A DNA stretch of 64,000 bases from Paraglaciecola hydrolytica (GTDB taxonomy: Bacteria; Pseudomonadota; Gammaproteobacteria; Enterobacterales; Alteromonadaceae): the NCBI RefSeq assembly GCF_001565895.1, contig NZ_LSNE01000005.1:758665-822664 (forward strand), given 5' to 3'. The notes beneath the pieces were generated by a model. It had not been told where the DNA came from, made no database searches, and saw nothing but the letters and a program-made list of their open reading frames with translations. Position numbers and translations under genes: made by a program. Within the stretch, counting starts at the first letter, position 1. Every line of letters begins with the position of its first letter. Shown piece by piece: positions 1 to 64,000 of the stretch.

Positions 1-548
1 ATATCTTACATCGTTGGCATAGTGGTGAATTACACTGTGATATCCCCTGTATCATTGCCAACCATCCACAAATGAAACAATTTGCTGACTGGCACAATAT
101 TCCTTTTCACTGGGTGGATTTTAAAGATCAACCTAAAGAACAAGCCTTTAAAGAAGTTGAAAAACTCATTGATGCTTATCAGGCCGACCTTACTGTACTT
201 GCGCGTTTTATGCAGATCATCCCTGATTACTTGTGCCAAAAACTAGCCGGTAAGGCGATCAACATCCATCACAGCTTTTTACCCTCTTTTGCTGGCGCCA
301 AGCCTTATCAACAAGCTTACGACAGAGGGGTTAAGTTAATCGGTGCCACTTGCCACTATGTTACCAGTGACCTAGATGAAGGCCCCATTATTGAGCAAGA
401 AGTGATGCGTATCAGCCATAGCGACAGTTCGGCTGACATGGTGCGCAAAGGTAAAAATTGTGAAAAAACCGCCTTAGCCAATGGTGTGCGTTACCACTTA
501 GAAGATCGGGTAATTATTCATAAACATAAAACCGTCGTGTTTGCCTAG
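1..548 (+). CDS. purU: Formyltetrahydrofolate deformylase PurU, 3' part
   Basis: Hydrolyses 10-formyltetrahydrofolate to formate and tetrahydrofolate, supplying formate for purine synthesis and balancing one-carbon pools in the cytoplasm. The reading frame is open from base 3 (ILHRWHSGEL...), so the gene enters from outside the window. The N-terminal ACT domain and the start of the formyltransferase domain are missing. The visible part is the C-terminal formyltransferase-fold domain with its hallmark catalytic segments: NIHHSFLPSF (Asn and His) and the downstream D-EGPII stretch (Asp). These match PurU better than PurN. An internal ATG at 72 lies mid-domain and is not the start. A hairpin at 565-594 follows the stop but has no T-run. 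Confidence 0.93.
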   Translation, partial: ILHRWHSGELHCDIPCIIANHPQMKQFADWHNIPFHWVDFKDQPKEQAFKEVEKLIDAYQADLTVLARFMQIIPDYLCQKLAGKAINIHHSFLPSFAGAKPYQQAYDRGVKLIGATCHYVTSDLDEGPIIEQEVMRISHSDSSADMVRKGKNCEKTALANGVRYHLEDRVIIHKHKTVVFA

Positions 549-578
549 CGTTTACTCAGGTTACTAACGGTGTTGTTG

Positions 579-1148
579 TTAAAATGCACCGTTATACATC
601 AGTTTGATTTGCTTATCGGCCAATCCACGCTCAAACCAGCTCCCCATGTTGTCTGTGGCCTGCCACTTTTGACTGGAGACAGTAAGCTCCCAGTAGTGTT
701 CTGCTTGCAATGCTTGCATACGTGAGGAGAGCAACCACTCGGTATTTTTAGGTAAATCAAATACCAGTCCTTGGGTTGTTTTAAAAGCGACTTGGGATTG
801 AGTGACCAAACCAAGGCCAAAACTCAAACGCTCTGACACCTGAAAACGTGGTACTAGTGACCATTCATACATTGATACTTGTTGACTAAAAACACCCCAC
901 TGTAATTTTCCTTTGGCATAACCTAGGCTGGTATCTACCGAAAAGCGTTCCGACAAAGGTTGAGTAAGGCGCATTTGGTATTCACGGTGTTTGCAACCCT
1001 GAAATCCCATACCTGCAGAATCAAAATCCAGCAGGGTTTCTTTGGGCAGCGATTCAACAAGCCACTCGACAGTGTGTTTTAGAAGTGCATTTTCAGCCAA
1101 ACAATTGAATGAAAAAACTGCACATAACAGTAAAAGCAGATTTTTCAT
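579..1148 (-). CDS. Small exported beta-rich protein, unknown function
   Basis: 189 residues. A clear signal peptide (MKNLLLLLCAVFSFNCLA) is followed by alternating polar/hydrophobic strands such as YQMRLTQPLSERFSVDTSLGY, and the chain ends in aromatic Phe. This suggests a small outer-membrane or periplasmic beta structure, but I recognise no named family. GAGG lies about 8 nt upstream of the ATG. The gene is convergent with purU and its stop lies in the intergenic hairpin. There are two cysteines near residues 16 and 52. Function unknown; the barrel idea is inferred from the strand pattern only. Confidence 0.6.
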   Translation of the reverse strand: MKNLLLLLCAVFSFNCLAENALLKHTVEWLVESLPKETLLDFDSAGMGFQGCKHREYQMRLTQPLSERFSVDTSLGYAKGKLQWGVFSQQVSMYEWSLVPRFQVSERLSFGLGLVTQSQVAFKTTQGLVFDLPKNTEWLLSSRMQALQAEHYWELTVSSQKWQATDNMGSWFERGLADKQIKLMYNGAF

Positions 1149-1211
1149 ATTGCTGACCTCAGTTGATAACTAGAGGTCAGTGTAACTAAGCTAGGGTGAT
1201 AGTGGGGTATA

Positions 1212-1252
1212 GGGCTCTACAAATAGGTATCCTATAAAATACCTAAGAGCCC
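1212..1252. repeat. Two-tier inverted repeat (hairpin) between genes
   Basis: GGGCTCT at 1212-1218 pairs with AGAGCCC at 1246-1252, and TAGGTAT at 1224-1230 pairs with ATACCTA at 1239-1245. This makes two 7-bp stems stacked with a one-sided 5-nt bulge and an 8-nt loop. It sits just 3' of the aldo/keto reductase gene and 5' of the small exported protein gene, both on the minus strand. It has no adjacent T-run on either strand, so it is not a classical terminator. It may be an mRNA end-stabilising structure. Confidence 0.5.
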
Positions 1253-1273
1253 ATATGATGTGCTAATAAACGT

Positions 1274-2257
1274 TTAAATCTTACCGCGTATATGTTGTTT
1301 AACTTGCTGCTGATAAAACCCATCTAGTTGTTGATGAGTCACCTCAGATAAACTGGGCTTAGCGCTAGCCAGACAATTAGCCACGACTTGCTGGGGCTTA
1401 CTGGCCCCTGCAATCACACTACTCACTTGTGGATGATCGAGTATCCAACGTAGAGCAAACTCTGCCATATTGAAGCCAGCAGGCACCCACTGGCGTAAGC
1501 CATCCACTAACTCAATGCCTGTATTCATAGGTATACCTGAAAAAGTTTCACCCACGCTAAAAGCTTGGCCATCACGATTGTAATTACGGTGATCCGATTC
1601 AGCAAATTGTTGCTGAGCACTGAACTTGCCTGACAATAAGCCACTGGCTAAAGGCAATCTGACAATGATCCCCACGTCGTTCGACGCGGCTTTGGGTAAC
1701 AACTCTTGTATGGCATCCTGCCGGAAAACATTAAAAATGATCTGCAAAGTGGCCAGTTCACTGTCTTTTAAACAACTCAGTCCCTCTTCGATGGTTTCGA
1801 CACTGGCACCATAATGCTCAATCAAACCTTCGTGTTTAAAATCTTGCAACCAACTGAAGATCTCTCCATCAACTAACATCTGTGGTGGAATGCAATGCAA
1901 TTGGATCAGATCGATACACTCAACACCAAGACGTCTGGCACTGGCCTGAATATCACTTTTAACTTGTTGCTTAGTGAATTTATCTGGAAACAAACGTCCA
2001 GAACGCCCTACTTTAGTGGCAACTTTGATATCTTGCTGCTGGTGGTGTTTATGCCACTCAGCAATCAGTGATTCGCTACGACCATCACCGTATACGTCCG
2101 CAGTATCCCAAAAGTTGATGCCATGTTCGTAAGCATGATTCAGTATTTGTCCGGCTTGTTGTTCATCTAAAGGGCCAAAATCACCCCCCAATTGCCAACA
2201 GCCCAAACCAATTTCAGAAACCTCAAATCCAGTTTTTCCTAAACGACGTTTTTTCAC
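1274..2257 (-). CDS. Aldo/keto reductase
   Basis: NADPH-dependent oxidoreductase of the AKR superfamily (TIM barrel), cytoplasmic. Visible family features are the N-terminal GxxCWQLGG stretch, the catalytic DTADVYG segment (Asp and Tyr), KVATKVG (Lys), QLHC (His) and the C-terminal cofactor-binding segment IAGASKPQQV. I choose the GTG at 2257 because GAGGAG lies 9 nt upstream. An in-frame ATG at 2299 would add a Cys-rich 14-residue tail (MACGCCLSC...) not expected in the family. From GTG the protein has 327 residues, normal for AKRs. Substrate unknown. The neighbouring genes give no pathway hint. Confidence 0.88.
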   Translation of the reverse strand: MKKRRLGKTGFEVSEIGLGCWQLGGDFGPLDEQQAGQILNHAYEHGINFWDTADVYGDGRSESLIAEWHKHHQQQDIKVATKVGRSGRLFPDKFTKQQVKSDIQASARRLGVECIDLIQLHCIPPQMLVDGEIFSWLQDFKHEGLIEHYGASVETIEEGLSCLKDSELATLQIIFNVFRQDAIQELLPKAASNDVGIIVRLPLASGLLSGKFSAQQQFAESDHRNYNRDGQAFSVGETFSGIPMNTGIELVDGLRQWVPAGFNMAEFALRWILDHPQVSSVIAGASKPQQVVANCLASAKPSLSEVTHQQLDGFYQQQVKQHIRGKI

Positions 2258-2434
2258 TACTTTTAACTCCTCGCAACTTAAACAACACCCACAAGCCATT
2301 AATCTAACAGTTTGTTGGTTTGAACGTGCTTTACTTGTACTTTTAATCGACTCATTTACTATGTTGCACTGCTAAAGTTGATACAAGTTTTAGCTGGCAG
2401 AAATATAAAAACATAAAAATATGATGGGAAATAT

Positions 2435-4606
2435 ATGAAAAGAATATTAGTAACCTTATTGAGCACCTCGATAATGTTTGGCTTGTCAGGTTGCACTCAA
2501 CCAGATAACAAACAAACAGAACAAAATAGCGAAGTTGCTGCTGTTAGTGAAAGCTTAAACAACAATCCTCTATTGGCTGAGTATTCAGGTCCTTACGGTG
2601 GTGTGCCCGCGTTTGATCAGATGAAACTAACTGATCTAAAACCAGCCCTTGAACAAGCTATGCAACTTAATTTGGCTGAAATCGACGTTATAGTAGCAAA
2701 TTCTGAACCCGCTACGTTTACCAATACCATAGTCGCACTGGAAAAAGCAGGCAGTGATTTGAGTCGGGTATATACCTACTGGGGAATTTGGGGCTCTAAT
2801 ATGAATAGCCCTGAATTCAGAGCCATTCAGAAAGAAATGGCACCTGTACTTTCAGCCTTTAATTCTAAAATCACCGGTAACGAACAACTTTTTGCCCGAG
2901 TTAAAGCCGTCTACGAAAGTGACGAGTTAAGCACTTTGAGTGCTGAAGAACAGCGTATTACTTGGTTAACTTATAATAGCTTTGCCAGTAATGGCGCTAC
3001 GCTCGAAGGTGATGCCAAAGCCCGTTATGCAGCTATCAACCAAGAACTAGCCGGATTACATACCCAATTTGCTAATAATGTATTAGCCGATGAAGAGAAA
3101 TATGTACTGTTTTTGACTAAGGACCAACTCTCTGGTCTACCAGAATCCATTGTTTCGGCAGCGGCGGCAGCGGCGAAAAGTCGTGGAAAGGAAGGACAGT
3201 ATGCCATCACTAATTCACGCTCTTCGATGGACCCTTTTATAACCTATTCAGATGAACGCGATCTACGTGAAAAAGTCTGGAGCACCTATTATAGCCGTGG
3301 TAATAATGGCGATGAAGCTGACAATAATGCGCTGATCAAACACATTTTGACCCTACGTGATGAACGTGTCGCTTTATTAGGTTATGACAACTATGCCCAG
3401 TGGCGTTTGAAAGATCGTATGGCGCAAAATCCTGAAAACGCCATGGAACTCATGCAAAAAGTTTGGCCAGCCGCCATCGCTCGTGTGCATGAAGAAGTCG
3501 CTGATATGCAAGCCATTGCCGACGCTGAAAAAGCTAATATCAAGATCGCCCCTTGGGATTATCGTTATTACGCTGAAAAAGTGCGTAAAGCTAAATATGC
3601 CTTGGACTCAGACGAAGTAAAACAATATCTACAACTCGACAAACTACGCGAAGCGATGTTTTATGTTGCTGGCCGTTTGTTTAACTTTAAATTTACCCCC
3701 GTGCCTGAAGGCTCAGTACCGGTTTTTCAAGCAGACGTAAAAGTATGGGAAGTTAACGACCTGACTACGGGTGAGCATATAGGTTTATGGTATTTAGACC
3801 CTTATGGTCGCCCCGGCAAACGTTCTGGAGCATGGGCAACCACCTATCGCAGTCATACTACTTTTGATGGTAAAAAAACCGTGCTGGCCTCAAATAATTC
3901 AAACTTTGTTAAAGGCGCAGAAGGCGAACCTAGTTTGATTTCGTGGGACGATGCTGAGACTTACTTCCATGAATTTGGCCATGCTCTGCACTTTTTATCT
4001 GCAACAGTAAAATACCCTACATCTCATTCTGGTGTGCGTGATTACACTGAGTTTCAGTCTCAGTTGTTAGAGCGCTGGTTAACCACCGACGAAGTAATCA
4101 ATAACTATCTGGTACATTACAAAACCGGCGAGCCGATCCCGGCTGAATTAGTGGCTAAAATTAACAAAGCGGCGACGTTTAATGAGGGATTCAAAACGAC
4201 CGAATATCTAGCCTCGGCGATGATGGACTTGCTATACCATACTACCGACCCAAGCTTGATTGAACCGCAAAAGTTCGAACAAGAACAGTTAGCCGCTCTA
4301 GGCATGCCAACAGAGATGGTGATGCGTCATCGCAGTACTCAATTTGGTCATGTCTTTTCAGGCGAAGGTTATTCAGCTGGGTATTATGGTTATATGTGGG
4401 CCGAAGTACTCACCTCTGATGCGGCCGAAGCCTTTGCGCAAGCACCAGGTGGTTTTTACGATAAAGAGATGAGCGAAAAACTGGTTAAATACTTGTTTGA
4501 GATCCGTAACGCCATGGATCCAGCTGAAGCTTATCGTTTATTCCGTGGCCGTGACGCTAAAGTCGAAGCCTTAATGCGTGACCGTGGATTTCCAGGCACT
4601 CAATAA
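2435..4606 (+). CDS. dcp: M3-family metallopeptidase lipoprotein (peptidyl-dipeptidase Dcp type)
   Basis: Zinc dipeptidyl carboxypeptidase of the thimet oligopeptidase family (M3), cleaving dipeptides from peptide C termini. It has 723 residues, close to Dcp length plus an export signal. The N terminus is a lipoprotein signal with lipobox LSGC (Cys20), so the mature protein should be membrane-anchored facing the periplasm, unlike cytoplasmic E. coli Dcp. The zinc motif HEFGH is at residues 512-516, and a downstream Glu in YTEFQSQLLERW fits the third ligand. A poly-Ala stretch lies near residue 240. It is monocistronic, followed by a hairpin terminator. The symbol reflects family resemblance; an exported M3A oligopeptidase is the alternative. 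Confidence 0.9.
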   Translation: MKRILVTLLSTSIMFGLSGCTQPDNKQTEQNSEVAAVSESLNNNPLLAEYSGPYGGVPAFDQMKLTDLKPALEQAMQLNLAEIDVIVANSEPATFTNTIVALEKAGSDLSRVYTYWGIWGSNMNSPEFRAIQKEMAPVLSAFNSKITGNEQLFARVKAVYESDELSTLSAEEQRITWLTYNSFASNGATLEGDAKARYAAINQELAGLHTQFANNVLADEEKYVLFLTKDQLSGLPESIVSAAAAAAKSRGKEGQYAITNSRSSMDPFITYSDERDLREKVWSTYYSRGNNGDEADNNALIKHILTLRDERVALLGYDNYAQWRLKDRMAQNPENAMELMQKVWPAAIARVHEEVADMQAIADAEKANIKIAPWDYRYYAEKVRKAKYALDSDEVKQYLQLDKLREAMFYVAGRLFNFKFTPVPEGSVPVFQADVKVWEVNDLTTGEHIGLWYLDPYGRPGKRSGAWATTYRSHTTFDGKKTVLASNNSNFVKGAEGEPSLISWDDAETYFHEFGHALHFLSATVKYPTSHSGVRDYTEFQSQLLERWLTTDEVINNYLVHYKTGEPIPAELVAKINKAATFNEGFKTTEYLASAMMDLLYHTTDPSLIEPQKFEQEQLAALGMPTEMVMRHRSTQFGHVFSGEGYSAGYYGYMWAEVLTSDAAEAFAQAPGGFYDKEMSEKLVKYLFEIRNAMDPAEAYRLFRGRDAKVEALMRDRGFPGTQ

Positions 4607-4633
4607 GACGTATTGAGTAAAGTGTCACTGAGT

Positions 4634-4665
4634 AAAGGCGCGTAATGTTAGCGCCTTTGCTTTTT
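4634..4665 (+). terminator. Rho-independent terminator after dcp
   Basis: AAAGGCGC at 4634-4641 and GCGCCTTT at 4651-4658 form an 8-bp stem with a 9-nt loop, followed by GCTTTTT. It lies about 28 nt after the dcp stop codon. Confidence 0.8.
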
Positions 4666-4683
4666 CAGTATTCTCTGTACTTT

Positions 4684-4728
4684 CTGCTTTTACTGCTTTT
4701 GCTGCTTTTGCTGCTTTTGCTGCTTTTT
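4684..4728 (+). repeat. 9-bp tandem repeat, five copies
   Basis: Five head-to-tail copies of CTGCTTTTG occupy 4684-4728. Variants are in the last base of the first (A) and fifth (T) copies. It is in the non-coding stretch between the dcp terminator and the pqiA-like gene. The 9-bp period would keep reading frame but no ORF uses it. It is a candidate slipped-strand variable locus. Confidence 0.75.
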
Positions 4729-4801
4729 ATTTAGCTCACACTATTATTTACCAGATACGAAGGCATAATAAGCATCATTTAGCATCGGTTAAGGATAAGT
4801 C

Positions 4802-5380
4802 TTGTATAAAAAACATCTTGGGTTTGCATTTAATATTATTGCCTTAGGACTATTTTTCCCTGGAATATTACTGACCATGTTTAGCTTAAAAATGGACATG
4901 GCAGCCAGTATCAGCGGCTCCTCACTCACCTCCACATTGGTCAACAAAGAATTATCCATCATGGCAACGGTACAAGAGTTGTGGAATGATCAGCGTTTAT
5001 TAGTTGCAGCCTTGATTTTTCTATTTTCGGTCTGTATTCCCTTATTAAAATCCGTGTTGGTGACTTTTTCTTACTTTACAAAAAATCAAAAAACAGAATC
5101 TCGCTTATTAAGGTTTGTTGCTAGCATAGGCAAATGGTCAATGGCCGATGTTTTTGTCGTGGCAATATTTCTGGCGATTTTATCCACTAACCATGCCGAC
5201 ACTGCCAGTAATCAGCAATTTAGTATTTTTGGCTTTAAAATAGCGCTGGATATGAGTACTCAAACGTTTTCTGCGGCAGGTGAAGGCTTTTATTATTTTA
5301 CGGCTTATTGTTTATTGGCCTTAATTGGCAGCCAGTTTTCTCTTTCGTATCTGCGTAGCAAGGAAATAAAAAGTCGGTAA
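4802..5380 (+). CDS. PqiA-family membrane protein (paraquat-inducible protein A), single domain
   Basis: Inner-membrane protein of the PqiA family, which works in other bacteria with MCE proteins (PqiB) in lipid transport between membranes. It has 192 residues, about one of the two PqiA repeats in E. coli. Four hydrophobic segments are visible: near residues 7-28, 65-85, 115-130 and 160-180. The family signature GKWSMADVFVVA is at about residue 111. The start is TTG at 4802 with AAGGAT upstream; the first in-frame ATG would cut off the first membrane segment. No pqiB or pqiC gene is adjacent, so it is an orphan. Confidence 0.82.
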   Translation: MYKKHLGFAFNIIALGLFFPGILLTMFSLKMDMAASISGSSLTSTLVNKELSIMATVQELWNDQRLLVAALIFLFSVCIPLLKSVLVTFSYFTKNQKTESRLLRFVASIGKWSMADVFVVAIFLAILSTNHADTASNQQFSIFGFKIALDMSTQTFSAAGEGFYYFTAYCLLALIGSQFSLSYLRSKEIKSR

Positions 5381-5519
5381 GTCTTTAAATTGCTCACCGC
5401 ATTACCCTTTTTAGTATTAATGAGGTAATTTACAGCTTGAGAAAAAACTTAGAACTACAACTCAGTTAAGCCATCTACCATGAAAATGGTAAATAATTAA
5501 AACAGAAGTAATAAGCACT

Positions 5520-6164
5520 ATGTCGCAATGTGAATTAAGCAAAGCTATAACCAAGCTAATAAAACCGGGACGCCCAAAAAGCATTGAGAAGCGTGACAGC
5601 ATATTGGCTGCGGCGCAAAAGCTCATCTTAGAGCTCGGCTACTCTGCCACCACTATGGATTTAGTCGCCACCGAAGCCAAGGTATCAAAACAAACTGTTT
5701 ACTCACATTTTAGTAATAAAGAAACTTTATTCACGGCCATTGTCATTTTAAAATGCCAACAACATCAGATAACGGAACAGCCTCATACTGACAAGCAAGA
5801 AATCTTTGAGACCTTATATAAAATTGGTCGGCAAATCGTTAGCTTACTGCAGCAAGCAGATGTCGTCGCCATGTATCGGGTAGTAATAGCCGAAGTAGGC
5901 AGCAATCCGCAGGTAGCAAAATTATTTTATGAAGCAGGTCCACAACAAAGCAAACAAATGCTGGCAGATTATTTACTCAGTCAAGCAGAGTTTAAGTTTA
6001 GTCGTGAAGATTCCTATGTTTGGGCCATGACCTATTTAAATATGCTTAAAGGTGATTTTCACATGCGCAGTATACTCGGTTTATCCTATGAACTAAGTGA
6101 TGAACAGCAACAACAATTGGTCAGCAAATCCGTGGCTAACTTTAAAAAATTATTACTCAATTAG
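5520..6164 (+). CDS. TetR/AcrR-family transcriptional regulator
   Basis: 214-residue DNA-binding regulator. The N-terminal helix-turn-helix spans about residues 25-70: RDSILAAAQKLILELGYSATT, then VAKVSKQTVYSHFSNKETLF-type recognition helix features. The C-terminal half is a helical ligand-binding/dimer domain resembling the AefR-like C-terminal family (LFYEAGPQQSKQMLADYL). It is first in the + strand run before the methyltransferase and ABC exporter genes, so it is a reasonable candidate local repressor of the left pigment arm. Ligand and operator are not identifiable here. Confidence 0.85.
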   Translation: MSQCELSKAITKLIKPGRPKSIEKRDSILAAAQKLILELGYSATTMDLVATEAKVSKQTVYSHFSNKETLFTAIVILKCQQHQITEQPHTDKQEIFETLYKIGRQIVSLLQQADVVAMYRVVIAEVGSNPQVAKLFYEAGPQQSKQMLADYLLSQAEFKFSREDSYVWAMTYLNMLKGDFHMRSILGLSYELSDEQQQQLVSKSVANFKKLLLN

Positions 6165-6341
6165 CTCAGTTTTTTATACGTGCCGGACAACCAAAGCTGA
6201 TATTGCTTTACAGCTGGTAACGCATTATTGAAACTAATAACAGGTTAGTACTCAAAAATAATCGACTGATAAATAGCATTTTTGCGGCAACAACTTCAAC
6301 ATCGTGCCGTACAAAGGAATGACACTTAGGGATACCTTTAA

Positions 6342-7064
6342 ATGACAACCAACAGTAAAAAACAGGCTTGGGTACCAGAAAGTAAATTTGGCAACTGGTT
6401 TTTAAATACCGATACGTGGATAGTGCATGTATTAAGACGGGCTATAGCAGATTTAATTACCTTGCTCCCAGCCGACAAACCACACCAATTTGCAACTATC
6501 TTAGATATAGGTACGGGATTTGGGCATTCACTCATTGAATTAGATAAGAATTTTTCACCCACAGAAATTATTAGTTTAGATGTTGATCCCGAGCTATTGG
6601 AAAGAGCCGCAGATAATGCCAGTCAGTGTCGAGCTAAAATACGTTTTTTAATAAACAATGCCGCGCAAATAGACCTACCAGACAATTCGGTAGATATGAT
6701 CTTTTGTCATCAGACCTTCCATCATATTATTGCGCAGGAGTCTGCCATTGCCGAGTTCTATCGAGTACTAAAACCAGGTGGAAGCTTGTTGTTTGCCGAG
6801 TCGTGCCGACGTTATATTCATTCTTTTGTTATCAAATTGCTGTTTCGTCACCCCATGAGCGTGCAAAAAACCGATAATGAATATTTGGAATTGATCAAAT
6901 CAGTCGGCTTTGAAGTGAATGAAAAACAAATTTCACGGCCTTTTCTGTGGTGGTCACGTGAAGACTTAGGTTTGTGGGAAACATTGACCGGACGGGTAGA
7001 AAACCCGCACACCAGAGAAGAAACCTTGATCAATGCGGTAGTCTACAAACCTACCAGCAATTAA
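6342..7064 (+). CDS. Class I SAM-dependent methyltransferase
   Basis: 240-residue cytoplasmic methyltransferase of the Methyltransf_11/UbiE-like fold. SAM motif I is ILDIGTGFGHS, the acidic motif II residue is in IISLDVDPE, and VLKPGGSLLFAE is the typical post-motif III strand. The N-terminal stretch before motif I is long (about 55 residues). The stop is 2 nt before the ABC ATPase start, so both are probably co-transcribed. By context it may methylate the aromatic ring or a hydroxyl of the pigment, as reported for aryl polyenes and flexirubins. That role is inferred. Confidence 0.82.
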   Translation: MTTNSKKQAWVPESKFGNWFLNTDTWIVHVLRRAIADLITLLPADKPHQFATILDIGTGFGHSLIELDKNFSPTEIISLDVDPELLERAADNASQCRAKIRFLINNAAQIDLPDNSVDMIFCHQTFHHIIAQESAIAEFYRVLKPGGSLLFAESCRRYIHSFVIKLLFRHPMSVQKTDNEYLELIKSVGFEVNEKQISRPFLWWSREDLGLWETLTGRVENPHTREETLINAVVYKPTSN

Positions 7065-7066
7065 TC

Positions 7067-7987
7067 ATGTCAGACATTCAAATTAGTGAGCTCAATTTCT
7101 ACTACCCTAAAGCAGTCGACGCGGCACTGAGTAGCATAAATTTGCATATTCAAAGCGGCCAATGTTTAGGTTTAATTGGCCCCAATGGTTCAGGCAAGTC
7201 GACCTTATTATCTATACTATCTGGTTTACTAACGCCCACCACAGGAACGCTGAATTTTACGAAAAATAAAAATCTAAGTCTGATCAAATATATTCAACAA
7301 CATGTCGCTTTGGTACCGCAAGAATATGCATTTTATCCACAGCTCAGTGTCAGCCAAAATCTACAATATTTTGTCAGTTTATGTGGTATCAAACCCAGTG
7401 CACAAAAAATCCAAGTGCCCCTAGTGTTACAACAATGCCAATTAGACAAGGTTAGCCATCAGCTCGCCAATACTCTATCGGGTGGCTACAAAAGGAGGCT
7501 CAATCTTGCTATTGGTTTATTAAAAAATCCTTCTATCTTGTACTTAGATGAACCCACTGTCGGTGTTGACCCTAGTTCTCGAGCGGCCATTATTGCTTTA
7601 TTAAGAGAGTTAAAAAAGCAAGGGAAAACCATCATTTATACTTCACACTTATTAAGTGAAGTGCAGGAAATTTGTGATCAAATAATCATGCTTAATAAAG
7701 GTCAAGCCACTCAATTAGAACTAAGTCAAGGGCAAAAAGTGCTAAGTATGGCAGTTGAGCATACTGCTATAAACCTCTGGCAAGACAGGTTTAATGCTTT
7801 AGGTCTTGAGTTTAACTTACAAGGCAATAGCTTCGAGTTAACACTTGCTTCTTATAATGCATTATTACCCATATTAGATTTAATTAGACACAGCCCTGAG
7901 CCCTTGCACAACCTACACTACGCTGCCACGTCATTGACCCAGCATTACCTAAATCATGTGGAAAAAAATGATCCTACAAAGCATTAA
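7067..7987 (+). CDS. ABC transporter ATP-binding protein
   Basis: 306-residue nucleotide-binding subunit of an ABC-2 type exporter. Walker A GPNGSGKS, Q-loop region VALVPQEYAFYP, signature LSGGYKRR, Walker B ILYLDEPTVGVD and the switch His in YTSHLLSE are all present, so it should be active. The C-terminal about 70 residues are an accessory region. I take ATG 7067, two bases after the previous stop; a longer in-frame start at 6974 would overlap the methyltransferase and adds no family sequence. It overlaps the permease gene by 32 nt, indicating a stoichiometric pair. It likely exports the pigment or a lipid-linked precursor. Confidence 0.9.
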   Translation: MSDIQISELNFYYPKAVDAALSSINLHIQSGQCLGLIGPNGSGKSTLLSILSGLLTPTTGTLNFTKNKNLSLIKYIQQHVALVPQEYAFYPQLSVSQNLQYFVSLCGIKPSAQKIQVPLVLQQCQLDKVSHQLANTLSGGYKRRLNLAIGLLKNPSILYLDEPTVGVDPSSRAAIIALLRELKKQGKTIIYTSHLLSEVQEICDQIIMLNKGQATQLELSQGQKVLSMAVEHTAINLWQDRFNALGLEFNLQGNSFELTLASYNALLPILDLIRHSPEPLHNLHYAATSLTQHYLNHVEKNDPTKH

Positions 7988-9122
7988 AAAAGAATTTATT
8001 CTGGTATTTAGTGATTTGCACAGTGTGGCAGTATTACTGCTTATGCCGATCATTTTTATGTTAATAATGACCTTCGCCATGAGTGAGCGGCAAGCTGATG
8101 TGATAGAGAAACTGGCCATTCAAGTCACCAATACTGGTGAGTTAGAACAAGAATTATACAGTAAATATTTAGCAGGCTTTGGTTACCAAGTATCCACTAA
8201 CAAAGAAGATGCTAGTGCAAAATTAGTGTTGCAACATAACTTTAGCCAAGGCCTTTTCTCTAAGCAATCCAGTAGCCTGGTTGAAGTCGAATTTAGTAGA
8301 AAAACCTCGCCAGCCATCAAAGCCATGTTAAACCAACACATTCAATTGGCTTTCGCTCGGGTCAAATTGCATTTGTACCTGCTAGAAAATGGCGATTTGG
8401 ATGACAGCCTACCCGTGGATAAACAAATAGATGAGATCAATCGCCAAACTGAAACCGCTCACTATATAGCATTAAAACAAGACCAAGACAAACTCCCCAT
8501 TATGGCCAGCAGCATACCTTCGTGGCTGATATTTGGCGTATATTTTATTGTGTTGCCCATTGCCACTACCCTGCTAAATGAAATTAAAAATGGCACCTTA
8601 ATCAGACTTAAAACCTTTCCGATTAATTTGAATAACTATTTTTTAGTTAAACTTGGGGCATTTTATGTTTTTAGCCTTGCACAATTTTTTATACTCAACA
8701 TTGTCGGTTGGCACCTTATTCCGCCTCTATTGAGTTACCCAATCGTCACCATAGCGGAGCCTGCCACCTTAGCCTTGTGCGCTATAGTAATTAGTTTGGC
8801 GGCAGTCAGCTTTGCAGCAATTATTGCGACTGTAGTGCAGAGTTTTGAGCAAGCCATAGTATTAGGTGGTGGTATTAACATCATCATGGCCGCCTTGAGT
8901 GGTTTTATGGTACCGCTCGATATCATGCCTACCAGCCTACAACACGTGGCGCAATTTTCTCCCATGTATTGGTCAGCAGAATTAGTAAAAGGCGCGGTAT
9001 TTGGTGGTTTCCAACTGAATCATTTGAAGATGATGACTTATCTGTGTTTATTTATTGTCATCTCTTTGGCAGTTTCAGCACTGTTATTTAGAGTAAGAAT
9101 TAGGAAGTTGACATGGAATTAG
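7956..9122 (+). CDS. ABC-2 type transporter permease
   Basis: 388-residue integral membrane permease matching the preceding ATPase. One N-terminal transmembrane helix (about residues 22-43) is followed by a large extracytoplasmic loop (about 50-180). Five C-terminal helices from about residue 185 include the FGVYFIVLPIATTLLNEIKNGTL segment typical of ABC2_membrane_3 proteins. A start at 7968 (second Met) is also possible. Its last 10 nt overlap the following ACP gene, so exporter and acyl carrier protein are translationally linked. This suggests that an ACP-derived lipid or pigment is the cargo. Confidence 0.88.
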   Translation: MWKKMILQSIKKEFILVFSDLHSVAVLLLMPIIFMLIMTFAMSERQADVIEKLAIQVTNTGELEQELYSKYLAGFGYQVSTNKEDASAKLVLQHNFSQGLFSKQSSSLVEVEFSRKTSPAIKAMLNQHIQLAFARVKLHLYLLENGDLDDSLPVDKQIDEINRQTETAHYIALKQDQDKLPIMASSIPSWLIFGVYFIVLPIATTLLNEIKNGTLIRLKTFPINLNNYFLVKLGAFYVFSLAQFFILNIVGWHLIPPLLSYPIVTIAEPATLALCAIVISLAAVSFAAIIATVVQSFEQAIVLGGGINIIMAALSGFMVPLDIMPTSLQHVAQFSPMYWSAELVKGAVFGGFQLNHLKMMTYLCLFIVISLAVSALLFRVRIRKLTWN

Positions 9123-9385
9123 AAGCACTAAAAAATAAACTCAAACAATTGATTGTAGTGGAATGTGATAAAGAGGATGACCTTGAATGGCAAGACATTA
9201 CCAACGATGAACCTTTGTTTGGCAGCAAGTCTAAAATAGGTCTCGATTCGCTGGACGCCCTACAATTAGCCTTGGTATTAAAAGAGCATTTTGGTATCAA
9301 AGTAGAAGGTTCTAAAGAGTCACGTAAGCACTTACACTCTATTAACTCCATAGTGGAACATATCATGTCAGTGCAAAAGTCCTAA
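9113..9385 (+). CDS. Acyl carrier protein (left arm)
   Basis: 90-residue acidic carrier protein. The phosphopantetheine attachment serine is in GLDSLDALQLA. The N-terminal extension with DLEWQDI and the insert KVEGSKESRKHLHS resemble the longer ACP subtype found in aryl polyene and resorcinol clusters. It overlaps the permease gene and is 5 nt before the ketosynthase, so it probably carries the chain for that enzyme. It is one of four ACPs in the cluster and a candidate equivalent of DarC. Loading would be by the phosphopantetheinyl transferase gene near 28 kb. Confidence 0.9.
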   Translation: MELEALKNKLKQLIVVECDKEDDLEWQDITNDEPLFGSKSKIGLDSLDALQLALVLKEHFGIKVEGSKESRKHLHSINSIVEHIMSVQKS

Positions 9386-9390
9386 ACTCT

Positions 9391-10503
9391 ATGGCCGTTT
9401 ATCTGCACTCTAGTGTATCCCATTCCGCCTGCGGTCAAAGTTGGCAACCAGAGCCTTTGCGCTTTGTCACCAGTCCCAATCAGCACATAGCTTTAGGCAA
9501 TGGCAATCAGGTGTTATTTTATGCCATGGATAAATTAGCCATTGATGTCACAGAAAAACGCCTATTTAAGGCTCTAAGTGCTTCATTAAAAGCACTCATT
9601 CAACAAAGTGGTTTAAGTAGCCAAGAACTCAGTCAAACGGCTTTATTATTAGGCTCTACTTCTTTGGACATTGGTACCTTAACGCCTGACACTGAAAAAG
9701 CGATCGGTTTACCTAAAATTGACAGATTAAGCCAATATCTACAGTTAGAAATTGGCTTACATCCACTCCACATGGTGATCAATACGGCATGTACTGCCAG
9801 TATCAATGCGGTGATATACGGAAAAAAACTCATTGAGCAGGCGGGTTTTAAGCACGTTATTGTTATCGGCTGTGAATTTTATAATCAGCTCACCTTAGCC
9901 GGGTTTGATTCCCTCGATTTACTCAGTCAAAAGCATTTAAAATGTTTTCATCAGCAGCGTGACGGCCTACTCTTGGGTGAAGGAATTGGCGCCCTATTGC
10001 TCAGTGAGGAGAAACCCCAGAAATTGCCTTGCTACCGTATTTTGCAAGGACATAGTAGCTGTGATACTTACAGTCTGACCATGACGGCAGAGGACGGCAG
10101 CCATATTCAATCGGTATTACACTCAGCCATTAGTCAGTCAGGTCTTAGTACCAGTGATATCGACTTGGTTAAGGTGCATGGCACAGCAACCTACAATAAT
10201 GACATAGCTGAATACCATGCTTTACAGCGTTGTTTTACCACCCCAGCACCTATCTTTGCCTTGAAACCATACATCGGTCATACCCTTGGTGCGTGTGGCG
10301 CTATAGAAATGGCGCTAATGGATCGGTTGCTCCAGCAAGATTACTTGCCAGTGCCTGAGTATGTAGAACAAGAAAGTGAACTTATAATGCTGGCTTTTGC
10401 GCCTAAAACTAAACCGCTACGCGACTATAAAAATGTACTTATTAATCATTGTGGATTTGGTGGCAACAATGCGGCCATCGTATTAGAGACTCAGCAGCCA
10501 TGA
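9391..10503 (+). CDS. Beta-ketoacyl-ACP synthase (KS, FabF-like), left arm
   Basis: 370-residue condensing enzyme, thiolase fold. The catalytic triad is intact: Cys in NTACTASINAV, His in VHGTATYNND and His in KPYIGHTLGACGAIE. It is about 40 residues shorter than FabF, with a trimmed N terminus. It ends by ATGA overlap with a degenerate KS-like gene, the arrangement of a KS/chain-length-factor pair. It is expected to elongate an ACP-bound acyl chain on the preceding ACP, perhaps making the alkyl or beta-ketoacyl units for dialkylresorcinol formation. The exact product is inferred. Confidence 0.88.
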   Translation: MAVYLHSSVSHSACGQSWQPEPLRFVTSPNQHIALGNGNQVLFYAMDKLAIDVTEKRLFKALSASLKALIQQSGLSSQELSQTALLLGSTSLDIGTLTPDTEKAIGLPKIDRLSQYLQLEIGLHPLHMVINTACTASINAVIYGKKLIEQAGFKHVIVIGCEFYNQLTLAGFDSLDLLSQKHLKCFHQQRDGLLLGEGIGALLLSEEKPQKLPCYRILQGHSSCDTYSLTMTAEDGSHIQSVLHSAISQSGLSTSDIDLVKVHGTATYNNDIAEYHALQRCFTTPAPIFALKPYIGHTLGACGAIEMALMDRLLQQDYLPVPEYVEQESELIMLAFAPKTKPLRDYKNVLINHCGFGGNNAAIVLETQQP

Positions 10504-11114
10504 AATTAAGCCTCTTGCAATATGCCCAATATAGTCACCCACGCGCCATTGAAAATAAGGTTTTGCGCCAGCAAGTGAAACAACGTTTTGGTATCGCAGT
10601 AAGGCGTTTAGATAATTTCACCCTTTGTGCCTTAGGCGCGGTGGCACAAATCAGAGAGCATTTAAGTCCCTTTGATAAGCTGTCGCTGATCAGCTGTGCC
10701 AGTTACTTTTCTATAGAGTTGGTGCAACAATTATTAGTAGATTTACAGCAACAACGAGCTATGCGCCCACTGGATTTTGTTGCCACAGTGGGTAATGCCG
10801 CCAATTTTTATATTGCTAATGAATTTGCTATTCATGCAGGAAATTTATTTTTGGGTGCCGAGGATGAAAGGGCCTTGCAAAAAAGTATTTTAATGAGCGC
10901 ACTTGAACTGACTCATGAGCCAAATCACGCGGTGGTCTTAGTCCTCTGGCAAGAAAATGAAGATGAGCGCAGCTGCCATGTTTTGTTACTCGGCCCTACA
11001 TCTGCAGACGACAATACTAGGCAGGTGCTACACGAATTACCCTTGCTTGAAGACATTGCCCTTTTGTCATTACCCACAGATCTTGAGTTGAATGCGTTAA
11101 CCCTTAATTCATAA
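10500..11114 (+). CDS. Degenerate ketosynthase-like protein (chain-length-factor-like)
   Basis: 204 residues. Start ATG 10500 overlaps the upstream KS stop by ATGA; a longer in-frame start would lie inside the KS gene. The pattern RRLDNFTLCALGAVAQI ... CASYFSIELVQQLLVDL ... DFVATVGNAANFYIANEF parallels the N-terminal half of ketosynthases of the Ketoacyl-synt_2 type, as in ApeC. At the position of the active-site Cys the sequence reads NLFLGAEDERAL, so it cannot condense by itself. It is probably the partner subunit of the preceding KS. The family call is by pattern resemblance and is moderately certain. Confidence 0.62.
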   Translation: MKLSLLQYAQYSHPRAIENKVLRQQVKQRFGIAVRRLDNFTLCALGAVAQIREHLSPFDKLSLISCASYFSIELVQQLLVDLQQQRAMRPLDFVATVGNAANFYIANEFAIHAGNLFLGAEDERALQKSILMSALELTHEPNHAVVLVLWQENEDERSCHVLLLGPTSADDNTRQVLHELPLLEDIALLSLPTDLELNALTLNS

Positions 11115-11116
11115 TC

Positions 11117-11608
11117 TTACTTGCGTTTTCGTTGTTGCTTTTTTTGCCGCAATCTAATGTTATGTTGATTGTCATCAGCACCAAGCTCGAAACAAACCTC
11201 AGCGGGCGATGGCTCCCCGAAAGCTAAACTTGGGTTATTAGCAAAACCAACGGGTTCAAGGGGAAAACCAAGGGATGAACGATCCAATTGCTGATTTTGG
11301 TTAAGATCAAGGAATACCCGAATACACATTAAACCGCTATCCAATTGTCCAATAGACAATTCAAGGGCCTCGTCATTTTCACTCATAACATGTTGCAGTT
11401 TACTTATATCCCGCATGTCATCCCAACTCAGTTGGGGGTTTTGCAAATCCGCAAAATCAAATAATGCCACATACAAGATACCTGCTGTTTTATCACTATT
11501 TTGTATCGTCAAGGTCAATTGTGCAGCACTCAAATTACTAAGCTTTAAAAACAACAAAATACTCAAAAAAAGCCTTATATTGAGCGCAGTTAGGAAGTTA
11601 ATAGTCAT
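11117..11608 (-). CDS. DUF2141-family exported protein
   Basis: 163 residues with an N-terminal hydrophobic signal (NIRLFLSILLFLKLSNLSAA). The body matches DUF2141: CIRVFLDLNQNQQLDRSSLGFPLEPVGFANNP contains the family's Asp/Asn-rich D-N-N---D and G-P-EP-GF-N pattern, possibly metal-binding. Predicted periplasmic. It lies antisense between the + strand KS-like and darA genes, its stop 2 nt from the KS-like stop. The C terminus is very basic (KKQQRKRK). Function of the family is unknown to me. Confidence 0.8.
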   Translation of the reverse strand: MTINFLTALNIRLFLSILLFLKLSNLSAAQLTLTIQNSDKTAGILYVALFDFADLQNPQLSWDDMRDISKLQHVMSENDEALELSIGQLDSGLMCIRVFLDLNQNQQLDRSSLGFPLEPVGFANNPSLAFGEPSPAEVCFELGADDNQHNIRLRQKKQQRKRK

Positions 11609-11687
11609 CGTTCTTAGGGTTCACAATCCATTAGTAGCCTGTATACTATCGATGAAAACTTTTAGGGACAATCTGGTAATCCATTCT

Positions 11688-12602
11688 ATGCGTAAAGTGC
11701 TTACAATTAACTATTCTCAAACGGGCCAACTCTCGCGAATTTTGCAATCCATTTGCGCCCCGCTTAGCCAATCCACGCAGATTGAATTGGAAGCAATTAA
11801 TATAGTTCCAAGCAAACCTTTTCCCTTTCCGTGGCCTTTTTTGCAATTTTTCCGCATTTTTCCGGAAACCGTGGTGATGGAAACGATTGAAATAGAAGAT
11901 GTAAAAACGAAATACCAAAATTATGACCTGATTATTTTATCATACCAAGTTTGGTATCTTTCTCCCTCTTTGCCTATAGCTTCATTTTTACAATCTGAGC
12001 AAGCCAAAGAAATATTTGCAAATACACCTGTGGTAACCGTCCTCGGTTGTCGTGGCATGTGGTTAATGGCCCAAGAGAAAGTCAAAAACATGTTGCAACA
12101 GCTTAAGGCCCCTTTATTAGACAATGTAGTATTAAGTGATGATTGTGGTGCATTTTTCAGTTTTTTAGCCACTCCCTTATGGATGTTAACGGGAAAAAAA
12201 CAACCTGTATCCTGGATCCCTCCTGCTGGTGTGGGCGAACAAGATATTTTGAATGCTCATCGTTTTGGTGATGCCATCAAACTTCGCTTAGAACAAGATG
12301 AGACGCCTCTAACCCAGAGTATGTTACAAGGTTTAGGCGCAGTGAAAATCAATGAAAAACTCATTGCCAGTGAAAAAGTGGCAAGTCATAGTTTTAAAAT
12401 TTGGTCAAAAATATTACGTAAAATAGGTCCGCAGCAAAGCAAACGCCGCGCTCTGGGTTTAATGGTTTATGTCACTTTTTTAATTATCCTGATATTAACA
12501 GTAGTCCCTATCAGTGCCTTACTTAAAAAACTGATTTCCCCCTTTACTAAAGATAAAATTAAGCAACAAAAGCAATACTTTGCAGAGCCGTCAGGAGAGT
12601 AA
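11688..12602 (+). CDS. darA: DarA-family dialkylresorcinol biosynthesis protein (flavodoxin-like)
   Basis: 304 residues. A flavodoxin-like N terminus (KVLTINYSQTGQLSRIL) is followed by an NADPH/quinone-reductase-like core (LIILSYQVWYLSPSLP, VLGCRGMWLMAQEKV) and a hydrophobic C-terminal helix (about residues 255-285). This is the profile of DarA, which acts with the ketosynthase DarB to cyclise and aromatise two beta-ketoacyl chains into a 2,5-dialkylresorcinol. I take ATG 11688 because DarA proteins begin at the flavodoxin strand; ATG 11652 is possible. It sits directly upstream of darB. The annotation follows the known gene pair; the exact step done by DarA is from the literature. Confidence 0.8.
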   Translation: MRKVLTINYSQTGQLSRILQSICAPLSQSTQIELEAINIVPSKPFPFPWPFLQFFRIFPETVVMETIEIEDVKTKYQNYDLIILSYQVWYLSPSLPIASFLQSEQAKEIFANTPVVTVLGCRGMWLMAQEKVKNMLQQLKAPLLDNVVLSDDCGAFFSFLATPLWMLTGKKQPVSWIPPAGVGEQDILNAHRFGDAIKLRLEQDETPLTQSMLQGLGAVKINEKLIASEKVASHSFKIWSKILRKIGPQQSKRRALGLMVYVTFLIILILTVVPISALLKKLISPFTKDKIKQQKQYFAEPSGE

Positions 12603-12610
12603 TTAAAATA

Positions 12611-13756
12611 ATGGAAAATCGGGTTTATATTAATAATCTGTCGGTCGCATTACCCAATAGCGCAGTCAGCAACAGTGAAATGGAAGAGTTACTAGGCAAA
12701 GTTGGCGATAAAAAATCTCGCGCGCGTGCCGTCATCCTCAGAAGCAACGGTATTAAACAACGTTATTACGCCATTGATCCCACGACTGGTGAACAAAATT
12801 ATACTAATGCAGCATTGGCGGCAGTAGCTGTGCGCGGTTTATTTAAGGATCAAAACGACTTAGCTTCCATTGATTGTTTGGTAGCCTCATCGTCCATTCC
12901 CGATCAAGTATTACCTAATCATGCTTCCATGGTACATGGCGAACTTAAAAATCTGCCCTGTGAAGTCGTATCCACTGCAGGAGTATGCCTATGTGGGGTG
13001 ACTGCATTAAAATATGGCTATCTAAATATAAAAGCAGGTGAAAGCCAAAAGAGTGTGGTAGTTGCCAGCGAAATAGCCTCCGCCATGATGCACGCGCGTA
13101 ATTTTACGGGTGAGCGCCAGCATAAAGTTGATTTATTAGAAGAGCATCCAGAAGTCGCCTTTGAAAAAGATTTTTTGCGCTGGATGTTATCCGATGGTGC
13201 AGGTGCGGCGTTATTAAGCAATCAGCCAAATACAGCAGGTATTTCATTGCGTATTGATTGGATAGACAGCTTTTCTTTTGCCAATGAGTTAGAGGCTTGC
13301 ATGTATGCCGGAGGCGAAAAAGTTGATGGTAGCTTAACAAGTTGGACGGCCTATTCACCGCAAGAAAGAGATCAACAATCCATCATGGCAGTCAAACAAG
13401 ACGTACGTTTGTTAAATGACAACATCGTCAGAATCACTGTAGAAGAAACCTTAAAACGCATTATTGCCAAACGCCAGTTAGATAAAGCTGACGTGGATTA
13501 TTTTGTACCCCATTATTCATCGGCTTACTTTCGCGAAAAGGTTTACCAAAGTTTAGTTAACATCGACTTTGAAATTCCTTTTGAAAAGTGGTTTACCAAT
13601 TTAACTGAAAAAGGCAATACGGGCTCAGCCTCAATCTTTATTATGTTAGAAGAATTGTTCCATTCATCTAAGTTGCGAGTGGGCAATCGCCTACTCTGTT
13701 ATATCCCAGAAAGTGGCCGTTTCTCCAGTGCCTTTATGCAATTAACGGTAGTGTAA
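12611..13756 (+). CDS. darB: DarB-family ketosynthase (KASIII-like)
   Basis: 381-residue thiolase-fold condensing enzyme of the FabH/KASIII type. The Cys-His-Asn triad is visible: Cys in STAGVCLCGVTALKYG, His in FVPHYSSAYF and Asn in TEKGNTGSASIF. FabH is about 320 residues; DarB proteins are longer, as here. Next to darA it should join two beta-ketoacyl thioesters head-to-tail in dialkylresorcinol formation. An AGGAGA is 12 nt upstream of the ATG, spanning the darA end. The stop is directly followed by the ATG of the next gene, showing one operon. Confidence 0.85.
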   Translation: MENRVYINNLSVALPNSAVSNSEMEELLGKVGDKKSRARAVILRSNGIKQRYYAIDPTTGEQNYTNAALAAVAVRGLFKDQNDLASIDCLVASSSIPDQVLPNHASMVHGELKNLPCEVVSTAGVCLCGVTALKYGYLNIKAGESQKSVVVASEIASAMMHARNFTGERQHKVDLLEEHPEVAFEKDFLRWMLSDGAGAALLSNQPNTAGISLRIDWIDSFSFANELEACMYAGGEKVDGSLTSWTAYSPQERDQQSIMAVKQDVRLLNDNIVRITVEETLKRIIAKRQLDKADVDYFVPHYSSAYFREKVYQSLVNIDFEIPFEKWFTNLTEKGNTGSASIFIMLEELFHSSKLRVGNRLLCYIPESGRFSSAFMQLTVV

Positions 13757-14158
13757 ATGAAAACCGAGCAGGTGCCACAAGATCACAGTCCGAGCTATAG
13801 TGGCCACAAAAAACTACTGTATGCCGTGGATGAAAGTGGTCATTACACTGAAGTAACCTCAAGTGGCTGGGAAGTTGAAAATTTTGCCACGCAAATGGCG
13901 GTTGAGGATCTACACCAACAATGCCTCGAGGCACACGCACAGGTAAAGGCCGGTCTATCTTCGCCTTTGGCTTATCACATGTACAAACATCGCTTAGATG
14001 TCACGTCTTTAGCTCAGGCCAGCGGTTTTTTTAAGTGGCAAATTCGCCGCCATTTAAAACCCGCGGTGTTTCGTCGTTTAAAACCACGTAAATTAAACAT
14101 CTATTGCGCGGTTTTTTCTATTTCAGTTGCACAATTAACAAATATTCCAGAGCTTTAA
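13757..14158 (+). CDS. Small helix-turn-helix-like protein in pigment operon
   Basis: 133 residues, no recognised name. The C-terminal half (about residues 68-130) looks like a Cro/C1-style helix-turn-helix: SPLAYHMYKHRLDVTSLAQASGF, then a basic recognition-like helix KWQIRRHLKPAVFRRL, then YCAVFSISVAQLTNIPEL. The last segment is the typical sequence following an XRE HTH. The N-terminal 60 residues are acidic and probably non-DNA-binding. It is abutted by darB (0 nt) and overlaps the next gene by 1 nt. It could be a local regulator, or an HTH-fold accessory to the BtrH-like protein. Inference only. Confidence 0.7.
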   Translation: MKTEQVPQDHSPSYSGHKKLLYAVDESGHYTEVTSSGWEVENFATQMAVEDLHQQCLEAHAQVKAGLSSPLAYHMYKHRLDVTSLAQASGFFKWQIRRHLKPAVFRRLKPRKLNIYCAVFSISVAQLTNIPEL

Positions 14159-15177
14159 TGAGTGAAATAATTAATCATCTAGTACACCACCAATCTTCTC
14201 ATTGTGAATCGGGTGTCGTCTCCAATATGCTCAGTAGCAGAGGCTTTGCCATGTCCGAGCCCATGGCCTTCGGCCTAGCATCGGCCCTTACGTTTGCTTA
14301 TTTGCCTTTTATTAAATTAGGTGGCTTACCGCTAATCGCCTATCGTATGCCCCCCAAAACCATCATCAAAACGGTAGCCAAAAAACTTAATATTGAACTT
14401 AAAACACAAAAATTTTCTAATCCAGAAAAAGGCATGCAAGCTTTAGATGAAGCCTTAGCACAAGGCCATATTGTGGGTCTGCAAACCTCAGTATATTGGT
14501 TACCTTATTTTCCTGAAGACATGCGTTTTCATTTCAACGCGCATAATCTCACTGTGTATGGCAAAAATACTCAGGGCGACTATCTGATCAGCGATCCTGT
14601 ATTTGAAGATGTGGTCACTTGTTCAGCACAAAGTCTGCAACGTGCCAGATTTGCCAAAGGAGCATTAGCGCCCAAAGGGCTGATGTACATCCTAGGCGAA
14701 ATACCACAGAACATTGATTTGCGCCCACTGATCTATAAGAGTATTAAAAAAACCGCCAAAATGATGAATGGCTTGCCTATACCTGGCATTCCCTTTTTTG
14801 GGGTTAAGGGTATCTATTATCTGGCCAAACAGATCCGTGAATTAGACAAAAAGCCTAGCAAATATGCCCGTTTGTACCTCGGCCATATTGTTCGTATGCA
14901 AGAAGAGATTGGCACCGGTGGCGCAGGTTTTAGATTTATGTTTGCCAGCTTTTTAGATGAAGCGTCTAAGTTGCTTGATGATCAGCAGTTGTTTGAAGTC
15001 GCCCAGTTTACTACTGACATTGGCGATCAATGGCGTACCTTTGCCATTCAAGCAGTATTATTTTGTAAGGATAGAAAATCTATTTCACTTAACCATATAA
15101 GTGAGGTATTAATAAAATGTGCTGAAATGGAAAAACAGTTGCAGAATAAATTGTTATCCCTTAAGGCATTGGCATGA
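14158..15177 (+). CDS. BtrH N-terminal domain protein (DUF4872 type)
   Basis: 339 residues. The N terminus NHLVHHQSSHCESGVVSNML contains the Cys and nearby His expected of a BtrH-like papain-fold domain. A later HNLTVYG segment and a GDYLISDPVF element fit the His and Asp of a Cys-His-Asp triad. BtrH transfers an acyl chain from ACP to butirosin precursor, so an ACP-to-alcohol acyl transfer is plausible here, for example esterifying the aryl polyene to the resorcinol. ATG 14158 overlaps the previous stop. The C-terminal half is helical (DUF4872-like). The function in this pathway is inferred. Confidence 0.75.
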   Translation: MSEIINHLVHHQSSHCESGVVSNMLSSRGFAMSEPMAFGLASALTFAYLPFIKLGGLPLIAYRMPPKTIIKTVAKKLNIELKTQKFSNPEKGMQALDEALAQGHIVGLQTSVYWLPYFPEDMRFHFNAHNLTVYGKNTQGDYLISDPVFEDVVTCSAQSLQRARFAKGALAPKGLMYILGEIPQNIDLRPLIYKSIKKTAKMMNGLPIPGIPFFGVKGIYYLAKQIRELDKKPSKYARLYLGHIVRMQEEIGTGGAGFRFMFASFLDEASKLLDDQQLFEVAQFTTDIGDQWRTFAIQAVLFCKDRKSISLNHISEVLIKCAEMEKQLQNKLLSLKALA

Positions 15178-15274
15178 TGCCATCAGGCGTTTTGACCTAA
15201 AACACGTTTATTTTTTGCTTTGCTAAAATCAGCGAGATAAACAACCTTAACTAAACTTTAAAAAGGACTAAAAA

Positions 15275-15859
15275 ATGAAGTTACCATTTCAATCAATGTT
15301 GTTGCGCACCCTTACCTTAGCGGTTGGCACTCTGGCAACAAGCTATTCTTTAGTGGCGACAGCCGAACAAAGTACTGGATTCAAAGAAGGCTCAACCATG
15401 GTTGCATTAGTCAACTTACACCCCGACATGAAACGCAAAGTACTGTACGCCATGAATTATCAATTGCCTGACCTTTTGCCCATGTGTGCAGAAGTAAAAA
15501 TCGATGACATTGGCTCAAAAGAAATCGAGTTTATCTACAATGGTGTTACTTACAGTTATGTCTGGGATAAACATACCAAAGGTGCTGGTCAATCTTTAGA
15601 AGAAAACTTCAAACAGTACTTTGGTGATAAATGTGATCAAGCAAAAGTAAACTCACTGAGCAAAGAAGATCAAGACGGGATAAAAAGTGGGATACCTAGA
15701 GTCGGTATGACCAAAGAAGGGATTATGTTTGCTATGGGTCGCCCCCCTATCCACGCTAATCCATCTTTAGACACCAGCACTTGGATGTACTGGGCTAACA
15801 AGTGGGGCCGCAAAGCCATTGATTTTGATGACAAAGGCATTGTGAAAGCAATCCGTTAA
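15275..15859 (+). CDS. Exported protein with BamE/SmpA-like C-terminal segment
   Basis: 194 residues with a signal peptide (about 1-29, ending VATA). The C-terminal 55 residues, PRVGMTKEGIMFAMGRPPIHAN ... TWMYWANKWGRKAIDFDDKGIVKAI, follow the SmpA/BamE pattern of G-M---E----G-P ... W-Y ... F-----V. Two Cys (about residues 67 and 126) may form a disulfide in the periplasm. AAGGAC lies upstream of the ATG. It is last on the + strand before a strong terminator, so it may be read with the left arm or alone. Function unknown; an envelope role is likely. Confidence 0.68.
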   Translation: MKLPFQSMLLRTLTLAVGTLATSYSLVATAEQSTGFKEGSTMVALVNLHPDMKRKVLYAMNYQLPDLLPMCAEVKIDDIGSKEIEFIYNGVTYSYVWDKHTKGAGQSLEENFKQYFGDKCDQAKVNSLSKEDQDGIKSGIPRVGMTKEGIMFAMGRPPIHANPSLDTSTWMYWANKWGRKAIDFDDKGIVKAIR

Positions 15860-15886
15860 TCGCCACCTCGATTTGTACCAATAAGA

Positions 15887-15915
15887 CCAAGCAGATGTTC
15901 GTCTGCTTGGTTTTT
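15887..15915 (+). terminator. Rho-independent terminator at the end of the left arm
   Basis: CCAAGCAGA at 15887-15895 and TCTGCTTGG at 15902-15910 form a perfect 9-bp stem with a 6-nt loop followed by TTTTT. It separates the + strand left arm from the converging minus strand aryl polyene operon. Confidence 0.9.
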
Positions 15916-15943
15916 AAAAAAGTGATGTTGTATTAGAACTGAC

Positions 15944-17167
15944 TTACCAACGCTTAAAAATCAACGAGGTATTAATACCACCAAAGGCAAAGTTATTCGA
16001 CATAACATAACTGGTGTCGATATGAGCCCCATCACCAACGATATAATCCAATTCACCGCATAATGGATCAACGTTCTCGAGCTGTATCGTGGGAGCAAAC
16101 CAATTGCGATTCATCATTTCAATGCTGGCCCAGGCTTCAATCGCACCACAAGCCCCAAGAGAATGGCCAAGATAACTTTTTAGGCTACTGATTGGTTTGT
16201 TTTTACCTAAGATCTGCTGAGTGGCTGTCGTCTCTGCGATATCACCCTTGTCGGTAGCAGTACCGTGAGCGTTAACATAACCTATCTCACTGGCAGGTAA
16301 ATTAGCATCATCTAAGGCAAGCTGCATGGCGACTGCCATGGTTTCGTTGTGAGGCTGAGTAACGTGTAAACCGTCGGAGTTAGTCCCAAAACCAACAATC
16401 TCAGCCAAAATAGTCGCCCCTCTGGCAACGGCATGTTCATACTCTTCCAGTATTAGGGTGCCCGCGCCTTCGCCGATCACCAAACCATCACGCTCGACAT
16501 CAAATGGACGGGGGGTTAATTGAGGTGTGTTATTTTTTGTAGAGGTCGCATATAAAATATCAAATACCGCTACAGCCGAAACACACAATTCTTCGGCTCC
16601 ACCAGCAATCATGACTTTTTGCTTGCCATATTTAATGGCTTCATAAGCGTAGCCAATACCTTGTGAGCTTGAAGTACAGGCAGAACTGGTGGTATGTATG
16701 CGGCCTTTAATACCAAAAAACACGCCAATATTAACCGCCGTGGTATGTCCCATCATTTGTATATAACTGGTGGCCGTGATGCCAGACATGTCTTGATGTT
16801 TTAATAAGTCACCAAAAGCCACAATGGGAGGAGTGGAGCCAATGGACGAGCCATAAGCCACACCAGTATCACCATTAGTCAGCACTTCATTACCGAGTAA
16901 CTGGCTTTGTAGCAAAGCTTGTTCAGTGGCTTTGGTGGCCATTAACGACACTTTACCCATAGAGCGGGTCTCTTTACGACTGTAATGGCTGGGTTTAACA
17001 AAATTGGGCACGGGTGCAGCTAACTGAGTATGTAATCCTTTGACATCTAAGTACTGAGGCATATGCACCACAGCATTTTGCTTTTTGCGCAGGTTCAATT
17101 CAAACTCAGGCCAAGTGTCACCCAAGGCGCTAACCACTGACATGCCCGTTACTACGACTCGTTTCAT
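15944..17167 (-). CDS. Beta-ketoacyl-ACP synthase, ApeR-type
   Basis: 407-residue FabF-like condensing enzyme of the aryl polyene type II PKS. Catalytic Cys is in SSACTSSSQGIGYA, and the two His residues are in NAHGTATDKGD and SYLGHSLGACGAIE. Gene order KS-dehydratase-ketoreductase-KS in the direction of transcription matches apeO-P-Q-R, placing this KS at the ApeR position. The start codon overlaps the ketoreductase stop. It ends the long minus strand operon. Predicted to elongate the polyene chain on ACP with malonyl units; the split of work between the two KS enzymes is taken from the known Ape system. Confidence 0.9.
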   Translation of the reverse strand: MKRVVVTGMSVVSALGDTWPEFELNLRKKQNAVVHMPQYLDVKGLHTQLAAPVPNFVKPSHYSRKETRSMGKVSLMATKATEQALLQSQLLGNEVLTNGDTGVAYGSSIGSTPPIVAFGDLLKHQDMSGITATSYIQMMGHTTAVNIGVFFGIKGRIHTTSSACTSSSQGIGYAYEAIKYGKQKVMIAGGAEELCVSAVAVFDILYATSTKNNTPQLTPRPFDVERDGLVIGEGAGTLILEEYEHAVARGATILAEIVGFGTNSDGLHVTQPHNETMAVAMQLALDDANLPASEIGYVNAHGTATDKGDIAETTATQQILGKNKPISSLKSYLGHSLGACGAIEAWASIEMMNRNWFAPTIQLENVDPLCGELDYIVGDGAHIDTSYVMSNNFAFGGINTSLIFKRW

Positions 17168-17892
17168 TAAGCCATTCCACCGTTAACCGATATAACCTGG
17201 CGAGTAATATAGGCAGCATCGTCAGACATTAAAAATGCCACTGTGCCTGCCACTTCATGTACTTGCCCAACACGTTTTAAGGGGATCATTTTGACTATTT
17301 CATCAATGGGCAGTTCGTCTGTCATGCCTGTATCAATCAAACCTGGCGCCACACAATTGACCGTAATTTTACGTTTAGCTAACTCTAAGGATAAGGCTTT
17401 AGTAGCAGCAATCACCCCACCTTTAGACGCGCTATAATTTACTTGTCCACGGTTGCCGATAACTCCAGAAACCGAGGCCATAGTTACTATTCTGCCACCT
17501 TGACGTTTAGACACCATAGGCAGTACGAGTGGATGTAAAACATTATAAAGCCCATCTAAGTTAGTGTGGATCACCGTGTCCCATTCCTCACCTGTCATGG
17601 CCGGAAAAGCGGTGTCTCGTGTCACACCAGCGTTACACACTATGCCGTAATAGGCGCCATTTTTTTCAATATCAGCTTCAAATACCTCACGGCACTGCTG
17701 GCGATTTGCCACATCACATAACAAATAATAGCTGTTAGCACCTAAGGCCTGAATTTCAGCAACGGTTTGTTGTGCACCCGCCAGATCATTACGACCATGT
17801 ACAGTGACATCAAAACCATCACGTGCCAAACGCAGAGCAACGGCTTTACCTATCCCTTTACTGGATCCGGTGACTAAGACTCTTTTTTTCAT
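17167..17892 (-). CDS. 3-oxoacyl-ACP reductase, ApeQ/FabG-type
   Basis: 241-residue short-chain dehydrogenase. NADPH motif GSSKGIGKA (TGxxxGIG), CNAGVTRD (NNAG) and the catalytic Ser and Y-x3-K in SVSGVIGNRGQVNYSASKGG are present. It reduces the beta-keto group after each condensation during aryl polyene assembly. Located between the dehydratase and KS genes with 1-4 nt overlaps, so it is tightly coupled. A housekeeping FabG would be expected with fabD/acpP, which are absent here. Confidence 0.92.
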   Translation of the reverse strand: MKKRVLVTGSSKGIGKAVALRLARDGFDVTVHGRNDLAGAQQTVAEIQALGANSYYLLCDVANRQQCREVFEADIEKNGAYYGIVCNAGVTRDTAFPAMTGEEWDTVIHTNLDGLYNVLHPLVLPMVSKRQGGRIVTMASVSGVIGNRGQVNYSASKGGVIAATKALSLELAKRKITVNCVAPGLIDTGMTDELPIDEIVKMIPLKRVGQVHEVAGTVAFLMSDDAAYITRQVISVNGGMA

Positions 17893-18350
17893 TTTGCGGC
17901 TTGCTCCAATAAATACTGTTCGGGATCGTCGGGCTCAAATACATTTATTTTTGCGTCCACTAACAGCTCATCCTGTTGCATTATTCTGCAATCAAAAACA
18001 CTTAAACCATTGCTTTCTTTGAGCAGTAATTCAACGCTGACAATAAGTTCGGCATCCTGACTAAATTCACTTACACGGGCGCTGTAGTTACGCGCACTAA
18101 CCAAAAAACCTAAAGACACTACACCGCCCTCTTCCAATTTTAGTACATTGGCGTAAGCGGCAATAGTTTGTGCCATATATTCTAACCCCACGTAAGAGGG
18201 CACACTATTACGCTCTAGATTATAAAAATTACTGTGTGGCGCAATACGCACAGCACAAACAGCCGTAGTAGCGGAAAATTCCAGCAAACTATCGAGCAAT
18301 ATCATCGGATGTGCGTGTGGTAGCACATGCTCAATGGGGTAGGTATTCAT
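17889..18350 (-). CDS. ApeP-like hotdog dehydratase
   Basis: 153 residues of the FabA/FabZ-like hotdog superfamily. VLPHAHPMILLDSLLEF near the N terminus carries the catalytic His region and the LLD motif. YVGLEYMAQTIAAYANV is the central hotdog helix with an acidic residue. In aryl polyene clusters ApeP pairs with ApeI to dehydrate the 3-hydroxyacyl-ACP to a conjugated polyene; an ApeI-like gene is present near 24.8 kb. Overlaps neighbours on both sides by a few nt. Confidence 0.87.
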   Translation of the reverse strand: MNTYPIEHVLPHAHPMILLDSLLEFSATTAVCAVRIAPHSNFYNLERNSVPSYVGLEYMAQTIAAYANVLKLEEGGVVSLGFLVSARNYSARVSEFSQDAELIVSVELLLKESNGLSVFDCRIMQQDELLVDAKINVFEPDDPEQYLLEQAAK

Positions 18351-19546
18351 TATTCTAATCCAACGATTAAACTGACGTTATTGCCACCAAAGGCAAAAGA
18401 ATTACTTAAACAATAGCGCAACTGTCCTTGCGCTTCAGTGTCTTTTACCCAATTAAGGCTTGGCATAGTAGGGTCTGGCATGTTGTCCCATACTTGGGGA
18501 GCCAGTTTTTGCTGTTGCAATACCAAACAACAAAAAGCTATTTCAGTCGCCCCTGCGGCACCCAAAGTATGGCCGATACAACCTTTACTCGAGCTCACAA
18601 AGGGCCGATGAGGAAAAAGCTGACTTACCGCTTGCGCTTCCATGGCATCATTTTTAGGGGTGGCCGTGCCGTGTAAATTAATATAATCAATTTGCTCGGC
18701 CTTTAATTGTGCTTTGTCTAAGGCTTGTTGCATGGCCTCTATCGCACCACGCCCCGAGGGTTCAGGAGCCGACATATGATGAGCATCACTGGACTCTCCA
18801 CCAGCATAAAAACGCCACGCTGATTTTTCTCGACTCAGTACAGCCAAAGCCGCGCCTTCACCAATATTGATACCATCGCGATTAATGCTGGATGGTTTGC
18901 AAATCCCTGCCGAGGTTGATTCTAAAGCACTAAAACCATTCACCGTCATGGCGCACAGCGAATCAACTCCACCGACGATAGCCGCATCTATTATACCGGC
19001 TTCTATCATCTCGGCCGCAGTGATAAAGGATTTAGCGCTAGACGAACAGGCAGTTGAAATCGTCATACTCAAGCCGGGTAAATCAGCAATATGACTAATA
19101 AACTCAGCCACATTCGACATTTCTTGCACTCGATAATCATAGTCAACTGGAAATGCCCCATGCTTAAACTTAGCAGACATGGCCTCTTCACCTTGGGCAA
19201 TACCAGAGGTACTGGTGCCCAAAATAACGCCAATACGTGGCGCACCCAATTTTTGTTTTAAGCTTTCCACCGCTGCGGCTATTTGTTGATAAGCGTGCAA
19301 GGCGAGTTGATTGTTGCGGCTGTTAAAATGTGACGGGTAACTGGCTAAAGTGGGCAAGTCTGCCGACACTTGGCTGACATAAACCTTGCCGTCTTTTAAC
19401 AAATCATCACGTAGCACAAAACCTTGCTGTGAACCGGCAAATAACTGCGAGCTGATACTAGCAAGATCATCACCCAAGGCATTAAGCAGCCCTAAGTCAT
19501 TAATATATAAAGCTGATTGCTCGGAATATTGGCTCTTGTCACTCAT
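18350..19546 (-). CDS. Beta-ketoacyl-ACP synthase, ApeO-type
   Basis: 398-residue FabF-like KS from ATG 19546. A longer in-frame start at 19597 would overlap the upstream gene and adds only non-family sequence (MPTEVFACLP...). Triad: Cys in STACSSSAKSFI, His in NLHGTATPKND and His in GCIGHTLGAAGATE. It is first in the KS-DH-KR-KS block, the ApeO position. In the characterised system ApeO works with the chain-length factor ApeC, whose counterpart here is near 27.5 kb. The start is 4 nt after the flavoprotein stop codon. Confidence 0.9.
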   Translation of the reverse strand: MSDKSQYSEQSALYINDLGLLNALGDDLASISSQLFAGSQQGFVLRDDLLKDGKVYVSQVSADLPTLASYPSHFNSRNNQLALHAYQQIAAAVESLKQKLGAPRIGVILGTSTSGIAQGEEAMSAKFKHGAFPVDYDYRVQEMSNVAEFISHIADLPGLSMTISTACSSSAKSFITAAEMIEAGIIDAAIVGGVDSLCAMTVNGFSALESTSAGICKPSSINRDGINIGEGAALAVLSREKSAWRFYAGGESSDAHHMSAPEPSGRGAIEAMQQALDKAQLKAEQIDYINLHGTATPKNDAMEAQAVSQLFPHRPFVSSSKGCIGHTLGAAGATEIAFCCLVLQQQKLAPQVWDNMPDPTMPSLNWVKDTEAQGQLRYCLSNSFAFGGNNVSLIVGLE

Positions 19547-19550
19547 TAAA

Positions 19551-20792
19551 CTAATCCGCACACAGCTTGGTAAGCATGCGAATACCTCGGTGGGCATCTT
19601 TCACAAAGGGATTTTTTTCATCCCAGGCATAACCAGCCAATATAGAAGTGATCATGGGTTTAATTTCAGCGCCTTCAGATTGGAAAAAGATCACATTTTG
19701 AAAACTGGTGTCATACCAAGAAGTCACAAAGGTTTTAAACACGTTAATGCCTTTTTGCAAAGGTTCAGCATATTCCTTTTGCCAATCTATTTTTTCACCC
19801 TTTAATTGGCGAGTCACTAACTCTGCAGCACTGACGGCCGAACGCATAGCAATAGTCACGCCTGAGGAAAAGACCGGATCAAGAAACTCGCCCGCATTAC
19901 CTAATAAGGCGTAACTTGGACCGTATAAAGATTTCACATTGGCCGAATAACCACCGATCATTCTTGCTGGTTGCAGCACTTCTGCCTCACTGAGCAAAGA
20001 GGCCAAATTAGTATCTTGATTGATAAAGGCTCTTAACTGATCTTCTAAACTCTGGGTATCGTTAAAACATTCGGGGCGCGCCACTACCCCCAAGCTGCAA
20101 GTGCCGTCGGAAAACGGAATGAGCCAATACCATAGATCTTCAATTTGTGGATGCACAGTGATCAGTATCTTATTACGGTCAAAGGGCGCGTCTTTGGCAA
20201 TATTGTCTTTGTAATGGGTAAAAATTGCTTTTCTTGGAAACAAATCACTGGGTACTTCCAAGTCTAATAGACGAGGCAATACACGCCCAAAACCACTGGC
20301 ATCAAGCACAAATTTAGCTTTTAACTCATAGCTAAGTTCAGGGCCGGTGACTGTCAGCGTGGCACTGTCTTCAGTGGTGACCACATTATCTACGCGATGT
20401 TGATAACGTATATCGGCACCATATTTAGCCGCTTGGTCGGCCAACACCTTATCAAAGGCGGCACGTTTAACCTGGAAAGTGGTACCTGGGCCCTCACTAA
20501 ATTTATCTTCGAAATCAAATTCTGAACGAGCCCCGTCACGAAAAAATGCGGCGCCATTTTTAAATTGAAAACCCAGCTTGGTGGCATTTTCATTCACTGC
20601 ATCGAGCATGCCGGCTTTTTTAACAAATTCCATGCAATGAGGGAGCAAGCTTTCACCAATAGAAAAACGCGGAAAGGTTTCACGCTCCAATACAACGGTA
20701 TTCCATCCAGCTTGCACTAATATCGATGCAGCAATTGCACCTGAAGGGCCTGCGCCTATGATAACAACGTCACAGACTTCTTGTTTACTCAT
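19551..20792 (-). CDS. FAD-dependent halogenase-like oxidoreductase
   Basis: 413-residue flavoprotein of the tryptophan-halogenase/geranylgeranyl reductase superfamily. It has the FAD dinucleotide motif GAGPSG at residues 13-18, the GESLLP loop at 46-51, Lys78 in FQFKNGAAFF and WYWLIP at 221-226, an exact match to the WxWxIP motif of flavin-dependent halogenases. Lys78 falls where the halogenase catalytic Lys is expected. By context it may halogenate (in seawater, brominate or chlorinate) the aryl head or resorcinol, as in xanthomonadins and some flexirubins. A non-halogenating monooxygenase or desaturase remains possible, since some relatives keep WxWxIP without known halogenation. Confidence 0.8.
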   Translation of the reverse strand: MSKQEVCDVVIIGAGPSGAIAASILVQAGWNTVVLERETFPRFSIGESLLPHCMEFVKKAGMLDAVNENATKLGFQFKNGAAFFRDGARSEFDFEDKFSEGPGTTFQVKRAAFDKVLADQAAKYGADIRYQHRVDNVVTTEDSATLTVTGPELSYELKAKFVLDASGFGRVLPRLLDLEVPSDLFPRKAIFTHYKDNIAKDAPFDRNKILITVHPQIEDLWYWLIPFSDGTCSLGVVARPECFNDTQSLEDQLRAFINQDTNLASLLSEAEVLQPARMIGGYSANVKSLYGPSYALLGNAGEFLDPVFSSGVTIAMRSAVSAAELVTRQLKGEKIDWQKEYAEPLQKGINVFKTFVTSWYDTSFQNVIFFQSEGAEIKPMITSILAGYAWDEKNPFVKDAHRGIRMLTKLCAD

Positions 20793-20842
20793 AGCAATTC
20801 CTTATACAAAAAATGGTACACATACCGCGGTTCATGATTACT

Positions 20843-21265
20843 TTATAAAAAAGGACTCAGCTTATCTAACAAACATTGGGGCGTGGCAAATGACATCTCA
20901 CCACTTGCAATATCAACAGCCACTTGAATAGTGTGGGCCTTGGTTAACACTTTCCCCGACTCTTTATCACGCACCACGTAGTCAATACGTATGCGAGTTT
21001 GATACTCCACTAAGCTTGCTTCAATCACAATCCAATCACTGAGTCTGGCTGAGGCGACATATTTTAAGCGCATGTCAACGATGGGCCACATATAACCCGA
21101 CTCTTCCATTTGCAGATAGTTGTAATCAAATAGTTTGAGTAATTCACAACGCGCCACTTCAATGTATTTAACATAATTACCATGCCAAACGACTCGCATG
21201 GAATCCACATCAAAAAAGGGGACTTCCATTTCTGTAGTGACACTTAACAAGGCTTTATTAAGCAT
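20843..21265 (-). CDS. Acyl-ACP thioesterase, ApeK-like (4-HBT hotdog)
   Basis: 140 residues from ATG 21265, overlapping the ammonia-lyase stop by 8 nt; an upstream in-frame start at 21337 lies inside that gene and is unlikely. The motif VPFFDVDSMRVVWHGNYVKYIEVAR is the 4-hydroxybenzoyl-CoA thioesterase signature with the catalytic Asp and the VWHGNY loop. It should release or proofread acyl-ACP intermediates of aryl polyene synthesis. The second half YVVRDKESGKVLTKAHTIQV is the standard hotdog end. Confidence 0.87.
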   Translation of the reverse strand: MLNKALLSVTTEMEVPFFDVDSMRVVWHGNYVKYIEVARCELLKLFDYNYLQMEESGYMWPIVDMRLKYVASARLSDWIVIEASLVEYQTRIRIDYVVRDKESGKVLTKAHTIQVAVDIASGEMSFATPQCLLDKLSPFL

Positions 21266-22805
21266 ATAAAGTCCATCTTTGTTGTTGAATATAAGCAATG
21301 GTTTCGCGTAACAATTTATCAGTGGGTCGATCTTCATCGATCATCTCAAAGAAACTGCCAATGTCATCTAACATGCAGTGGATTTCTGGCGTCAAAGAGC
21401 TTTTATCCAATTCACCTTGGGCAATCCTCAACCATATACCTTGTACTGCAGCCAGTAATGTAGCCGCCGCTACCTGTTCGGTAAGTTGCAATACACGTAA
21501 ACAATCGCGAGCGGCAATAGTACCCATGCTCACTTTATCTTGGTTATGACATTCGGTAGAACGTGAAAATACACTGGCCGGCATGGTCAGTTTTAAGGCT
21601 TCTGCTGTCCACGCTGAACAACCAATTTGAATGGCTTTGAAACCATGATTAATAAAACGTCTATCACCTTTTGCTGCACTCAAATTAGACGGCAACCCGT
21701 GATTCATCTTCACATCAACCATAGTCGCCATTTGACGATCGGCTAAATCGGCTAGATTAGCTACACAGGTTTTCATTGAATCCATGGCCATGGCAATGTG
21801 ACCACCATAAAAATGGCCACCATGCAGTACGTGTTCACCAATGCCATCAATAATAGGATTATCGTTGGCACTGTTTAACTCATTCTCTATAAAACTTCTG
21901 AGCCACGGCAAACTATCCTGTAATACCCCAATAATGTGTGGCGCGCAGCGAATAGAGTATCGGTCTTGTAAACGCTGAGAATTACGCGGGTGGGTATGAT
22001 GGTTAAGATCATGTTGGATCCAAGCCGCAATCTGGTTTTGCCCTGGATGGGGCTTAACACTAAACAGAATGTCATCAAAGTGGTTACTATTGCCCTTTAA
22101 GGCCAAACTGGCCAAGGCGGTTATTCTTGTCATCAGCTTGGCAAGATATTCTGCTCGGCTATACGCCGTGCAGGCTAGTGCGGTCATCACGGCAGTACCA
22201 TTCATGATGGCCAAACCTTCTTTAGGCCGCAAAGTAATAGGTACTAGCCCGGCTAAGGCAAAGGCCTCTGCACTTAACATAATGCGATTATCATAATACA
22301 CATCACGCTCGCCGATGAGAGCACCAGCAATATAAGACAAAGGCGTTAAGTCTCCGCTGGCGCCAACCGAACCTTCTTCGGGGATCACTGGAATGATATT
22401 GTTATTGAGCATGGCCACTAATAAATTGAGTAAGTCCCAGCTCACACCAGAATAACCTTGCGACAATGACACCAAACGAGTCACTAAAATGGCCCGCCCC
22501 TGTTCGGGCGAAAAGAAGTTACCAAGTCCGCAGCCGTGAAAACGGGTTAAATGAATAGGTAATTCGTGAACTAGATCAAGGGGCACTTCTACGGTGCAGG
22601 AATCACCGTAACCTGTTGTTACGCCATAAATATGGCCTTCTTCTTTGAGCAATTGGTCGAGAAAACGCACTCCCTCATCAATTCTCTTGGTAAAAAGTGC
22701 GTCCTTAGATAAGGCAACTTTTTCGTCAGATTTGGCAATCCTGACGATATCGTCAATGTTGATTTTTCCAGCGCCAAAACTAATCGCATTTAAGTTTGAT
22801 CCCAT
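21258..22805 (-). CDS. HAL/PAL/TAL-family aromatic amino acid ammonia-lyase
   Basis: 515-residue MIO enzyme. The autocatalytic Ala-Ser-Gly is at residues 149-151 in EEGSVGASGDLTPLSY and the catalytic Tyr60 in IYGVTTGYG. It converts an aromatic amino acid to the matching propenoate; in flexirubin and aryl polyene clusters TAL/PAL supplies the cinnamate or 4-coumarate starter for the AMP-ligase. The selectivity loop reads TRFHG (Phe89-His90), unlike Ser-His of HAL and His-Leu of classical TAL, so the substrate is uncertain. Its presence in the pigment operon argues against histidine degradation, and no hutU/hutI genes are adjacent. Confidence 0.9.
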   Translation of the reverse strand: MGSNLNAISFGAGKINIDDIVRIAKSDEKVALSKDALFTKRIDEGVRFLDQLLKEEGHIYGVTTGYGDSCTVEVPLDLVHELPIHLTRFHGCGLGNFFSPEQGRAILVTRLVSLSQGYSGVSWDLLNLLVAMLNNNIIPVIPEEGSVGASGDLTPLSYIAGALIGERDVYYDNRIMLSAEAFALAGLVPITLRPKEGLAIMNGTAVMTALACTAYSRAEYLAKLMTRITALASLALKGNSNHFDDILFSVKPHPGQNQIAAWIQHDLNHHTHPRNSQRLQDRYSIRCAPHIIGVLQDSLPWLRSFIENELNSANDNPIIDGIGEHVLHGGHFYGGHIAMAMDSMKTCVANLADLADRQMATMVDVKMNHGLPSNLSAAKGDRRFINHGFKAIQIGCSAWTAEALKLTMPASVFSRSTECHNQDKVSMGTIAARDCLRVLQLTEQVAAATLLAAVQGIWLRIAQGELDKSSLTPEIHCMLDDIGSFFEMIDEDRPTDKLLRETIAYIQQQRWTLYA

Positions 22806-22913
22806 CTAACCGACTCCAATTTTCCAATGTTATTAGGTACACAGTGACCCAATAGTAAATTCTACTTAAACCGTTATATCACGGCTACGTTATGTATATA
22901 TCGCCAACAGCTA

Positions 22914-23894
22914 TTACTGCGTTTTCTTGTTCTCAGACTGTTCTGCCGCAGTGCTGGCATTTCCTTGCCAAAAATCGAAAAAATTGGCCCATTGGTAAGG
23001 TTCCAATAAACAATAATGGCTTAACCTGTCAGCATATTTTGTCATCAGTTGATTAAAATACGCCTTGCGTTCATTACGTTTTACTTTGGTAGGCTGAGCA
23101 AATTCTTCAATATGCACCTGATACTTACCACTCTCACTGTTTTTCAAACAGGTCATAAAATACACGGGGCAACTCATAATGGTCGCTAAAGCAAAAGGCC
23201 CAATAGCAATAGGGGCTGGCTTAGACAAAAATGGTACAAAATCAACACTGTCGGGGTTATTCACCGAGGTACGATCAGCAAAAATCACCACGGCCTCGCC
23301 ATCTTCGATTTTTTGTTTGAGTTGAATGGTATCGTCTGGGCCAAAGTTATTAATATGAATAAAATTAATCGCTGCATCGGGGTTGATACGTTTGAGAAAA
23401 TTGTTAAACGAAGGCGCATGTTCATTGTAGGTAATAACATTGAGTTTTTTCTTGTTTGCACCTGAGCTGAAAATGGCCCGACAAATCTCCATGTTACCAA
23501 GGTGGGTACTCAAAATTACGCAACCACCGCTGCCAGTCAGGCTTTGGTAACATTGCTCATCAACTATGTCGATATCTGCAATATTAATTTTTCCCAACCA
23601 CGCATCAAACTTATCCACTATGGCCATACCAAAGGTCAAAAAAACCTTAAAACCATTTACATGCAGCATAAAACGGTTACAAGGTGGCGAATGCCGGCTT
23701 ATTTCAACCTGTCGCCAATAAGTTAAAATACCGCTACGAGCCTGCCCACCAGTCAAATAAAAATACAACATGACGGGCCAAAAGCAGACCTTAAATAGAC
23801 CTTTACCAAAAACTTTATAAATCAATACTAGGGTACGGATACCCAATAAACTGCCACGCTCTTTAATGCTTGACCAATGTTGCTGACGGCTCAT
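22914..23894 (-). CDS. LpxL/HtrB-like lysophospholipid acyltransferase
   Basis: 326-residue membrane-associated acyltransferase. The HX4E active-site motif is STHLGNMEICRAIF. A hydrophobic segment near residues 30-50 (VFGKGLFKVCFWPVMLYFYL) would anchor it. The family acylates lipid A precursors; in aryl polyene clusters it transfers an acyl chain to a lipid or sugar carrier, giving the membrane-bound pigment. It overlaps the glycosyltransferase gene by ATGA. In E. coli ApeJ these two activities are on one polypeptide; here they are separate genes. Confidence 0.87.
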   Translation of the reverse strand: MSRQQHWSSIKERGSLLGIRTLVLIYKVFGKGLFKVCFWPVMLYFYLTGGQARSGILTYWRQVEISRHSPPCNRFMLHVNGFKVFLTFGMAIVDKFDAWLGKINIADIDIVDEQCYQSLTGSGGCVILSTHLGNMEICRAIFSSGANKKKLNVITYNEHAPSFNNFLKRINPDAAINFIHINNFGPDDTIQLKQKIEDGEAVVIFADRTSVNNPDSVDFVPFLSKPAPIAIGPFALATIMSCPVYFMTCLKNSESGKYQVHIEEFAQPTKVKRNERKAYFNQLMTKYADRLSHYCLLEPYQWANFFDFWQGNASTAAEQSENKKTQ

Positions 23895-24637
23895 TTGCTA
23901 CTCCTGAACTTTCGAGCAATCAGCACAGGCAAGCGCCACAACATGCCAAAAAATAAACGTGTGTGCATCTTGGAAATAAGCCAATTGTCTTTCCACACCA
24001 TAAAATGAGAGACACCGTCAGGTGGATAGAGCACTTTAGTTGGGATGAAACGAACTTGTAGCCCTTGCCAATAAAGACGCACCATCACCTCAATATCAAA
24101 ATCCATGCGCTTACCTAAGGCTACCTTATTCACCAGTTGCATATAGGCATCCAGCGGATAAACCCGAAAACCACACATGGAATCTTTAATACTCAAAGAC
24201 AGGGTTTCTATATAAACCCAAAAATGGGTGATAAAGCGGCCATAATAACGCCCTTTAGAAATACTGCCATCATATACTGGCCGACCACTAATTAGTGCTT
24301 GGGGGTGAAGTTTTGAGCACTCAACTAAACGAGCGATATCATGTAAATTATGCTGACCATCAGCATCCACTTGAATGGCATGGCTCATTTGCATTTGATG
24401 GGCCAACTGCAAACCCGTTTGCACTGCCGCACCTTTACCGCCATTGATCTCGCGGCGATAAAGCGTCACTAATGCATTTTTAGCGGCTATCTCACTTAAT
24501 ACAGTTTGTGTCTCAACATTACTGCCATCATCAATTAAAATAATCGACAAGCCATATTGGACTAAGTCATCGACTGTATGTGCAATGGCCTGAGTATGGT
24601 TATAGTTGGGAATGACAAAACAATACTGTGATCTCAC
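23891..24637 (-). CDS. Family 2 glycosyltransferase
   Basis: 248 residues of the GT-A fold. It starts YCFVIPNYNHTQAI and has DDGSNVETQ and the metal-binding DADGQH motif. The C-terminal third has VLYPPDGVSHFMVWKDN, resembling dolichol-phosphate-mannose-synthase-like enzymes that modify lipids. It overlaps ApeI and the acyltransferase genes by 4 nt on each side. Predicted to attach a sugar to the lipid anchor of the pigment; the sugar is unknown. Confidence 0.88.
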   Translation of the reverse strand: MRSQYCFVIPNYNHTQAIAHTVDDLVQYGLSIILIDDGSNVETQTVLSEIAAKNALVTLYRREINGGKGAAVQTGLQLAHQMQMSHAIQVDADGQHNLHDIARLVECSKLHPQALISGRPVYDGSISKGRYYGRFITHFWVYIETLSLSIKDSMCGFRVYPLDAYMQLVNKVALGKRMDFDIEVMVRLYWQGLQVRFIPTKVLYPPDGVSHFMVWKDNWLISKMHTRLFFGMLWRLPVLIARKFRSSK

Positions 24638-24984
24638 TCAAACAACACCTTGCCGGAAGCATGTTGTCCATGAGCAGAACTGAAGCTGAAGCTATATTTA
24701 GTTTCGTTCACTTGGGTCAACTTAAGATTAAGCAGGTAACCCGGACGAATAATAATTTGAAACTTTAATGCACTTAAACCCTGAAACTCGAGGGCACTTT
24801 TGCCAAAATACTGCGTTATATATTCAAAAACCCAATGGGTTAATACCACCCCAGGTAATACCGGTGCAGCAGGAAAATGCCCTTGAAAGTAATAAAGATT
24901 TTCAGGAACAAGGAGCTGTAAATCAAGAGAATTTTGCTGTTTATCCACTGCCAAAATTTCAGCATGATGTACGAACTCAGTCAA
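24634..24984 (-). CDS. ApeI-like 3-hydroxyacyl-ACP dehydratase
   Basis: 116-residue single hotdog domain. Catalytic His36 is in YYFQGHFPAAPVLPGVVLTHWV, the FabA/FabZ-type GHFP---PGV motif. ApeI is known to act together with ApeP in polyene dehydration. It overlaps the AMP-ligase stop by 8 nt, so it is co-translated. Short even for FabZ (about 150), which fits the ApeI subfamily. Confidence 0.88.
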   Translation of the reverse strand: MTEFVHHAEILAVDKQQNSLDLQLLVPENLYYFQGHFPAAPVLPGVVLTHWVFEYITQYFGKSALEFQGLSALKFQIIIRPGYLLNLKLTQVNETKYSFSFSSAHGQHASGKVLFE

Positions 24985-26311
24985 AATAGGACTCCATGGT
25001 TAAGCGGTTTATTTTACCTTGGGCATTATAAGGTAATTGCAGGGGATATCTAAATTTTTTTGGTAGGGTAACCGCTTCAAACCACTGACTTAAATAGACT
25101 TGAAATTGCCGATTAAACTGATGGGGTGTCAAGCTGTGACGTCGTTGTAACCCTTCCTCACTTAGCTCAATTACTGCCGCCAATTGCTTACGTTGCTGAC
25201 CGACAATTAATACATAGGCGTCACTTACAAATGCATGCTGCTTTAAACGCAAACGCACTTCGTCTAAAGAAATGCGTTTTTCTTCTACTTTAACGATGTC
25301 ATCGGCACGCCCTAATAAGCGAAATTGCTGAGTACTGAGTAGCTCAATCCTATCATCAGCAGCATACTCTTCTTGCTGCACATAAGGAGATTGCAACAGT
25401 AACAAATCACTATCTGGTTGATAAGAAACCGACATGCCAACAAAGGTACACCAGATTTCGTCCTGCTCAGATGCTCTTTTACGCCACGCAATACCACCCG
25501 TTTCGGTGCTGCCATACACTTCGATGAGCTGACAAGTCAGTTGTTGCTGCAAAGCAATATTACAACTGGCATCCAATGGTCCACCGGAGGAAAAAATTGT
25601 ATGTATGGCGTCTTTTTGCGCCAGCAAAATATTATCTAGTTTAAGTCGGTGTAAATGTGCAGGGCTGGCAATCAAATTTACTTTGATATAATTTTGCTGC
25701 TCAATTTTTGCAACTATATGTTCTGGATATTCAAAAGCCTGACACACCACAGCGTGGTTTTTAGTAAAGGGCCATAGCAGTTTATATAACAAGCCGTAAA
25801 TATGCTGATGAGAAATAGTCGACATAAAAACACTATTATGAATTTCATCTGCAAAGGTCGACTCTAAGGTCTCCACCTCAATATGCAGCTGCTCATAATA
25901 TTTACCAATCATTTTGGCTTGCCCAGTAGAGCCGGACGTTAAAAAAATAATTTCCGCCTTGGCACTGATCTCTATGATGTCAGCCTCTGCTTCAGGCCAA
26001 TCAAGAGTGCTAACTATATCAGGCTCAATAGACCCACAACCAATACTGGCGTGCGCCATTTTTTTTACTTGGCGAAGGTGCTCACCCTGAGCATTTTGGG
26101 GTAATAAAATAGACTTTTCTGTAGATAGCAAAGCATAAAATAAGGCTGAAAAAATAAAGGTATCCGGCTCGTATAACAACCAGACTTGCTGCTCCATATT
26201 GAGTAACTGCTGGCGATACCCAGCAAATAGATTTACCCACTCTTTATTGCTATGGTGGCCATCAACAAACTTAATTTGCATGGGATCTAATTGGTAGACT
26301 GCTACTTCCAT
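24977..26311 (-). CDS. AMP-dependent ligase, ApeH-like acyl/aryl-ACP synthetase
   Basis: 444-residue ANL-superfamily enzyme. P-loop FLTSGSTGQAKMIGK (A3), EVYGSTETGGIAWR (A5) and FRLLGRADDIVKVEEKRISLDEV (A7-A8) are present, with the catalytic C-terminal Lys in PYNAQGKINRL (A10). Expected to adenylate the cinnamate-type acid produced by the ammonia-lyase and load it on ACP. Compared with full-length CoA ligases the N-terminal domain is short, as in ApeH. Confidence 0.9.
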   Translation of the reverse strand: MEVAVYQLDPMQIKFVDGHHSNKEWVNLFAGYRQQLLNMEQQVWLLYEPDTFIFSALFYALLSTEKSILLPQNAQGEHLRQVKKMAHASIGCGSIEPDIVSTLDWPEAEADIIEISAKAEIIFLTSGSTGQAKMIGKYYEQLHIEVETLESTFADEIHNSVFMSTISHQHIYGLLYKLLWPFTKNHAVVCQAFEYPEHIVAKIEQQNYIKVNLIASPAHLHRLKLDNILLAQKDAIHTIFSSGGPLDASCNIALQQQLTCQLIEVYGSTETGGIAWRKRASEQDEIWCTFVGMSVSYQPDSDLLLLQSPYVQQEEYAADDRIELLSTQQFRLLGRADDIVKVEEKRISLDEVRLRLKQHAFVSDAYVLIVGQQRKQLAAVIELSEEGLQRRHSLTPHQFNRQFQVYLSQWFEAVTLPKKFRYPLQLPYNAQGKINRLTMESYFD

Positions 26312-26376
26312 TTGTCTTTATTACTTCCCTTGAGACGCTGTTTGCTAGTTGTTACTTGGAGAAAATGAGAGCTATA

Positions 26377-26628
26377 TTATTGATTAATTAACTTATGTAG
26401 AACGTCAATAAGATCAGCAATAGTTCTGACTTGTTTGAAATTTTCTGGCTCTATTGAACGCCCCGTTTCAGCTCTTAACCTAACGACCAAATCAACCACA
26501 TCAATACTATCAATATCCAGATCTTCATAAATATTTGTGCTGGGTACTATATCCCCTTGGTCAATCTCAAATTCATTGACCAAGATCGTGGTGACCATTG
26601 CTAAAATCTGTTCGTTATCCATCGACAT
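26377..26628 (-). CDS. Acyl carrier protein, ApeF-like
   Basis: 83 residues. Phosphopantetheine serine in DLDIDSIDVVDLVVRL. The C-terminal pattern IEPENFKQVRTIADLIDVLHKL nearly matches that of the ACP near 31.8 kb, so the two are close paralogues. It lies 6 nt after another ACP gene. Twin ACPs (ApeE/ApeF) are the rule in aryl polyene clusters. Confidence 0.93.
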   Translation of the reverse strand: MSMDNEQILAMVTTILVNEFEIDQGDIVPSTNIYEDLDIDSIDVVDLVVRLRAETGRSIEPENFKQVRTIADLIDVLHKLINQ

Positions 26629-26634
26629 TAAACC

Positions 26635-26889
26635 TTACTTGATACTCTGAATGAAATTACTTAATGATTTAACCGAATAGAAATGTTTCTTACTGTCGTC
26701 GGTATTACCGTCAATTTTAACATTGTAGGCATTTTTGATCGCCACGCCTAATTCTAGTGCATCAATAGAATCTAAGCCTAGTCCATCCACAAATAAGGGC
26801 GCATCATCATCAATTTCTTCTGGGGTAAGATCTTCTAAATCTAACGCTTCTATGATCAGTAATTTAATCTCGTGAGTTAGTTCACTCAT
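26635..26889 (-). CDS. Acyl carrier protein, ApeE-like
   Basis: 84 residues, strongly acidic. Serine in FVDGLGLDSIDALELGVAI. The KIDGNTDDSKKHFYSVKSL segment resembles the left-arm ACP rather than the downstream one, so two ACP subtypes are present. In the Ape system one ACP carries the growing polyene. It heads the minus strand block after a 237-nt non-coding gap that probably holds its promoter. Confidence 0.93.
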   Translation of the reverse strand: MSELTHEIKLLIIEALDLEDLTPEEIDDDAPLFVDGLGLDSIDALELGVAIKNAYNVKIDGNTDDSKKHFYSVKSLSNFIQSIK

Positions 26890-27126
26890 CTTTTTTCCTT
26901 TTCTCTAACAATAATTAAATAGTGTAAATACCAAGCGTTTAATAGCAGAATCTAACTAGCAATAAGCAATCACTCATACTTGGATTGAAGTTTTTCAAGA
27001 GCAATTTTTGACCTAATTATACAAACACACGCTACACCTTATACACCCCATCCTGCGGAGCGCCAATCATATCAAGCTATGATTTATAAGCAATTATTCA
27101 AAGCAATGTTACTCGCTTATTTGCGC

Positions 27127-27879
27127 CTAAATCCCAGAACTTTGTACCTTGTCATTTCTGTTTAGTTGCCACAATTGTTGATTTACTGTCGCTACATACT
27201 GAGTCTCATCGCCCATGTAAAATTTCATAAAATCCAAAGCCTGATGATCACTGTGAGTTGCAGCCTCAGTTTGACTCTGGGTTAATTGAAACATGGCCGA
27301 AGGGGTTTGGGCAGCCTCGATCAACAAACCAATACCAATTGAAACGTCATGCTCGACATATTGGCTATAACACTCGGGTACAACTAAATCACAATAAACA
27401 TAAAGAATGCGTGGCAATTTGTTAGCCTTTAGTTTGGCCACACTATCTATCAAGCCAACCATAAAACTACTTTGCCCCGCGGCAATCGCCGAAATGGGCG
27501 CTTGATTCCCGCTAAAAATACTAAATAGACCTACGGCAGCATTGTGCACCGACAAACCAAATTGGGTAGGAGATAAATCCTTGCCTTGTGCAATATCTTC
27601 AATCAGCCCAGTGGTACGGTGTAAATCACCATGGCGAGAAGAAAATACAACGGGTATGTCAGATTGTGCGCTGCCGCTAGCTTCAATAGCGCAATGTAGG
27701 GCGATTTTGGCAAAAGGACTCAAACGACGCCTTTGCATGGCCGGGATATCTGCAAGGGGAGGTAAAGCCAGTTCTGCCTGCATAACCAACAGCCCTTTTT
27801 GCCAACGGGACCAATCTTCTGGCGTTGCTAAACCACTAGCCCAAGCTACACATTTGGCAATATTAAAAGCTAGGCTCAT
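27127..27879 (-). CDS. Ketosynthase-like chain-length factor, ApeC-type
   Basis: 250 residues of the Ketoacyl-synt_2 (N-terminal KS-like) family. RRRLSPFAKIALHCAIEA, VFSSRHGDLHRTTGLIEDI and LSVHNAAVGLFSIFSGN are typical of ApeC. The position of the KS catalytic Cys reads AIAAGQSSFMVG (Gln/Ser), so it is non-condensing. In the characterised aryl polyene PKS, ApeC dimerises with ApeO and sets chain length. It is separated from the ACP gene by 237 nt and is 50 nt after the phosphopantetheinyl transferase. Confidence 0.87.
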   Translation of the reverse strand: MSLAFNIAKCVAWASGLATPEDWSRWQKGLLVMQAELALPPLADIPAMQRRRLSPFAKIALHCAIEASGSAQSDIPVVFSSRHGDLHRTTGLIEDIAQGKDLSPTQFGLSVHNAAVGLFSIFSGNQAPISAIAAGQSSFMVGLIDSVAKLKANKLPRILYVYCDLVVPECYSQYVEHDVSIGIGLLIEAAQTPSAMFQLTQSQTEAATHSDHQALDFMKFYMGDETQYVATVNQQLWQLNRNDKVQSSGI

Positions 27880-27929
27880 ATTACATCCCTATTAAAATGC
27901 GTGAAGCTTACTAAAGCTGAGGGTCAGGT

Positions 27930-28592
27930 TCAACTAGGTAGGTTGTCAAAAACTAATCGACAGGGTTTAAGTATGAATGGTTGTGCACTTATTAAACACC
28001 CACTGTAGTTTGGATTGTCTAACTCTATAGTTTGAAAATAATGAGCGCTAATATTGCCCTCATTCTGTACTAAACAATCAACCATATTTTGCTGGCTGAC
28101 TAAGGAAAACGACAACTGAGTCGCTTTAAAGTAAGCCTCTTTGGCCGTCCATAATTGATAAAATCGTTTGGTTTGCTCAGGATGATTGATAAGCATGTTT
28201 TGTTCAGTCGTCGTGGCAAAATCCACAACTAATTCAGCAAAACTTCTGGTTTTGTGCTGTTCAATATCAAGACCTAGAGCACAAGGAAATAGTGCCAAGG
28301 CCACTGCAACATATTGGCCACTATGAGTGATAGAGATATTGATGCTGTGTTGTTGAACTTGCCAATAACGATGTTCAAACAATTCATATTCATGAGTAAG
28401 AGGTAGACCAAGCAGCTCAAGTAGAGCCTGTTTCACTAGCCAACGCCCCATAAAAAACTGCTGTTTTCGCACCTTACCCTTAAAACCAAGATAGCGTTGC
28501 TGGTCTTTTTCATTAAGGATCAAAGGTATGTGTTGTGTTTCCGCGAACGGTTCAAGTTCACAGTAAAACAAATAAACGTTTGGCTCAGACAA
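27930..28592 (-). CDS. 4'-phosphopantetheinyl transferase (Sfp type)
   Basis: 220 residues from TTG 28592, which has AGGAG 9 nt upstream. An in-frame TTG at 28601 sits almost on the AGGAG and is less likely; there is no early ATG. Motifs ALGLDIEQHKTRSFAEL (Mg-binding GxDxE) and LWTAKEAYFKAT (WxxKEAxxK) define Sfp-type PPTases, which transfer phosphopantetheine from CoA to carrier-protein Ser. It should activate the four ACPs in this cluster. First gene of the minus strand, divergent from fadH. Confidence 0.9.
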   Translation of the reverse strand: MSEPNVYLFYCELEPFAETQHIPLILNEKDQQRYLGFKGKVRKQQFFMGRWLVKQALLELLGLPLTHEYELFEHRYWQVQQHSINISITHSGQYVAVALALFPCALGLDIEQHKTRSFAELVVDFATTTEQNMLINHPEQTKRFYQLWTAKEAYFKATQLSFSLVSQQNMVDCLVQNEGNISAHYFQTIELDNPNYSGCLISAQPFILKPCRLVFDNLPS

Positions 28593-28608
28593 AAACCTCA
28601 ACTCCTAA

Positions 28609-30714
<2,106 letters not shown>

Positions 30715-30821
30715 AGTGGCTTGAACAATCATTGACTTTAGCTACATCTCAATAAATGATCGTGAATAAATTTATGCAAAACAGTTAAACAGGGAGAATA
30801 TAAAACGATGGAGCAGGAACT

Positions 30822-31598
30822 TTGAGTCACATCAGTAAAATTTGGCGTTTTTTCGCTACAGCATTTTCTTTCGCAGTATTTGGCTTGGGCGGCATATTGT
30901 TAGCCTTATTCTGGTTACCGGTTTATCGCTTAATTCATCAAGATGAAATGCGCCGCAAAGAAGCCTGTCGTTATGCAGTACATGTGACATTTAAAGGTTT
31001 TATATGGCTGATGTATATTGTTGGCGTGACCAAAGTGACGACGAGTGACATCACTAAACTTAAACATTTAAAAGGTAAGATAGTGATCGCCAACCACCCA
31101 TCATTAATAGATGTTGTGGTGCTTATTTCCTTAATTCGTAATGCCGATTGTGTGGTTAAACAATCACTATGGCAAAACATCTTCACTCGCGGCATTTTAC
31201 GAAATACCGGTTATATCAGTAACGCCAATCCCGAAGGCTTAATAGAGGATTGCCAACTTTCCCTGCAGCAAGGTAGTAATTTAATCATCTTTCCTGAAGG
31301 TACTCGCACTAAACCGGGCAGTGCATTAGCCTTTCAACGCGGAGCGGCCAATCTAGCTTTACGTATTGGCGCCAATTTTCAGCGGGTATTAATTAAAGTA
31401 TCCCCCCCTGCATTAACCAAAGGTTGGCCTTGGTATAAGATCCCACCTCGGCAAATTCACCTAGAATTGAAAGTATTAGACGAGTTTGATATCTCCTCCT
31501 ATACAGATGGCAACATTAGTTTGGCCGTTCGGCAACTAACCCGAGACTTACAACATTTGTATGAAGATGAATTAGCCCATTTTGATTCTGCATCTTAG
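30822..31598 (+). CDS. 1-acylglycerol-3-phosphate acyltransferase-like protein (PlsC family, ApeB-type)
   Basis: 258-residue membrane acyltransferase. The catalytic HX4D is NHPSLIDVVV and the substrate motif FPEGTRTKPGS. An N-terminal transmembrane segment (about 10-35) anchors it. The start is TTG 30822 with AGGA just upstream; the five-codon ORF ATG-GAG-CAG-GAA-CTT-TGA ends by overlapping this TTG, which could couple translation. PlsC-like genes are standard in aryl polyene clusters and probably build the lipid anchor. It begins the envelope/export arm. Confidence 0.86.
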   Translation: MSHISKIWRFFATAFSFAVFGLGGILLALFWLPVYRLIHQDEMRRKEACRYAVHVTFKGFIWLMYIVGVTKVTTSDITKLKHLKGKIVIANHPSLIDVVVLISLIRNADCVVKQSLWQNIFTRGILRNTGYISNANPEGLIEDCQLSLQQGSNLIIFPEGTRTKPGSALAFQRGAANLALRIGANFQRVLIKVSPPALTKGWPWYKIPPRQIHLELKVLDEFDISSYTDGNISLAVRQLTRDLQHLYEDELAHFDSAS

Positions 31599-31709
31599 GT
31601 GTTAGACTTCTGCCCATAACTCTGGACTGACCAGATCCACCCCTCCAGACTTAACTAATTAGATTGCTAAACCATTCTCAGGCTAAAAGAATGGAGTCCG
31701 ACCAATATT

Positions 31710-31967
31710 GTGGAAAAAATGAATATGAAGAGTGACATTTACCAACAACTGAAAGGCATCTTGGTTAACTATTTTGAGTTACCCGAAAATATGATTACCC
31801 CAGAAACCGACTTATATGAAGAACTTGAGTTGGACAGTATTGATGCTATTGACCTTATGGTTAAACTACGTGAATTAACCGACTTGGATATTGAGCCTGA
31901 CTCTTTTAAACAAATACGTACTGTTGGTGATGTGGTGGACGAATTACAGCAGTTAATGGAAGCTTAG
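31710..31967 (+). CDS. Acyl carrier protein (right arm)
   Basis: 85 residues from GTG 31710; ATGs at codons 4 and 6 are alternatives. Serine in ELELDSIDAIDLMVKL. The C terminus DIEPDSFKQIRTVGDVVDELQQL parallels the ACP at 26.4-26.6 kb, suggesting duplication. It lies 2 nt from the next gene. Upstream, 31672-31694 can fold into a 7-bp hairpin (CCATTCT/AGAATGG) that may affect its translation. It may hand the acyl chain to the PlsC-like acyltransferase. Confidence 0.92.
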   Translation: MEKMNMKSDIYQQLKGILVNYFELPENMITPETDLYEELELDSIDAIDLMVKLRELTDLDIEPDSFKQIRTVGDVVDELQQLMEA

Positions 31968-31969
31968 GC

Positions 31970-32524
31970 TTGTCAATTTTTATTGGTCTGTTAGCGCTAC
32001 TTTACCCCTTAATTGCTTATCTAGGTTTGACTGTTGGCTCACCCAGTATAGTGGCCGGTGGTCTTATCATTGTTGTATTACTGCGTTTGAAATTTGGCAA
32101 ATCAACTCTGTTCAATAAAAACCAAACAAAGCTCTTTGCCCTGAGCATGCTCATAGTATTAGGTTATTCATTATTGACTGATACCAGCGATGGCATACGG
32201 TTTTACCCAGTGGCAATGAGCCTATTATTTTTGTTCATTTTTGCTCAGTCCTTATGGTCAAAACAAAGCTTAATCGAACGCATTGCGCGGATCACCGAAC
32301 CAAACTTACCCGCTAGCGCGGTGTCATATACTCGCAAAGTCACCCTAGTGTGGTGTATGTTTTTTTTCATCAATGCAGGCATTGCTGCTTACACCGCTTT
32401 ATTTAGTTCAATGGAGATATGGACCTTTTACAATGGCCTGCTGTCGTACTGTATAATGGGCTTAATTGGTGCCATCGAATGGTTGGTACGTAAACGCTAT
32501 AAATATAAACCAGTGACACAATAA
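31970..32524 (+). CDS. COG4648-type inner-membrane protein, ApeG-like
   Basis: 184 residues, about five or six hydrophobic helices (near 5-20, 25-45, 55-70, 82-95, 125-150, 160-175) and a basic tail KRYKYKP. It starts at TTG 31970, two bases after the ACP stop. It matches the position and profile of the COG4648 membrane protein always found near ACPs and the AMP-ligase in aryl polyene clusters. Molecular role not known to me; perhaps a scaffold or flippase component. Confidence 0.78.
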   Translation: MSIFIGLLALLYPLIAYLGLTVGSPSIVAGGLIIVVLLRLKFGKSTLFNKNQTKLFALSMLIVLGYSLLTDTSDGIRFYPVAMSLLFLFIFAQSLWSKQSLIERIARITEPNLPASAVSYTRKVTLVWCMFFFINAGIAAYTALFSSMEIWTFYNGLLSYCIMGLIGAIEWLVRKRYKYKPVTQ

Positions 32525-32552
32525 CCCTTAACGCAAAAATGGATGTTTAATT

Positions 32553-33092
32553 ATGCAATGGCTTTTATCAGCAACTTTGGTTTTTCTGATTAATATTCAA
32601 AGCATTATGGCCGTAGAATTGAGTTTTTCGTGGGCGACTGATAAAGAATTAGCAGGCCAGTTTGTACAAGAAAAACACCTCACCGCATTAACACAACCCT
32701 TTATCACCAAAGGGCATTATCATTACAGTAAAAACACAGGGTTGAGCTGGAAAACTGACTATCCCATGGTGAGTGAAATACGCATTAATAGTGAAGGTGT
32801 AAGTGAAGTTCAGCCTGATGGTAGTCTAAAAAGCCTCACCACCGACTCACAGCTGAGCGAACTATTGCTGGCGATTTTCAGTGGAGAGCCAGCAATATTG
32901 CAACAACAGTTCGAGATTGAACAAACAGAAAACTCAGTGATTTTGCTGCCTAAAGTCGCCCAAATAGCACAAGTAATAGAAAAAATCACTGTGCACTTAG
33001 ATGGCCAAGTCATTACAGAAATCATCCTTCATGAGCCAGCAGGAAATTACACCAAAATCATTCTGACCAGCAGTAATCCCCAAGAAAACTAA
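32553..33092 (+). CDS. LolA-like periplasmic lipid carrier
   Basis: 179 residues with a signal peptide (MQWLLSATLVFLINIQSIMA). FVQEKHLTALTQPFITKGHYHYSKNTGLSWKTDYPM is the LolA-type half-barrel start with the RxL-like -GxF-Q-K region, and the rest is beta-rich. LolA ferries lipoproteins to the outer membrane; this divergent member in the cluster is likely to ferry the acylated pigment lipid, with the MMPL protein downstream as its source. Twelve nt before the MMPL gene. Confidence 0.85.
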   Translation: MQWLLSATLVFLINIQSIMAVELSFSWATDKELAGQFVQEKHLTALTQPFITKGHYHYSKNTGLSWKTDYPMVSEIRINSEGVSEVQPDGSLKSLTTDSQLSELLLAIFSGEPAILQQQFEIEQTENSVILLPKVAQIAQVIEKITVHLDGQVITEIILHEPAGNYTKIILTSSNPQEN

Positions 33093-33104
33093 GGACTTAG
33101 TTCA

Positions 33105-35387
33105 TTGTTTAACCTGACTCAAACTCGCCTTCAGTACACTTGGGTAGTCGTCACCATCCTACTCATCTCAGTATTAATTTATAATGCCTTGCAGCGTTCG
33201 ATTAAATTTGATGCTGATATACTTAATTTATTGGATATTGGCGACAACGCAGGTTTGTTAACCAAAGTCGCCAGTGAACCCTTTCAAAATAAAGCCCTCT
33301 TACTGATCCAACATAGCGATCAGCAACAAGCAAAAACCTATTTACGCCAAATACACAGCGCCATTGTCAAATTGCATGTAAGTGAACAAATCAGCCTTAA
33401 TCCCAGCGACAAACTAGATATTCAAGCCTTAGTTGCCACTTACAGTGACTACCCCTTAGCCTTTCTCAGCAATGATGGGCAAGCTGCTAGAGCTAATAAT
33501 AACTATGGCTTTATTATCAGCCGCTATATGCAAATGTTGAGTCAACCTTCTAATCCGCTAGTGTCACTGAGTATCAACAAGGCTCCTTTACTCAATCTGG
33601 CAGATTGGTTTAGTGCCCGCTTACACAATAGCCAATGGAAAAAAGACGACAACCTGCTTTATATAGAGCAAGCAGGGCAACGTTATTATCCTTTATTTAT
33701 GGAACTTAAGTCCTCGGCGGTACAGTTAGATCAAGTGGTTTCCACAGTGGCATTAATCGAGCAAGTACTCCAGCAACACCAGCCCTCACCTTCAGTTACC
33801 ATCATTAAGAGTGGGCTACTTTTCCACAGCGCCGCAGTAACCCAACGCGCTCAATTTGAAATGCAGTTATTCAGTGTCATATCCTTAATCGGCGTATTAC
33901 TGCTAACCCTAATAAGCTTTAGAAGCTTGCGCCCTTTGATAGGCATTGTGCTGTTAATAAGTGCCTCAATGTTGGCTGGCATGGCGGCTTTAGTGCTGAT
34001 CTTCGCCAAAATACATTTATTGTCATTGGTCTTCGCCATTAGCTTAATCGGCATTGCCGTGGATTATGGCTACCATATTTTATTTACAGCTAAATACACA
34101 GGTAAAAACGGAGCAGAATTAGCCAAACACATCACTCCAGCCTTATTGATGGGTGCGGGCACGACTTTACTCAGTTACCTCTTACTGTTGTTATTACCCA
34201 TACCCCTGTTGCAACAAGTGGCGGTTTTTGTGGGGGCGGGACTGATATTTGCCATTTTCACTGGCTTGACGGTGATAAGCTCTTGGTCAGCCAAAAATGT
34301 CACGGTATCGCCTTTAATCAAGCATCCCAGGACAAGCAACAAGATGTTCAGCTTAGTGCTTGGTGTTATGTTTGTTTGCAGCATAGCCGCTGTCACCCAG
34401 TGGCATTTTGAAGACAATATCAATATCTTTAATAGCACCCCACAAACACTGATAGATGACGAAATTAAAGTCAGTAAATTGGTGGGCAACTTGCAATATC
34501 CGCGGTTTATCAGCGTCAGTGGCAAGGATCAACAACAAGTCCTACAACGTTTTGAAAAGGTACGCCACACTCTAAATACATTAAGTAATGCTGAATATGA
34601 GCTAAGAGGTATAGATCAATGGCTACCACCTATCACCACGCAACAAGCCAATGAACAATGGTTAATAAGTGGCATCGAAGACGGCCAACTCAGTCCTATA
34701 GTCGGGCTACTGTCTAACAATACTGTCAACATGTTGCACACAAGACCTAAGTCATGGATGACTGCAGACAAACTTCCCACCTTCATTCAACAACTGTATC
34801 CCGCTTTCATTGAACACGCAGACGAGACAGTGGGCATATTAAGTTATATGGGACCATTAGATGAGAGGCTCTATGCACAACTGCAAAGTCAGCTGGAATT
34901 TGAGATCAATTATTACGACAAACCAGCTCAATACAGTGCAGCCCTAAGCAAGTTACGCCATTATATTTTGTACTTTTTAGCCATGGCGGTAGTGGCACTA
35001 CTACTACTGATGACCCTGCGTTATGGTTGGCGTAAGGGTTTGATCCTTGGCATGTTTCCCTTATTAACCGCCTTTAGTGCCTTGGCTATCACTGTCTTGA
35101 TATCGAGTTATGTGACTATCTTTAACCTACTGGCCTGTATTTTAATTTTGGCCCTAAACGTTGATTATGTGGTTTTTCTTAAGGAACATGGCAAAGTCAA
35201 TTATGTGCTCAAATCAATATTATTATCTGCCGCCACCTCGGCACTGGCCTTTGGTATGATGGTTTTTAGTAATACCCCAGCCATATGGCAATTTGGTTTA
35301 ACCGTTTTGTTAGGGGTGAGTTTAGGTTGGTTGTTGTGCCACTTTATGCCCTCTACTTTACTCACTCAAAAGGAAGCCCAGGCATGA
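33105..35387 (+). CDS. MMPL/RND-family lipid exporter, ApeM-like
   Basis: 760-residue transporter with two repeats, each one TM helix, a periplasmic loop (about 40-250 and 435-620) and five TM helices. The conserved VFAISLIGIAVDYGYHILF segment (about residues 307-325) has the proton-relay Asp-Tyr of MMPL proteins, and ILALNVDYVVFLKEHG is its second-half equivalent. The start is TTG 33105 with AAGGA upstream. It is predicted to extract the pigment lipid from the inner membrane for the LolA-like carrier. Confidence 0.9.
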   Translation: MFNLTQTRLQYTWVVVTILLISVLIYNALQRSIKFDADILNLLDIGDNAGLLTKVASEPFQNKALLLIQHSDQQQAKTYLRQIHSAIVKLHVSEQISLNPSDKLDIQALVATYSDYPLAFLSNDGQAARANNNYGFIISRYMQMLSQPSNPLVSLSINKAPLLNLADWFSARLHNSQWKKDDNLLYIEQAGQRYYPLFMELKSSAVQLDQVVSTVALIEQVLQQHQPSPSVTIIKSGLLFHSAAVTQRAQFEMQLFSVISLIGVLLLTLISFRSLRPLIGIVLLISASMLAGMAALVLIFAKIHLLSLVFAISLIGIAVDYGYHILFTAKYTGKNGAELAKHITPALLMGAGTTLLSYLLLLLLPIPLLQQVAVFVGAGLIFAIFTGLTVISSWSAKNVTVSPLIKHPRTSNKMFSLVLGVMFVCSIAAVTQWHFEDNINIFNSTPQTLIDDEIKVSKLVGNLQYPRFISVSGKDQQQVLQRFEKVRHTLNTLSNAEYELRGIDQWLPPITTQQANEQWLISGIEDGQLSPIVGLLSNNTVNMLHTRPKSWMTADKLPTFIQQLYPAFIEHADETVGILSYMGPLDERLYAQLQSQLEFEINYYDKPAQYSAALSKLRHYILYFLAMAVVALLLLMTLRYGWRKGLILGMFPLLTAFSALAITVLISSYVTIFNLLACILILALNVDYVVFLKEHGKVNYVLKSILLSAATSALAFGMMVFSNTPAIWQFGLTVLLGVSLGWLLCHFMPSTLLTQKEAQA

Positions 35388-35950
35388 GACTAGGCTTCCT
35401 TGTTCTGCTTATGTTGTTAATCACAGCTTGCTCAAGTATTAATCACTCAAATACGGCCATCCCCCTTGACCAATACAGTCAGTATTATCTGCAAAAGATA
35501 CCAACGGCTTTACACAACCAAGCAAGCCTACAAAAACTGACTATTACTTCTGCCCAAGGCAAACATGAATTGCTGTTACAAACTGAGCTGAGAGAAAATA
35601 CCATCTCCATGGTAGGCCTATCTCCCGCGGGTTTAGTTTTATTTAACATGAGGTGGTCAGTAGAAGCAGGGTTAACGGTTGAAAGTAAGGTTGCCCTTAA
35701 CGAGCTCAAACCAGAAATCATGCTCGCTTTTTACCAATTAGCAGTGTGGCCACTAACAGATATTCAAGCAGGATTAAGCGGTTTAAAGGTGTCGCTGTCG
35801 CCATCAGATAATAGAAAACGCGAGTTTTATTTACATGATGTTTTAATATTTAGCGTTTTACACCAAGAGCAACATAGCCAAATGATCCATTTACGCGATC
35901 ACTATCAAATAGATATTCTGACCCTACAGCAAACCCAATTAGAGAATTAA
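35384..35950 (+). CDS. DUF3261 lipoprotein, ApeN-like
   Basis: 188 residues from ATG 35384, overlapping the MMPL stop; an ATG at 35285 in frame lies deep in the MMPL gene. Lipobox LITACSS gives a lipid-modified Cys near residue 17. The body LTITSAQGKHELLLQTELRENTISMVGLSPAGLVLF is the DUF3261 pattern. Probably an outer-membrane lipoprotein receiving the pigment, by analogy with LolB. Stop 2 nt before the OmpV-like gene. Confidence 0.85.
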   Translation: MRLGFLVLLMLLITACSSINHSNTAIPLDQYSQYYLQKIPTALHNQASLQKLTITSAQGKHELLLQTELRENTISMVGLSPAGLVLFNMRWSVEAGLTVESKVALNELKPEIMLAFYQLAVWPLTDIQAGLSGLKVSLSPSDNRKREFYLHDVLIFSVLHQEQHSQMIHLRDHYQIDILTLQQTQLEN

Positions 35951-35952
35951 CA

Positions 35953-36771
35953 ATGTCTGGCAGAACTTTATATTACCAAGTCGCGATGGCCTTGCTATTG
36001 TGTTTATCCGTCCTAAAAGTACAGGCCAAGGATGACTACACATTGGAAGTTGGCGCAGGTTTTACCGCAGGCCAATTACCCGAATATTTAGGCTCGCCAG
36101 ATGATTACGAGTTTGTACTGCCGTTTCCCTATATCTATTATAAAGATGACAGCCTGACCATTGCGCAAAATACCCTAAAAGACCAGTTGTATACCATTGG
36201 CCCTTTTGAGTTATCTCTGTCTGCCTCAGGTGCTATTCCAGTAAAAAGTAGAACTGGCTCACTGCGTGCTGACATGCCTGACTTAGGCTGGGTCGGAGAG
36301 CTTGGCCCTGCATTAGAATATAAGTTATCTCCACAACTCACCCTAGCCCTGCAAGTGCGTAAAGCCATTGGTTTTGAGAGCTCTTCCTTTAGTGATGTGG
36401 GTTGGCATTCGTCCACCAGACTGATGTGGCATAATAGCTTAAGTTTACACAAACTAGGTGACTTGATATTACATACTGAGCTGTCCATCGACCACGCGGA
36501 TAGCCATTATCACCAGTATTATTATGGCGTCGATTCAAGCTACCAAACCTTTGACAGAGCTTTTTATGCAGCCAAATCAGGCATTAATAACATGGCCTTA
36601 TCTTCGGGTTTAACCTGGCGTTATAAACAACTTTGGTTAGGTTTATATGCAAAATATTTTGACCTAAGTAAGGCGGCTAATAAAGCCAGTCCTCTGCTGG
36701 TTGAAAGCAATCAACTTAGCGCTGGCATAGCCTTTTCATGGATTTTTTGGACAAACAAACGAGGAGAATAA
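35953..36771 (+). CDS. MipA/OmpV-family outer membrane protein
   Basis: 272 residues with a signal peptide (to about VQA, residue 25). Multiple amphipathic strands and the MipA/OmpV elements: GAGFTAGQLPEYLGSPD near the start, YYYGVDSSYQTFDRAFYAAKSG in the middle and a C-terminal SAGIAFSWIFW beta signal with aromatic end. Predicted outer-membrane barrel or scaffold. In this operon it may help place the pigment lipid in the outer membrane. Confidence 0.83.
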   Translation: MSGRTLYYQVAMALLLCLSVLKVQAKDDYTLEVGAGFTAGQLPEYLGSPDDYEFVLPFPYIYYKDDSLTIAQNTLKDQLYTIGPFELSLSASGAIPVKSRTGSLRADMPDLGWVGELGPALEYKLSPQLTLALQVRKAIGFESSSFSDVGWHSSTRLMWHNSLSLHKLGDLILHTELSIDHADSHYHQYYYGVDSSYQTFDRAFYAAKSGINNMALSSGLTWRYKQLWLGLYAKYFDLSKAANKASPLLVESNQLSAGIAFSWIFWTNKRGE

Positions 36772-36774
36772 TGA

Positions 36775-37212
36775 ATGAATAAATTACTAATAATAACTAT
36801 CACAACTGGAGTTTTACTCTCGAATAGTGTTTGGGCAAAAGATGAAATACTCAAATTTGAAATTACCCCCTTATTACAATCCAGCAAAGCAAAAGAAGTA
36901 TTGTATGACGTGCCTTTGTATTTTGCTGATCAGGCATACGCTAAAACCGACAGAAAATTAAAGGGCATGACCACAAGTCAAAAAACCAATGCCTTTAATA
37001 AATCTGCTCAAGAAGCCTGCGAATGGGCATTTTTATCCGCCATTAAAGTCTTTCAATTGAAAGCACAAAGGGAAGGAATGGATGCTGTCGTAAACATTAC
37101 TTCAAATTACAAACATCATGAATTTTCAAGTACCACTGAGTTTGAATGTGGCTCGGGGAATATTATTGCGGGTGTTGCATTAAAAGCAGATTTGGTTAAG
37201 TTTTCTAATTAA
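36775..37212 (+). CDS. Small exported protein of aryl polyene clusters (mislabelled excinuclease family)
   Basis: 145 residues with a signal peptide (MNKLLIITITTGVLLSNSVWA). GAGGAG is 8 nt upstream. Core pattern ACEWAFLSAIKVFQLKAQREGMDAVVNITSNYKHHEFSSTTEFECGSGNIIAGVALKADLV places it in a family often labelled excinuclease ATPase subunit, but it has no P-loop or zinc motif and is periplasmic. Two Cys (about 82 and 123) may pair. Last gene of the right arm. Function unknown. Confidence 0.78.
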   Translation: MNKLLIITITTGVLLSNSVWAKDEILKFEITPLLQSSKAKEVLYDVPLYFADQAYAKTDRKLKGMTTSQKTNAFNKSAQEACEWAFLSAIKVFQLKAQREGMDAVVNITSNYKHHEFSSTTEFECGSGNIIAGVALKADLVKFSN

Positions 37213-37255
37213 TGCAGCAATTAAATTAAGTCCATATAGGGACAAGAATTAAAGC

Positions 37256-37291
37256 AAAAAAAAGCGCCTCTTTTACAAGAAGCGCTTTTTA
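37256..37291. terminator. Bidirectional terminator between pigment arm and S10 operon
   Basis: An A-rich run then GCGC (37264-37267) pairs with GCGC (37282-37285), extended by an inner TCTT/AAGA stem after one mismatch, and flanked by AAAAAA on the left and TTTTT on the right. It can terminate the + strand pigment arm and the minus strand ribosomal operon. Confidence 0.85.
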
Positions 37292-37303
37292 AATACTGTT
37301 TAA

Positions 37304-37561
37304 TTAAAGCTGAACAGCTTTAGTTACGATTTTTACCAACATCCAATTTTTGGATTTTGACAAAGGACGGCATTCACGTACTGTGACTACGTCGCCTTCG
37401 TTACATTGGTTTGTTTCGTCATGAGCGTGTAGCTTAGTAGTACGTTTAATGAACTTACCATAAATAGGATGTTTCACTTTACGTTCTACTGCAACGGTAA
37501 TGGTTTTATCCATTTTGTTGCTAACCACACGACCTTGCACTGTACGAGTTGATTCAGTCAT
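37304..37561 (-). CDS. rpsQ: 30S ribosomal protein S17
   Basis: 85-residue primary 16S rRNA-binding protein. [38 protein letters not shown] is the S17 signature, followed by [16 protein letters not shown]. Last gene of the S10 operon, overlapping rpmC by 1 nt. The usual following rplN (spc operon) is absent; a terminator and converging pigment genes come next. Confidence 0.98.
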
Positions 37562-37752
37562 TACGCTGCAGCCTTCTCAGTCAAAATGGTTTTAACACGC
37601 GCAATACTACGACGCACTTTACGAAGACCATCAGTTTTTTCAAGCTGACCTGTGCTCGCTTGCATACGTAAGTTGAATTGTTCACGTAATAAACTTAAAA
37701 GTTCTACGTTCAATTCTTCGACGCTTTTTTCTTTCAGTTCTGTCGCTTTCAT
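37561..37752 (-). CDS. rpmC: 50S ribosomal protein L29
   Basis: 63 residues, two-helix hairpin protein at the tunnel exit, part of the signal recognition particle and trigger factor docking site. Sequence [29 protein letters not shown] and [15 protein letters not shown] are diagnostic. Overlaps rplP by 1 nt. Confidence 0.98.
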
Positions 37753-38162
37753 TACATCACCGTCCGAGTTACAAAGGTGGTTTTAAACGGCAGTTTCGCA
37801 GCTGCTAATTCAAATGCTTCACGAGCTAATGCTTCTGGAACTCCGTCCATTTCATATAACACGCGACCTGGTTGAATTTGGCATACCCAGTACTCAACGC
37901 TACCTTTACCTTTACCTTGACGCACTTCTAGAGGCTTCTGAGTAATTGGCTTGTCAGGGAAAACCCGAATCCAGATTTTTCCTTGACGTTTAACAGCACG
38001 AGTCATGGCGCGACGAGCCGATTCGATTTGGCGAGCAGTCATACGACCACGGCCAACTGCCTTAAGGGCGTAAGTACCAAAACTTACGTTGCAACCAGTG
38101 GCTAGACCACGGTTACGACCCTTATGCATTTTACGGAACTTCATACGTTTAGGTTGTAACAT
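37752..38162 (-). CDS. rplP: 50S ribosomal protein L16
   Basis: 136 residues. [21 protein letters not shown] and [34 protein letters not shown] are hallmark L16 segments; it helps position A-site tRNA. The Arg in the GKGSVEYWV-type loop that is hydroxylated by RoxA in E. coli lies in a conserved region. Five nt after rpsC. Confidence 0.98.
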
Positions 38163-38167
38163 AATTA

Positions 38168-38875
38168 TTAGCCCTCACGCTTAGCAGTACGAGGCTTCTT
38201 CTTAGGTGCAGGAGCAGCCGCTGGCTGTTCATGAGTAAGTGGTAAACCACCTAATACTTCACCTTTAAAGATCCATACTTTAACGCCAATGATACCGTAA
38301 GTTGTTAACGCTTCTGACGTTGCATAGTCGATATCAGCACGGAAAGTGTGTAGTGGTACACGACCTTCACGATACCATTCAGTACGTGCAATCTCAGCGC
38401 CGCCTAAACGACCGTTAACTTCAACTTTGATACCCTTGGCACCAATACGCATTGCGTTTTGTACCGCGCGCTTCATAGCACGACGGAACATTACACGACG
38501 CTCTAATTGGCTTGCGATGCTATCAGCAACCAACTGGCCATCTAGTTCTGGCTTACGCACTTCAGCAATGTTGATCTGAGCTGGCACGCCGGCTAGCTTA
38601 GATACATGCTTGCGGATCTTCTCTACGTCTTCACCTTTTTTACCGATAACCACACCTGGACGGGCTGTGTGAATAGTCACACGGATCGCTTTGGCAGGAC
38701 GCTCGATAATGATTTTAGACAAAGAAGCTGCTTTAAGCGCCTTAGTCAGATACTGACGTACCTGATGGTCGTTAAACAGGTTATTTGCATAATCTGCAGT
38801 ATTCGCGTACCAGGTAGATGTCCATGGTTTGCTGATACCCAGGCGTATACCTGTAGGATGTACCTTCTGTCCCAT
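38168..38875 (-). CDS. rpsC: 30S ribosomal protein S3
   Basis: 235 residues. [24 protein letters not shown] start, KH domain [17 protein letters not shown] and the S3 C-terminal domain [32 protein letters not shown]. It forms the mRNA entry site. The C terminus is a basic Pro/Ala/Lys tail. Confidence 0.98.
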
Positions 38876-38884
38876 TACTTTCTC

Positions 38885-39217
38885 CTAGTTATCAGACACA
38901 ACAACAGTGATGTGACTGCTACGCTTAAATATACGATCAGCACGGCCTTTGGCTCTTGGCTTGATACGCTTCATAGTTGGACCTTCATCAACAAAGATTT
39001 GCGAGACAGTCAATTCGTCGATGTCCGCTCCTTCGTTGTGTTCGGCGTTCGCAATCGCTGATTCTAATACTTTTTTGATTAGATCGGCGCCTTTCTTAGG
39101 ACTATAGGTCAAAAGTTCAAGGGCCTTTTCAACGTGTAAACCACGAATTTGATCTGCTACCAAGCGCGCTTTTTGAGCCGAAGTACGGGCGTGACAATGT
39201 TTAGCTAATGCTTGCAT
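38885..39217 (-). CDS. rplV: 50S ribosomal protein L22
   Basis: 110 residues. [14 protein letters not shown] and the extended loop [33 protein letters not shown] that lines the exit tunnel, the region where macrolide-resistance changes occur. Confidence 0.98.
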
Positions 39218-39228
39218 TTTTATCTCCC

Positions 39229-39504
39229 TTATTTCTTGGCTTTCTTATCCGCGACATGGCCGCGGTAAGTGCGTGTTGGCGCAAATTCGCCCAACTTATG
39301 GCCGACCATTTCGTCAGAGACGAAAACTGGAACATGTTGGCGACCGTTATGGACCGCAATGGTCAACCCAATCATATCTGGGATGATCATAGAGCGACGA
39401 GACCAAGTTTTGATTGGTTTCTTGTCGCTCTTTTCCACTGCAGCCTCAACCTTCTTCAACAAGTGTAGGTCTATGAATGGACCCTTCTTGAGAGAACGTG
39501 GCAT
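39229..39504 (-). CDS. rpsS: 30S ribosomal protein S19
   Basis: 91 residues, the exact usual size. [20 protein letters not shown] and [29 protein letters not shown], with the [16 protein letters not shown] end, are diagnostic of the S13-partner head protein. Confidence 0.99.
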
Positions 39505-39519
39505 GGTGAATCCTCGCTG

Positions 39520-40344
39520 TTACTTATTACGACGACGTACGATAAGTTTATCGGTACGCTTGTTACTACGTGTTTTCTTACCCTTAGTAGGAATACCCCA
39601 AGGTGTAACGGGATGACGGCCACCAGAGGTACGACCTTCACCACCACCATGTGGGTGATCTACTGGGTTCATGGCAACACCGCGCACTGTTGGGCGAACA
39701 CCGCGCCAACGAGTTGCACCAGCTTTACCAAGTGAACGTAGCATATGTTCTGCATTACCGATTTCACCAATGGTGGCACGGCAATCTGCCAATACTCGGC
39801 GAACTTCACCAGAACGTAAACGAAGCGTTATATAACCTTCGGCACGAGCTAGGATCTGCGCGTAAGTACCTGCTGAACGAGCAATTTGTGCACCTTTACC
39901 AGGCTTCATTTCAATAGCGTGTACCGTAGTACCTACTGGAATGTTACGCATTGGTAAAGTATTACCTGCTTTAATCGCAGCGTCTGGACCAGATTGAACC
40001 TGATCACCAGCTTTAGCACCTTTAGGAGCTAAAATATAACGACGCTCACCATCTGCATACAACACCAAAGCGATGTTAGCAGAACGGTTTGGATCATATT
40101 CTAAACGCTCAACAGTGGCTGGAATGCCATCTTTATTACGTTTAAAATCGATAACGCGATAATGCTGCTTGTGGCCACCACCAACATGACGCACGGTAAT
40201 GCGACCATTGTTGTTTCGACCACCAGACTTGCTATTTTTTTCTAATAAAGGCGCATATGGTGCACCTTTATGTAGATCAGGGTTGGTTACCTGAACTACG
40301 TGACGACGACCAGGAGAAGTCGGTTTAGCTTTCAATAATGGCAT
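39520..40344 (-). CDS. rplB: 50S ribosomal protein L2
   Basis: 274 residues. Contains [32 protein letters not shown] and the conserved [24 protein letters not shown] loop near the peptidyl transferase centre. Confidence 0.99.
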
Positions 40345-40358
40345 ATCTAATCCCCTTC

Positions 40359-40661
40359 TTACTCTGCGCCGCCACTGAAGTCGATGTCTTGACCTTCTTT
40401 AAGCACGACGTAGGCTTTTTTCCAGTCTTTACGCTTACCAAAAGATGAACCGTGACGCTTGGTTTTACCCTTAACGTTCATAGTACGAACTGAGTCGACT
40501 TCAACTTCAAACAATTTTTCAACTGCTTGTTTGATTTCTTCTTTGTTCGAATCTTTGGCTACTTTAAGCACAACAGTGTTGTTGCTTTCAGCGGCTAGCG
40601 TTGCTTTTTCAGAAACATGTGGTGCTAATAACACCTTAAGTAGACGCTCTTCATTGATCAT
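40359..40661 (-). CDS. rplW: 50S ribosomal protein L23
   Basis: 100 residues. [18 protein letters not shown] start and [11 protein letters not shown]-type loop. It is the chaperone docking site at the exit tunnel. Overlaps rplD by 4 nt. Confidence 0.98.
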
Positions 40662-41263
40662 GCTAACGCCTCCTCTAATTGCTTCACTGCAGCAGCAGTC
40701 ATCAATACTTTCTCAAATGCAATAAGACTTACTGGGTCAATGCCCTGAACATCACGTACGTCAACTTTATACAAGTTGCGTGCAGACAAGAATAAATTCT
40801 CATCAACTTCTGATGTCACAATAAGCACGTCTTTTAGTTCAAGAGCCGCTAATTTAGAAAGTAATTCTTTCGTTTTAGGGCTCTCAACTGAAAACTGTTC
40901 GACCACGATTAAACGGTCTTGACGTACCAATTCAGACAAGATGCTTTGAATCGCACCACGGTACATCTTCTTGTTAACTTTTTGGCTATGGTCTTGTGGT
41001 TTTGCAGCAAAAGCTACACCACCAGAACGCCAAATGGGGCTACGGATTGTACCAGCACGGGCACGACCAGAACCTTTTTGTTTCCAAGGCTTTTTTCCAC
41101 CACCGCGAACTTCAGCGCGTGTTTTCTGTGCACGAGAACCTTGACGGGCTCCGGCACCGAAAGCTACTACTACTTGATGTACTAGTGCTTCGTTGAATTC
41201 ACGTCCAAAGGTTGCTTCGGATACTTCAAGAGCGCCTTTGGCGTCTTTCAATACTAATTCCAT
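40658..41263 (-). CDS. rplD: 50S ribosomal protein L4
   Basis: 201 residues from ATG 41263, matching the E. coli MELVLKDA start; GGAG lies 8 nt upstream. An in-frame GTG at 41266 is one codon earlier. Includes [28 protein letters not shown], the tunnel loop. In E. coli L4 also represses its own operon by attenuation at the S10 leader; a fitting leader hairpin exists here at 42283-42316. Confidence 0.98.
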
Positions 41264-41281
41264 CACTTAACTCCCCAGACG

Positions 41282-41920
41282 TTACGCTTTAACTGCAGCT
41301 TTCACGATGACATCGCCACCAGGAGCTCCAGGAACGTTACCTTTTACTAATAAAAGGTTGTTCTCAAGATCAACACGAACTACATCCAAAGACTGTACGG
41401 TGATACGCTTGTTACCAAGCTGACCAGCCATTTTTTTGCCTTTGAAAACTTTACCTGGGCTTTGGTTTTGACCAATTGAACCAGGTGCACGGTGAGACAA
41501 TGAGTTACCGTGTGAGTTACGTTGATGACTGAAGTTCCAGCGTTTAATAACACCAGCAAAACCTTTACCTTTTGAAGTACCCGCTACATCAACCATTTTG
41601 GTATCAGCAAACATTTCAACAGTTAATTCACTGCCTACTACGATGCCTTCACCTTCATTGGCTTCTAAACGGAACTCCCACAAACCGCGACCAGCATCAA
41701 CACCAGCTTTAGCAAAATGACCTGCTTGAGCTTTGTTTACACGGTTAGCTTTTTTGTCGCCAGCCGTTACTTGTAGCGCGTTGTATCCGTCGGTTGCTTC
41801 AGTACGTAACTGAGTAACACGATTCGGAGTTGCTTCAATAACAGTCACAGGGATTGAAACGCCATCTTCAGTGAAGATACGAGTCATACCTACTTTACGA
41901 CCGATAAGACCAATCGCCAT
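41282..41920 (-). CDS. rplC: 50S ribosomal protein L3
   Basis: 212 residues. [20 protein letters not shown] start and [33 protein letters not shown], containing the Gln region methylated by PrmB in E. coli. Positioned second in the S10 operon. Confidence 0.98.
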
Positions 41921-41937
41921 GTTAAAACCCTCTCTTG

Positions 41938-42434
<497 letters not shown>

Positions 42435-42462
42435 ATTATACATGTGTTGAGTTAGGATGCAA
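42435..42462 (-). promoter_or_regulatory. Sigma-70 promoter of the S10 operon
   Basis: Minus strand TTGCAT (42462-42457), 16-nt spacer, perfect TATAAT (42440-42435), then a GC-rich discriminator TCGCGCCC. The discriminator type is that of stringently controlled ribosomal promoters. Confidence 0.8.
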
Positions 42463-42558
42463 CATTAAAACCAAAGAATTTACTATGTATATCCTTGTTT
42501 AATGACTAGGTAGTTATAATTTAAGACAAATATAAAAAGGACTTTAACAACCAAGACC

Positions 42559-43710
42559 CTAGCCTTTGGCTTCCAACATGGCGATCAGTTGATGCCAAAT
42601 GCCTAATTGTCCGATGATCAATTTAATGCACACTAATAAAGGTACCGCTAATAACACTCCCACAGCGCCCCACAACCAGCCCCAAATAATTAACCATAAA
42701 ATCACAATTAGTGGGTTAAGACGCATGTGTTTACCAAGAATAGTCGGAGTAACAAATTGTGATTCAATGATGTTGAACATTAAATACACCAAAGGTGGCA
42801 CTAAGGCTGCGGGTACCATGCCATATTGAGTTAAACCGGCGAGTGATAATATACACAACCCTATCAGGCTACCCACATAGGGAATAAAATTTAACATCGC
42901 TGCTAACACTCCCCACAGCAAGGCATCCTCAACACCCAGCAGTTGAAGACATAATGCAGTACATGCACCCAGCCCCAAATTAATCAAACTAATCGTACTG
43001 ATATAACGTGATAATACCCGCTGAATATTGCCTACTAGGGATATTGCCTGTCGCTTTTCATGATCTTTGGCTAAACCATCCACATAAGCTTGAAACAAGG
43101 AAGGGCCAAATATCAGTAGAAACAGGATTAGTACTAAGCCTGTCAAAATTTGCGCTATGACTATGGGCGTGGCTGCGAGCATAGTCACTAGTATTTCCAT
43201 ACCTCCCTGCTTGATCCTTTCAGTCACAATATTTTTTTCGGGCTCTTTGGGCTGTTCAACAGATTCATCGGAAAACCAACCAAAAAGGCGAAAACCAGAC
43301 TTAGTTTCAGTTTTTACGTCTTTAGTGGTCTCATCACCATGGATAGCTTCATTGAGAGAGTTGATTTGTTCACTAAATTGTAAAGACAATTGCGGCAGTA
43401 ATTTGGCCCATTTCTGTACGGGTTCGGCTAACTGCACCCCTAACAAACTAAAGGGGGCAATTAACATAGTGAGTAGTACCAAAGCAGATAGAAAGCGCGG
43501 CACATGCACTCGTTCTAACATCGTCACCAAAGGACTCATTAATAAGGCAATTAATAAGGTAACTACAAATGGTATAAATAAAGTTTGCGCTAGATACAAA
43601 GTATACAGAAGTGCCAATACCGCTAATATCACCAGCGCAGTATCGGCTTTAATTTTTCGTTTTGGAGCATTAACAGCTGAGTCCTGTTCTGTATTACTCA
43701 TCGCTTTCAT
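42559..43710 (-). CDS. AI-2E/PerM-family transporter
   Basis: 383-residue inner-membrane protein of the PerM/AI-2E family. Three N-terminal hydrophobic segments (about 25-90), a soluble insert (about 115-185, rich in charged residues, DETTKDVKTETKSG), then five C-terminal helices with the family signature ALLWGVLAAMLNFIPYVGSLIG and IVILWLIIWGWLWGAVG. Members export AI-2 or drive Na+/H+ antiport; substrate cannot be told from sequence. The gene lies upstream of the S10 promoter in the same direction. Confidence 0.87.
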   Translation of the reverse strand: MKAMSNTEQDSAVNAPKRKIKADTALVILAVLALLYTLYLAQTLFIPFVVTLLIALLMSPLVTMLERVHVPRFLSALVLLTMLIAPFSLLGVQLAEPVQKWAKLLPQLSLQFSEQINSLNEAIHGDETTKDVKTETKSGFRLFGWFSDESVEQPKEPEKNIVTERIKQGGMEILVTMLAATPIVIAQILTGLVLILFLLIFGPSLFQAYVDGLAKDHEKRQAISLVGNIQRVLSRYISTISLINLGLGACTALCLQLLGVEDALLWGVLAAMLNFIPYVGSLIGLCILSLAGLTQYGMVPAALVPPLVYLMFNIIESQFVTPTILGKHMRLNPLIVILWLIIWGWLWGAVGVLLAVPLLVCIKLIIGQLGIWHQLIAMLEAKG

Positions 43711-44119
43711 GACCTTAAAATTATTACTGATAATCCAAAGGCTATCCTAACCATAAAGGAGAGGCTTAATCCATTTATATCAAAGTGAAAAATTAAAACG
43801 CATATCATCCGTAACCAATGTCATCCTTTAACAATGCACAAATAGATTCACAAATCCTTAACACTGCGTTACTACATACTGTTTTTATGACAAAGAGAAT
43901 AGATCTAACAACTAGCGACCAAGCACATCTGGAAGGAAATTTGCTAATGTCGTTGCGAATACGGCAGATCAATTTGAGTCGTAAAATTAACACTCATAAC
44001 GCGCAGACGTTTGGCGAGTGTCTTACTTTCAAAAATAGGAAAAAACAGGCCACAATCAAAGTGACATAGGCCTTATTATTATTATCAATACATCACGCTT
44101 TTACAGATCATAAAAACGA
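43711..44119. other. Non-coding stretch, no supported gene
   Basis: 409 bp between two minus strand genes. Short ORFs on both strands (for example 43818-44069 +) lack ribosome sites, family motifs and protein-like composition. I see no clear terminator; a GGCC/GGCC repeat near 44049-44072 is too weak. The PerM promoter is probably here. Confidence 0.55.
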
Positions 44120-44857
44120 CTAGGGATACCCAGTTTCATTAGAATCGATTAGCACTTCTAATACTCTGGATGTTGAAGAGTAACCATCATGACTACAAAT
44201 CACTCTACCTTGCCCTTTGTAAAGCAAAATAGTACGCGCCAAATCCTTTTTCCCATAATTAAATGGAATCCAAGCTTTACCCGTTTGATGGGTTGTTGTT
44301 GCAGTTGGCTGACCAACAAGGTCGTAGACCTCTTGCATCGACATCCCTTCAGTAATTACATCAAGACTTTGTTTAGCTGAACTACTTGACACCTTTGCCG
44401 CTACAGATGTTTTAGCTGTGGCGGTTTGGCTGGAGTCACGTAATCCATCTAGATCGACCATGCCCTTTGCATATTGTTGATCTTTAGATTTACCGACATC
44501 ATCCGCTGCGTTATCAGCATATTTACGGAGTTTTCTATGAGCATCACTTTCAGCAACTTCATATAATGCTGAGTAATATCTGCTATTGCCAGATTGTCCC
44601 AAGGCCTTACATAACCAGGCTAAGGTATCAATATCACCTTTACTCGCATTAGGATAACGTTGTAATAAAACTTCTGCAGCAACATCTAATACTTCGGTAT
44701 CTTTCAGCCCAGTATTATAGATACTTTCAGCAGCTTGTTTGATGCTTATCATGCCTCCGCGAGTCAACTGATTGATATAACGCTCACCCACCACGTCAGC
44801 CGCAAAAGTTATATTAAAAAACGAACTCATCACCATTGCTACTATAAATCGTTTCAT
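44120..44857 (-). CDS. Exported protein with helical repeat and SmpA/BamE-like C terminus
   Basis: 245 residues. Signal peptide MKRFIVAMVMSSFFNITFAA. Residues about 30-125 are helical (SIKQAAESIYNTG, VLDVAAEVLLQRYP, DTLAWLCKALGQSGNSRYYSALYEV), like HEAT or Sel1-type repeats. After a Ser/Thr/Ala linker (about 140-165) comes ITEGMSMQEVYDLVGQPTATTTHQTGKAWIPFNYG, the BamE/SmpA pattern. Predicted periplasmic or outer-membrane associated; function unknown. AGGAAAT lies upstream of the ATG. Single gene. Confidence 0.72.
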   Translation of the reverse strand: MKRFIVAMVMSSFFNITFAADVVGERYINQLTRGGMISIKQAAESIYNTGLKDTEVLDVAAEVLLQRYPNASKGDIDTLAWLCKALGQSGNSRYYSALYEVAESDAHRKLRKYADNAADDVGKSKDQQYAKGMVDLDGLRDSSQTATAKTSVAAKVSSSSAKQSLDVITEGMSMQEVYDLVGQPTATTTHQTGKAWIPFNYGKKDLARTILLYKGQGRVICSHDGYSSTSRVLEVLIDSNETGYP

Positions 44858-45282
44858 CTCTATTTCCTTTTAGTTAATGAACTTTTTGAACATGTCTTAT
44901 TTAAAAAACGAGAAATTATTCAAAGAAGAATTAGGAGAATAAACACCTTTTTTCTAAAAGTCCAAACAAGCAAATTGTATTATTTTTACAAAAGCAAATG
45001 TACTGGTTTTGGCAAAAATCAATTTAGCGGAGGTTGGTGACAAATTAGTTACAGTTCAAGTTAGTTAAGGGAGTTGGTTTGATACCTTAAATTTCAATCC
45101 ATGTTGCGCATAAATCGATGTAACAAGAGCATTGTAATTTGAAATACAACTAACAAGCTTCTAGACACAGGTCACTGAATTATAAAGCCATCACCTAGGT
45201 TTAAATAGAAAGCTATTTGCCTTAGATAACGTGTCAGTTATAGTAAGCGGCAACATAGATGTAAAAGTAAAATATAACAATA
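44858..45282. other. Non-coding stretch between divergent genes
   Basis: 425 bp between the exported protein gene (-) and the GspE-like gene (+). AT-rich. Small open frames (such as 44735-45040 +) are antisense or lack signals. No tRNA-like or riboswitch-like fold recognised. It should hold both promoters but I cannot place boxes with confidence. Confidence 0.5.
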
Positions 45283-47505
45283 ATGACCGACACAGATCCC
45301 CTTCAAGATAAGCTCATGCAAATTCACCAGATTTTGGCGGTACATCCGTCATTGATGGATGCCTATCATAAACTTGAGCCTTTTATCCTGAACCTATTTG
45401 ATGCTGAACGTATGAGTATCTTTCAGCGTCGTCGGCAACATCAAGATTTAGTAGCCCGGTTTAAAACCGGTAAAGAAACTAAAGAAATCAAAGTACCAAT
45501 CAGTCCACTATCTATTGCCGGTTATGTGGCACTGAGCCAAAGTCCCTTATTGATCAACGACCCTTATAATCAGCAAGAACTGGCGGGCATTCACCCACGT
45601 TTAAAGTTTGCCGACAAATTTGATAAAACCTCCACCTTTAAAACCCGCAATATTATTTGCATTCCCATCCTTGATTCAGGGGTTTTGATGGGCGTCATGC
45701 AGATCATTAATAAAAAAGAAGGGGTGTTTGAACAGGACGATCTTGATCTCGCCAATACTGTTGCCGATATTATGGGCAAAAAATTTCGGTATGAATTAGG
45801 TGGCACTAGTCAGCCATTTGAATATCTAGTGCATCGCAAACTGCTCAGTGAAGATCAACTCAACAAATTAACTGAAGGCAGCAGTGATAATCGTCAGCTT
45901 ATCCAACGATTAACCTCCGAATACCGCATTCCAGATGAAGAACTTGGTAACGCGTTATCAGTGCATTACCAAGTGCCGTTTTTGCCATACCTGCCCGATA
46001 AATATCATATGTTTCAAAGTGAGAGCCGCTTAAATCTCTCTTATTTGAAACGTAATTTTGTCGCGGTATTAGCAGACGTAGCAGACAACCCCATTGTATT
46101 GATGGCCGAGCCCAACAACGCCACCTTGTTAATGGAAATCGAAAGCGCCTTAGGTATAGACAGCTACGAAATATCAGTGAGCTTGCCCAGTATAGTGCTG
46201 CAATATCTCGGAGAAGCAGTAGGTGGCGCTGGCCCTGGCGCGATGGATGAAATCCTTGACGAGATTGGTTCAAGTGCTGATGAGTTAGACGAGCATACTG
46301 ATGAAATGTCTGACGATGCACCAGCGGTTGTGCGTTTGGTCAGCCGCGTATTACATGATGCTAAACGCCTCAATGCTTCAGATATTCACGTCGACCCTGA
46401 AAAAAATGCGCCCACTCGGGTGCGTATGCGTATAGATGGTGTATGTCGCGACATCACTCAAGTGCCTGCTTCCCATCATAGTGCAGTGATTGCCCGCATT
46501 AAGATAATGTCCAACCTGAACATTGCTGAAAAACGTGTACCTCAGGATGGTAAATTGTCGTTTCGCATGAACGGCCAACTCATAGAGGTGCGGGTTGCGA
46601 CCATCCCCACTGTGGCCGGTGAAGGCGTAGTTATGCGTATACTAGCCTCAGGCGGCGCTCTGCCAATTGGTAAAATGAATTTATCGCCAAATAATTACGC
46701 CACGATCGAAACCATGGTCAAAAAACCTCATGGTATTCTGCTAGTAGTAGGGCCGACAGGTTCGGGTAAAACCACTACCTTGCATGCCATACTCGGTCAT
46801 ATTAACACCCCCGAGAAAAAAATCTGGACGGCAGAAGATCCAGTAGAAATAACCCAGGCCGGACTACAACAAGTTCAAGTCAGCCCCAAAATTGGTTTTA
46901 CCTTTGCTAATGCGTTGCGCGCCTTTTTACGGGCCGACCCAGACATCATTCTAATTGGTGAAATGCGCGATAAAGAAACCGCCCATGCCGGTATTGAGGC
47001 TTCGCTAACCGGTCACTTAGTGTTTTCGACCTTGCATACCAATTCAGCGCCAGAAACCATTACCCGTCTGTTAGATTTAGGTATGGATCCGGTTAACTTT
47101 TCGGATGCTTGTGTAGGCATACTCGCGCAACGTTTAGTGCGCACCATTTGTGGTAACTGCAAAGAAAAGTACCCTGCCAGCGAAGTAGACATTGGATTTA
47201 TCAAACGTCAATACGGCGAGGCCTACCTTGCAGAACTCAAGCTACCAGAAACCATTATGCTGCACCGTGGCAAAGGTTGTGACGAGTGTGGTAATACTGG
47301 CTACCGAGGCCGTACCGGGGTGCATGAGTTGTTGTCGATGACATCAGAATTACGCACGCTAGTTTATAAAGAAGCTTCGGTACATGAGATGAAAGCCCAA
47401 GCCATGAAAGACGGCATGCGCACTCTTACTCAAGATGGCATATTAAAAGTGCTGAAAGGTGATACTGACATCGCGCAGGTACAGATTATTAGTGGTTTGG
47501 CGTAG
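45283..47505 (+). CDS. GspE/PilB-family secretion ATPase with N-terminal GAF domain
   Basis: 740 residues. GAF domain about 20-175 (RNIICIPILDSGVLMGVMQIINKKEGVFEQDDLDLANTVA), then an MshEN-like segment about 195-310, then the GspE ATPase: Walker A GPTGSGKTT near 490, Asp box AEDPVE, Walker B IILIGEMRDKETA, HLVFSTLHTN His box. A zinc-binding pair CGNCKEKYP and CDECGNTGYRGRTG is near 622-672. Such ATPases power type II secretion or type IV pilus assembly, but no gsp or pil genes are next to it, so it is an orphan. The GAF domain suggests allosteric control by a small ligand. Confidence 0.9.
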   Translation: MTDTDPLQDKLMQIHQILAVHPSLMDAYHKLEPFILNLFDAERMSIFQRRRQHQDLVARFKTGKETKEIKVPISPLSIAGYVALSQSPLLINDPYNQQELAGIHPRLKFADKFDKTSTFKTRNIICIPILDSGVLMGVMQIINKKEGVFEQDDLDLANTVADIMGKKFRYELGGTSQPFEYLVHRKLLSEDQLNKLTEGSSDNRQLIQRLTSEYRIPDEELGNALSVHYQVPFLPYLPDKYHMFQSESRLNLSYLKRNFVAVLADVADNPIVLMAEPNNATLLMEIESALGIDSYEISVSLPSIVLQYLGEAVGGAGPGAMDEILDEIGSSADELDEHTDEMSDDAPAVVRLVSRVLHDAKRLNASDIHVDPEKNAPTRVRMRIDGVCRDITQVPASHHSAVIARIKIMSNLNIAEKRVPQDGKLSFRMNGQLIEVRVATIPTVAGEGVVMRILASGGALPIGKMNLSPNNYATIETMVKKPHGILLVVGPTGSGKTTTLHAILGHINTPEKKIWTAEDPVEITQAGLQQVQVSPKIGFTFANALRAFLRADPDIILIGEMRDKETAHAGIEASLTGHLVFSTLHTNSAPETITRLLDLGMDPVNFSDACVGILAQRLVRTICGNCKEKYPASEVDIGFIKRQYGEAYLAELKLPETIMLHRGKGCDECGNTGYRGRTGVHELLSMTSELRTLVYKEASVHEMKAQAMKDGMRTLTQDGILKVLKGDTDIAQVQIISGLA

Positions 47506-47606
47506 GTTTATCGCTAAAGACGGCTGGGAATAAACAGGGTCGAATCGAAGTGTTATCGCTATAGTGTCCCGATTGTAGATTTAAATTTAAAGTATATCTG
47601 ACCTTT

Positions 47607-50600
47607 TTATTCTGAACTCTCTGCCAATTGCTTGTTAATTTTTATCACAAGTCCAACCATGGCTTGATGAAATTGATTGAGTTGTTCAGTAAAGTCTTGG
47701 GTGTTTGTTTGTTTTTTATTGTAGATAATTAATTCTATTGATTTTGCCAGTTTAGCTATGTTGAATGCACCAATATACGTCAAAGCTGGGAGAACATCGT
47801 GGGTAATTCCGTAAATGCCTTGATAATCCTTATTCTCGATAAGAGTGCCCAATGTATTGATAGTGGGCTCCTTCACAACAAAGTCTTTTAACATACTGGT
47901 AAAAGTTTCTTCGTCTATAAAACGCTTTTGCATGGCTTGTTGTTGATCCATGATCAACAGGGTTTCTATAGGATTTGTGGCTAACGGTTCCTCAGTGGGT
48001 AGCGCAGTTACTGGTGAACTTGGGGTTAACGCCTGCGAACTCGTCAGTAAAATTTCTGCTATTACCTGATAAAAATACTCTGGGTCGATGGGTTTATTAA
48101 TATGGGCGGTCATGCCCACATCGATGCTTTTTTGTATATCCAGTTTCATGGCGTTGGCAGTCATGGCGATTATGGGGATTGTGCAATTCAATTCATTGCG
48201 CAAAGTTGAGGTAGCGGTTAAACCATCCATTTCTGGCATCTGTACGTCCATCAAAATGCAATCAAAAGCGACTTGATTTTTAAAAGCCTCGATCACTTCT
48301 CTACCATTTTCAGCTAAGACAACCTGGGCGTTAGTGTATTTCAAGAAGCCCAATGCCACTTTTTGATTTAACTTGTTATCTTCAGCTAACAAAATACGTT
48401 TCCCGCTTAAGTCAGGTACTGTTTTCATTTCTGTAAAGCTGATGGATGCATTTGCTTTTATATTAAAGACGACTTCCTGTAATTTATTAATTAATTCACT
48501 TGCGCTAAAAGGTTTTTCGATAAAATGTTTGATACCAAGTTGTTTAGCTGCTTGACGCATATGCGAAAAGTCAAAAGCTGACAGCATGATGATTTTTGGT
48601 TTATTGGCTTTAAATTCTTGATTAATTATCGCGGCGACTTCTAAGCCATCAATATCTGGCATTTTCCAGTCTAATATCAATAACTCATAAGGCTGATGTT
48701 CTGCTGCTGCATAGCGCAACTTGTTTAAGGTCTGTTGACCACCATTGGCTAGATCTGGAGTGATATTGGCATTCAATAAAGCGTCGGCTATTACCTGGCG
48801 CGATAAATAAACATCGTCGGCCACTAATACTTTAAGGCCGGATAATTGTTTTGATGGTGAACTAATGTGCTGATTTTTATCTTCTTGAACTGGCACTGTG
48901 AAATAGAAGGTGGAACCTTGACCTAGTTTGCTTTCAATCCAAATTTTGCCTTGCATTAACTCAACAAGTTGTTTGCAGATGGCAAGCCCTAAGCCGGTGC
49001 CGCCATATTTACGAGAAATCGATTCGTCAACTTGTGCAAACGACTCAAATAGTCCATCAATTTGATTTTGCGAAAGACCAATGCCTGAGTCTGTAACCGC
49101 AAACTCAAGCAACAGCCCTTGCTCAGTCTCTTTATTTTTAACGGTTACCGATACCAACCCTTCATCGGTAAACTTGACAGCATTACTGAGTAAATTGATC
49201 AATATTTGCTGGATGCGCATGCCATCACCTTGCAAAAATAACGGCACATCTCTGGCGATATGTTGAATAAGCTCAATATTTTTTTCGTGAGCTTTTATGG
49301 ATTGTAGACGAATAGACTGACTGATTACCTTATCTAACTGGAAACTGGTTGATTCTATGTCGAGTTTGCCAGCTTCAATCTTTGAGAAGTCTAAAATATC
49401 ATTGATAACGCCTAATAACGAAATGGAGGCTTCGTCGATTTGGCGTAAATTGGTGATGTCTTCAGGTTTGTCGGCAGATCTTTGCATCAATTTGGTTAAG
49501 CCAGAAATTGCATTGATTGGGGTACGAATTTCGTGGCTCATTCGAGCGAGAAAATCCGACTTGGCTTGAGTGGCTTGTTTGAGTTCTATTGAATAACGAT
49601 TAAGTTGTGTTCGTTGTCTACGGGTCCGAATTAACAGTGCCAGCACTAATAGCAGGGCGACCAGTATTGTCAGGATAATAACCACTTGATAACGAATATT
49701 TTGTTGTTGTATCAGGTTACTTTGTAGCTGTAGTTCATTTTCTTTTTGTAATAACTTAATCGCTTTATCTTTTTCAAACACATTAAGTCGCACATTATTT
49801 ATTCCCAGCATTTGTGCTTGTTTCTGATTAAAACTCTGTTGGTATAATGTGTTGTATTGTTTTAAAAAGCCAAGTTGAGCGCTTTCGTTATCCGTTAATT
49901 CTGTAAGTTCAATGAGTCTTTCTAAAATTTGTAAAAATTGAATTTTATCTTTCTTAAGGGCATCCTGATTAACGCCTTTTTTCAGCTCGCTTATCGCTAA
50001 TTCAATATCACCCTGCGATCGGTAAATCTCTGCAAGCAGCAACAATCGAGGCACTTCATTATATAAAAAGCCCACCTTTCTATCAGCCTCTATAGATTGG
50101 CTTATTCTTTTTAATGCCGCATCAACATTACCCTGTGTTTGGTTTACCTCAGCTATTGAATAATAAATAATGCCGATAAAAGGGTAGTTAATGTCAGTTA
50201 ATATTTTTTCTGCCAGGCTAAAATTGACTGCTGCATCTCGGGGGTTGGCTAATCTAGTTTGCGCCAGTGCAATGCGATAATATGCCAGCCCTTCATGGAT
50301 TTTATCATTATATTCTTGCGCTACAGCCAGCATTCTATATGCGTTTTGCAGCATGGCTGGATAGTTTTTTAGCGAAGAATAAACATTGGATAATGAGCTA
50401 TAGACACCCAACACCTTGCTACTTTGTAAGCCATCATAGAGTGCAAACGCATTGTTTAATGCCTCTAATGCCGCACCGTATTCTCCTATAGTATCTAATA
50501 CGGCGCCCTCGATTCGAAAGGACTCTGCTAGCTGGTATTCATTGTTTGAAATATCTGCCTTAGTTCGAGCCAGTAACAACTTTTCATAGGCAGTTTCTAA

Positions 50601-50870
50601 TTCTTGCTTTAATAAATGAGCGTAGGCCCAAATATTCAAAAAGATACTTTCATTATAAGGATCAGCAGTGTTTGAAAAATAAGTTTGAAAATAGTCTATT
50701 TGGACTGGACCATCTGCTGCATTGTTTTGAACTAGTATTCTTAAGGATTCAAGTTGTTCTTCAACTCCTTGATTGGTTGCAGCATAACTAGTACCCGAAA
50801 AAAAACAGCAAGCTAAAAAGCTGCTCAAAATAGCAGCTTTTATGGTGTTTTTAAACTTAGCTGAACCCAT
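47607..50870 (-). CDS. Hybrid sensor histidine kinase with TPR-like sensor, two receiver domains and HPt-like domain
   Basis: 1087 residues. Signal peptide (about 1-30); TPR-like helical repeats about 40-370 facing the periplasm; one TM helix about 395-420; HisKA FLARMSHEIRTPINAISG near 440; HATPase with GTGLGLAICKQLVELMQG; receiver 1 from about 680 (VLVADDVYLSRQV, phospho-Asp in LILDWKMPDIDGLE); receiver 2 from about 825 (ILLAEDNKLNQKVA, CILMDVQMPEMDG); HPt-like end with THDVLPALTYIGAFN (His near 1023). All phosphorelay residues are present. Its ATG is 3 nt after the stop of the borosin precursor gene, so it is translationally coupled to it. The sensor may detect the peptide or its export; inferred. 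Confidence 0.9.
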   Translation of the reverse strand: MGSAKFKNTIKAAILSSFLACCFFSGTSYAATNQGVEEQLESLRILVQNNAADGPVQIDYFQTYFSNTADPYNESIFLNIWAYAHLLKQELETAYEKLLLARTKADISNNEYQLAESFRIEGAVLDTIGEYGAALEALNNAFALYDGLQSSKVLGVYSSLSNVYSSLKNYPAMLQNAYRMLAVAQEYNDKIHEGLAYYRIALAQTRLANPRDAAVNFSLAEKILTDINYPFIGIIYYSIAEVNQTQGNVDAALKRISQSIEADRKVGFLYNEVPRLLLLAEIYRSQGDIELAISELKKGVNQDALKKDKIQFLQILERLIELTELTDNESAQLGFLKQYNTLYQQSFNQKQAQMLGINNVRLNVFEKDKAIKLLQKENELQLQSNLIQQQNIRYQVVIILTILVALLLVLALLIRTRRQRTQLNRYSIELKQATQAKSDFLARMSHEIRTPINAISGLTKLMQRSADKPEDITNLRQIDEASISLLGVINDILDFSKIEAGKLDIESTSFQLDKVISQSIRLQSIKAHEKNIELIQHIARDVPLFLQGDGMRIQQILINLLSNAVKFTDEGLVSVTVKNKETEQGLLLEFAVTDSGIGLSQNQIDGLFESFAQVDESISRKYGGTGLGLAICKQLVELMQGKIWIESKLGQGSTFYFTVPVQEDKNQHISSPSKQLSGLKVLVADDVYLSRQVIADALLNANITPDLANGGQQTLNKLRYAAAEHQPYELLILDWKMPDIDGLEVAAIINQEFKANKPKIIMLSAFDFSHMRQAAKQLGIKHFIEKPFSASELINKLQEVVFNIKANASISFTEMKTVPDLSGKRILLAEDNKLNQKVALGFLKYTNAQVVLAENGREVIEAFKNQVAFDCILMDVQMPEMDGLTATSTLRNELNCTIPIIAMTANAMKLDIQKSIDVGMTAHINKPIDPEYFYQVIAEILLTSSQALTPSSPVTALPTEEPLATNPIETLLIMDQQQAMQKRFIDEETFTSMLKDFVVKEPTINTLGTLIENKDYQGIYGITHDVLPALTYIGAFNIAKLAKSIELIIYNKKQTNTQDFTEQLNQFHQAMVGLVIKINKQLAESSE

Positions 50871-50873
50871 GGA

Positions 50874-51077
50874 TTAGTACGAGTGAACCTTAGGATCACT
50901 GCCTAAATTTTCAAATTGTTTTTGCACTGCATCCCAATCTTTATTCTTTATTAATGCGACATCGTCATTAGCTAAGCCGTATTTTTCAGCCGTCGCTACT
51001 GGGTTTTTTAAGTAGGCTTCTTTAAGTTCAGCATTACTATCGAGTTCTTCTAAAAAATCAGCGAGAGATTTTGCCAT
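50874..51077 (-). CDS. Split-borosin precursor peptide (SonA-like)
   Basis: 67-residue small acidic protein. Residues 4-48 (SLADFLEEL, AELKEAYLKNPVATAEKYGL, DDVALIKNKDWDAV) match the helical borosin-binding leader of SonA from Shewanella oneidensis, including the L-DF---L----L---Y--NP-----YGL pattern, a LigA/Nif11-like fold. The C-terminal tail NLGSDPKVHSY would be the core presented to the methyltransferase; Val64 is the only aliphatic residue near the end, and the chain ends with Tyr67. It lies 44 nt after the methyltransferase gene and 3 nt before the kinase gene. Upstream AGAAGGAAT gives a good ribosome site. Family call rests on pattern and gene pairing. Confidence 0.85.
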   Translation of the reverse strand: MAKSLADFLEELDSNAELKEAYLKNPVATAEKYGLANDDVALIKNKDWDAVQKQFENLGSDPKVHSY

Positions 51078-51121
51078 TTCATTATTCCTTCTAGGTTATT
51101 AATGTAAGTACAGTTTTAATG

Positions 51122-51940
51122 TTAAGTTTTACGGTAATTGATGACCTGTTCTTGAGTTAATCCAAGTTTTGTTAAACGCCCCGTATGATAATCCGGTAAA
51201 CCAAGTGAAGGCACAACTAAGGTTGAAATCAGAGTAGGTTTGCAATTGGCTAATTCACATAATGGGAAACGTTGAATTTTTGGGCCATACAATGGCATGG
51301 TTGCCGCTTCATACAAAATGATTTCGTGCGTAGCGGGATACAATTCCATTAACACTTCTTGATAAAGTATTAAGCCAACTTTGCAGTGATCAGCATTTAA
51401 CATACCTAAGGTCGCTTCCCCTGCCAAGCCAATTTGCCAGATGATCTGAGTCATATGTGGGTCGAGAGTATAATCGCGAAATAAAAACTGGGTGGCTTCA
51501 TAAGACTGACAGCCAAACGCAGCGGGATCGATACCTAAGTCAGCGACCAAACAATCTTCAGCAGAAATACCAGGCAACATTTCTGCGCGTAAACCTAATG
51601 CTCGCACTTGTTTTATTGCTGCATGGGAAGGGTTAACAAACACACCTGGGTGGCCATAAAATGCTGCACATACTTTTTGCCCAGCTATCACTGCATCAAC
51701 AATTCTGTCTGTCATTTGTTGGTAAGTGACAGCTCGCGATTTACCTTGTGTGTATAGGTCATTAAGTTCGACTGTATTGGGGTTAACTTTTTTAACCACA
51801 TTTTCACCGACTTTGTTGCTAATGCCGATAAACACAATATCTGCATTTTCAATAACACTCCGTGTTAACAAAGTCATTTGACCTGCAACACTGATACCAG
51901 TGCCCACCACGACTAATGAGCCTTCTTGCTTGGTCAGCAT
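51122..51940 (-). CDS. Split-borosin peptide backbone alpha-N-methyltransferase (SonM-like)
   Basis: 272-residue TP-methylase (tetrapyrrole methylase fold, PF00590) enzyme. SLVVVGTGISVAGQMTLLTR start, AAFYGHPGVFVNPSH (95-105) and LPGISAEDCLVADLGIDPAAFG (122-143) are close to SonM. Tyr63, Arg69 and Tyr73 in DLYTQGKSRAVTYQQM have the same spacing as the catalytic Tyr66/Arg72/Tyr76 recalled for OphMA. It lacks features of cobalamin or siroheme methylases and is far from such genes. Expected to add SAM-derived methyl groups to backbone amides of the adjacent precursor in trans. First gene of a three-gene operon; AAGGAC is just before the ATG. Confidence 0.9.
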   Translation of the reverse strand: MLTKQEGSLVVVGTGISVAGQMTLLTRSVIENADIVFIGISNKVGENVVKKVNPNTVELNDLYTQGKSRAVTYQQMTDRIVDAVIAGQKVCAAFYGHPGVFVNPSHAAIKQVRALGLRAEMLPGISAEDCLVADLGIDPAAFGCQSYEATQFLFRDYTLDPHMTQIIWQIGLAGEATLGMLNADHCKVGLILYQEVLMELYPATHEIILYEAATMPLYGPKIQRFPLCELANCKPTLISTLVVPSLGLPDYHTGRLTKLGLTQEQVINYRKT

Positions 51941-52284
51941 ACAGTCCTTGTTCCTTTATTTTTATTCTACCTAACAATACCAGTACAATTTTGCCAAGGC
52001 TAGCTTGTTTGAATTTTTAATAGGTATTTTTTTGCCCCTGAGAATTGCTTAAAAATCAACTGAAATTAAAAATGACTGATGGGCTTTAAAAACCAATAAC
52101 AGCAAAGAATAAATAGAAACAATAAAAAGACACAGGCCTAATAAATCACAACTAACCTGCTGGACAACAAGTCGGTTAAAGCACCTATTTTTCAAGATAC
52201 ATCAACTCGACCTGCCTGCAGCATTACAGTAAAGTGCGGGGTGTAGTGTTGTATAAAATCAAAAATATAAAGACAGGAACAACT
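51941..52284. other. Divergent intergenic region, borosin operon / amidohydrolase
   Basis: 344 bp, AT-rich, between the start of the borosin operon (-) and of the amidohydrolase gene (+). TATAAAAT at about 52251-52258 is a possible -10 element for the + gene. No clear operator repeat or riboswitch is recognised. Both promoters should be here. Confidence 0.5.
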
Positions 52285-55200
52285 ATGTATAAATTATCCA
52301 AAAACGCGTTTAGCGTTGTGGCGTTATGTGCTGCGACGTTTTGCAGCCAATATTCCATCGCAGCAGAAGAAGAAAAAGCTGACAAGCCCAAGTGGGATGT
52401 ACTTAATCCCAAACTTCCTTTGCACAAGGTATCCATTGATACCGATCAAACTACCTGGTCAAGCTTAGACATTACCCCCGATGGCAAGACCATAGTGTTT
52501 GATATGTTAGGCGACCTCTACACCGTGCCAATTACTGGCGGCAAAGCCACGTCACTGACTCAAGATTTTGCTTGGAATATTCACCCTGCCGTTAGCCCAA
52601 GTGGTAAACAGTTAGCCTTTATTTCCGACCGTGGTGGTATTTCCAGTTTGTGGGTGATGAATATCGATGGCAGTGACCTAAAACAACTCAGCACTGAAAA
52701 AAACAATCTGATCCATTCACCTAAGTGGAGCCCTGATGGCGAATATATCGCGGTGACTAAAGGCATTATGTCGTCACGCAGTATCCCCGCAGGCGAAATT
52801 TGGCTTTATCATAAAAGTGGTGGAGATGGCCTAGCTTTAAAGGAGCGAGTAAACGGTAAAAAAGATCAAAAGAATATTGCTGATCCGGCGTTTTCGCCAG
52901 ACGGTAAATATGTCTATTTCACCCAAGATGTCACTGGCGGCAGTACTTTTAGCTATAACCGCGATCCACTCAAAGGCATATTTGCCATAAGTCGTTATGA
53001 AATGGCTAATGGTGAAGAAGAAACTTATGTAAGTGGAACAGGTGGTGCAGTGGTTCCAACGCCATCACCAGATGGTAAAAAACTGGCTTTTATACGCCGC
53101 GTCAGAGAAAAGACCGCACTGTTTATCAAAGAATTAGACAGTGGTATCGAATCCCCTATTTACCTTGAACTCGAACACGATATGCAGGAAGGTTTTGGCT
53201 CTGAGGGCTATTTTGCTTATTTTGACTGGACACCTGATTCTAAAGAAATCGTGTTTTGGACGGCCGGTAAGTTCCACAAAATCAATGTAGCTAGCCAAGC
53301 TGTCAGTAATATTCCGGTACAAGTACAGGCCGAGTTGCAGTATGCCGACGCCTTACGTTTTGATGTCGATGTGGCGCCAGATACCTTTAAGATCAAAATG
53401 GCACGTTGGACACAAAAATCTCCCGATGGAAAATCCCTGTTATTTCAGGCGCTGGGTAAACTTTACATCAAAGATATCAAGTCAGGCAAAATCGCGCGTT
53501 TGACTAAACAAAATGAATATGACGAGCTTTATCCCCGTTACTCCAATGATGGAAAATCTATTGTTTATACCACCTGGAATGACCAAAAATTGGGTAGTAT
53601 ACGTACCATCAGTGCTAAAGGTGGCAAAGATACCCAACTAACTAAAACTCCGGGTCATTACATCGAACCAAGTTTTTCCACTGATGGCAAACTCATTACT
53701 TATAAGAAAATCACCGGCGGTTATTTACTCAGCCCTGATTATTCGGTTGAGCCCGGCATCTATGTCTTAGATATTAAAACCGGCGACAGTAAACGTGTTA
53801 GCCAATCTGGTTCAGCCCCGCAGTTTGCCGGAGATAACAGCCGTGTTTATATCACCACGTCAGTACCTGGCAGCAGTTATCCTGAATCTCAGTTAATAAG
53901 CGTGGATTTAAACGGCGAAGATAAACGTGAACATTTATATGGTGCGGACAACGTATCCGAATACCGCTTATCACCAGATAAAAAATGGTTAGCTTTTACC
54001 TATCAATACAATGCTTATGTAGTGCCTTTTGTCGATACCGGCAAACGAGTCAGTATTGGACCTAAAACCACCACACTGCCGGTCAAACAACTTTCTAGCC
54101 ATGCTGGCGAATACCTAAACTGGAGCGCCGATAGTCAATCCGTTAGCTGGTATCACGGCGCTACCTATTACGAACGTGAACTAAAAGATGCGTTTAGTTT
54201 TATCGACGGGGCTCCCGAAACCTTGCCTGAACCAGTAAAAGCAGGTATTTCAGTCAGTTTTGAGCAGCAAAGCGATAAACCCAGTGGTTATAAAGCTCTA
54301 GTGGGTGGCACGGTGGTTACTATGCGTAATGCTGATAAAGAACAAGAAATTATCGAAAACGCGGTGGTCTTGATCAAAGACAACATTATTGAAGCTGTGG
54401 GAAAAGTGGGTGAAGTGACTATCCCCAAAGGGAGTTTAGAAATTGACACCACAGGCCTCACTATCCTCCCCGGTTTAGTGGATACCCACGCTCATGGCGC
54501 ACAAGGTAGCAACGAAATCATCCCCCAACAAAACTGGAGCATGTACTCTAATGTGGCGTTTGGTGTGACCACTATTCACGACCCATCTAACGATACTACA
54601 GAGATATTCTCGGCAGCTGAATTACAAAAAGCCGGCAAGATAGTTGCACCTCGTATCTATTCTACCGGTACTATTTTGTATGGTGCAGAGGCTTATGACT
54701 ACAAAGCGATTATCAACAATTACGAAGATGCGCTGTATCACGTAAAACGCTTGAAAGACACCGGTGCGATATCGGTAAAAAGCTACAATCAACCTGCTCG
54801 GTCAACCCGACAACAAATTCTTGCGGCAGCACGTGAATTACAAATGATGGTAGTACCTGAAGGTGGTGGTAAGTTCCAACAAAACGTGAGCATGATAGTG
54901 GATGGCCATACTGGTCTCGAACATTCCCTGCCCATTGCTAACGGCTATAACGATTTAACCACGCTTTGGGCCGCTACAGAGTTTGGCTACACGCCCACTT
55001 TTGTAGTGTCTTATGGCGGTATGATGGGCGAAGAGTATATGTATGATCGTAATGAAGTATGGAAGAACCCGCGTTTATTGCGTTATACCCCAAGCTTTTT
55101 GTTAGATGAACGCGCCATTGTCAGACCCACAGCACCAGACGAGCAATATAACCATCCCAATGTTGCCCGTTATGCCAAAGTACTACGTGAAAAAGGTGTT

Positions 55201-55605
55201 AGTGTGCATATTGGCGCCCACGGCCAGCGAGAGGGTTTAGCTGCACATTGGGAGTTACAACTCATGACCCAAGGTGGTTTTACCCCCTGGGAAGCCCTAC
55301 GAGCAGCGACGATAGACGGCGCCACTCACTTAGGCATGGGCAAACAAATCGGCAGTGTCGAAAAGGGTAAATTAGCTGACTTAGTCATTACCGACGGCAA
55401 TGTCTTGAATGATGTGAGTCGCAGCGAATATGTGACATATACGGTATTAAATGGCCGAGTCTATGAAGCCGCTACCATGAATGAAGTTGGCAGCAAACAT
55501 AAACGCCAGCCTTTCTTTTTCGAAAAAAATAATACGCTCTATATGCCTAAAGAAACCGCTGAAGCTGTCAAAGCCAAAGCGGAAAAACACCATTGGGTGC
55601 ACTAA
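52285..55605 (+). CDS. Exported TolB-type beta-propeller amidohydrolase
   Basis: 1106 residues from ATG 52285 (AGGAAC upstream); an in-frame ATG at 52234 precedes the signal peptide and is unlikely. Signal peptide MYKLSKNAFSVVALCAATFCSQYSIAA. Residues about 50-660 are WD40-like/TolB propeller repeats (PDGKTIVF, PSGKQLAFISDRGG, SPDGKYVYF). The C-terminal metal-dependent amidohydrolase has GLVDTHAHGAQG near 730, IGAHGQREGLAAHWEL and a final GSVEKGKLADLVI. Such exported fusion proteins hydrolyse peptides or amides; substrate unknown. Divergent from the borosin operon. Confidence 0.9.
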   Translation: MYKLSKNAFSVVALCAATFCSQYSIAAEEEKADKPKWDVLNPKLPLHKVSIDTDQTTWSSLDITPDGKTIVFDMLGDLYTVPITGGKATSLTQDFAWNIHPAVSPSGKQLAFISDRGGISSLWVMNIDGSDLKQLSTEKNNLIHSPKWSPDGEYIAVTKGIMSSRSIPAGEIWLYHKSGGDGLALKERVNGKKDQKNIADPAFSPDGKYVYFTQDVTGGSTFSYNRDPLKGIFAISRYEMANGEEETYVSGTGGAVVPTPSPDGKKLAFIRRVREKTALFIKELDSGIESPIYLELEHDMQEGFGSEGYFAYFDWTPDSKEIVFWTAGKFHKINVASQAVSNIPVQVQAELQYADALRFDVDVAPDTFKIKMARWTQKSPDGKSLLFQALGKLYIKDIKSGKIARLTKQNEYDELYPRYSNDGKSIVYTTWNDQKLGSIRTISAKGGKDTQLTKTPGHYIEPSFSTDGKLITYKKITGGYLLSPDYSVEPGIYVLDIKTGDSKRVSQSGSAPQFAGDNSRVYITTSVPGSSYPESQLISVDLNGEDKREHLYGADNVSEYRLSPDKKWLAFTYQYNAYVVPFVDTGKRVSIGPKTTTLPVKQLSSHAGEYLNWSADSQSVSWYHGATYYERELKDAFSFIDGAPETLPEPVKAGISVSFEQQSDKPSGYKALVGGTVVTMRNADKEQEIIENAVVLIKDNIIEAVGKVGEVTIPKGSLEIDTTGLTILPGLVDTHAHGAQGSNEIIPQQNWSMYSNVAFGVTTIHDPSNDTTEIFSAAELQKAGKIVAPRIYSTGTILYGAEAYDYKAIINNYEDALYHVKRLKDTGAISVKSYNQPARSTRQQILAAARELQMMVVPEGGGKFQQNVSMIVDGHTGLEHSLPIANGYNDLTTLWAATEFGYTPTFVVSYGGMMGEEYMYDRNEVWKNPRLLRYTPSFLLDERAIVRPTAPDEQYNHPNVARYAKVLREKGVSVHIGAHGQREGLAAHWELQLMTQGGFTPWEALRAATIDGATHLGMGKQIGSVEKGKLADLVITDGNVLNDVSRSEYVTYTVLNGRVYEAATMNEVGSKHKRQPFFFEKNNTLYMPKETAEAVKAKAEKHHWVH

Positions 55606-55622
55606 GTCACTAAATTAACTTC

Positions 55623-55648
55623 AAAGGCGCATTGATTGCGCCTTTTTT
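55623..55648 (+). terminator. Rho-independent terminator after the amidohydrolase gene
   Basis: AAAGGCGC (55623-55630) and GCGCCTTT (55638-55645), 7-nt loop, then TTTTT. Similar to the hairpin after dcp. Confidence 0.85.
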
Positions 55649-55745
55649 ATTACTTTTATACCTAGATAGGTTTTATGCTGTTGTTGAAGGGTCTAGACTG
55701 ACAACAAGCCTACAATCAACACATTGCAAATCGAGAATCTATTAT

Positions 55746-56762
55746 ATGCCTGATAATGACTTTGAAAGCTCCTTTGCTCATTTAAAACAAACCATTCCTT
55801 TATTACTCAAACACAAAGTTTCGGCTTTACCTATTAACTACGCCCTTTGGTATACCTATGTGGCTAATGGCTCGGCTGGATTAAAAAGTGCCATTGACCA
55901 CGCTATTCAAAATAAATTGCCTTTAACTGAGTCAAAAACCAAAGAACTGTATCGCCAACATTTGGCCGAAAACCAAGAAGTCACGGCCTGGGAGTTACGC
56001 CAGTCACTTGAGGCCATGTTAATTGAGTTATCTCAGTCCATATCTGATACCCGCAGCGAAACCACTAACTTTAAAGCCACCATGGATAATTGTGTTGATG
56101 ACTTAGTTAAGGTCGAAAAAGAAGGTTTATCCATCGAAGAAGTGATGTCACTGGTGCGTAACTTGGTGAAAGAAACCCAGAATATCCGCCGCAGCACCAT
56201 GAGTTTTAATTCCGCGCTTAGTGAAGCACAGCGAGAGATAGATGTATTACGTACGCAACTAGAACAAAGTCAACAAGAAGCACTCTACGATGCCCTAACC
56301 GGTTTGTGTAATCGTCGCTATTTTGATGAAGAACTGGCCAGCCATGCTATGCGTCCAGATTTGTTTCTATTGTTAGTTGATCTCGATCATTTTAAAAAGA
56401 TTAATGACAACTATGGCCATGTCATGGGTGACTTAGTGCTTAAAGCCACCGCCAAAAAACTACAAGCTTGTTGCCAAGACGGAACTCAAGCCTTTCGTTT
56501 TGGTGGTGAAGAATTTGCCATCATAATACCCAACAGTAATTTTTCTCGAGCGCGCAGTTTGGCGGAAACCATGCGCAAATCCATTGAGAAAATCAGTGTA
56601 AAAGACAAACGCAGTGGCGAGGTGTTGGGCGGTATCAGTGCCTCTATTGGTCTCGCTGAACTCAGAAAAGGCATGAACCCATTGGCATTAATAGAGCAGG
56701 CCGACAAACAGTTATACGAAGCCAAACGTTTAGGCCGCAATCGCGTAATGCCAATTTTGTAG
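55746..56762 (+). CDS. GGDEF-domain diguanylate cyclase
   Basis: 338 residues from ATG 55746; a longer in-frame start at 55632 would run through the terminator hairpin region and adds non-family sequence. The N-terminal about 165 residues form a helical sensory region (LPINYALWYTYVANGSAGLKSAIDHAI) with a coiled coil just before GGDEF. The catalytic domain has DALTGLCNRRYFDEEL, LDHFKKINDNYGHVMGD and the active GGEEF in FRFGGEEFAI. No RxxD inhibitory site precedes it. Makes cyclic-di-GMP from two GTP; cytoplasmic. It is followed by fusA2 but not clearly co-transcribed. Confidence 0.92.
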   Translation: MPDNDFESSFAHLKQTIPLLLKHKVSALPINYALWYTYVANGSAGLKSAIDHAIQNKLPLTESKTKELYRQHLAENQEVTAWELRQSLEAMLIELSQSISDTRSETTNFKATMDNCVDDLVKVEKEGLSIEEVMSLVRNLVKETQNIRRSTMSFNSALSEAQREIDVLRTQLEQSQQEALYDALTGLCNRRYFDEELASHAMRPDLFLLLVDLDHFKKINDNYGHVMGDLVLKATAKKLQACCQDGTQAFRFGGEEFAIIIPNSNFSRARSLAETMRKSIEKISVKDKRSGEVLGGISASIGLAELRKGMNPLALIEQADKQLYEAKRLGRNRVMPIL

Positions 56763-56858
56763 ATAAAATAACCTTAAAAAATCGTGGTTTTTACGACCAG
56801 ATAGGCAATATATTGAAATTTAAGCAAAAAGAAATCAGCAAGCGCGTAAAATATCTTG

Positions 56859-56885
56859 TATAATCCCGCGCAATTTTTACTCAGA
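56859..56885 (+). promoter_or_regulatory. Probable -10 element and GC-rich discriminator of fusA2
   Basis: TATAAT at 56859-56864 (in TTGTATAATCCCGCGC) followed by the GC-rich CCCGCGC; the -35 box is weak. The ATG is at 56900. Confidence 0.55.
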
Positions 56886-56899
56886 CCGAAGTTGACCCA

Positions 56900-58993
56900 A
56901 TGACAGACTTATCCTTATACAGAAACATCGGTATTTTCGCCCACGTTGACGCGGGTAAAACTACCACTACTGAACGTATTCTAAAATTAACCGGCAGGAT
57001 CCATAAGACTGGTGAAGTGCATGATGGTGAATCTACCACTGACTTCATGGAGCAGGAAGCTGAGCGTGGTATAACGATCCAGTCAGCAGCAGTAAGCTGT
57101 TTCTGGAAAGATCACCGTTTTAACGTAATCGATACTCCTGGACACGTTGACTTCACTGTTGAAGTTTACCGTTCATTAAAAGTATTAGATGGCGGTATCG
57201 GCGTATTCTGTGGTTCTGGTGGTGTTGAACCACAATCAGAAACTAACTGGCGTTATGCTAACGACTCTAAAGTTTCACGTGTTATTTTCGTGAACAAATT
57301 AGACCGTATGGGTGCAGACTTCTATCGTGTTGTTGGCCAAATCAAGAAAGTATTGGCTGCTGAACCTTTAGTCATGACTTTACCTATTGGTATTGAAGAC
57401 CAATTTGTTGGTGTGGTTGACGTATTAACTCGTCAAGCCTATGTGTGGGATGACACTGGTTTACCAGAAAACTACACTATCACTGACGTACCTGCTGACA
57501 TGGTTGAGAAAGTTGAAAAATACCGTGAGCAATTAGTTGAAACTGCTGTTGAACAAGACGACGACCTAATGATGGCTTATATGGATGGCGAAGAGCCTTC
57601 TATTGACGACCTGAAACGTTGTATCCGTAAAGGTACTCGTGACTTGGTATTCTTCCCCACTTTCTGTGGTTCAGCTTTCAAAAACAAAGGTATGCAAAAC
57701 GTACTTGACGCAGTTGTTGATTATTTACCTGCGCCAAACGAAGTTAACCCACAGCCATTGACTGATGAAGAAGGTAACCCAATTGGTAAGTTTGCTATCG
57801 TTAAGGCTTCTGAGCCTTTCCGTGCCTTAGCATTCAAAATCATGGATGACCGTTTTGGAGCCTTAACTTTTGTTCGCGTATACTCAGGTGTATTGAACAA
57901 GGGTGACAGCATCCTTAACTCTTTCACGGGTAAAACTGAACGTATCGGCCGTATGGTTGAGATGCAAGCCAACGAACGTCTTGAAATCAGTTCAGCTACT
58001 GCCGGTGACATCATCGCTATCGTGGGCATGAAAAACGTGCAAACTGGTCACACTCTTTGTGATCCTAAGCACCCATGTACACTTGAAGCCATGGTATTCC
58101 CAGAGCCAGTAATTTCTATTGCTGTTGCACCTAAAGATAAAGGTGGTTCTGAGAAAATGGGTGTGGCTATCGGTAAAATGGTTGCTGAAGATCCTACTTT
58201 CCGTGTTGAAACTGACGTTGACTCTGGTGAAACCATCCTCAAAGGTATGGGTGAATTGCACTTAGACATCAAAGTTGACATCCTTAAGCGTACGTACGGC
58301 GTTGATTTGATCGTTGGTGAGCCCCAAGTTGCTTACCGTGAAACTATTACCAAAGAAGTTGAAGATTCTTATACCCATAAGAAACAATCAGGTGGTTCTG
58401 GTCAATACGGTAAAATCGATTATAAAATTCGTCCTGGTGAGCCAAACTCTGGATTTGCGTTTAAGTCTTCTGTTGTGGGCGGTAACGTTCCTAAAGAATT
58501 CTTCCCAGCCATTGAAAAAGGTTTCAAAGGCATGATGAGTTCAGGCGTATTAGCTGGCTTCCCAGTATTAGACGTTGAAGTTGAATTGTTAGACGGTGGA
58601 TTCCACGCCGTTGACTCATCAGCCATCGCGTTTGAAATCGCTGCTAAAGGCGCTTTCCGTCAATCGATCCCAAAAGCCGGTCCTCAATTGATTGAGCCCA
58701 TCATGAAAGTTGACGTGTTCACGCCAGACGATCACGTTGGTGACGTAATCGGTGACTTAAACCGTCGTCGCGGTATGATCAAAGACCAAGAAGCCGGTGT
58801 TACTGGTGTACGTGTTAAAGCTGACGTACCACTAGCTGAAATGTTTGGTTATATCGGTACACTACGTACTATGACGTCAGGCCGTGGTCAGTTCTCTATG
58901 GAGTTCTCACACTACATGCCTTGTCCAAGCAACGTTTCTGAGAAAGTCATCACAGAAACTAAAGCGCGTAAAGCAGCTGAAGCTAAAAAGTAA
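56900..58993 (+). CDS. fusA2: Elongation factor G, second copy (fusA2/FusB type)
   Basis: 697-residue translocation GTPase with all five G motifs: [12 protein letters not shown] (G1), RGITIQSAA (G2), DTPGHVDFT (G3), VNKLDRMG (G4) and CGSAFKNKG (G5). Start [22 protein letters not shown] and the [15 protein letters not shown] segment match the second EF-G (FusB) of Vibrio and Shewanella rather than the str-operon FusA. It is not next to rpsL/rpsG/tuf. It may act in translocation or ribosome recycling. Confidence 0.93.
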
Positions 58994-59014
58994 TTTTAGT
59001 TAAAGATTGAATCT

Positions 59015-59042
59015 AAGCCCCGCCATTGAGCGGGGCTTTTTT
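59015..59042 (+). terminator. Rho-independent terminator after fusA2
   Basis: AAGCCCCGC (59015-59023) pairs with GCGGGGCTT, loop CATTGA, followed by TTTTT. Confidence 0.92.
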
Positions 59043-59173
59043 ATGCGCTAAATATTTTGAAGTGCGAGTATTGGAACCTTGTTTGACGCTAAGCGTTTTT
59101 TACAATGCTTGACCTACAAGTGAATTGTATGTGCGTTTTGTTAGTCATCCTTTAGACCGTCAGAGTGTGAACA

Positions 59174-59210
59174 TAAAAAAGGCATGTTAGATAACTTATC
59201 TACATGCCTT
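59174..59210 (-). terminator. Rho-independent terminator of the cyclophilin gene
   Basis: On the + strand an A-run is followed by AAGGCATGT (59179-59187) and ACATGCCTT (59202-59210) with an inner TAGATA/TATCTA stem. Read on the minus strand it is a long hairpin ending in TTTTTT, 29 nt after the gene. Confidence 0.88.
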
Positions 59211-59238
59211 GTTAATACAGTTTATTTACTATCTGTAC

Positions 59239-60039
59239 TTACGAGCGGTAAATTCGTCTGCCTAGACCAATCAACGCCAACACAGATAACCAAGCAAAAG
59301 AACCACCACCACCTGAATCTGAACCAGAATTAGAGCCACCATTGTTTGAACTATTAATTAGGGTATTGTTGGCCGGTACTATCTCAGGGTGTGTAGCAAC
59401 CGTGGCATCAATGATCACAATATCAGAAATAATTACTAAATTATTTTCTGTTACCGCAACGTTATTGTTTGCATCGGCTGTGGTGTAATTGCGAATAGGA
59501 ATACTAGCTAAAGCTCCGCCGGCATTAAAACGATTAACTGCAGCAATAGCATCAACCACTTGCATACCATCACCTATTACCTGCCCAAACACGGTGAATC
59601 CACCATTTTGCACATCGAGATTAGCGCTGTTATTAGCCAAACTAAAAAACCACTGTGAGGTTGCACTGTTAACACTGCCACCTAGTTTTGCCATCGCAAT
59701 AGTACCGCGTAAATTTGATAACTTAGGTTCATTTTGCACTGGTGTGCCCGTAGCAACTGAATCCAACTCAGGAAATTTACCGCTGTAATTAAATCCACCA
59801 GCTTGTACAACAAAGTTAGACTCAACTCTATGCACTACATTGTTCACATAAGCACCTGAGTTCACATAGCTTAAGAAGTTAGCCACGGTTTTTGGGGTAG
59901 TGTTATCAAATAAATTAACCTGAATAGGTCCTAAAGATGTTCTGATCTCAACCACTGTGGCATGGCTGAAACTACTGACAAGGGAAAAGGCCAACAAAGA
60001 GCCGGTAAGTAAGGTTTTAACAGATGATTTTTTAATCAT
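59239..60039 (-). CDS. Cyclophilin-type peptidyl-prolyl isomerase with GlyGly-CTERM anchor
   Basis: 266 residues. Signal peptide (about 1-27); cyclophilin domain about 30-200 with FLSYVNSGAYVNNVVHRVESNFVVQAGGFNYSG (the FHRxxxxFxxQGG active-site region), TSQWFFSLANNSANLD and FTVFGQVIGDGMQVVDAI. The C terminus is a Gly/Ser-rich linker (SNNGGSNSGSDSGGGG), one hydrophobic helix and a basic tail GRRIYRS, the GlyGly-CTERM signal cut by rhombosortase. Predicted cell-surface or secreted isomerase via the type II system. Confidence 0.9.
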   Translation of the reverse strand: MIKKSSVKTLLTGSLLAFSLVSSFSHATVVEIRTSLGPIQVNLFDNTTPKTVANFLSYVNSGAYVNNVVHRVESNFVVQAGGFNYSGKFPELDSVATGTPVQNEPKLSNLRGTIAMAKLGGSVNSATSQWFFSLANNSANLDVQNGGFTVFGQVIGDGMQVVDAIAAVNRFNAGGALASIPIRNYTTADANNNVAVTENNLVIISDIVIIDATVATHPEIVPANNTLINSSNNGGSNSGSDSGGGGSFAWLSVLALIGLGRRIYRS

Positions 60040-60148
60040 AATATTACTACGTTAATTAAATAAGTTGGGCAGGATAAAGTAACTGCACCGATAAAAAAAG
60101 CCGCGTGTTGTATCAAATTGCAATCGCGGCTTAGACCTCAGACTTAGT

Positions 60149-61201
60149 TTAAAACGGAACTGGAAACTCCCTCAGTACTAAGTTGATATCTGACTTGGCT
60201 TTAGGTGATAGGGTCATGGCAAAAGCTGCAATATTTTCTTTTAACTGCTCCATCGATGTGGCACCGATAATGGTTGAAGTAACCCCTTCAATCTGATTAC
60301 ACCAGATTAGCGCAAGTTGTGAGGGAGTAATGTTGTGACTCTGGGCTACATCCACATAACGACTAATAGCCTGTTGACTCAGAGGGGTATTACGAAAGAT
60401 GCCCTGGCGCTGCTCAAAGCTCCAGCGGCTACCCGCTGGTACTTGATTATTCAAGTACTTACCACTGAGCGCGCCGCCCGCCAAGGGAGACCAAGGCAGA
60501 TAAGCGATATCTTCCCGTACACAGTTTTCAATCAGATACGGCCAATCTTTAGCATGCAACAGACTAAATTCATTTTGGATCGAGACCATTTTAGGCAAGC
60601 TGTGTTTTTCACTGAGCTGCAAATACGTATTGATGCCCCAAGGGGTATCATCCGACAAACCACAAAAACGAATTTTTCCGGCTTGGATACACAGTTCCAG
60701 CGCTTGCAGTATTTCTAACATTTGCTGTTTTTCGGTGGCAGTTTCAGTTTGCGAAAACGAGATCCTACCGGGCCAGTGTTTGGCAAAATGTGGTGATACC
60801 CGATTAGGCCAATGCAACTGGAATAAATCGATATAATCCGTTTGCAGGCGTTTAAGTGAAGCATCCACAGCCTGAATGATCGATTCACCACTAATGAGTG
60901 AGGCTTCACGTATATAGGACAAACCTGAACCCGCAATTTTGGTGGCTAAGACAAACTCTTTACGCCGAGTCGGGTTAGCGGCTATCCAATTGCCTATGAT
61001 GGTTTCTGTACCACCATAGGTCTTGCCTGATGGCGGTACGGGGTACATCTCAGCCGTATCAATAAAGTTAATGCCTTGCGCCAAAGCATATTCAATTTGT
61101 TGATTGGCATCTTGCTGATTATTTTGAATTCCCCAGGTCATGCTACCTAAACACACCCGTGATACCTGTTCTTGGCTAGAACCTAATGGTGAATATTGCA
61201 T
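60149..61201 (-). CDS. tas: Tas-like NADP(H)-dependent aldo/keto reductase
   Basis: 350 residues, close to E. coli Tas (346), with MQYSPLGSSQEQVSRVCLGSMTWG start, FIDTAEMYPVPP (catalytic Asp/Tyr), TKIAG (Lys), SLKRLQTDYIDLFQLHWPNR (His) and GVTSTIIGATSMEQLKENI at the cofactor phosphate site. The EMYPVPP motif is typical of Tas. Physiological substrate unclear. Single minus strand gene. Confidence 0.88.
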   Translation of the reverse strand: MQYSPLGSSQEQVSRVCLGSMTWGIQNNQQDANQQIEYALAQGINFIDTAEMYPVPPSGKTYGGTETIIGNWIAANPTRRKEFVLATKIAGSGLSYIREASLISGESIIQAVDASLKRLQTDYIDLFQLHWPNRVSPHFAKHWPGRISFSQTETATEKQQMLEILQALELCIQAGKIRFCGLSDDTPWGINTYLQLSEKHSLPKMVSIQNEFSLLHAKDWPYLIENCVREDIAYLPWSPLAGGALSGKYLNNQVPAGSRWSFEQRQGIFRNTPLSQQAISRYVDVAQSHNITPSQLALIWCNQIEGVTSTIIGATSMEQLKENIAAFAMTLSPKAKSDINLVLREFPVPF

Positions 61202-61411
61202 TTTTGCTCCTGTAAAAAACTTTGTATTCTAAAATGTAAGAGTCATTAGCTTTTTGTGGCTTGGCATACAGCAGAATGTATTTGATCTGACAACACTGCT
61301 GGTATATTGATTTAACAAAGTCAGCAACCTCAATTTGTAGCTAATCTAACACAGCTCACATTTCATCGCTGCTTTGAAACTGCCAAACCACAGCATAAGG
61401 ACAATAGCACT

Positions 61412-61885
61412 ATGCCTAAATCTACCCTAAGCCACATTTTATATGCACTTTTTTGTATTAGCCTGACCACCGAAGTTTACGCCCAAACCTCTGAAAATAA
61501 CTATGACGCAGAACTTGCTGCCGCGTTGGGCGCCGATGACTACGGCATGAAGTCCTATGTCTTAGTAATTTTAGTGACTGGCGATGCCAAAATCACTGAT
61601 GAAAAACAACGTAATGAATTATTCCGTGGGCATTTTGCCAATATGTCTCGCCTCGCTAAAGATAATATTCTTGTGGTAGCGGGGCCTTTAATGAAGGCTG
61701 AGCCGAAACGCGGTTTGTTTATACTCAATGTCTCTACAGTTGAAGAAGCCGAAGCTTTAGTTAAAACCGATCCTGCCGTACAAGCTGGCATTTTTACTTA
61801 TGAACTCAGTGCGCTTTATAGTTCAGCGGCTTTAATGCAGGTGGGAGAAATCCACAGCAGTATTCAAAAATTAACGATTGAATAG
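61412..61885 (+). CDS. Exported YciI-like domain protein
   Basis: 157 residues. A signal peptide (about 1-25, ending VYA) precedes a YciI-type ferredoxin-like domain: GHFANMSRLAKDNILVVAGPLMKAEPKRGLFILNVSTVEEAEALVKTDPAVQAGIFTYEL, with the catalytic-type His and the DPAVQAG loop. YciI proteins are normally cytoplasmic, so secretion is somewhat unusual. Function unknown. Confidence 0.78.
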   Translation: MPKSTLSHILYALFCISLTTEVYAQTSENNYDAELAAALGADDYGMKSYVLVILVTGDAKITDEKQRNELFRGHFANMSRLAKDNILVVAGPLMKAEPKRGLFILNVSTVEEAEALVKTDPAVQAGIFTYELSALYSSAALMQVGEIHSSIQKLTIE

Positions 61886-61918
61886 TCACTTTTAAGACAG
61901 AACAACATTAAATCGCCA

Positions 61919-61953
61919 TAAAAAAGCCAGTGCTTTAACGCAACTGGCTTTTT
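61919..61953. terminator. Bidirectional terminator between YciI-like gene and fklB
   Basis: AAAAAGCCAG (61921-61930) pairs with CTGGCTTTTT (61944-61953), 13-nt loop; A-run on one side and T-run on the other serve both converging genes. Confidence 0.88.
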
Positions 61954-61986
61954 CGTAACAAGGTAAAACCTGAGTGTTGTATTGGT

Positions 61987-62607
61987 TTAAGCCACAATAT
62001 CCAACAACTCAACGTCAAATACCAAAGTACTGAATGGTCCTATAGCACCACCCGCACCTTGCTCACCGTAAGCAAGACTATAAGGTACATGTAGACGCCA
62101 TTTAGAACCTACCGGCATTAATTGTAGGGCTTCAGTCCAACCTTTAATTACGCCATTAACTGGGAACTCAGCTGGCTCACCACGATTGTAAGAGCTGTCA
62201 AAAACACTGCCATCAATCAAGGTACCATGATAATGAGTACGCACTGTTGAAGTAGCTGTAGGCTTGTCGCCTGCGCCCGCAGTCAGGATTTCATATTGTA
62301 AACCGCTGGCTGTTACAGTGATGCCATCACGTTTAGCATTTTCAGCCAAATAAGCTTCGCCCTGAGCAACGTTTTCTTTAAACTTTTCAGACTTGGCAGC
62401 CTGCATTTTTTTATGAATTTCGTTGAAGGCTTTACCCAAGGTATCGTTATCAACCTGAGCGGCTAATTGGTTAAACGCATCGGCTAAACCAGCCTGCACC
62501 GCTGCGATATCTAGGCCTTCAAAAGGATTAGCACGTAATTGCTCGCCCATTTGTAAACCAATGCCGTAACTCGCTTGAGATTCCACTGTCGAAAATTTAT
62601 CTGTCAC
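61987..62607 (-). CDS. fklB: FKBP-type peptidyl-prolyl isomerase FklB
   Basis: 206 residues, as in E. coli FklB (FKBP22). The N-terminal helical dimerisation domain (about 1-90) starts ESQASYGIGLQMGEQL. The FKBP domain has VRTHYHGTLIDGSVFDSSYNRGEP, PVNGVIKGWTEALQLMPVGSKWRLHVPYSLAYGEQGAGG and LVFDVELLDI. No signal peptide, so cytoplasmic. Divergent from ppc. Confidence 0.95.
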   Translation of the reverse strand: MTDKFSTVESQASYGIGLQMGEQLRANPFEGLDIAAVQAGLADAFNQLAAQVDNDTLGKAFNEIHKKMQAAKSEKFKENVAQGEAYLAENAKRDGITVTASGLQYEILTAGAGDKPTATSTVRTHYHGTLIDGSVFDSSYNRGEPAEFPVNGVIKGWTEALQLMPVGSKWRLHVPYSLAYGEQGAGGAIGPFSTLVFDVELLDIVA

Positions 62608-62776
62608 ATTAACTCCTGATTGATGAAAAGAGTAATTCTGTCGGCCGAATTTGAGCTGTAACCAGAATCACCAGAAATAAAAGCGTCGGAGTATATCATA
62701 TCTTTAGATTGGCTTAGACAAATACCCTGCACATTAGTATCTTATAGCATTGTATAAACGCCTAAAGGAGATAAAT

Positions 62777-64000
62777 GTGCCACATACTCTTGATTCTCAA
62801 TTGACAGAAACCGTCCGATATTTAGGGGCGACCTTGGGTGACACAATTCGGGATCAACTAGGCGAAGAATGGTTGCAACGTATTGAAACCATTCGCAAAG
62901 ACGGCCGTAAGGCTTATCAGGGTAATGACGACTGTGCAGTTCGCCTAAAATCATTGTTTGCCGAACTAGGTAATGATGAGCTACTAACGATTGGCCGCGC
63001 TTTCTCGCAATTTTTGAACCTAGCTAATATTGCTGAGCAAGAATTTAACAGCAATAACAATGCTGATGATCCCATTGAAAGCCTATTCAGCCATTTAGAC
63101 AATGCCAATGTCAACGCGGCTACTTTTGCAGAAGCATTACAACAACTGCATATCGAACTTGTACTAACGGCTCATCCAACCGAAGTAACACGCCGTACAC
63201 TTATTCACAAACACAGTGAACTAGCTAAATGTTTAAGTAATATTCACTCTACTGGTTTAAGCGCCGCGCAGCGTCATGCAGTTGAAACACGTATTTCCGA
63301 GCTGATCAGTCAAGCTTGGCACACTGAAGAAATTCGTACGGTTAGACCTACGCCGGTAGATGAAGCACGGTGGGGCTTTTCGGTTATCGAAAACTCCTTG
63401 TGGGACGCAGTGCCAGAATTTATCCGCGAGTTAGATCAACGTTTTCTCACTAAGTATGACCAAGCAGTTCCGCTTGATGCACGCTTGGTTAGCATCGGCT
63501 CGTGGATGGGTGGTGACCGAGATGGCAACCCTTTTGTAACATCAAAAGTGACCGAACAAGTGCTTTTGCTTGCGCGCAAACGTGCGGCTAAATTGTTTGC
63601 TCAGGATCTTGATATTCTGCAAACCGAATTATCCATGAGTGATTGCAATGATGAACTCAGAGCCCTAGTGGGTGATGTGTTAGAGCCTTACCGCGCTTTA
63701 CTAAGACCTTTATTAAACAAACTTAGAAAGACCCAAGAAGGCATCATCGAAGTACTAGGCGGAGGTCAGGCCGCAACCTTGGCTAATGCGCAGGATTGGG
63801 TCAGTAGTAATGAAGAGCTATTAGAGCCTTTAATGGCTTGTTATCGCTCACTTAATGCTTGTGGCATGCAGGTCATCGCTCGCGGACATTTGTTAAATAC
63901 CATTAGACGTGTACATTGTTTTGGTATTCATTTACTTAAATTAGATGTGCGCCAGGATTCTGAGCGCCACGCTGATGTCTTTGCCGAATTAACCCGTTAT
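62777..64000 (+). CDS. ppc: Phosphoenolpyruvate carboxylase, 5' part
   Basis: Carboxylates PEP to oxaloacetate, refilling the TCA cycle. The visible 408 codons run off the window end. The start is GTG 62777 with AAGGAG 6 nt upstream; the ATG at 62775 is in another frame and unproductive. Recognisable are the N-terminal GRAFSQFLNLANIAEQEF, catalytic His motif IELVLTAHPTEVTRRTL, GSWMGGDRDGNPFVT and LLKLDVRQDSERHADVFAEL. Divergent from fklB, as the full enzyme is about 880 residues, over half lies outside. Confidence 0.96.
   Translation, partial: MPHTLDSQLTETVRYLGATLGDTIRDQLGEEWLQRIETIRKDGRKAYQGNDDCAVRLKSLFAELGNDELLTIGRAFSQFLNLANIAEQEFNSNNNADDPIESLFSHLDNANVNAATFAEALQQLHIELVLTAHPTEVTRRTLIHKHSELAKCLSNIHSTGLSAAQRHAVETRISELISQAWHTEEIRTVRPTPVDEARWGFSVIENSLWDAVPEFIRELDQRFLTKYDQAVPLDARLVSIGSWMGGDRDGNPFVTSKVTEQVLLLARKRAAKLFAQDLDILQTELSMSDCNDELRALVGDVLEPYRALLRPLLNKLRKTQEGIIEVLGGGQAATLANAQDWVSSNEELLEPLMACYRSLNACGMQVIARGHLLNTIRRVHCFGIHLLKLDVRQDSERHADVFAELTRY

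Follow-up and report, generated by a model that had tools for sequence, protein, structure and literature searches.

A split borosin operon with a TPR-sensor hybrid histidine kinase in Paraglaciecola hydrolytica: a candidate peptide-signalling cassette

In Paraglaciecola hydrolytica, the genes for a SonM-like methyltransferase, a small SonA-like precursor and a hybrid histidine kinase with a tetratricopeptide repeat (TPR) sensor form an operon that, by a modest balance of the evidence, we read as a borosin peptide-signalling cassette with an exchangeable output, in which the sensor is inferred to bind the peptide as its ligand.

A split borosin operon with a hybrid kinase

The unit that the original prediction described, three minus-strand genes with gaps of 44 and 3 nt, is present in the ORF list of the 64,000-nucleotide stretch of DNA analysed here (the window): the genes for the methyltransferase (51,122–51,940, 272 amino acids), the precursor (50,874–51,077, 67 amino acids) and the kinase (47,607–50,870, 1087 amino acids) lie in a row, and conservation across genera excludes chance as the origin of this arrangement. 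A scan of positions 47,300–52,300 for sigma-70 promoters and terminators gave no clear excess over shuffled sequences (12 vs 14.8 and 5 vs 3.7, respectively). As predicted, inspection of the window's ORF list by eye recognised no protease or exporter gene beside the operon, nor a gene for a response regulator; the lack of the former two counts against the cassette reading.

The methyltransferase belongs to the TP-methylase family (PF00590, 68.5 bits), and its best PDB matches are chains of the alpha-N-methyltransferase SonM (7ltc, E = 1.5e-66, residues 7–264), followed by the fungal OphMA (E about 1e-50); given the length of 272 residues and a SonM match that reaches residue 264, the protein contains no fused precursor. 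SonM and SonA of Shewanella oneidensis are a type IV split borosin pair, with a separate methyltransferase and a leader-plus-core precursor in a small operon, and four active-site residues of SonM, Y58, R67, Y71 and Y93, were tested by mutation (PMC8429565). The window enzyme is 45% identical to SonM, as read from a locus that we take as S. oneidensis sonMA (L156), and has all four residues (Y63, R69, Y73 and Y95), each of which is kept in 122 of the 123 non-redundant SonM-family loci described below. The predicted SonM-like assignment stands. A PHROGs search with the methyltransferase and the precursor yielded one weak match, to a family without an assigned function.

The precursor combines a putative borosin-binding-domain leader with a C-terminal core. 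Compared as a single sequence, its leader resembles SonA weakly (E = 0.0015, residues 4–51), and the Pfam LigA match (E = 4e-4) is under the family cut-off; the predicted SonA-like identity is supported by the gene position and by alignment with relatives that occupy the same slot. By position from SonA, the proposed core is VHSY (residues 64–67, 50,877–50,888, minus strand), compared with the LVISHGNGD tail of SonA; Lys63 precedes it, and Lys or Arg precedes the last four residues in all 16 precursors of the window's sub-clade (counted by eye). Apart from a very short tail, the protein is all leader domain, and a sequence scan detected no hydrophobic export segment. Together, the separate SonM-type methyltransferase and the leader-plus-core precursor strongly support the split-borosin call.

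By its Pfam matches, the third gene encodes a hybrid histidine kinase, with TPR, HisKA, HATPase_c and two receiver (REC) stretches. The sensor domain (residues 31–395, 49,686–50,780) precedes a transmembrane helix (residues 396–414, 49,629–49,685, hydropathy 3.58), HisKA and HATPase_c (residues 436–662, 48,885–49,565), with His446 as the likely phospho-acceptor from its motif position, and two receiver domains (about residues 680–800, with approximate limits, and 826–936; 48,063–48,833), with Asp734 and Asp875 at the corresponding positions. A phosphotransfer-like His1024 is discernible by eye in an Hpt-like stretch that produces no Pfam Hpt match up to E = 0.1 and is missing from one related locus (L047). 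BarA is the best NCBIfam match (403.6 bits), and the domains downstream of the sensor resemble those of BarA and ArcB; the score, however, is far under the BarA cut-off of 890 bits, and a TPR sensor makes up the N-terminal half. The AlphaFold2 model of residues 28–400 (mean pLDDT 88.6) consists of helix pairs followed by a single long helix, and its PDB neighbours are LGN and Rap/NprR, peptide-binding TPR proteins among them; the likeness of the TPR array to Rap is generic. Because an N-terminal hydrophobic segment and the helix at 396–414 flank it, the sensor should sit in the periplasm, while the precursor should be cytosolic.

Signalling partners across SonM-family loci

Our census comprised the best 80 loci of one search, 60 added by hand and the window, 141 stretches in all; the added loci were chosen before partner labelling, not at random, and include many from Alteromonadaceae and Shewanella. 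One stretch (L072), with no methyltransferase called, was dropped, and 123 of the remaining 140 are under 90% identity. Genes were called with a simple ORF script that performs poorly in GC-rich DNA. A same-strand signalling enzyme was found among the two nearest large genes at 107 of these 123 loci: a GGDEF cyclase at 72, a histidine kinase at 23, a Ser/Thr kinase at 8 and a class III cyclase at 4. The commonest partner is a TPR diguanylate cyclase, and the link extends beyond the kinase; at L156 as well, a TPR-GGDEF gene lies directly downstream. The frequency of 87% compares with 7% for control centres in the 123 loci (53 of 789, the borosin partner being skipped); at positions 3–5 from the methyltransferase, 9 of 608 genes are signalling, and among loci flanked by 4 kb or more on each side, 95 of 105 have a signalling partner. 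The 16 loci without a partner by this rule count against the cassette reading. At L058, scored as partnerless, a GGDEF gene lies at position +3, and another locus (L062) has a Ser/Thr kinase on the opposite strand.

All 40 loci of a held-out set have a signalling partner; they come from the window's own family, with some genomes represented twice and 14 of the 40 sharing 90% identity or more with a locus gathered before, and two places (G104 and G137) were passed over for an in-frame stop. The within-locus control of that set (18 of 62) could include the borosin partner and is superseded by the 53 of 789 above.

The type of partner follows the phylogeny of the methyltransferase. In a tree built by a quick method from 119 of the 123 loci, with over-long or weak rows dropped, partner type clusters (12 changes vs a shuffled mean of 44.7) and the 21 kinase-linked rows form one clade (SH-aLRT 97); kinase-type partners occur in the window's clade and at two loci of one other genome. 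Within Alteromonadaceae (395 genomes), a methyltransferase with 47% or more identity to that of the window occurs in 27 genomes, all of which also have the TPR kinase sensor, and, reciprocally, 27 of the 29 sensors found adjoin such a methyltransferase (at most four candidates were scored per genome). This pairing strongly supports the predicted link to the kinase, which is not absent from the related borosin loci but stands beside the methyltransferase across genera. Two cases run against the cassette reading: a methyltransferase place at 49% identity (G073:C85, L145) without the partner alongside, and a genome (L179) in which the kinase is present with neither methyltransferase nor precursor nearby.

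The partners usually share the sensor. Kinase-type and cyclase-type sensors align across 360 columns (E = 2.8e-31), and a profile of 20 cyclase-type sensors retrieves the window kinase as its top match in that genome (E = 4.4e-24; next, 8.6e-8). Of the 23 kinases, 22 combine a hydrophobic N-terminal segment with a membrane helix around residue 400, as do 59 of the 72 GGDEF partners, so that, judging from sequence, most partners look like a signal peptide, TPR, membrane helix and output, with the sensor outside and the precursor inside. Counting against the cassette reading, the four class III cyclase partners have no clear membrane helix, no more than 44 of 70 GGDEF partners reach E = 0.01 for TPR_12 (69 of the 72, after the odd-length L101, L130 and L163 were set aside, plus L156), three Wenzhouxiangella partners carry 7TMR-DISM, and the Ser/Thr kinase partner of L107 has no TPR match.

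Identity to the window is lower in the sensor than in the kinase core in all 22 rows and lower in the peptide core than in the leader in 19 of 20. We also considered co-variation of core and sensor as a sign of ligand specificity; across 21 loci, the partial Mantel correlation (r = 0.30) was positive but no stronger than those between peptide core and kinase core (0.42) or between leader and sensor (0.34) and, accordingly, gives no support for specificity.

The proposed cassette and its alternatives

The cassette reading is supported by the census excess, the reciprocal link, the clustering of partner types, the shared sensor and its outward topology, and also by the Rap/NprR-like fold and the greater divergence of the sensor and the peptide core. 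Under the proposed mechanism, the methyltransferase would bind the precursor leader and N-methylate the backbone of the last few residues (V-H-S-Y); cleavage by a protease of the cell, perhaps C-terminal to Lys63, would release a short, protease-resistant peptide that would reach the periplasm either by passive crossing, aided by N-methylation, or through a general exporter. There, the peptide would bind in the TPR groove of the sensor, altering autophosphorylation and the phosphorelay, which would run from His446 to a receiver, perhaps to His1024, and on to a further regulator. In related cassettes, the TPR sensor would drive a diguanylate cyclase, a Ser/Thr kinase or, with no evident membrane helix, a class III cyclase; peptide and sensor would thus be constant and the output exchangeable.

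The original prediction suggested that the peptide may act uncleaved; a role of the whole precursor as ligand of the sensor is at odds with the anatomy, in which the sensor is predicted to be periplasmic and the precursor lacks an export segment. The peptide may be released or exported, or it may affect the kinase on its cytosolic side. The latter version, with the whole methylated precursor serving as a small cytosolic regulatory protein for the kinase or cyclase core, appears improbable to us. It would agree with the protease- and exporter-free surroundings of the window operon, with a precursor that is nearly all leader and with the class III partners that have no evident membrane helix; yet what is most often retained as outputs vary is the outward TPR sensor rather than the cytosolic enzyme, and, to judge from its title, Crone 2023 describes a bacterial borosin peptide natural product.

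Somewhat less improbable, although still a minority reading, is that the kinase or cyclase responds to some other stimulus and times the making of a borosin that is an ordinary product (a metal binder, an antibiotic or other) rather than a ligand. Regulators are common in product clusters, and some cyclase-type loci contain tailoring-like genes (GNAT within three genes at 31 of the 72 GGDEF loci, an M17 aminopeptidase at L053, an amine oxidase at L063). Here, however, the regulator occupies the third place in an operon of three genes, no gene for a DNA-binding regulator was recognised alongside, and the output type changes while the TPR sensor is usually kept, which would be odd for plain expression control. 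An accident of gene order, or hitch-hiking in signalling-rich genomes, might be suspected from the 65 GGDEF and 42 HisKA matches in the window's genome but is already contradicted by the control comparison, the held-out loci and the reciprocal link, and we regard it as very improbable.

Known systems and implications

The RRNPP proteins (Rap, NprR and PlcR) are cytosolic TPR peptide receptors whose propeptides are exported and then re-imported. The window operon likewise pairs a TPR receptor with a small peptide gene, with peptide binding putative here, and the modelled sensor matches the fold of 4gyo, the complex of Rap with CSF, with a TM-score of 0.65–0.67 across 330 columns. Unlike in RRNPP, the receptor is membrane-bound with a predicted periplasmic TPR domain, which places it outside the cytosolic receptors that define that group, and the precursor, without an export segment, is expected to be backbone N-methylated. 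Compared with SonM/SonA, the partner is a hybrid kinase, not a GGDEF cyclase.

A borosin architecture that includes a signalling domain is already published: the Figure 1 legend of PMC11395268 names a GGDEF-associated borosin type. The main text of that paper contains none of the terms kinase, TPR, tetratrico-, cyclase and c-di-GMP. The accessible parts of the literature searched yielded nothing that joins borosin with diguanylate cyclase or tetratricopeptide, and unrelated passages only for histidine kinase. Neither a stated role for borosins nor the kinase form and the TPR-receptor rule of borosin loci was found in the literature searched; Imani 2022, Cho 2022 and Crone 2023 may cover parts of the latter.

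The usual pairing of peptide genes with a predicted outward-facing receptor among the relatives suggests that borosin peptides are signals. Tentatively, at rather less than even likelihood, SonM-type split borosins could be a broad class of bacterial peptide signals that are made ribosomally, backbone N-methylated against proteases, perhaps able to pass through membranes with no exporter of their own, and sensed by TPR domains, usually of an outward-facing receptor, with an output swapped between lineages (phosphorelay, c-di-GMP, Ser/Thr phosphorylation or cyclic nucleotide). The partner gene at 107 of the 123 loci, the model SonM/SonA pair included, opens the purpose of borosins to genetic test and, if the proposal is true, backbone-N-methylated ribosomal peptides would be a new class of bacterial signal.

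The borosin operon and its precursor

The borosin genes of the window form three consecutive open reading frames on the minus strand, which encode a methyltransferase of 272 aa (51122-51940), a precursor of 67 aa (50874-51077) and a hybrid kinase of 1087 aa (47607-50870) in which Pfam detects TPR, HisKA, HATPase_c and two receiver stretches; the intergenic gaps are 44 nt and 3 nt, respectively. The genes on both flanks lie on the opposite strand; by eye, the upstream one is amidohydrolase-like and the downstream one codes for a GspE-like ATPase. The operon thus consists of the three genes above. A gene for a GGDEF protein (55632-56762, plus strand), 3.7 kb off with one gene intervening, was excluded from the unit. 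The original assignment of the methyltransferase to the SonM type was borne out by the homology check, in which SonM was the closest PDB match (E 1.5e-66; 45% identity) and fungal OphMA the second. Split borosins of the SonM/SonA type are described in PMC8429565, and the four active-site residues of SonM that were tested there by mutation are all retained. The likeness of the precursor leader to SonA is weak (E 0.0015).

Within the sub-clade that contains the window, with methyltransferase identities from about 68% upward (tails counted by eye), the precursor ends four residues past a Lys or Arg in 16 of 16 rows, with tails that include VHSY, VISY, VINY and VIHY, and one NIRS. The cores of more distant kinase-linked precursors (IQISH, IRISH, LEISH) are close to the LVISH core of SonA, which is methylated at Leu63 and Ile65 (PMC8429565), and other cores in the kinase clade diverge, e.g., WVQHAK and MIMLEETY.

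Signaling partners of SonM-like methyltransferases

A census of 141 stretches with a SonM homolog (gene called by script in 140; 123 less than 90% identical) was examined for a partner, that is, a signaling enzyme encoded on the same strand by one of the first two genes of 150 aa or longer on each flank, with neighbors labeled by phmmer. Of the 123 loci, 107 have a partner; where each flank reaches 4 kb or more, the count is 95 of 105. For comparison, signaling enzymes account for 9 of 608 genes at positions 3-5, and taking other genes of the same stretches as centers, the borosin partner being skipped, gives 53 of 789. For a held-out set of 40 further places from the window's family, taken in list order with two carrying an in-frame stop passed over, we wrote down beforehand the prediction of a partner in at least 85%; all 40 had one, invariably GGDEF, although 14 of the 40 methyltransferases share 90% identity or more with one from the census. 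A control within this set (18/62) was discarded because it could count the borosin partner itself.

The 107 partners comprise 72 GGDEF proteins, 23 histidine kinases, 8 Ser/Thr kinases and 4 class III cyclases. Among 70 GGDEF partners scanned with Pfam, all contain GGDEF, 44 match TPR_12 and fewer match other TPR models; 7TMR-DISM was detected in three, assigned to Wenzhouxiangella loci from numerous hydrophobic segments. TPR was found in 5 of the 6 Ser/Thr kinase partners scanned. In genome G478, whose SonM match reaches 100% and which we take, partly from this match, to be S. oneidensis MR-1, SonM and SonA are followed, with zero gap, by a 596-aa TPR-GGDEF protein. A GGDEF element already appears in the legend to Figure 1 of PMC11395268, and a search of the main text of PMC8429565 for kinase, regulation, operon and biofilm terms found no relevant passage. 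Our claim goes no further than that neither the kinase variant nor a TPR-receptor rule of general scope turned up in the borosin literature searched (including PMC8429565, PMC11395268, PMC11285071, PMC9505594 and PMC10885120).

Ser/Thr kinase partners that combine a membrane helix with TPR at the C terminus are encoded on contigs labeled Acidobacteriota (L064, L065, L093, L104) and in one uncultured bacterium (L061). At four alphaproteobacterial loci (L055, L056, L073, L090), a class III cyclase-like gene, whose product has no clear membrane helix, lies between precursor and methyltransferase; in the L055 protein, Pfam also identifies NB-ARC/AAA and TPR regions. SonM homologs without a recognized partner occur on contigs labeled Thermoplasmata archaeon (L069, L113), possibly misbinned. 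A second precursor form, in which an LLEKLG-like beginning leads to a mid-chain hydrophobic patch, often with Cys, and then to an acidic tail, was found at 26 further GGDEF loci (e.g., L150, L124, L129, L077, L099). GNAT genes are found no more than three genes away at 31 of 72 GGDEF loci, 2 of 16 partnerless loci and 0 of 23 kinase loci; of 622 more distant genes, 3 are GNAT. Genes for GNAT acetyltransferase, M17 aminopeptidase or aspartyl protease that adjoin cyclase-type borosin genes (L053, locus positions 6045-7935; L124, 7224-9139; L122, 8181-8723) possibly function in tailoring or processing.

In a quick tree of 119 methyltransferases, with "none" counted as a label, the partner label changes 12 times versus 44.7 in shuffles. 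The 21 kinase-linked rows form a single clade (SH-aLRT 97), and the two others, both from genome G048, are placed elsewhere, suggesting a second kinase case that the well-supported branches do not force. Four output types imply at least three output exchanges in any tree; among rows with a partner, this tree needs four. The kinase form may likewise end in c-di-GMP, because a REC-GGDEF regulator gene, a possible direct output, follows the kinase in two genomes (G073 and G116; Pfam run for G073); no such gene adjoins the operon in the window.

The TPR sensor and its possible ligand

Of the 23 kinases, 22 show both an N-terminal hydrophobic segment and a membrane helix near residue 400 at a fixed threshold, as do 59 of the 72 GGDEF partners; the N-terminal segment of the window kinase itself is just below the threshold (1.44 versus 1.5). 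In the Ser/Thr kinase partners, a membrane helix is located at about residues 300-390 in 7 of 8, and in the five that have both domains it separates the kinase from the TPR, which should thus likewise face outward. Two cysteines, C180 and C210, present in at least 90% of GGDEF sensor rows and located in neighboring helices of the AlphaFold2 cyclase model, would suit a periplasmic disulfide; kinase sensors mostly lack cysteine within residues 35-390 (19 of 23). Sensors of the kinase and cyclase types can be aligned over their full length (360 columns, E 2.8e-31), and a profile of 20 cyclase-type sensors ranks the window kinase first in its genome (E 4.4e-24; runner-up 8.6e-8), which argues for one sensor family beyond generic TPR likeness.

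The AlphaFold2 model of the window sensor (pLDDT 88.6) consists of stacked TPR-like helix pairs followed by a single long helix, and that of the S. oneidensis cyclase (pLDDT 93.3) has a similar design plus the GGDEF domain. The nearest solved folds to the window sensor are LGN and, among bacterial proteins, the Rap and NprR peptide receptors. Receptors of this type are common among the bacterial TPR arrays with solved structures, so the likeness hints at a peptide receptor but does not prove it. The matches listed for the cyclase model, 50 in number, are GGDEF-domain structures, uninformative on its sensor.

The original prediction was that the N-methylated peptide may be a signal or a regulatory ligand of the kinase and may act uncleaved. 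Direct action of the uncleaved precursor on the sensor does not fit the predicted compartments, which place the sensor outside the cytosol and the precursor within it. A short N-methylated peptide would withstand proteases, and backbone N-methylation confers, among other properties, membrane permeability (PMC8429565), which could account for the missing exporter. Co-variation of the core with the sensor is no greater than with the kinase core, which counts against ligand specificity. The main rival, in which the role of the partner is confined to regulating how borosin is made, appears less likely than peptide sensing because the output enzyme switches type while a TPR sensor is usually retained.

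Conservation in Alteromonadaceae

Among 395 genomes of the family, 170 encode a SonM homolog (E ≤1e-10) and 29 a match to the window sensor, with up to four candidates scored per genome. Methyltransferases at least 47% identical to that of the window occur at 30 places in 27 genomes, all 27 of which have the sensor; it adjoins 29 of the 30 places, the exception being a partnerless methyltransferase of 49% identity (G073:C85, L145). Two genomes carry tandem methyltransferase pairs; at L134 (locus positions 8619-15384) and L135, such a pair is followed by precursor, kinase and a REC-GGDEF response regulator. Reciprocally, a methyltransferase adjoins 27 of the 29 sensors. Of the remaining two, L180 (7315-10943) retains open precursor and kinase genes and a methyltransferase remnant (residues 202-260) close to an assembly gap; L179 (6999-9854) encodes a kinase of the sensor family with neither precursor nor methyltransferase nearby, which suggests an orphan receptor or a listener to the peptides of others. 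These reciprocal counts uphold the proposed tie of the kinase to the borosin genes: the two are found together in Paraglaciecola, Alteromonas, Glaciecola and their relatives.
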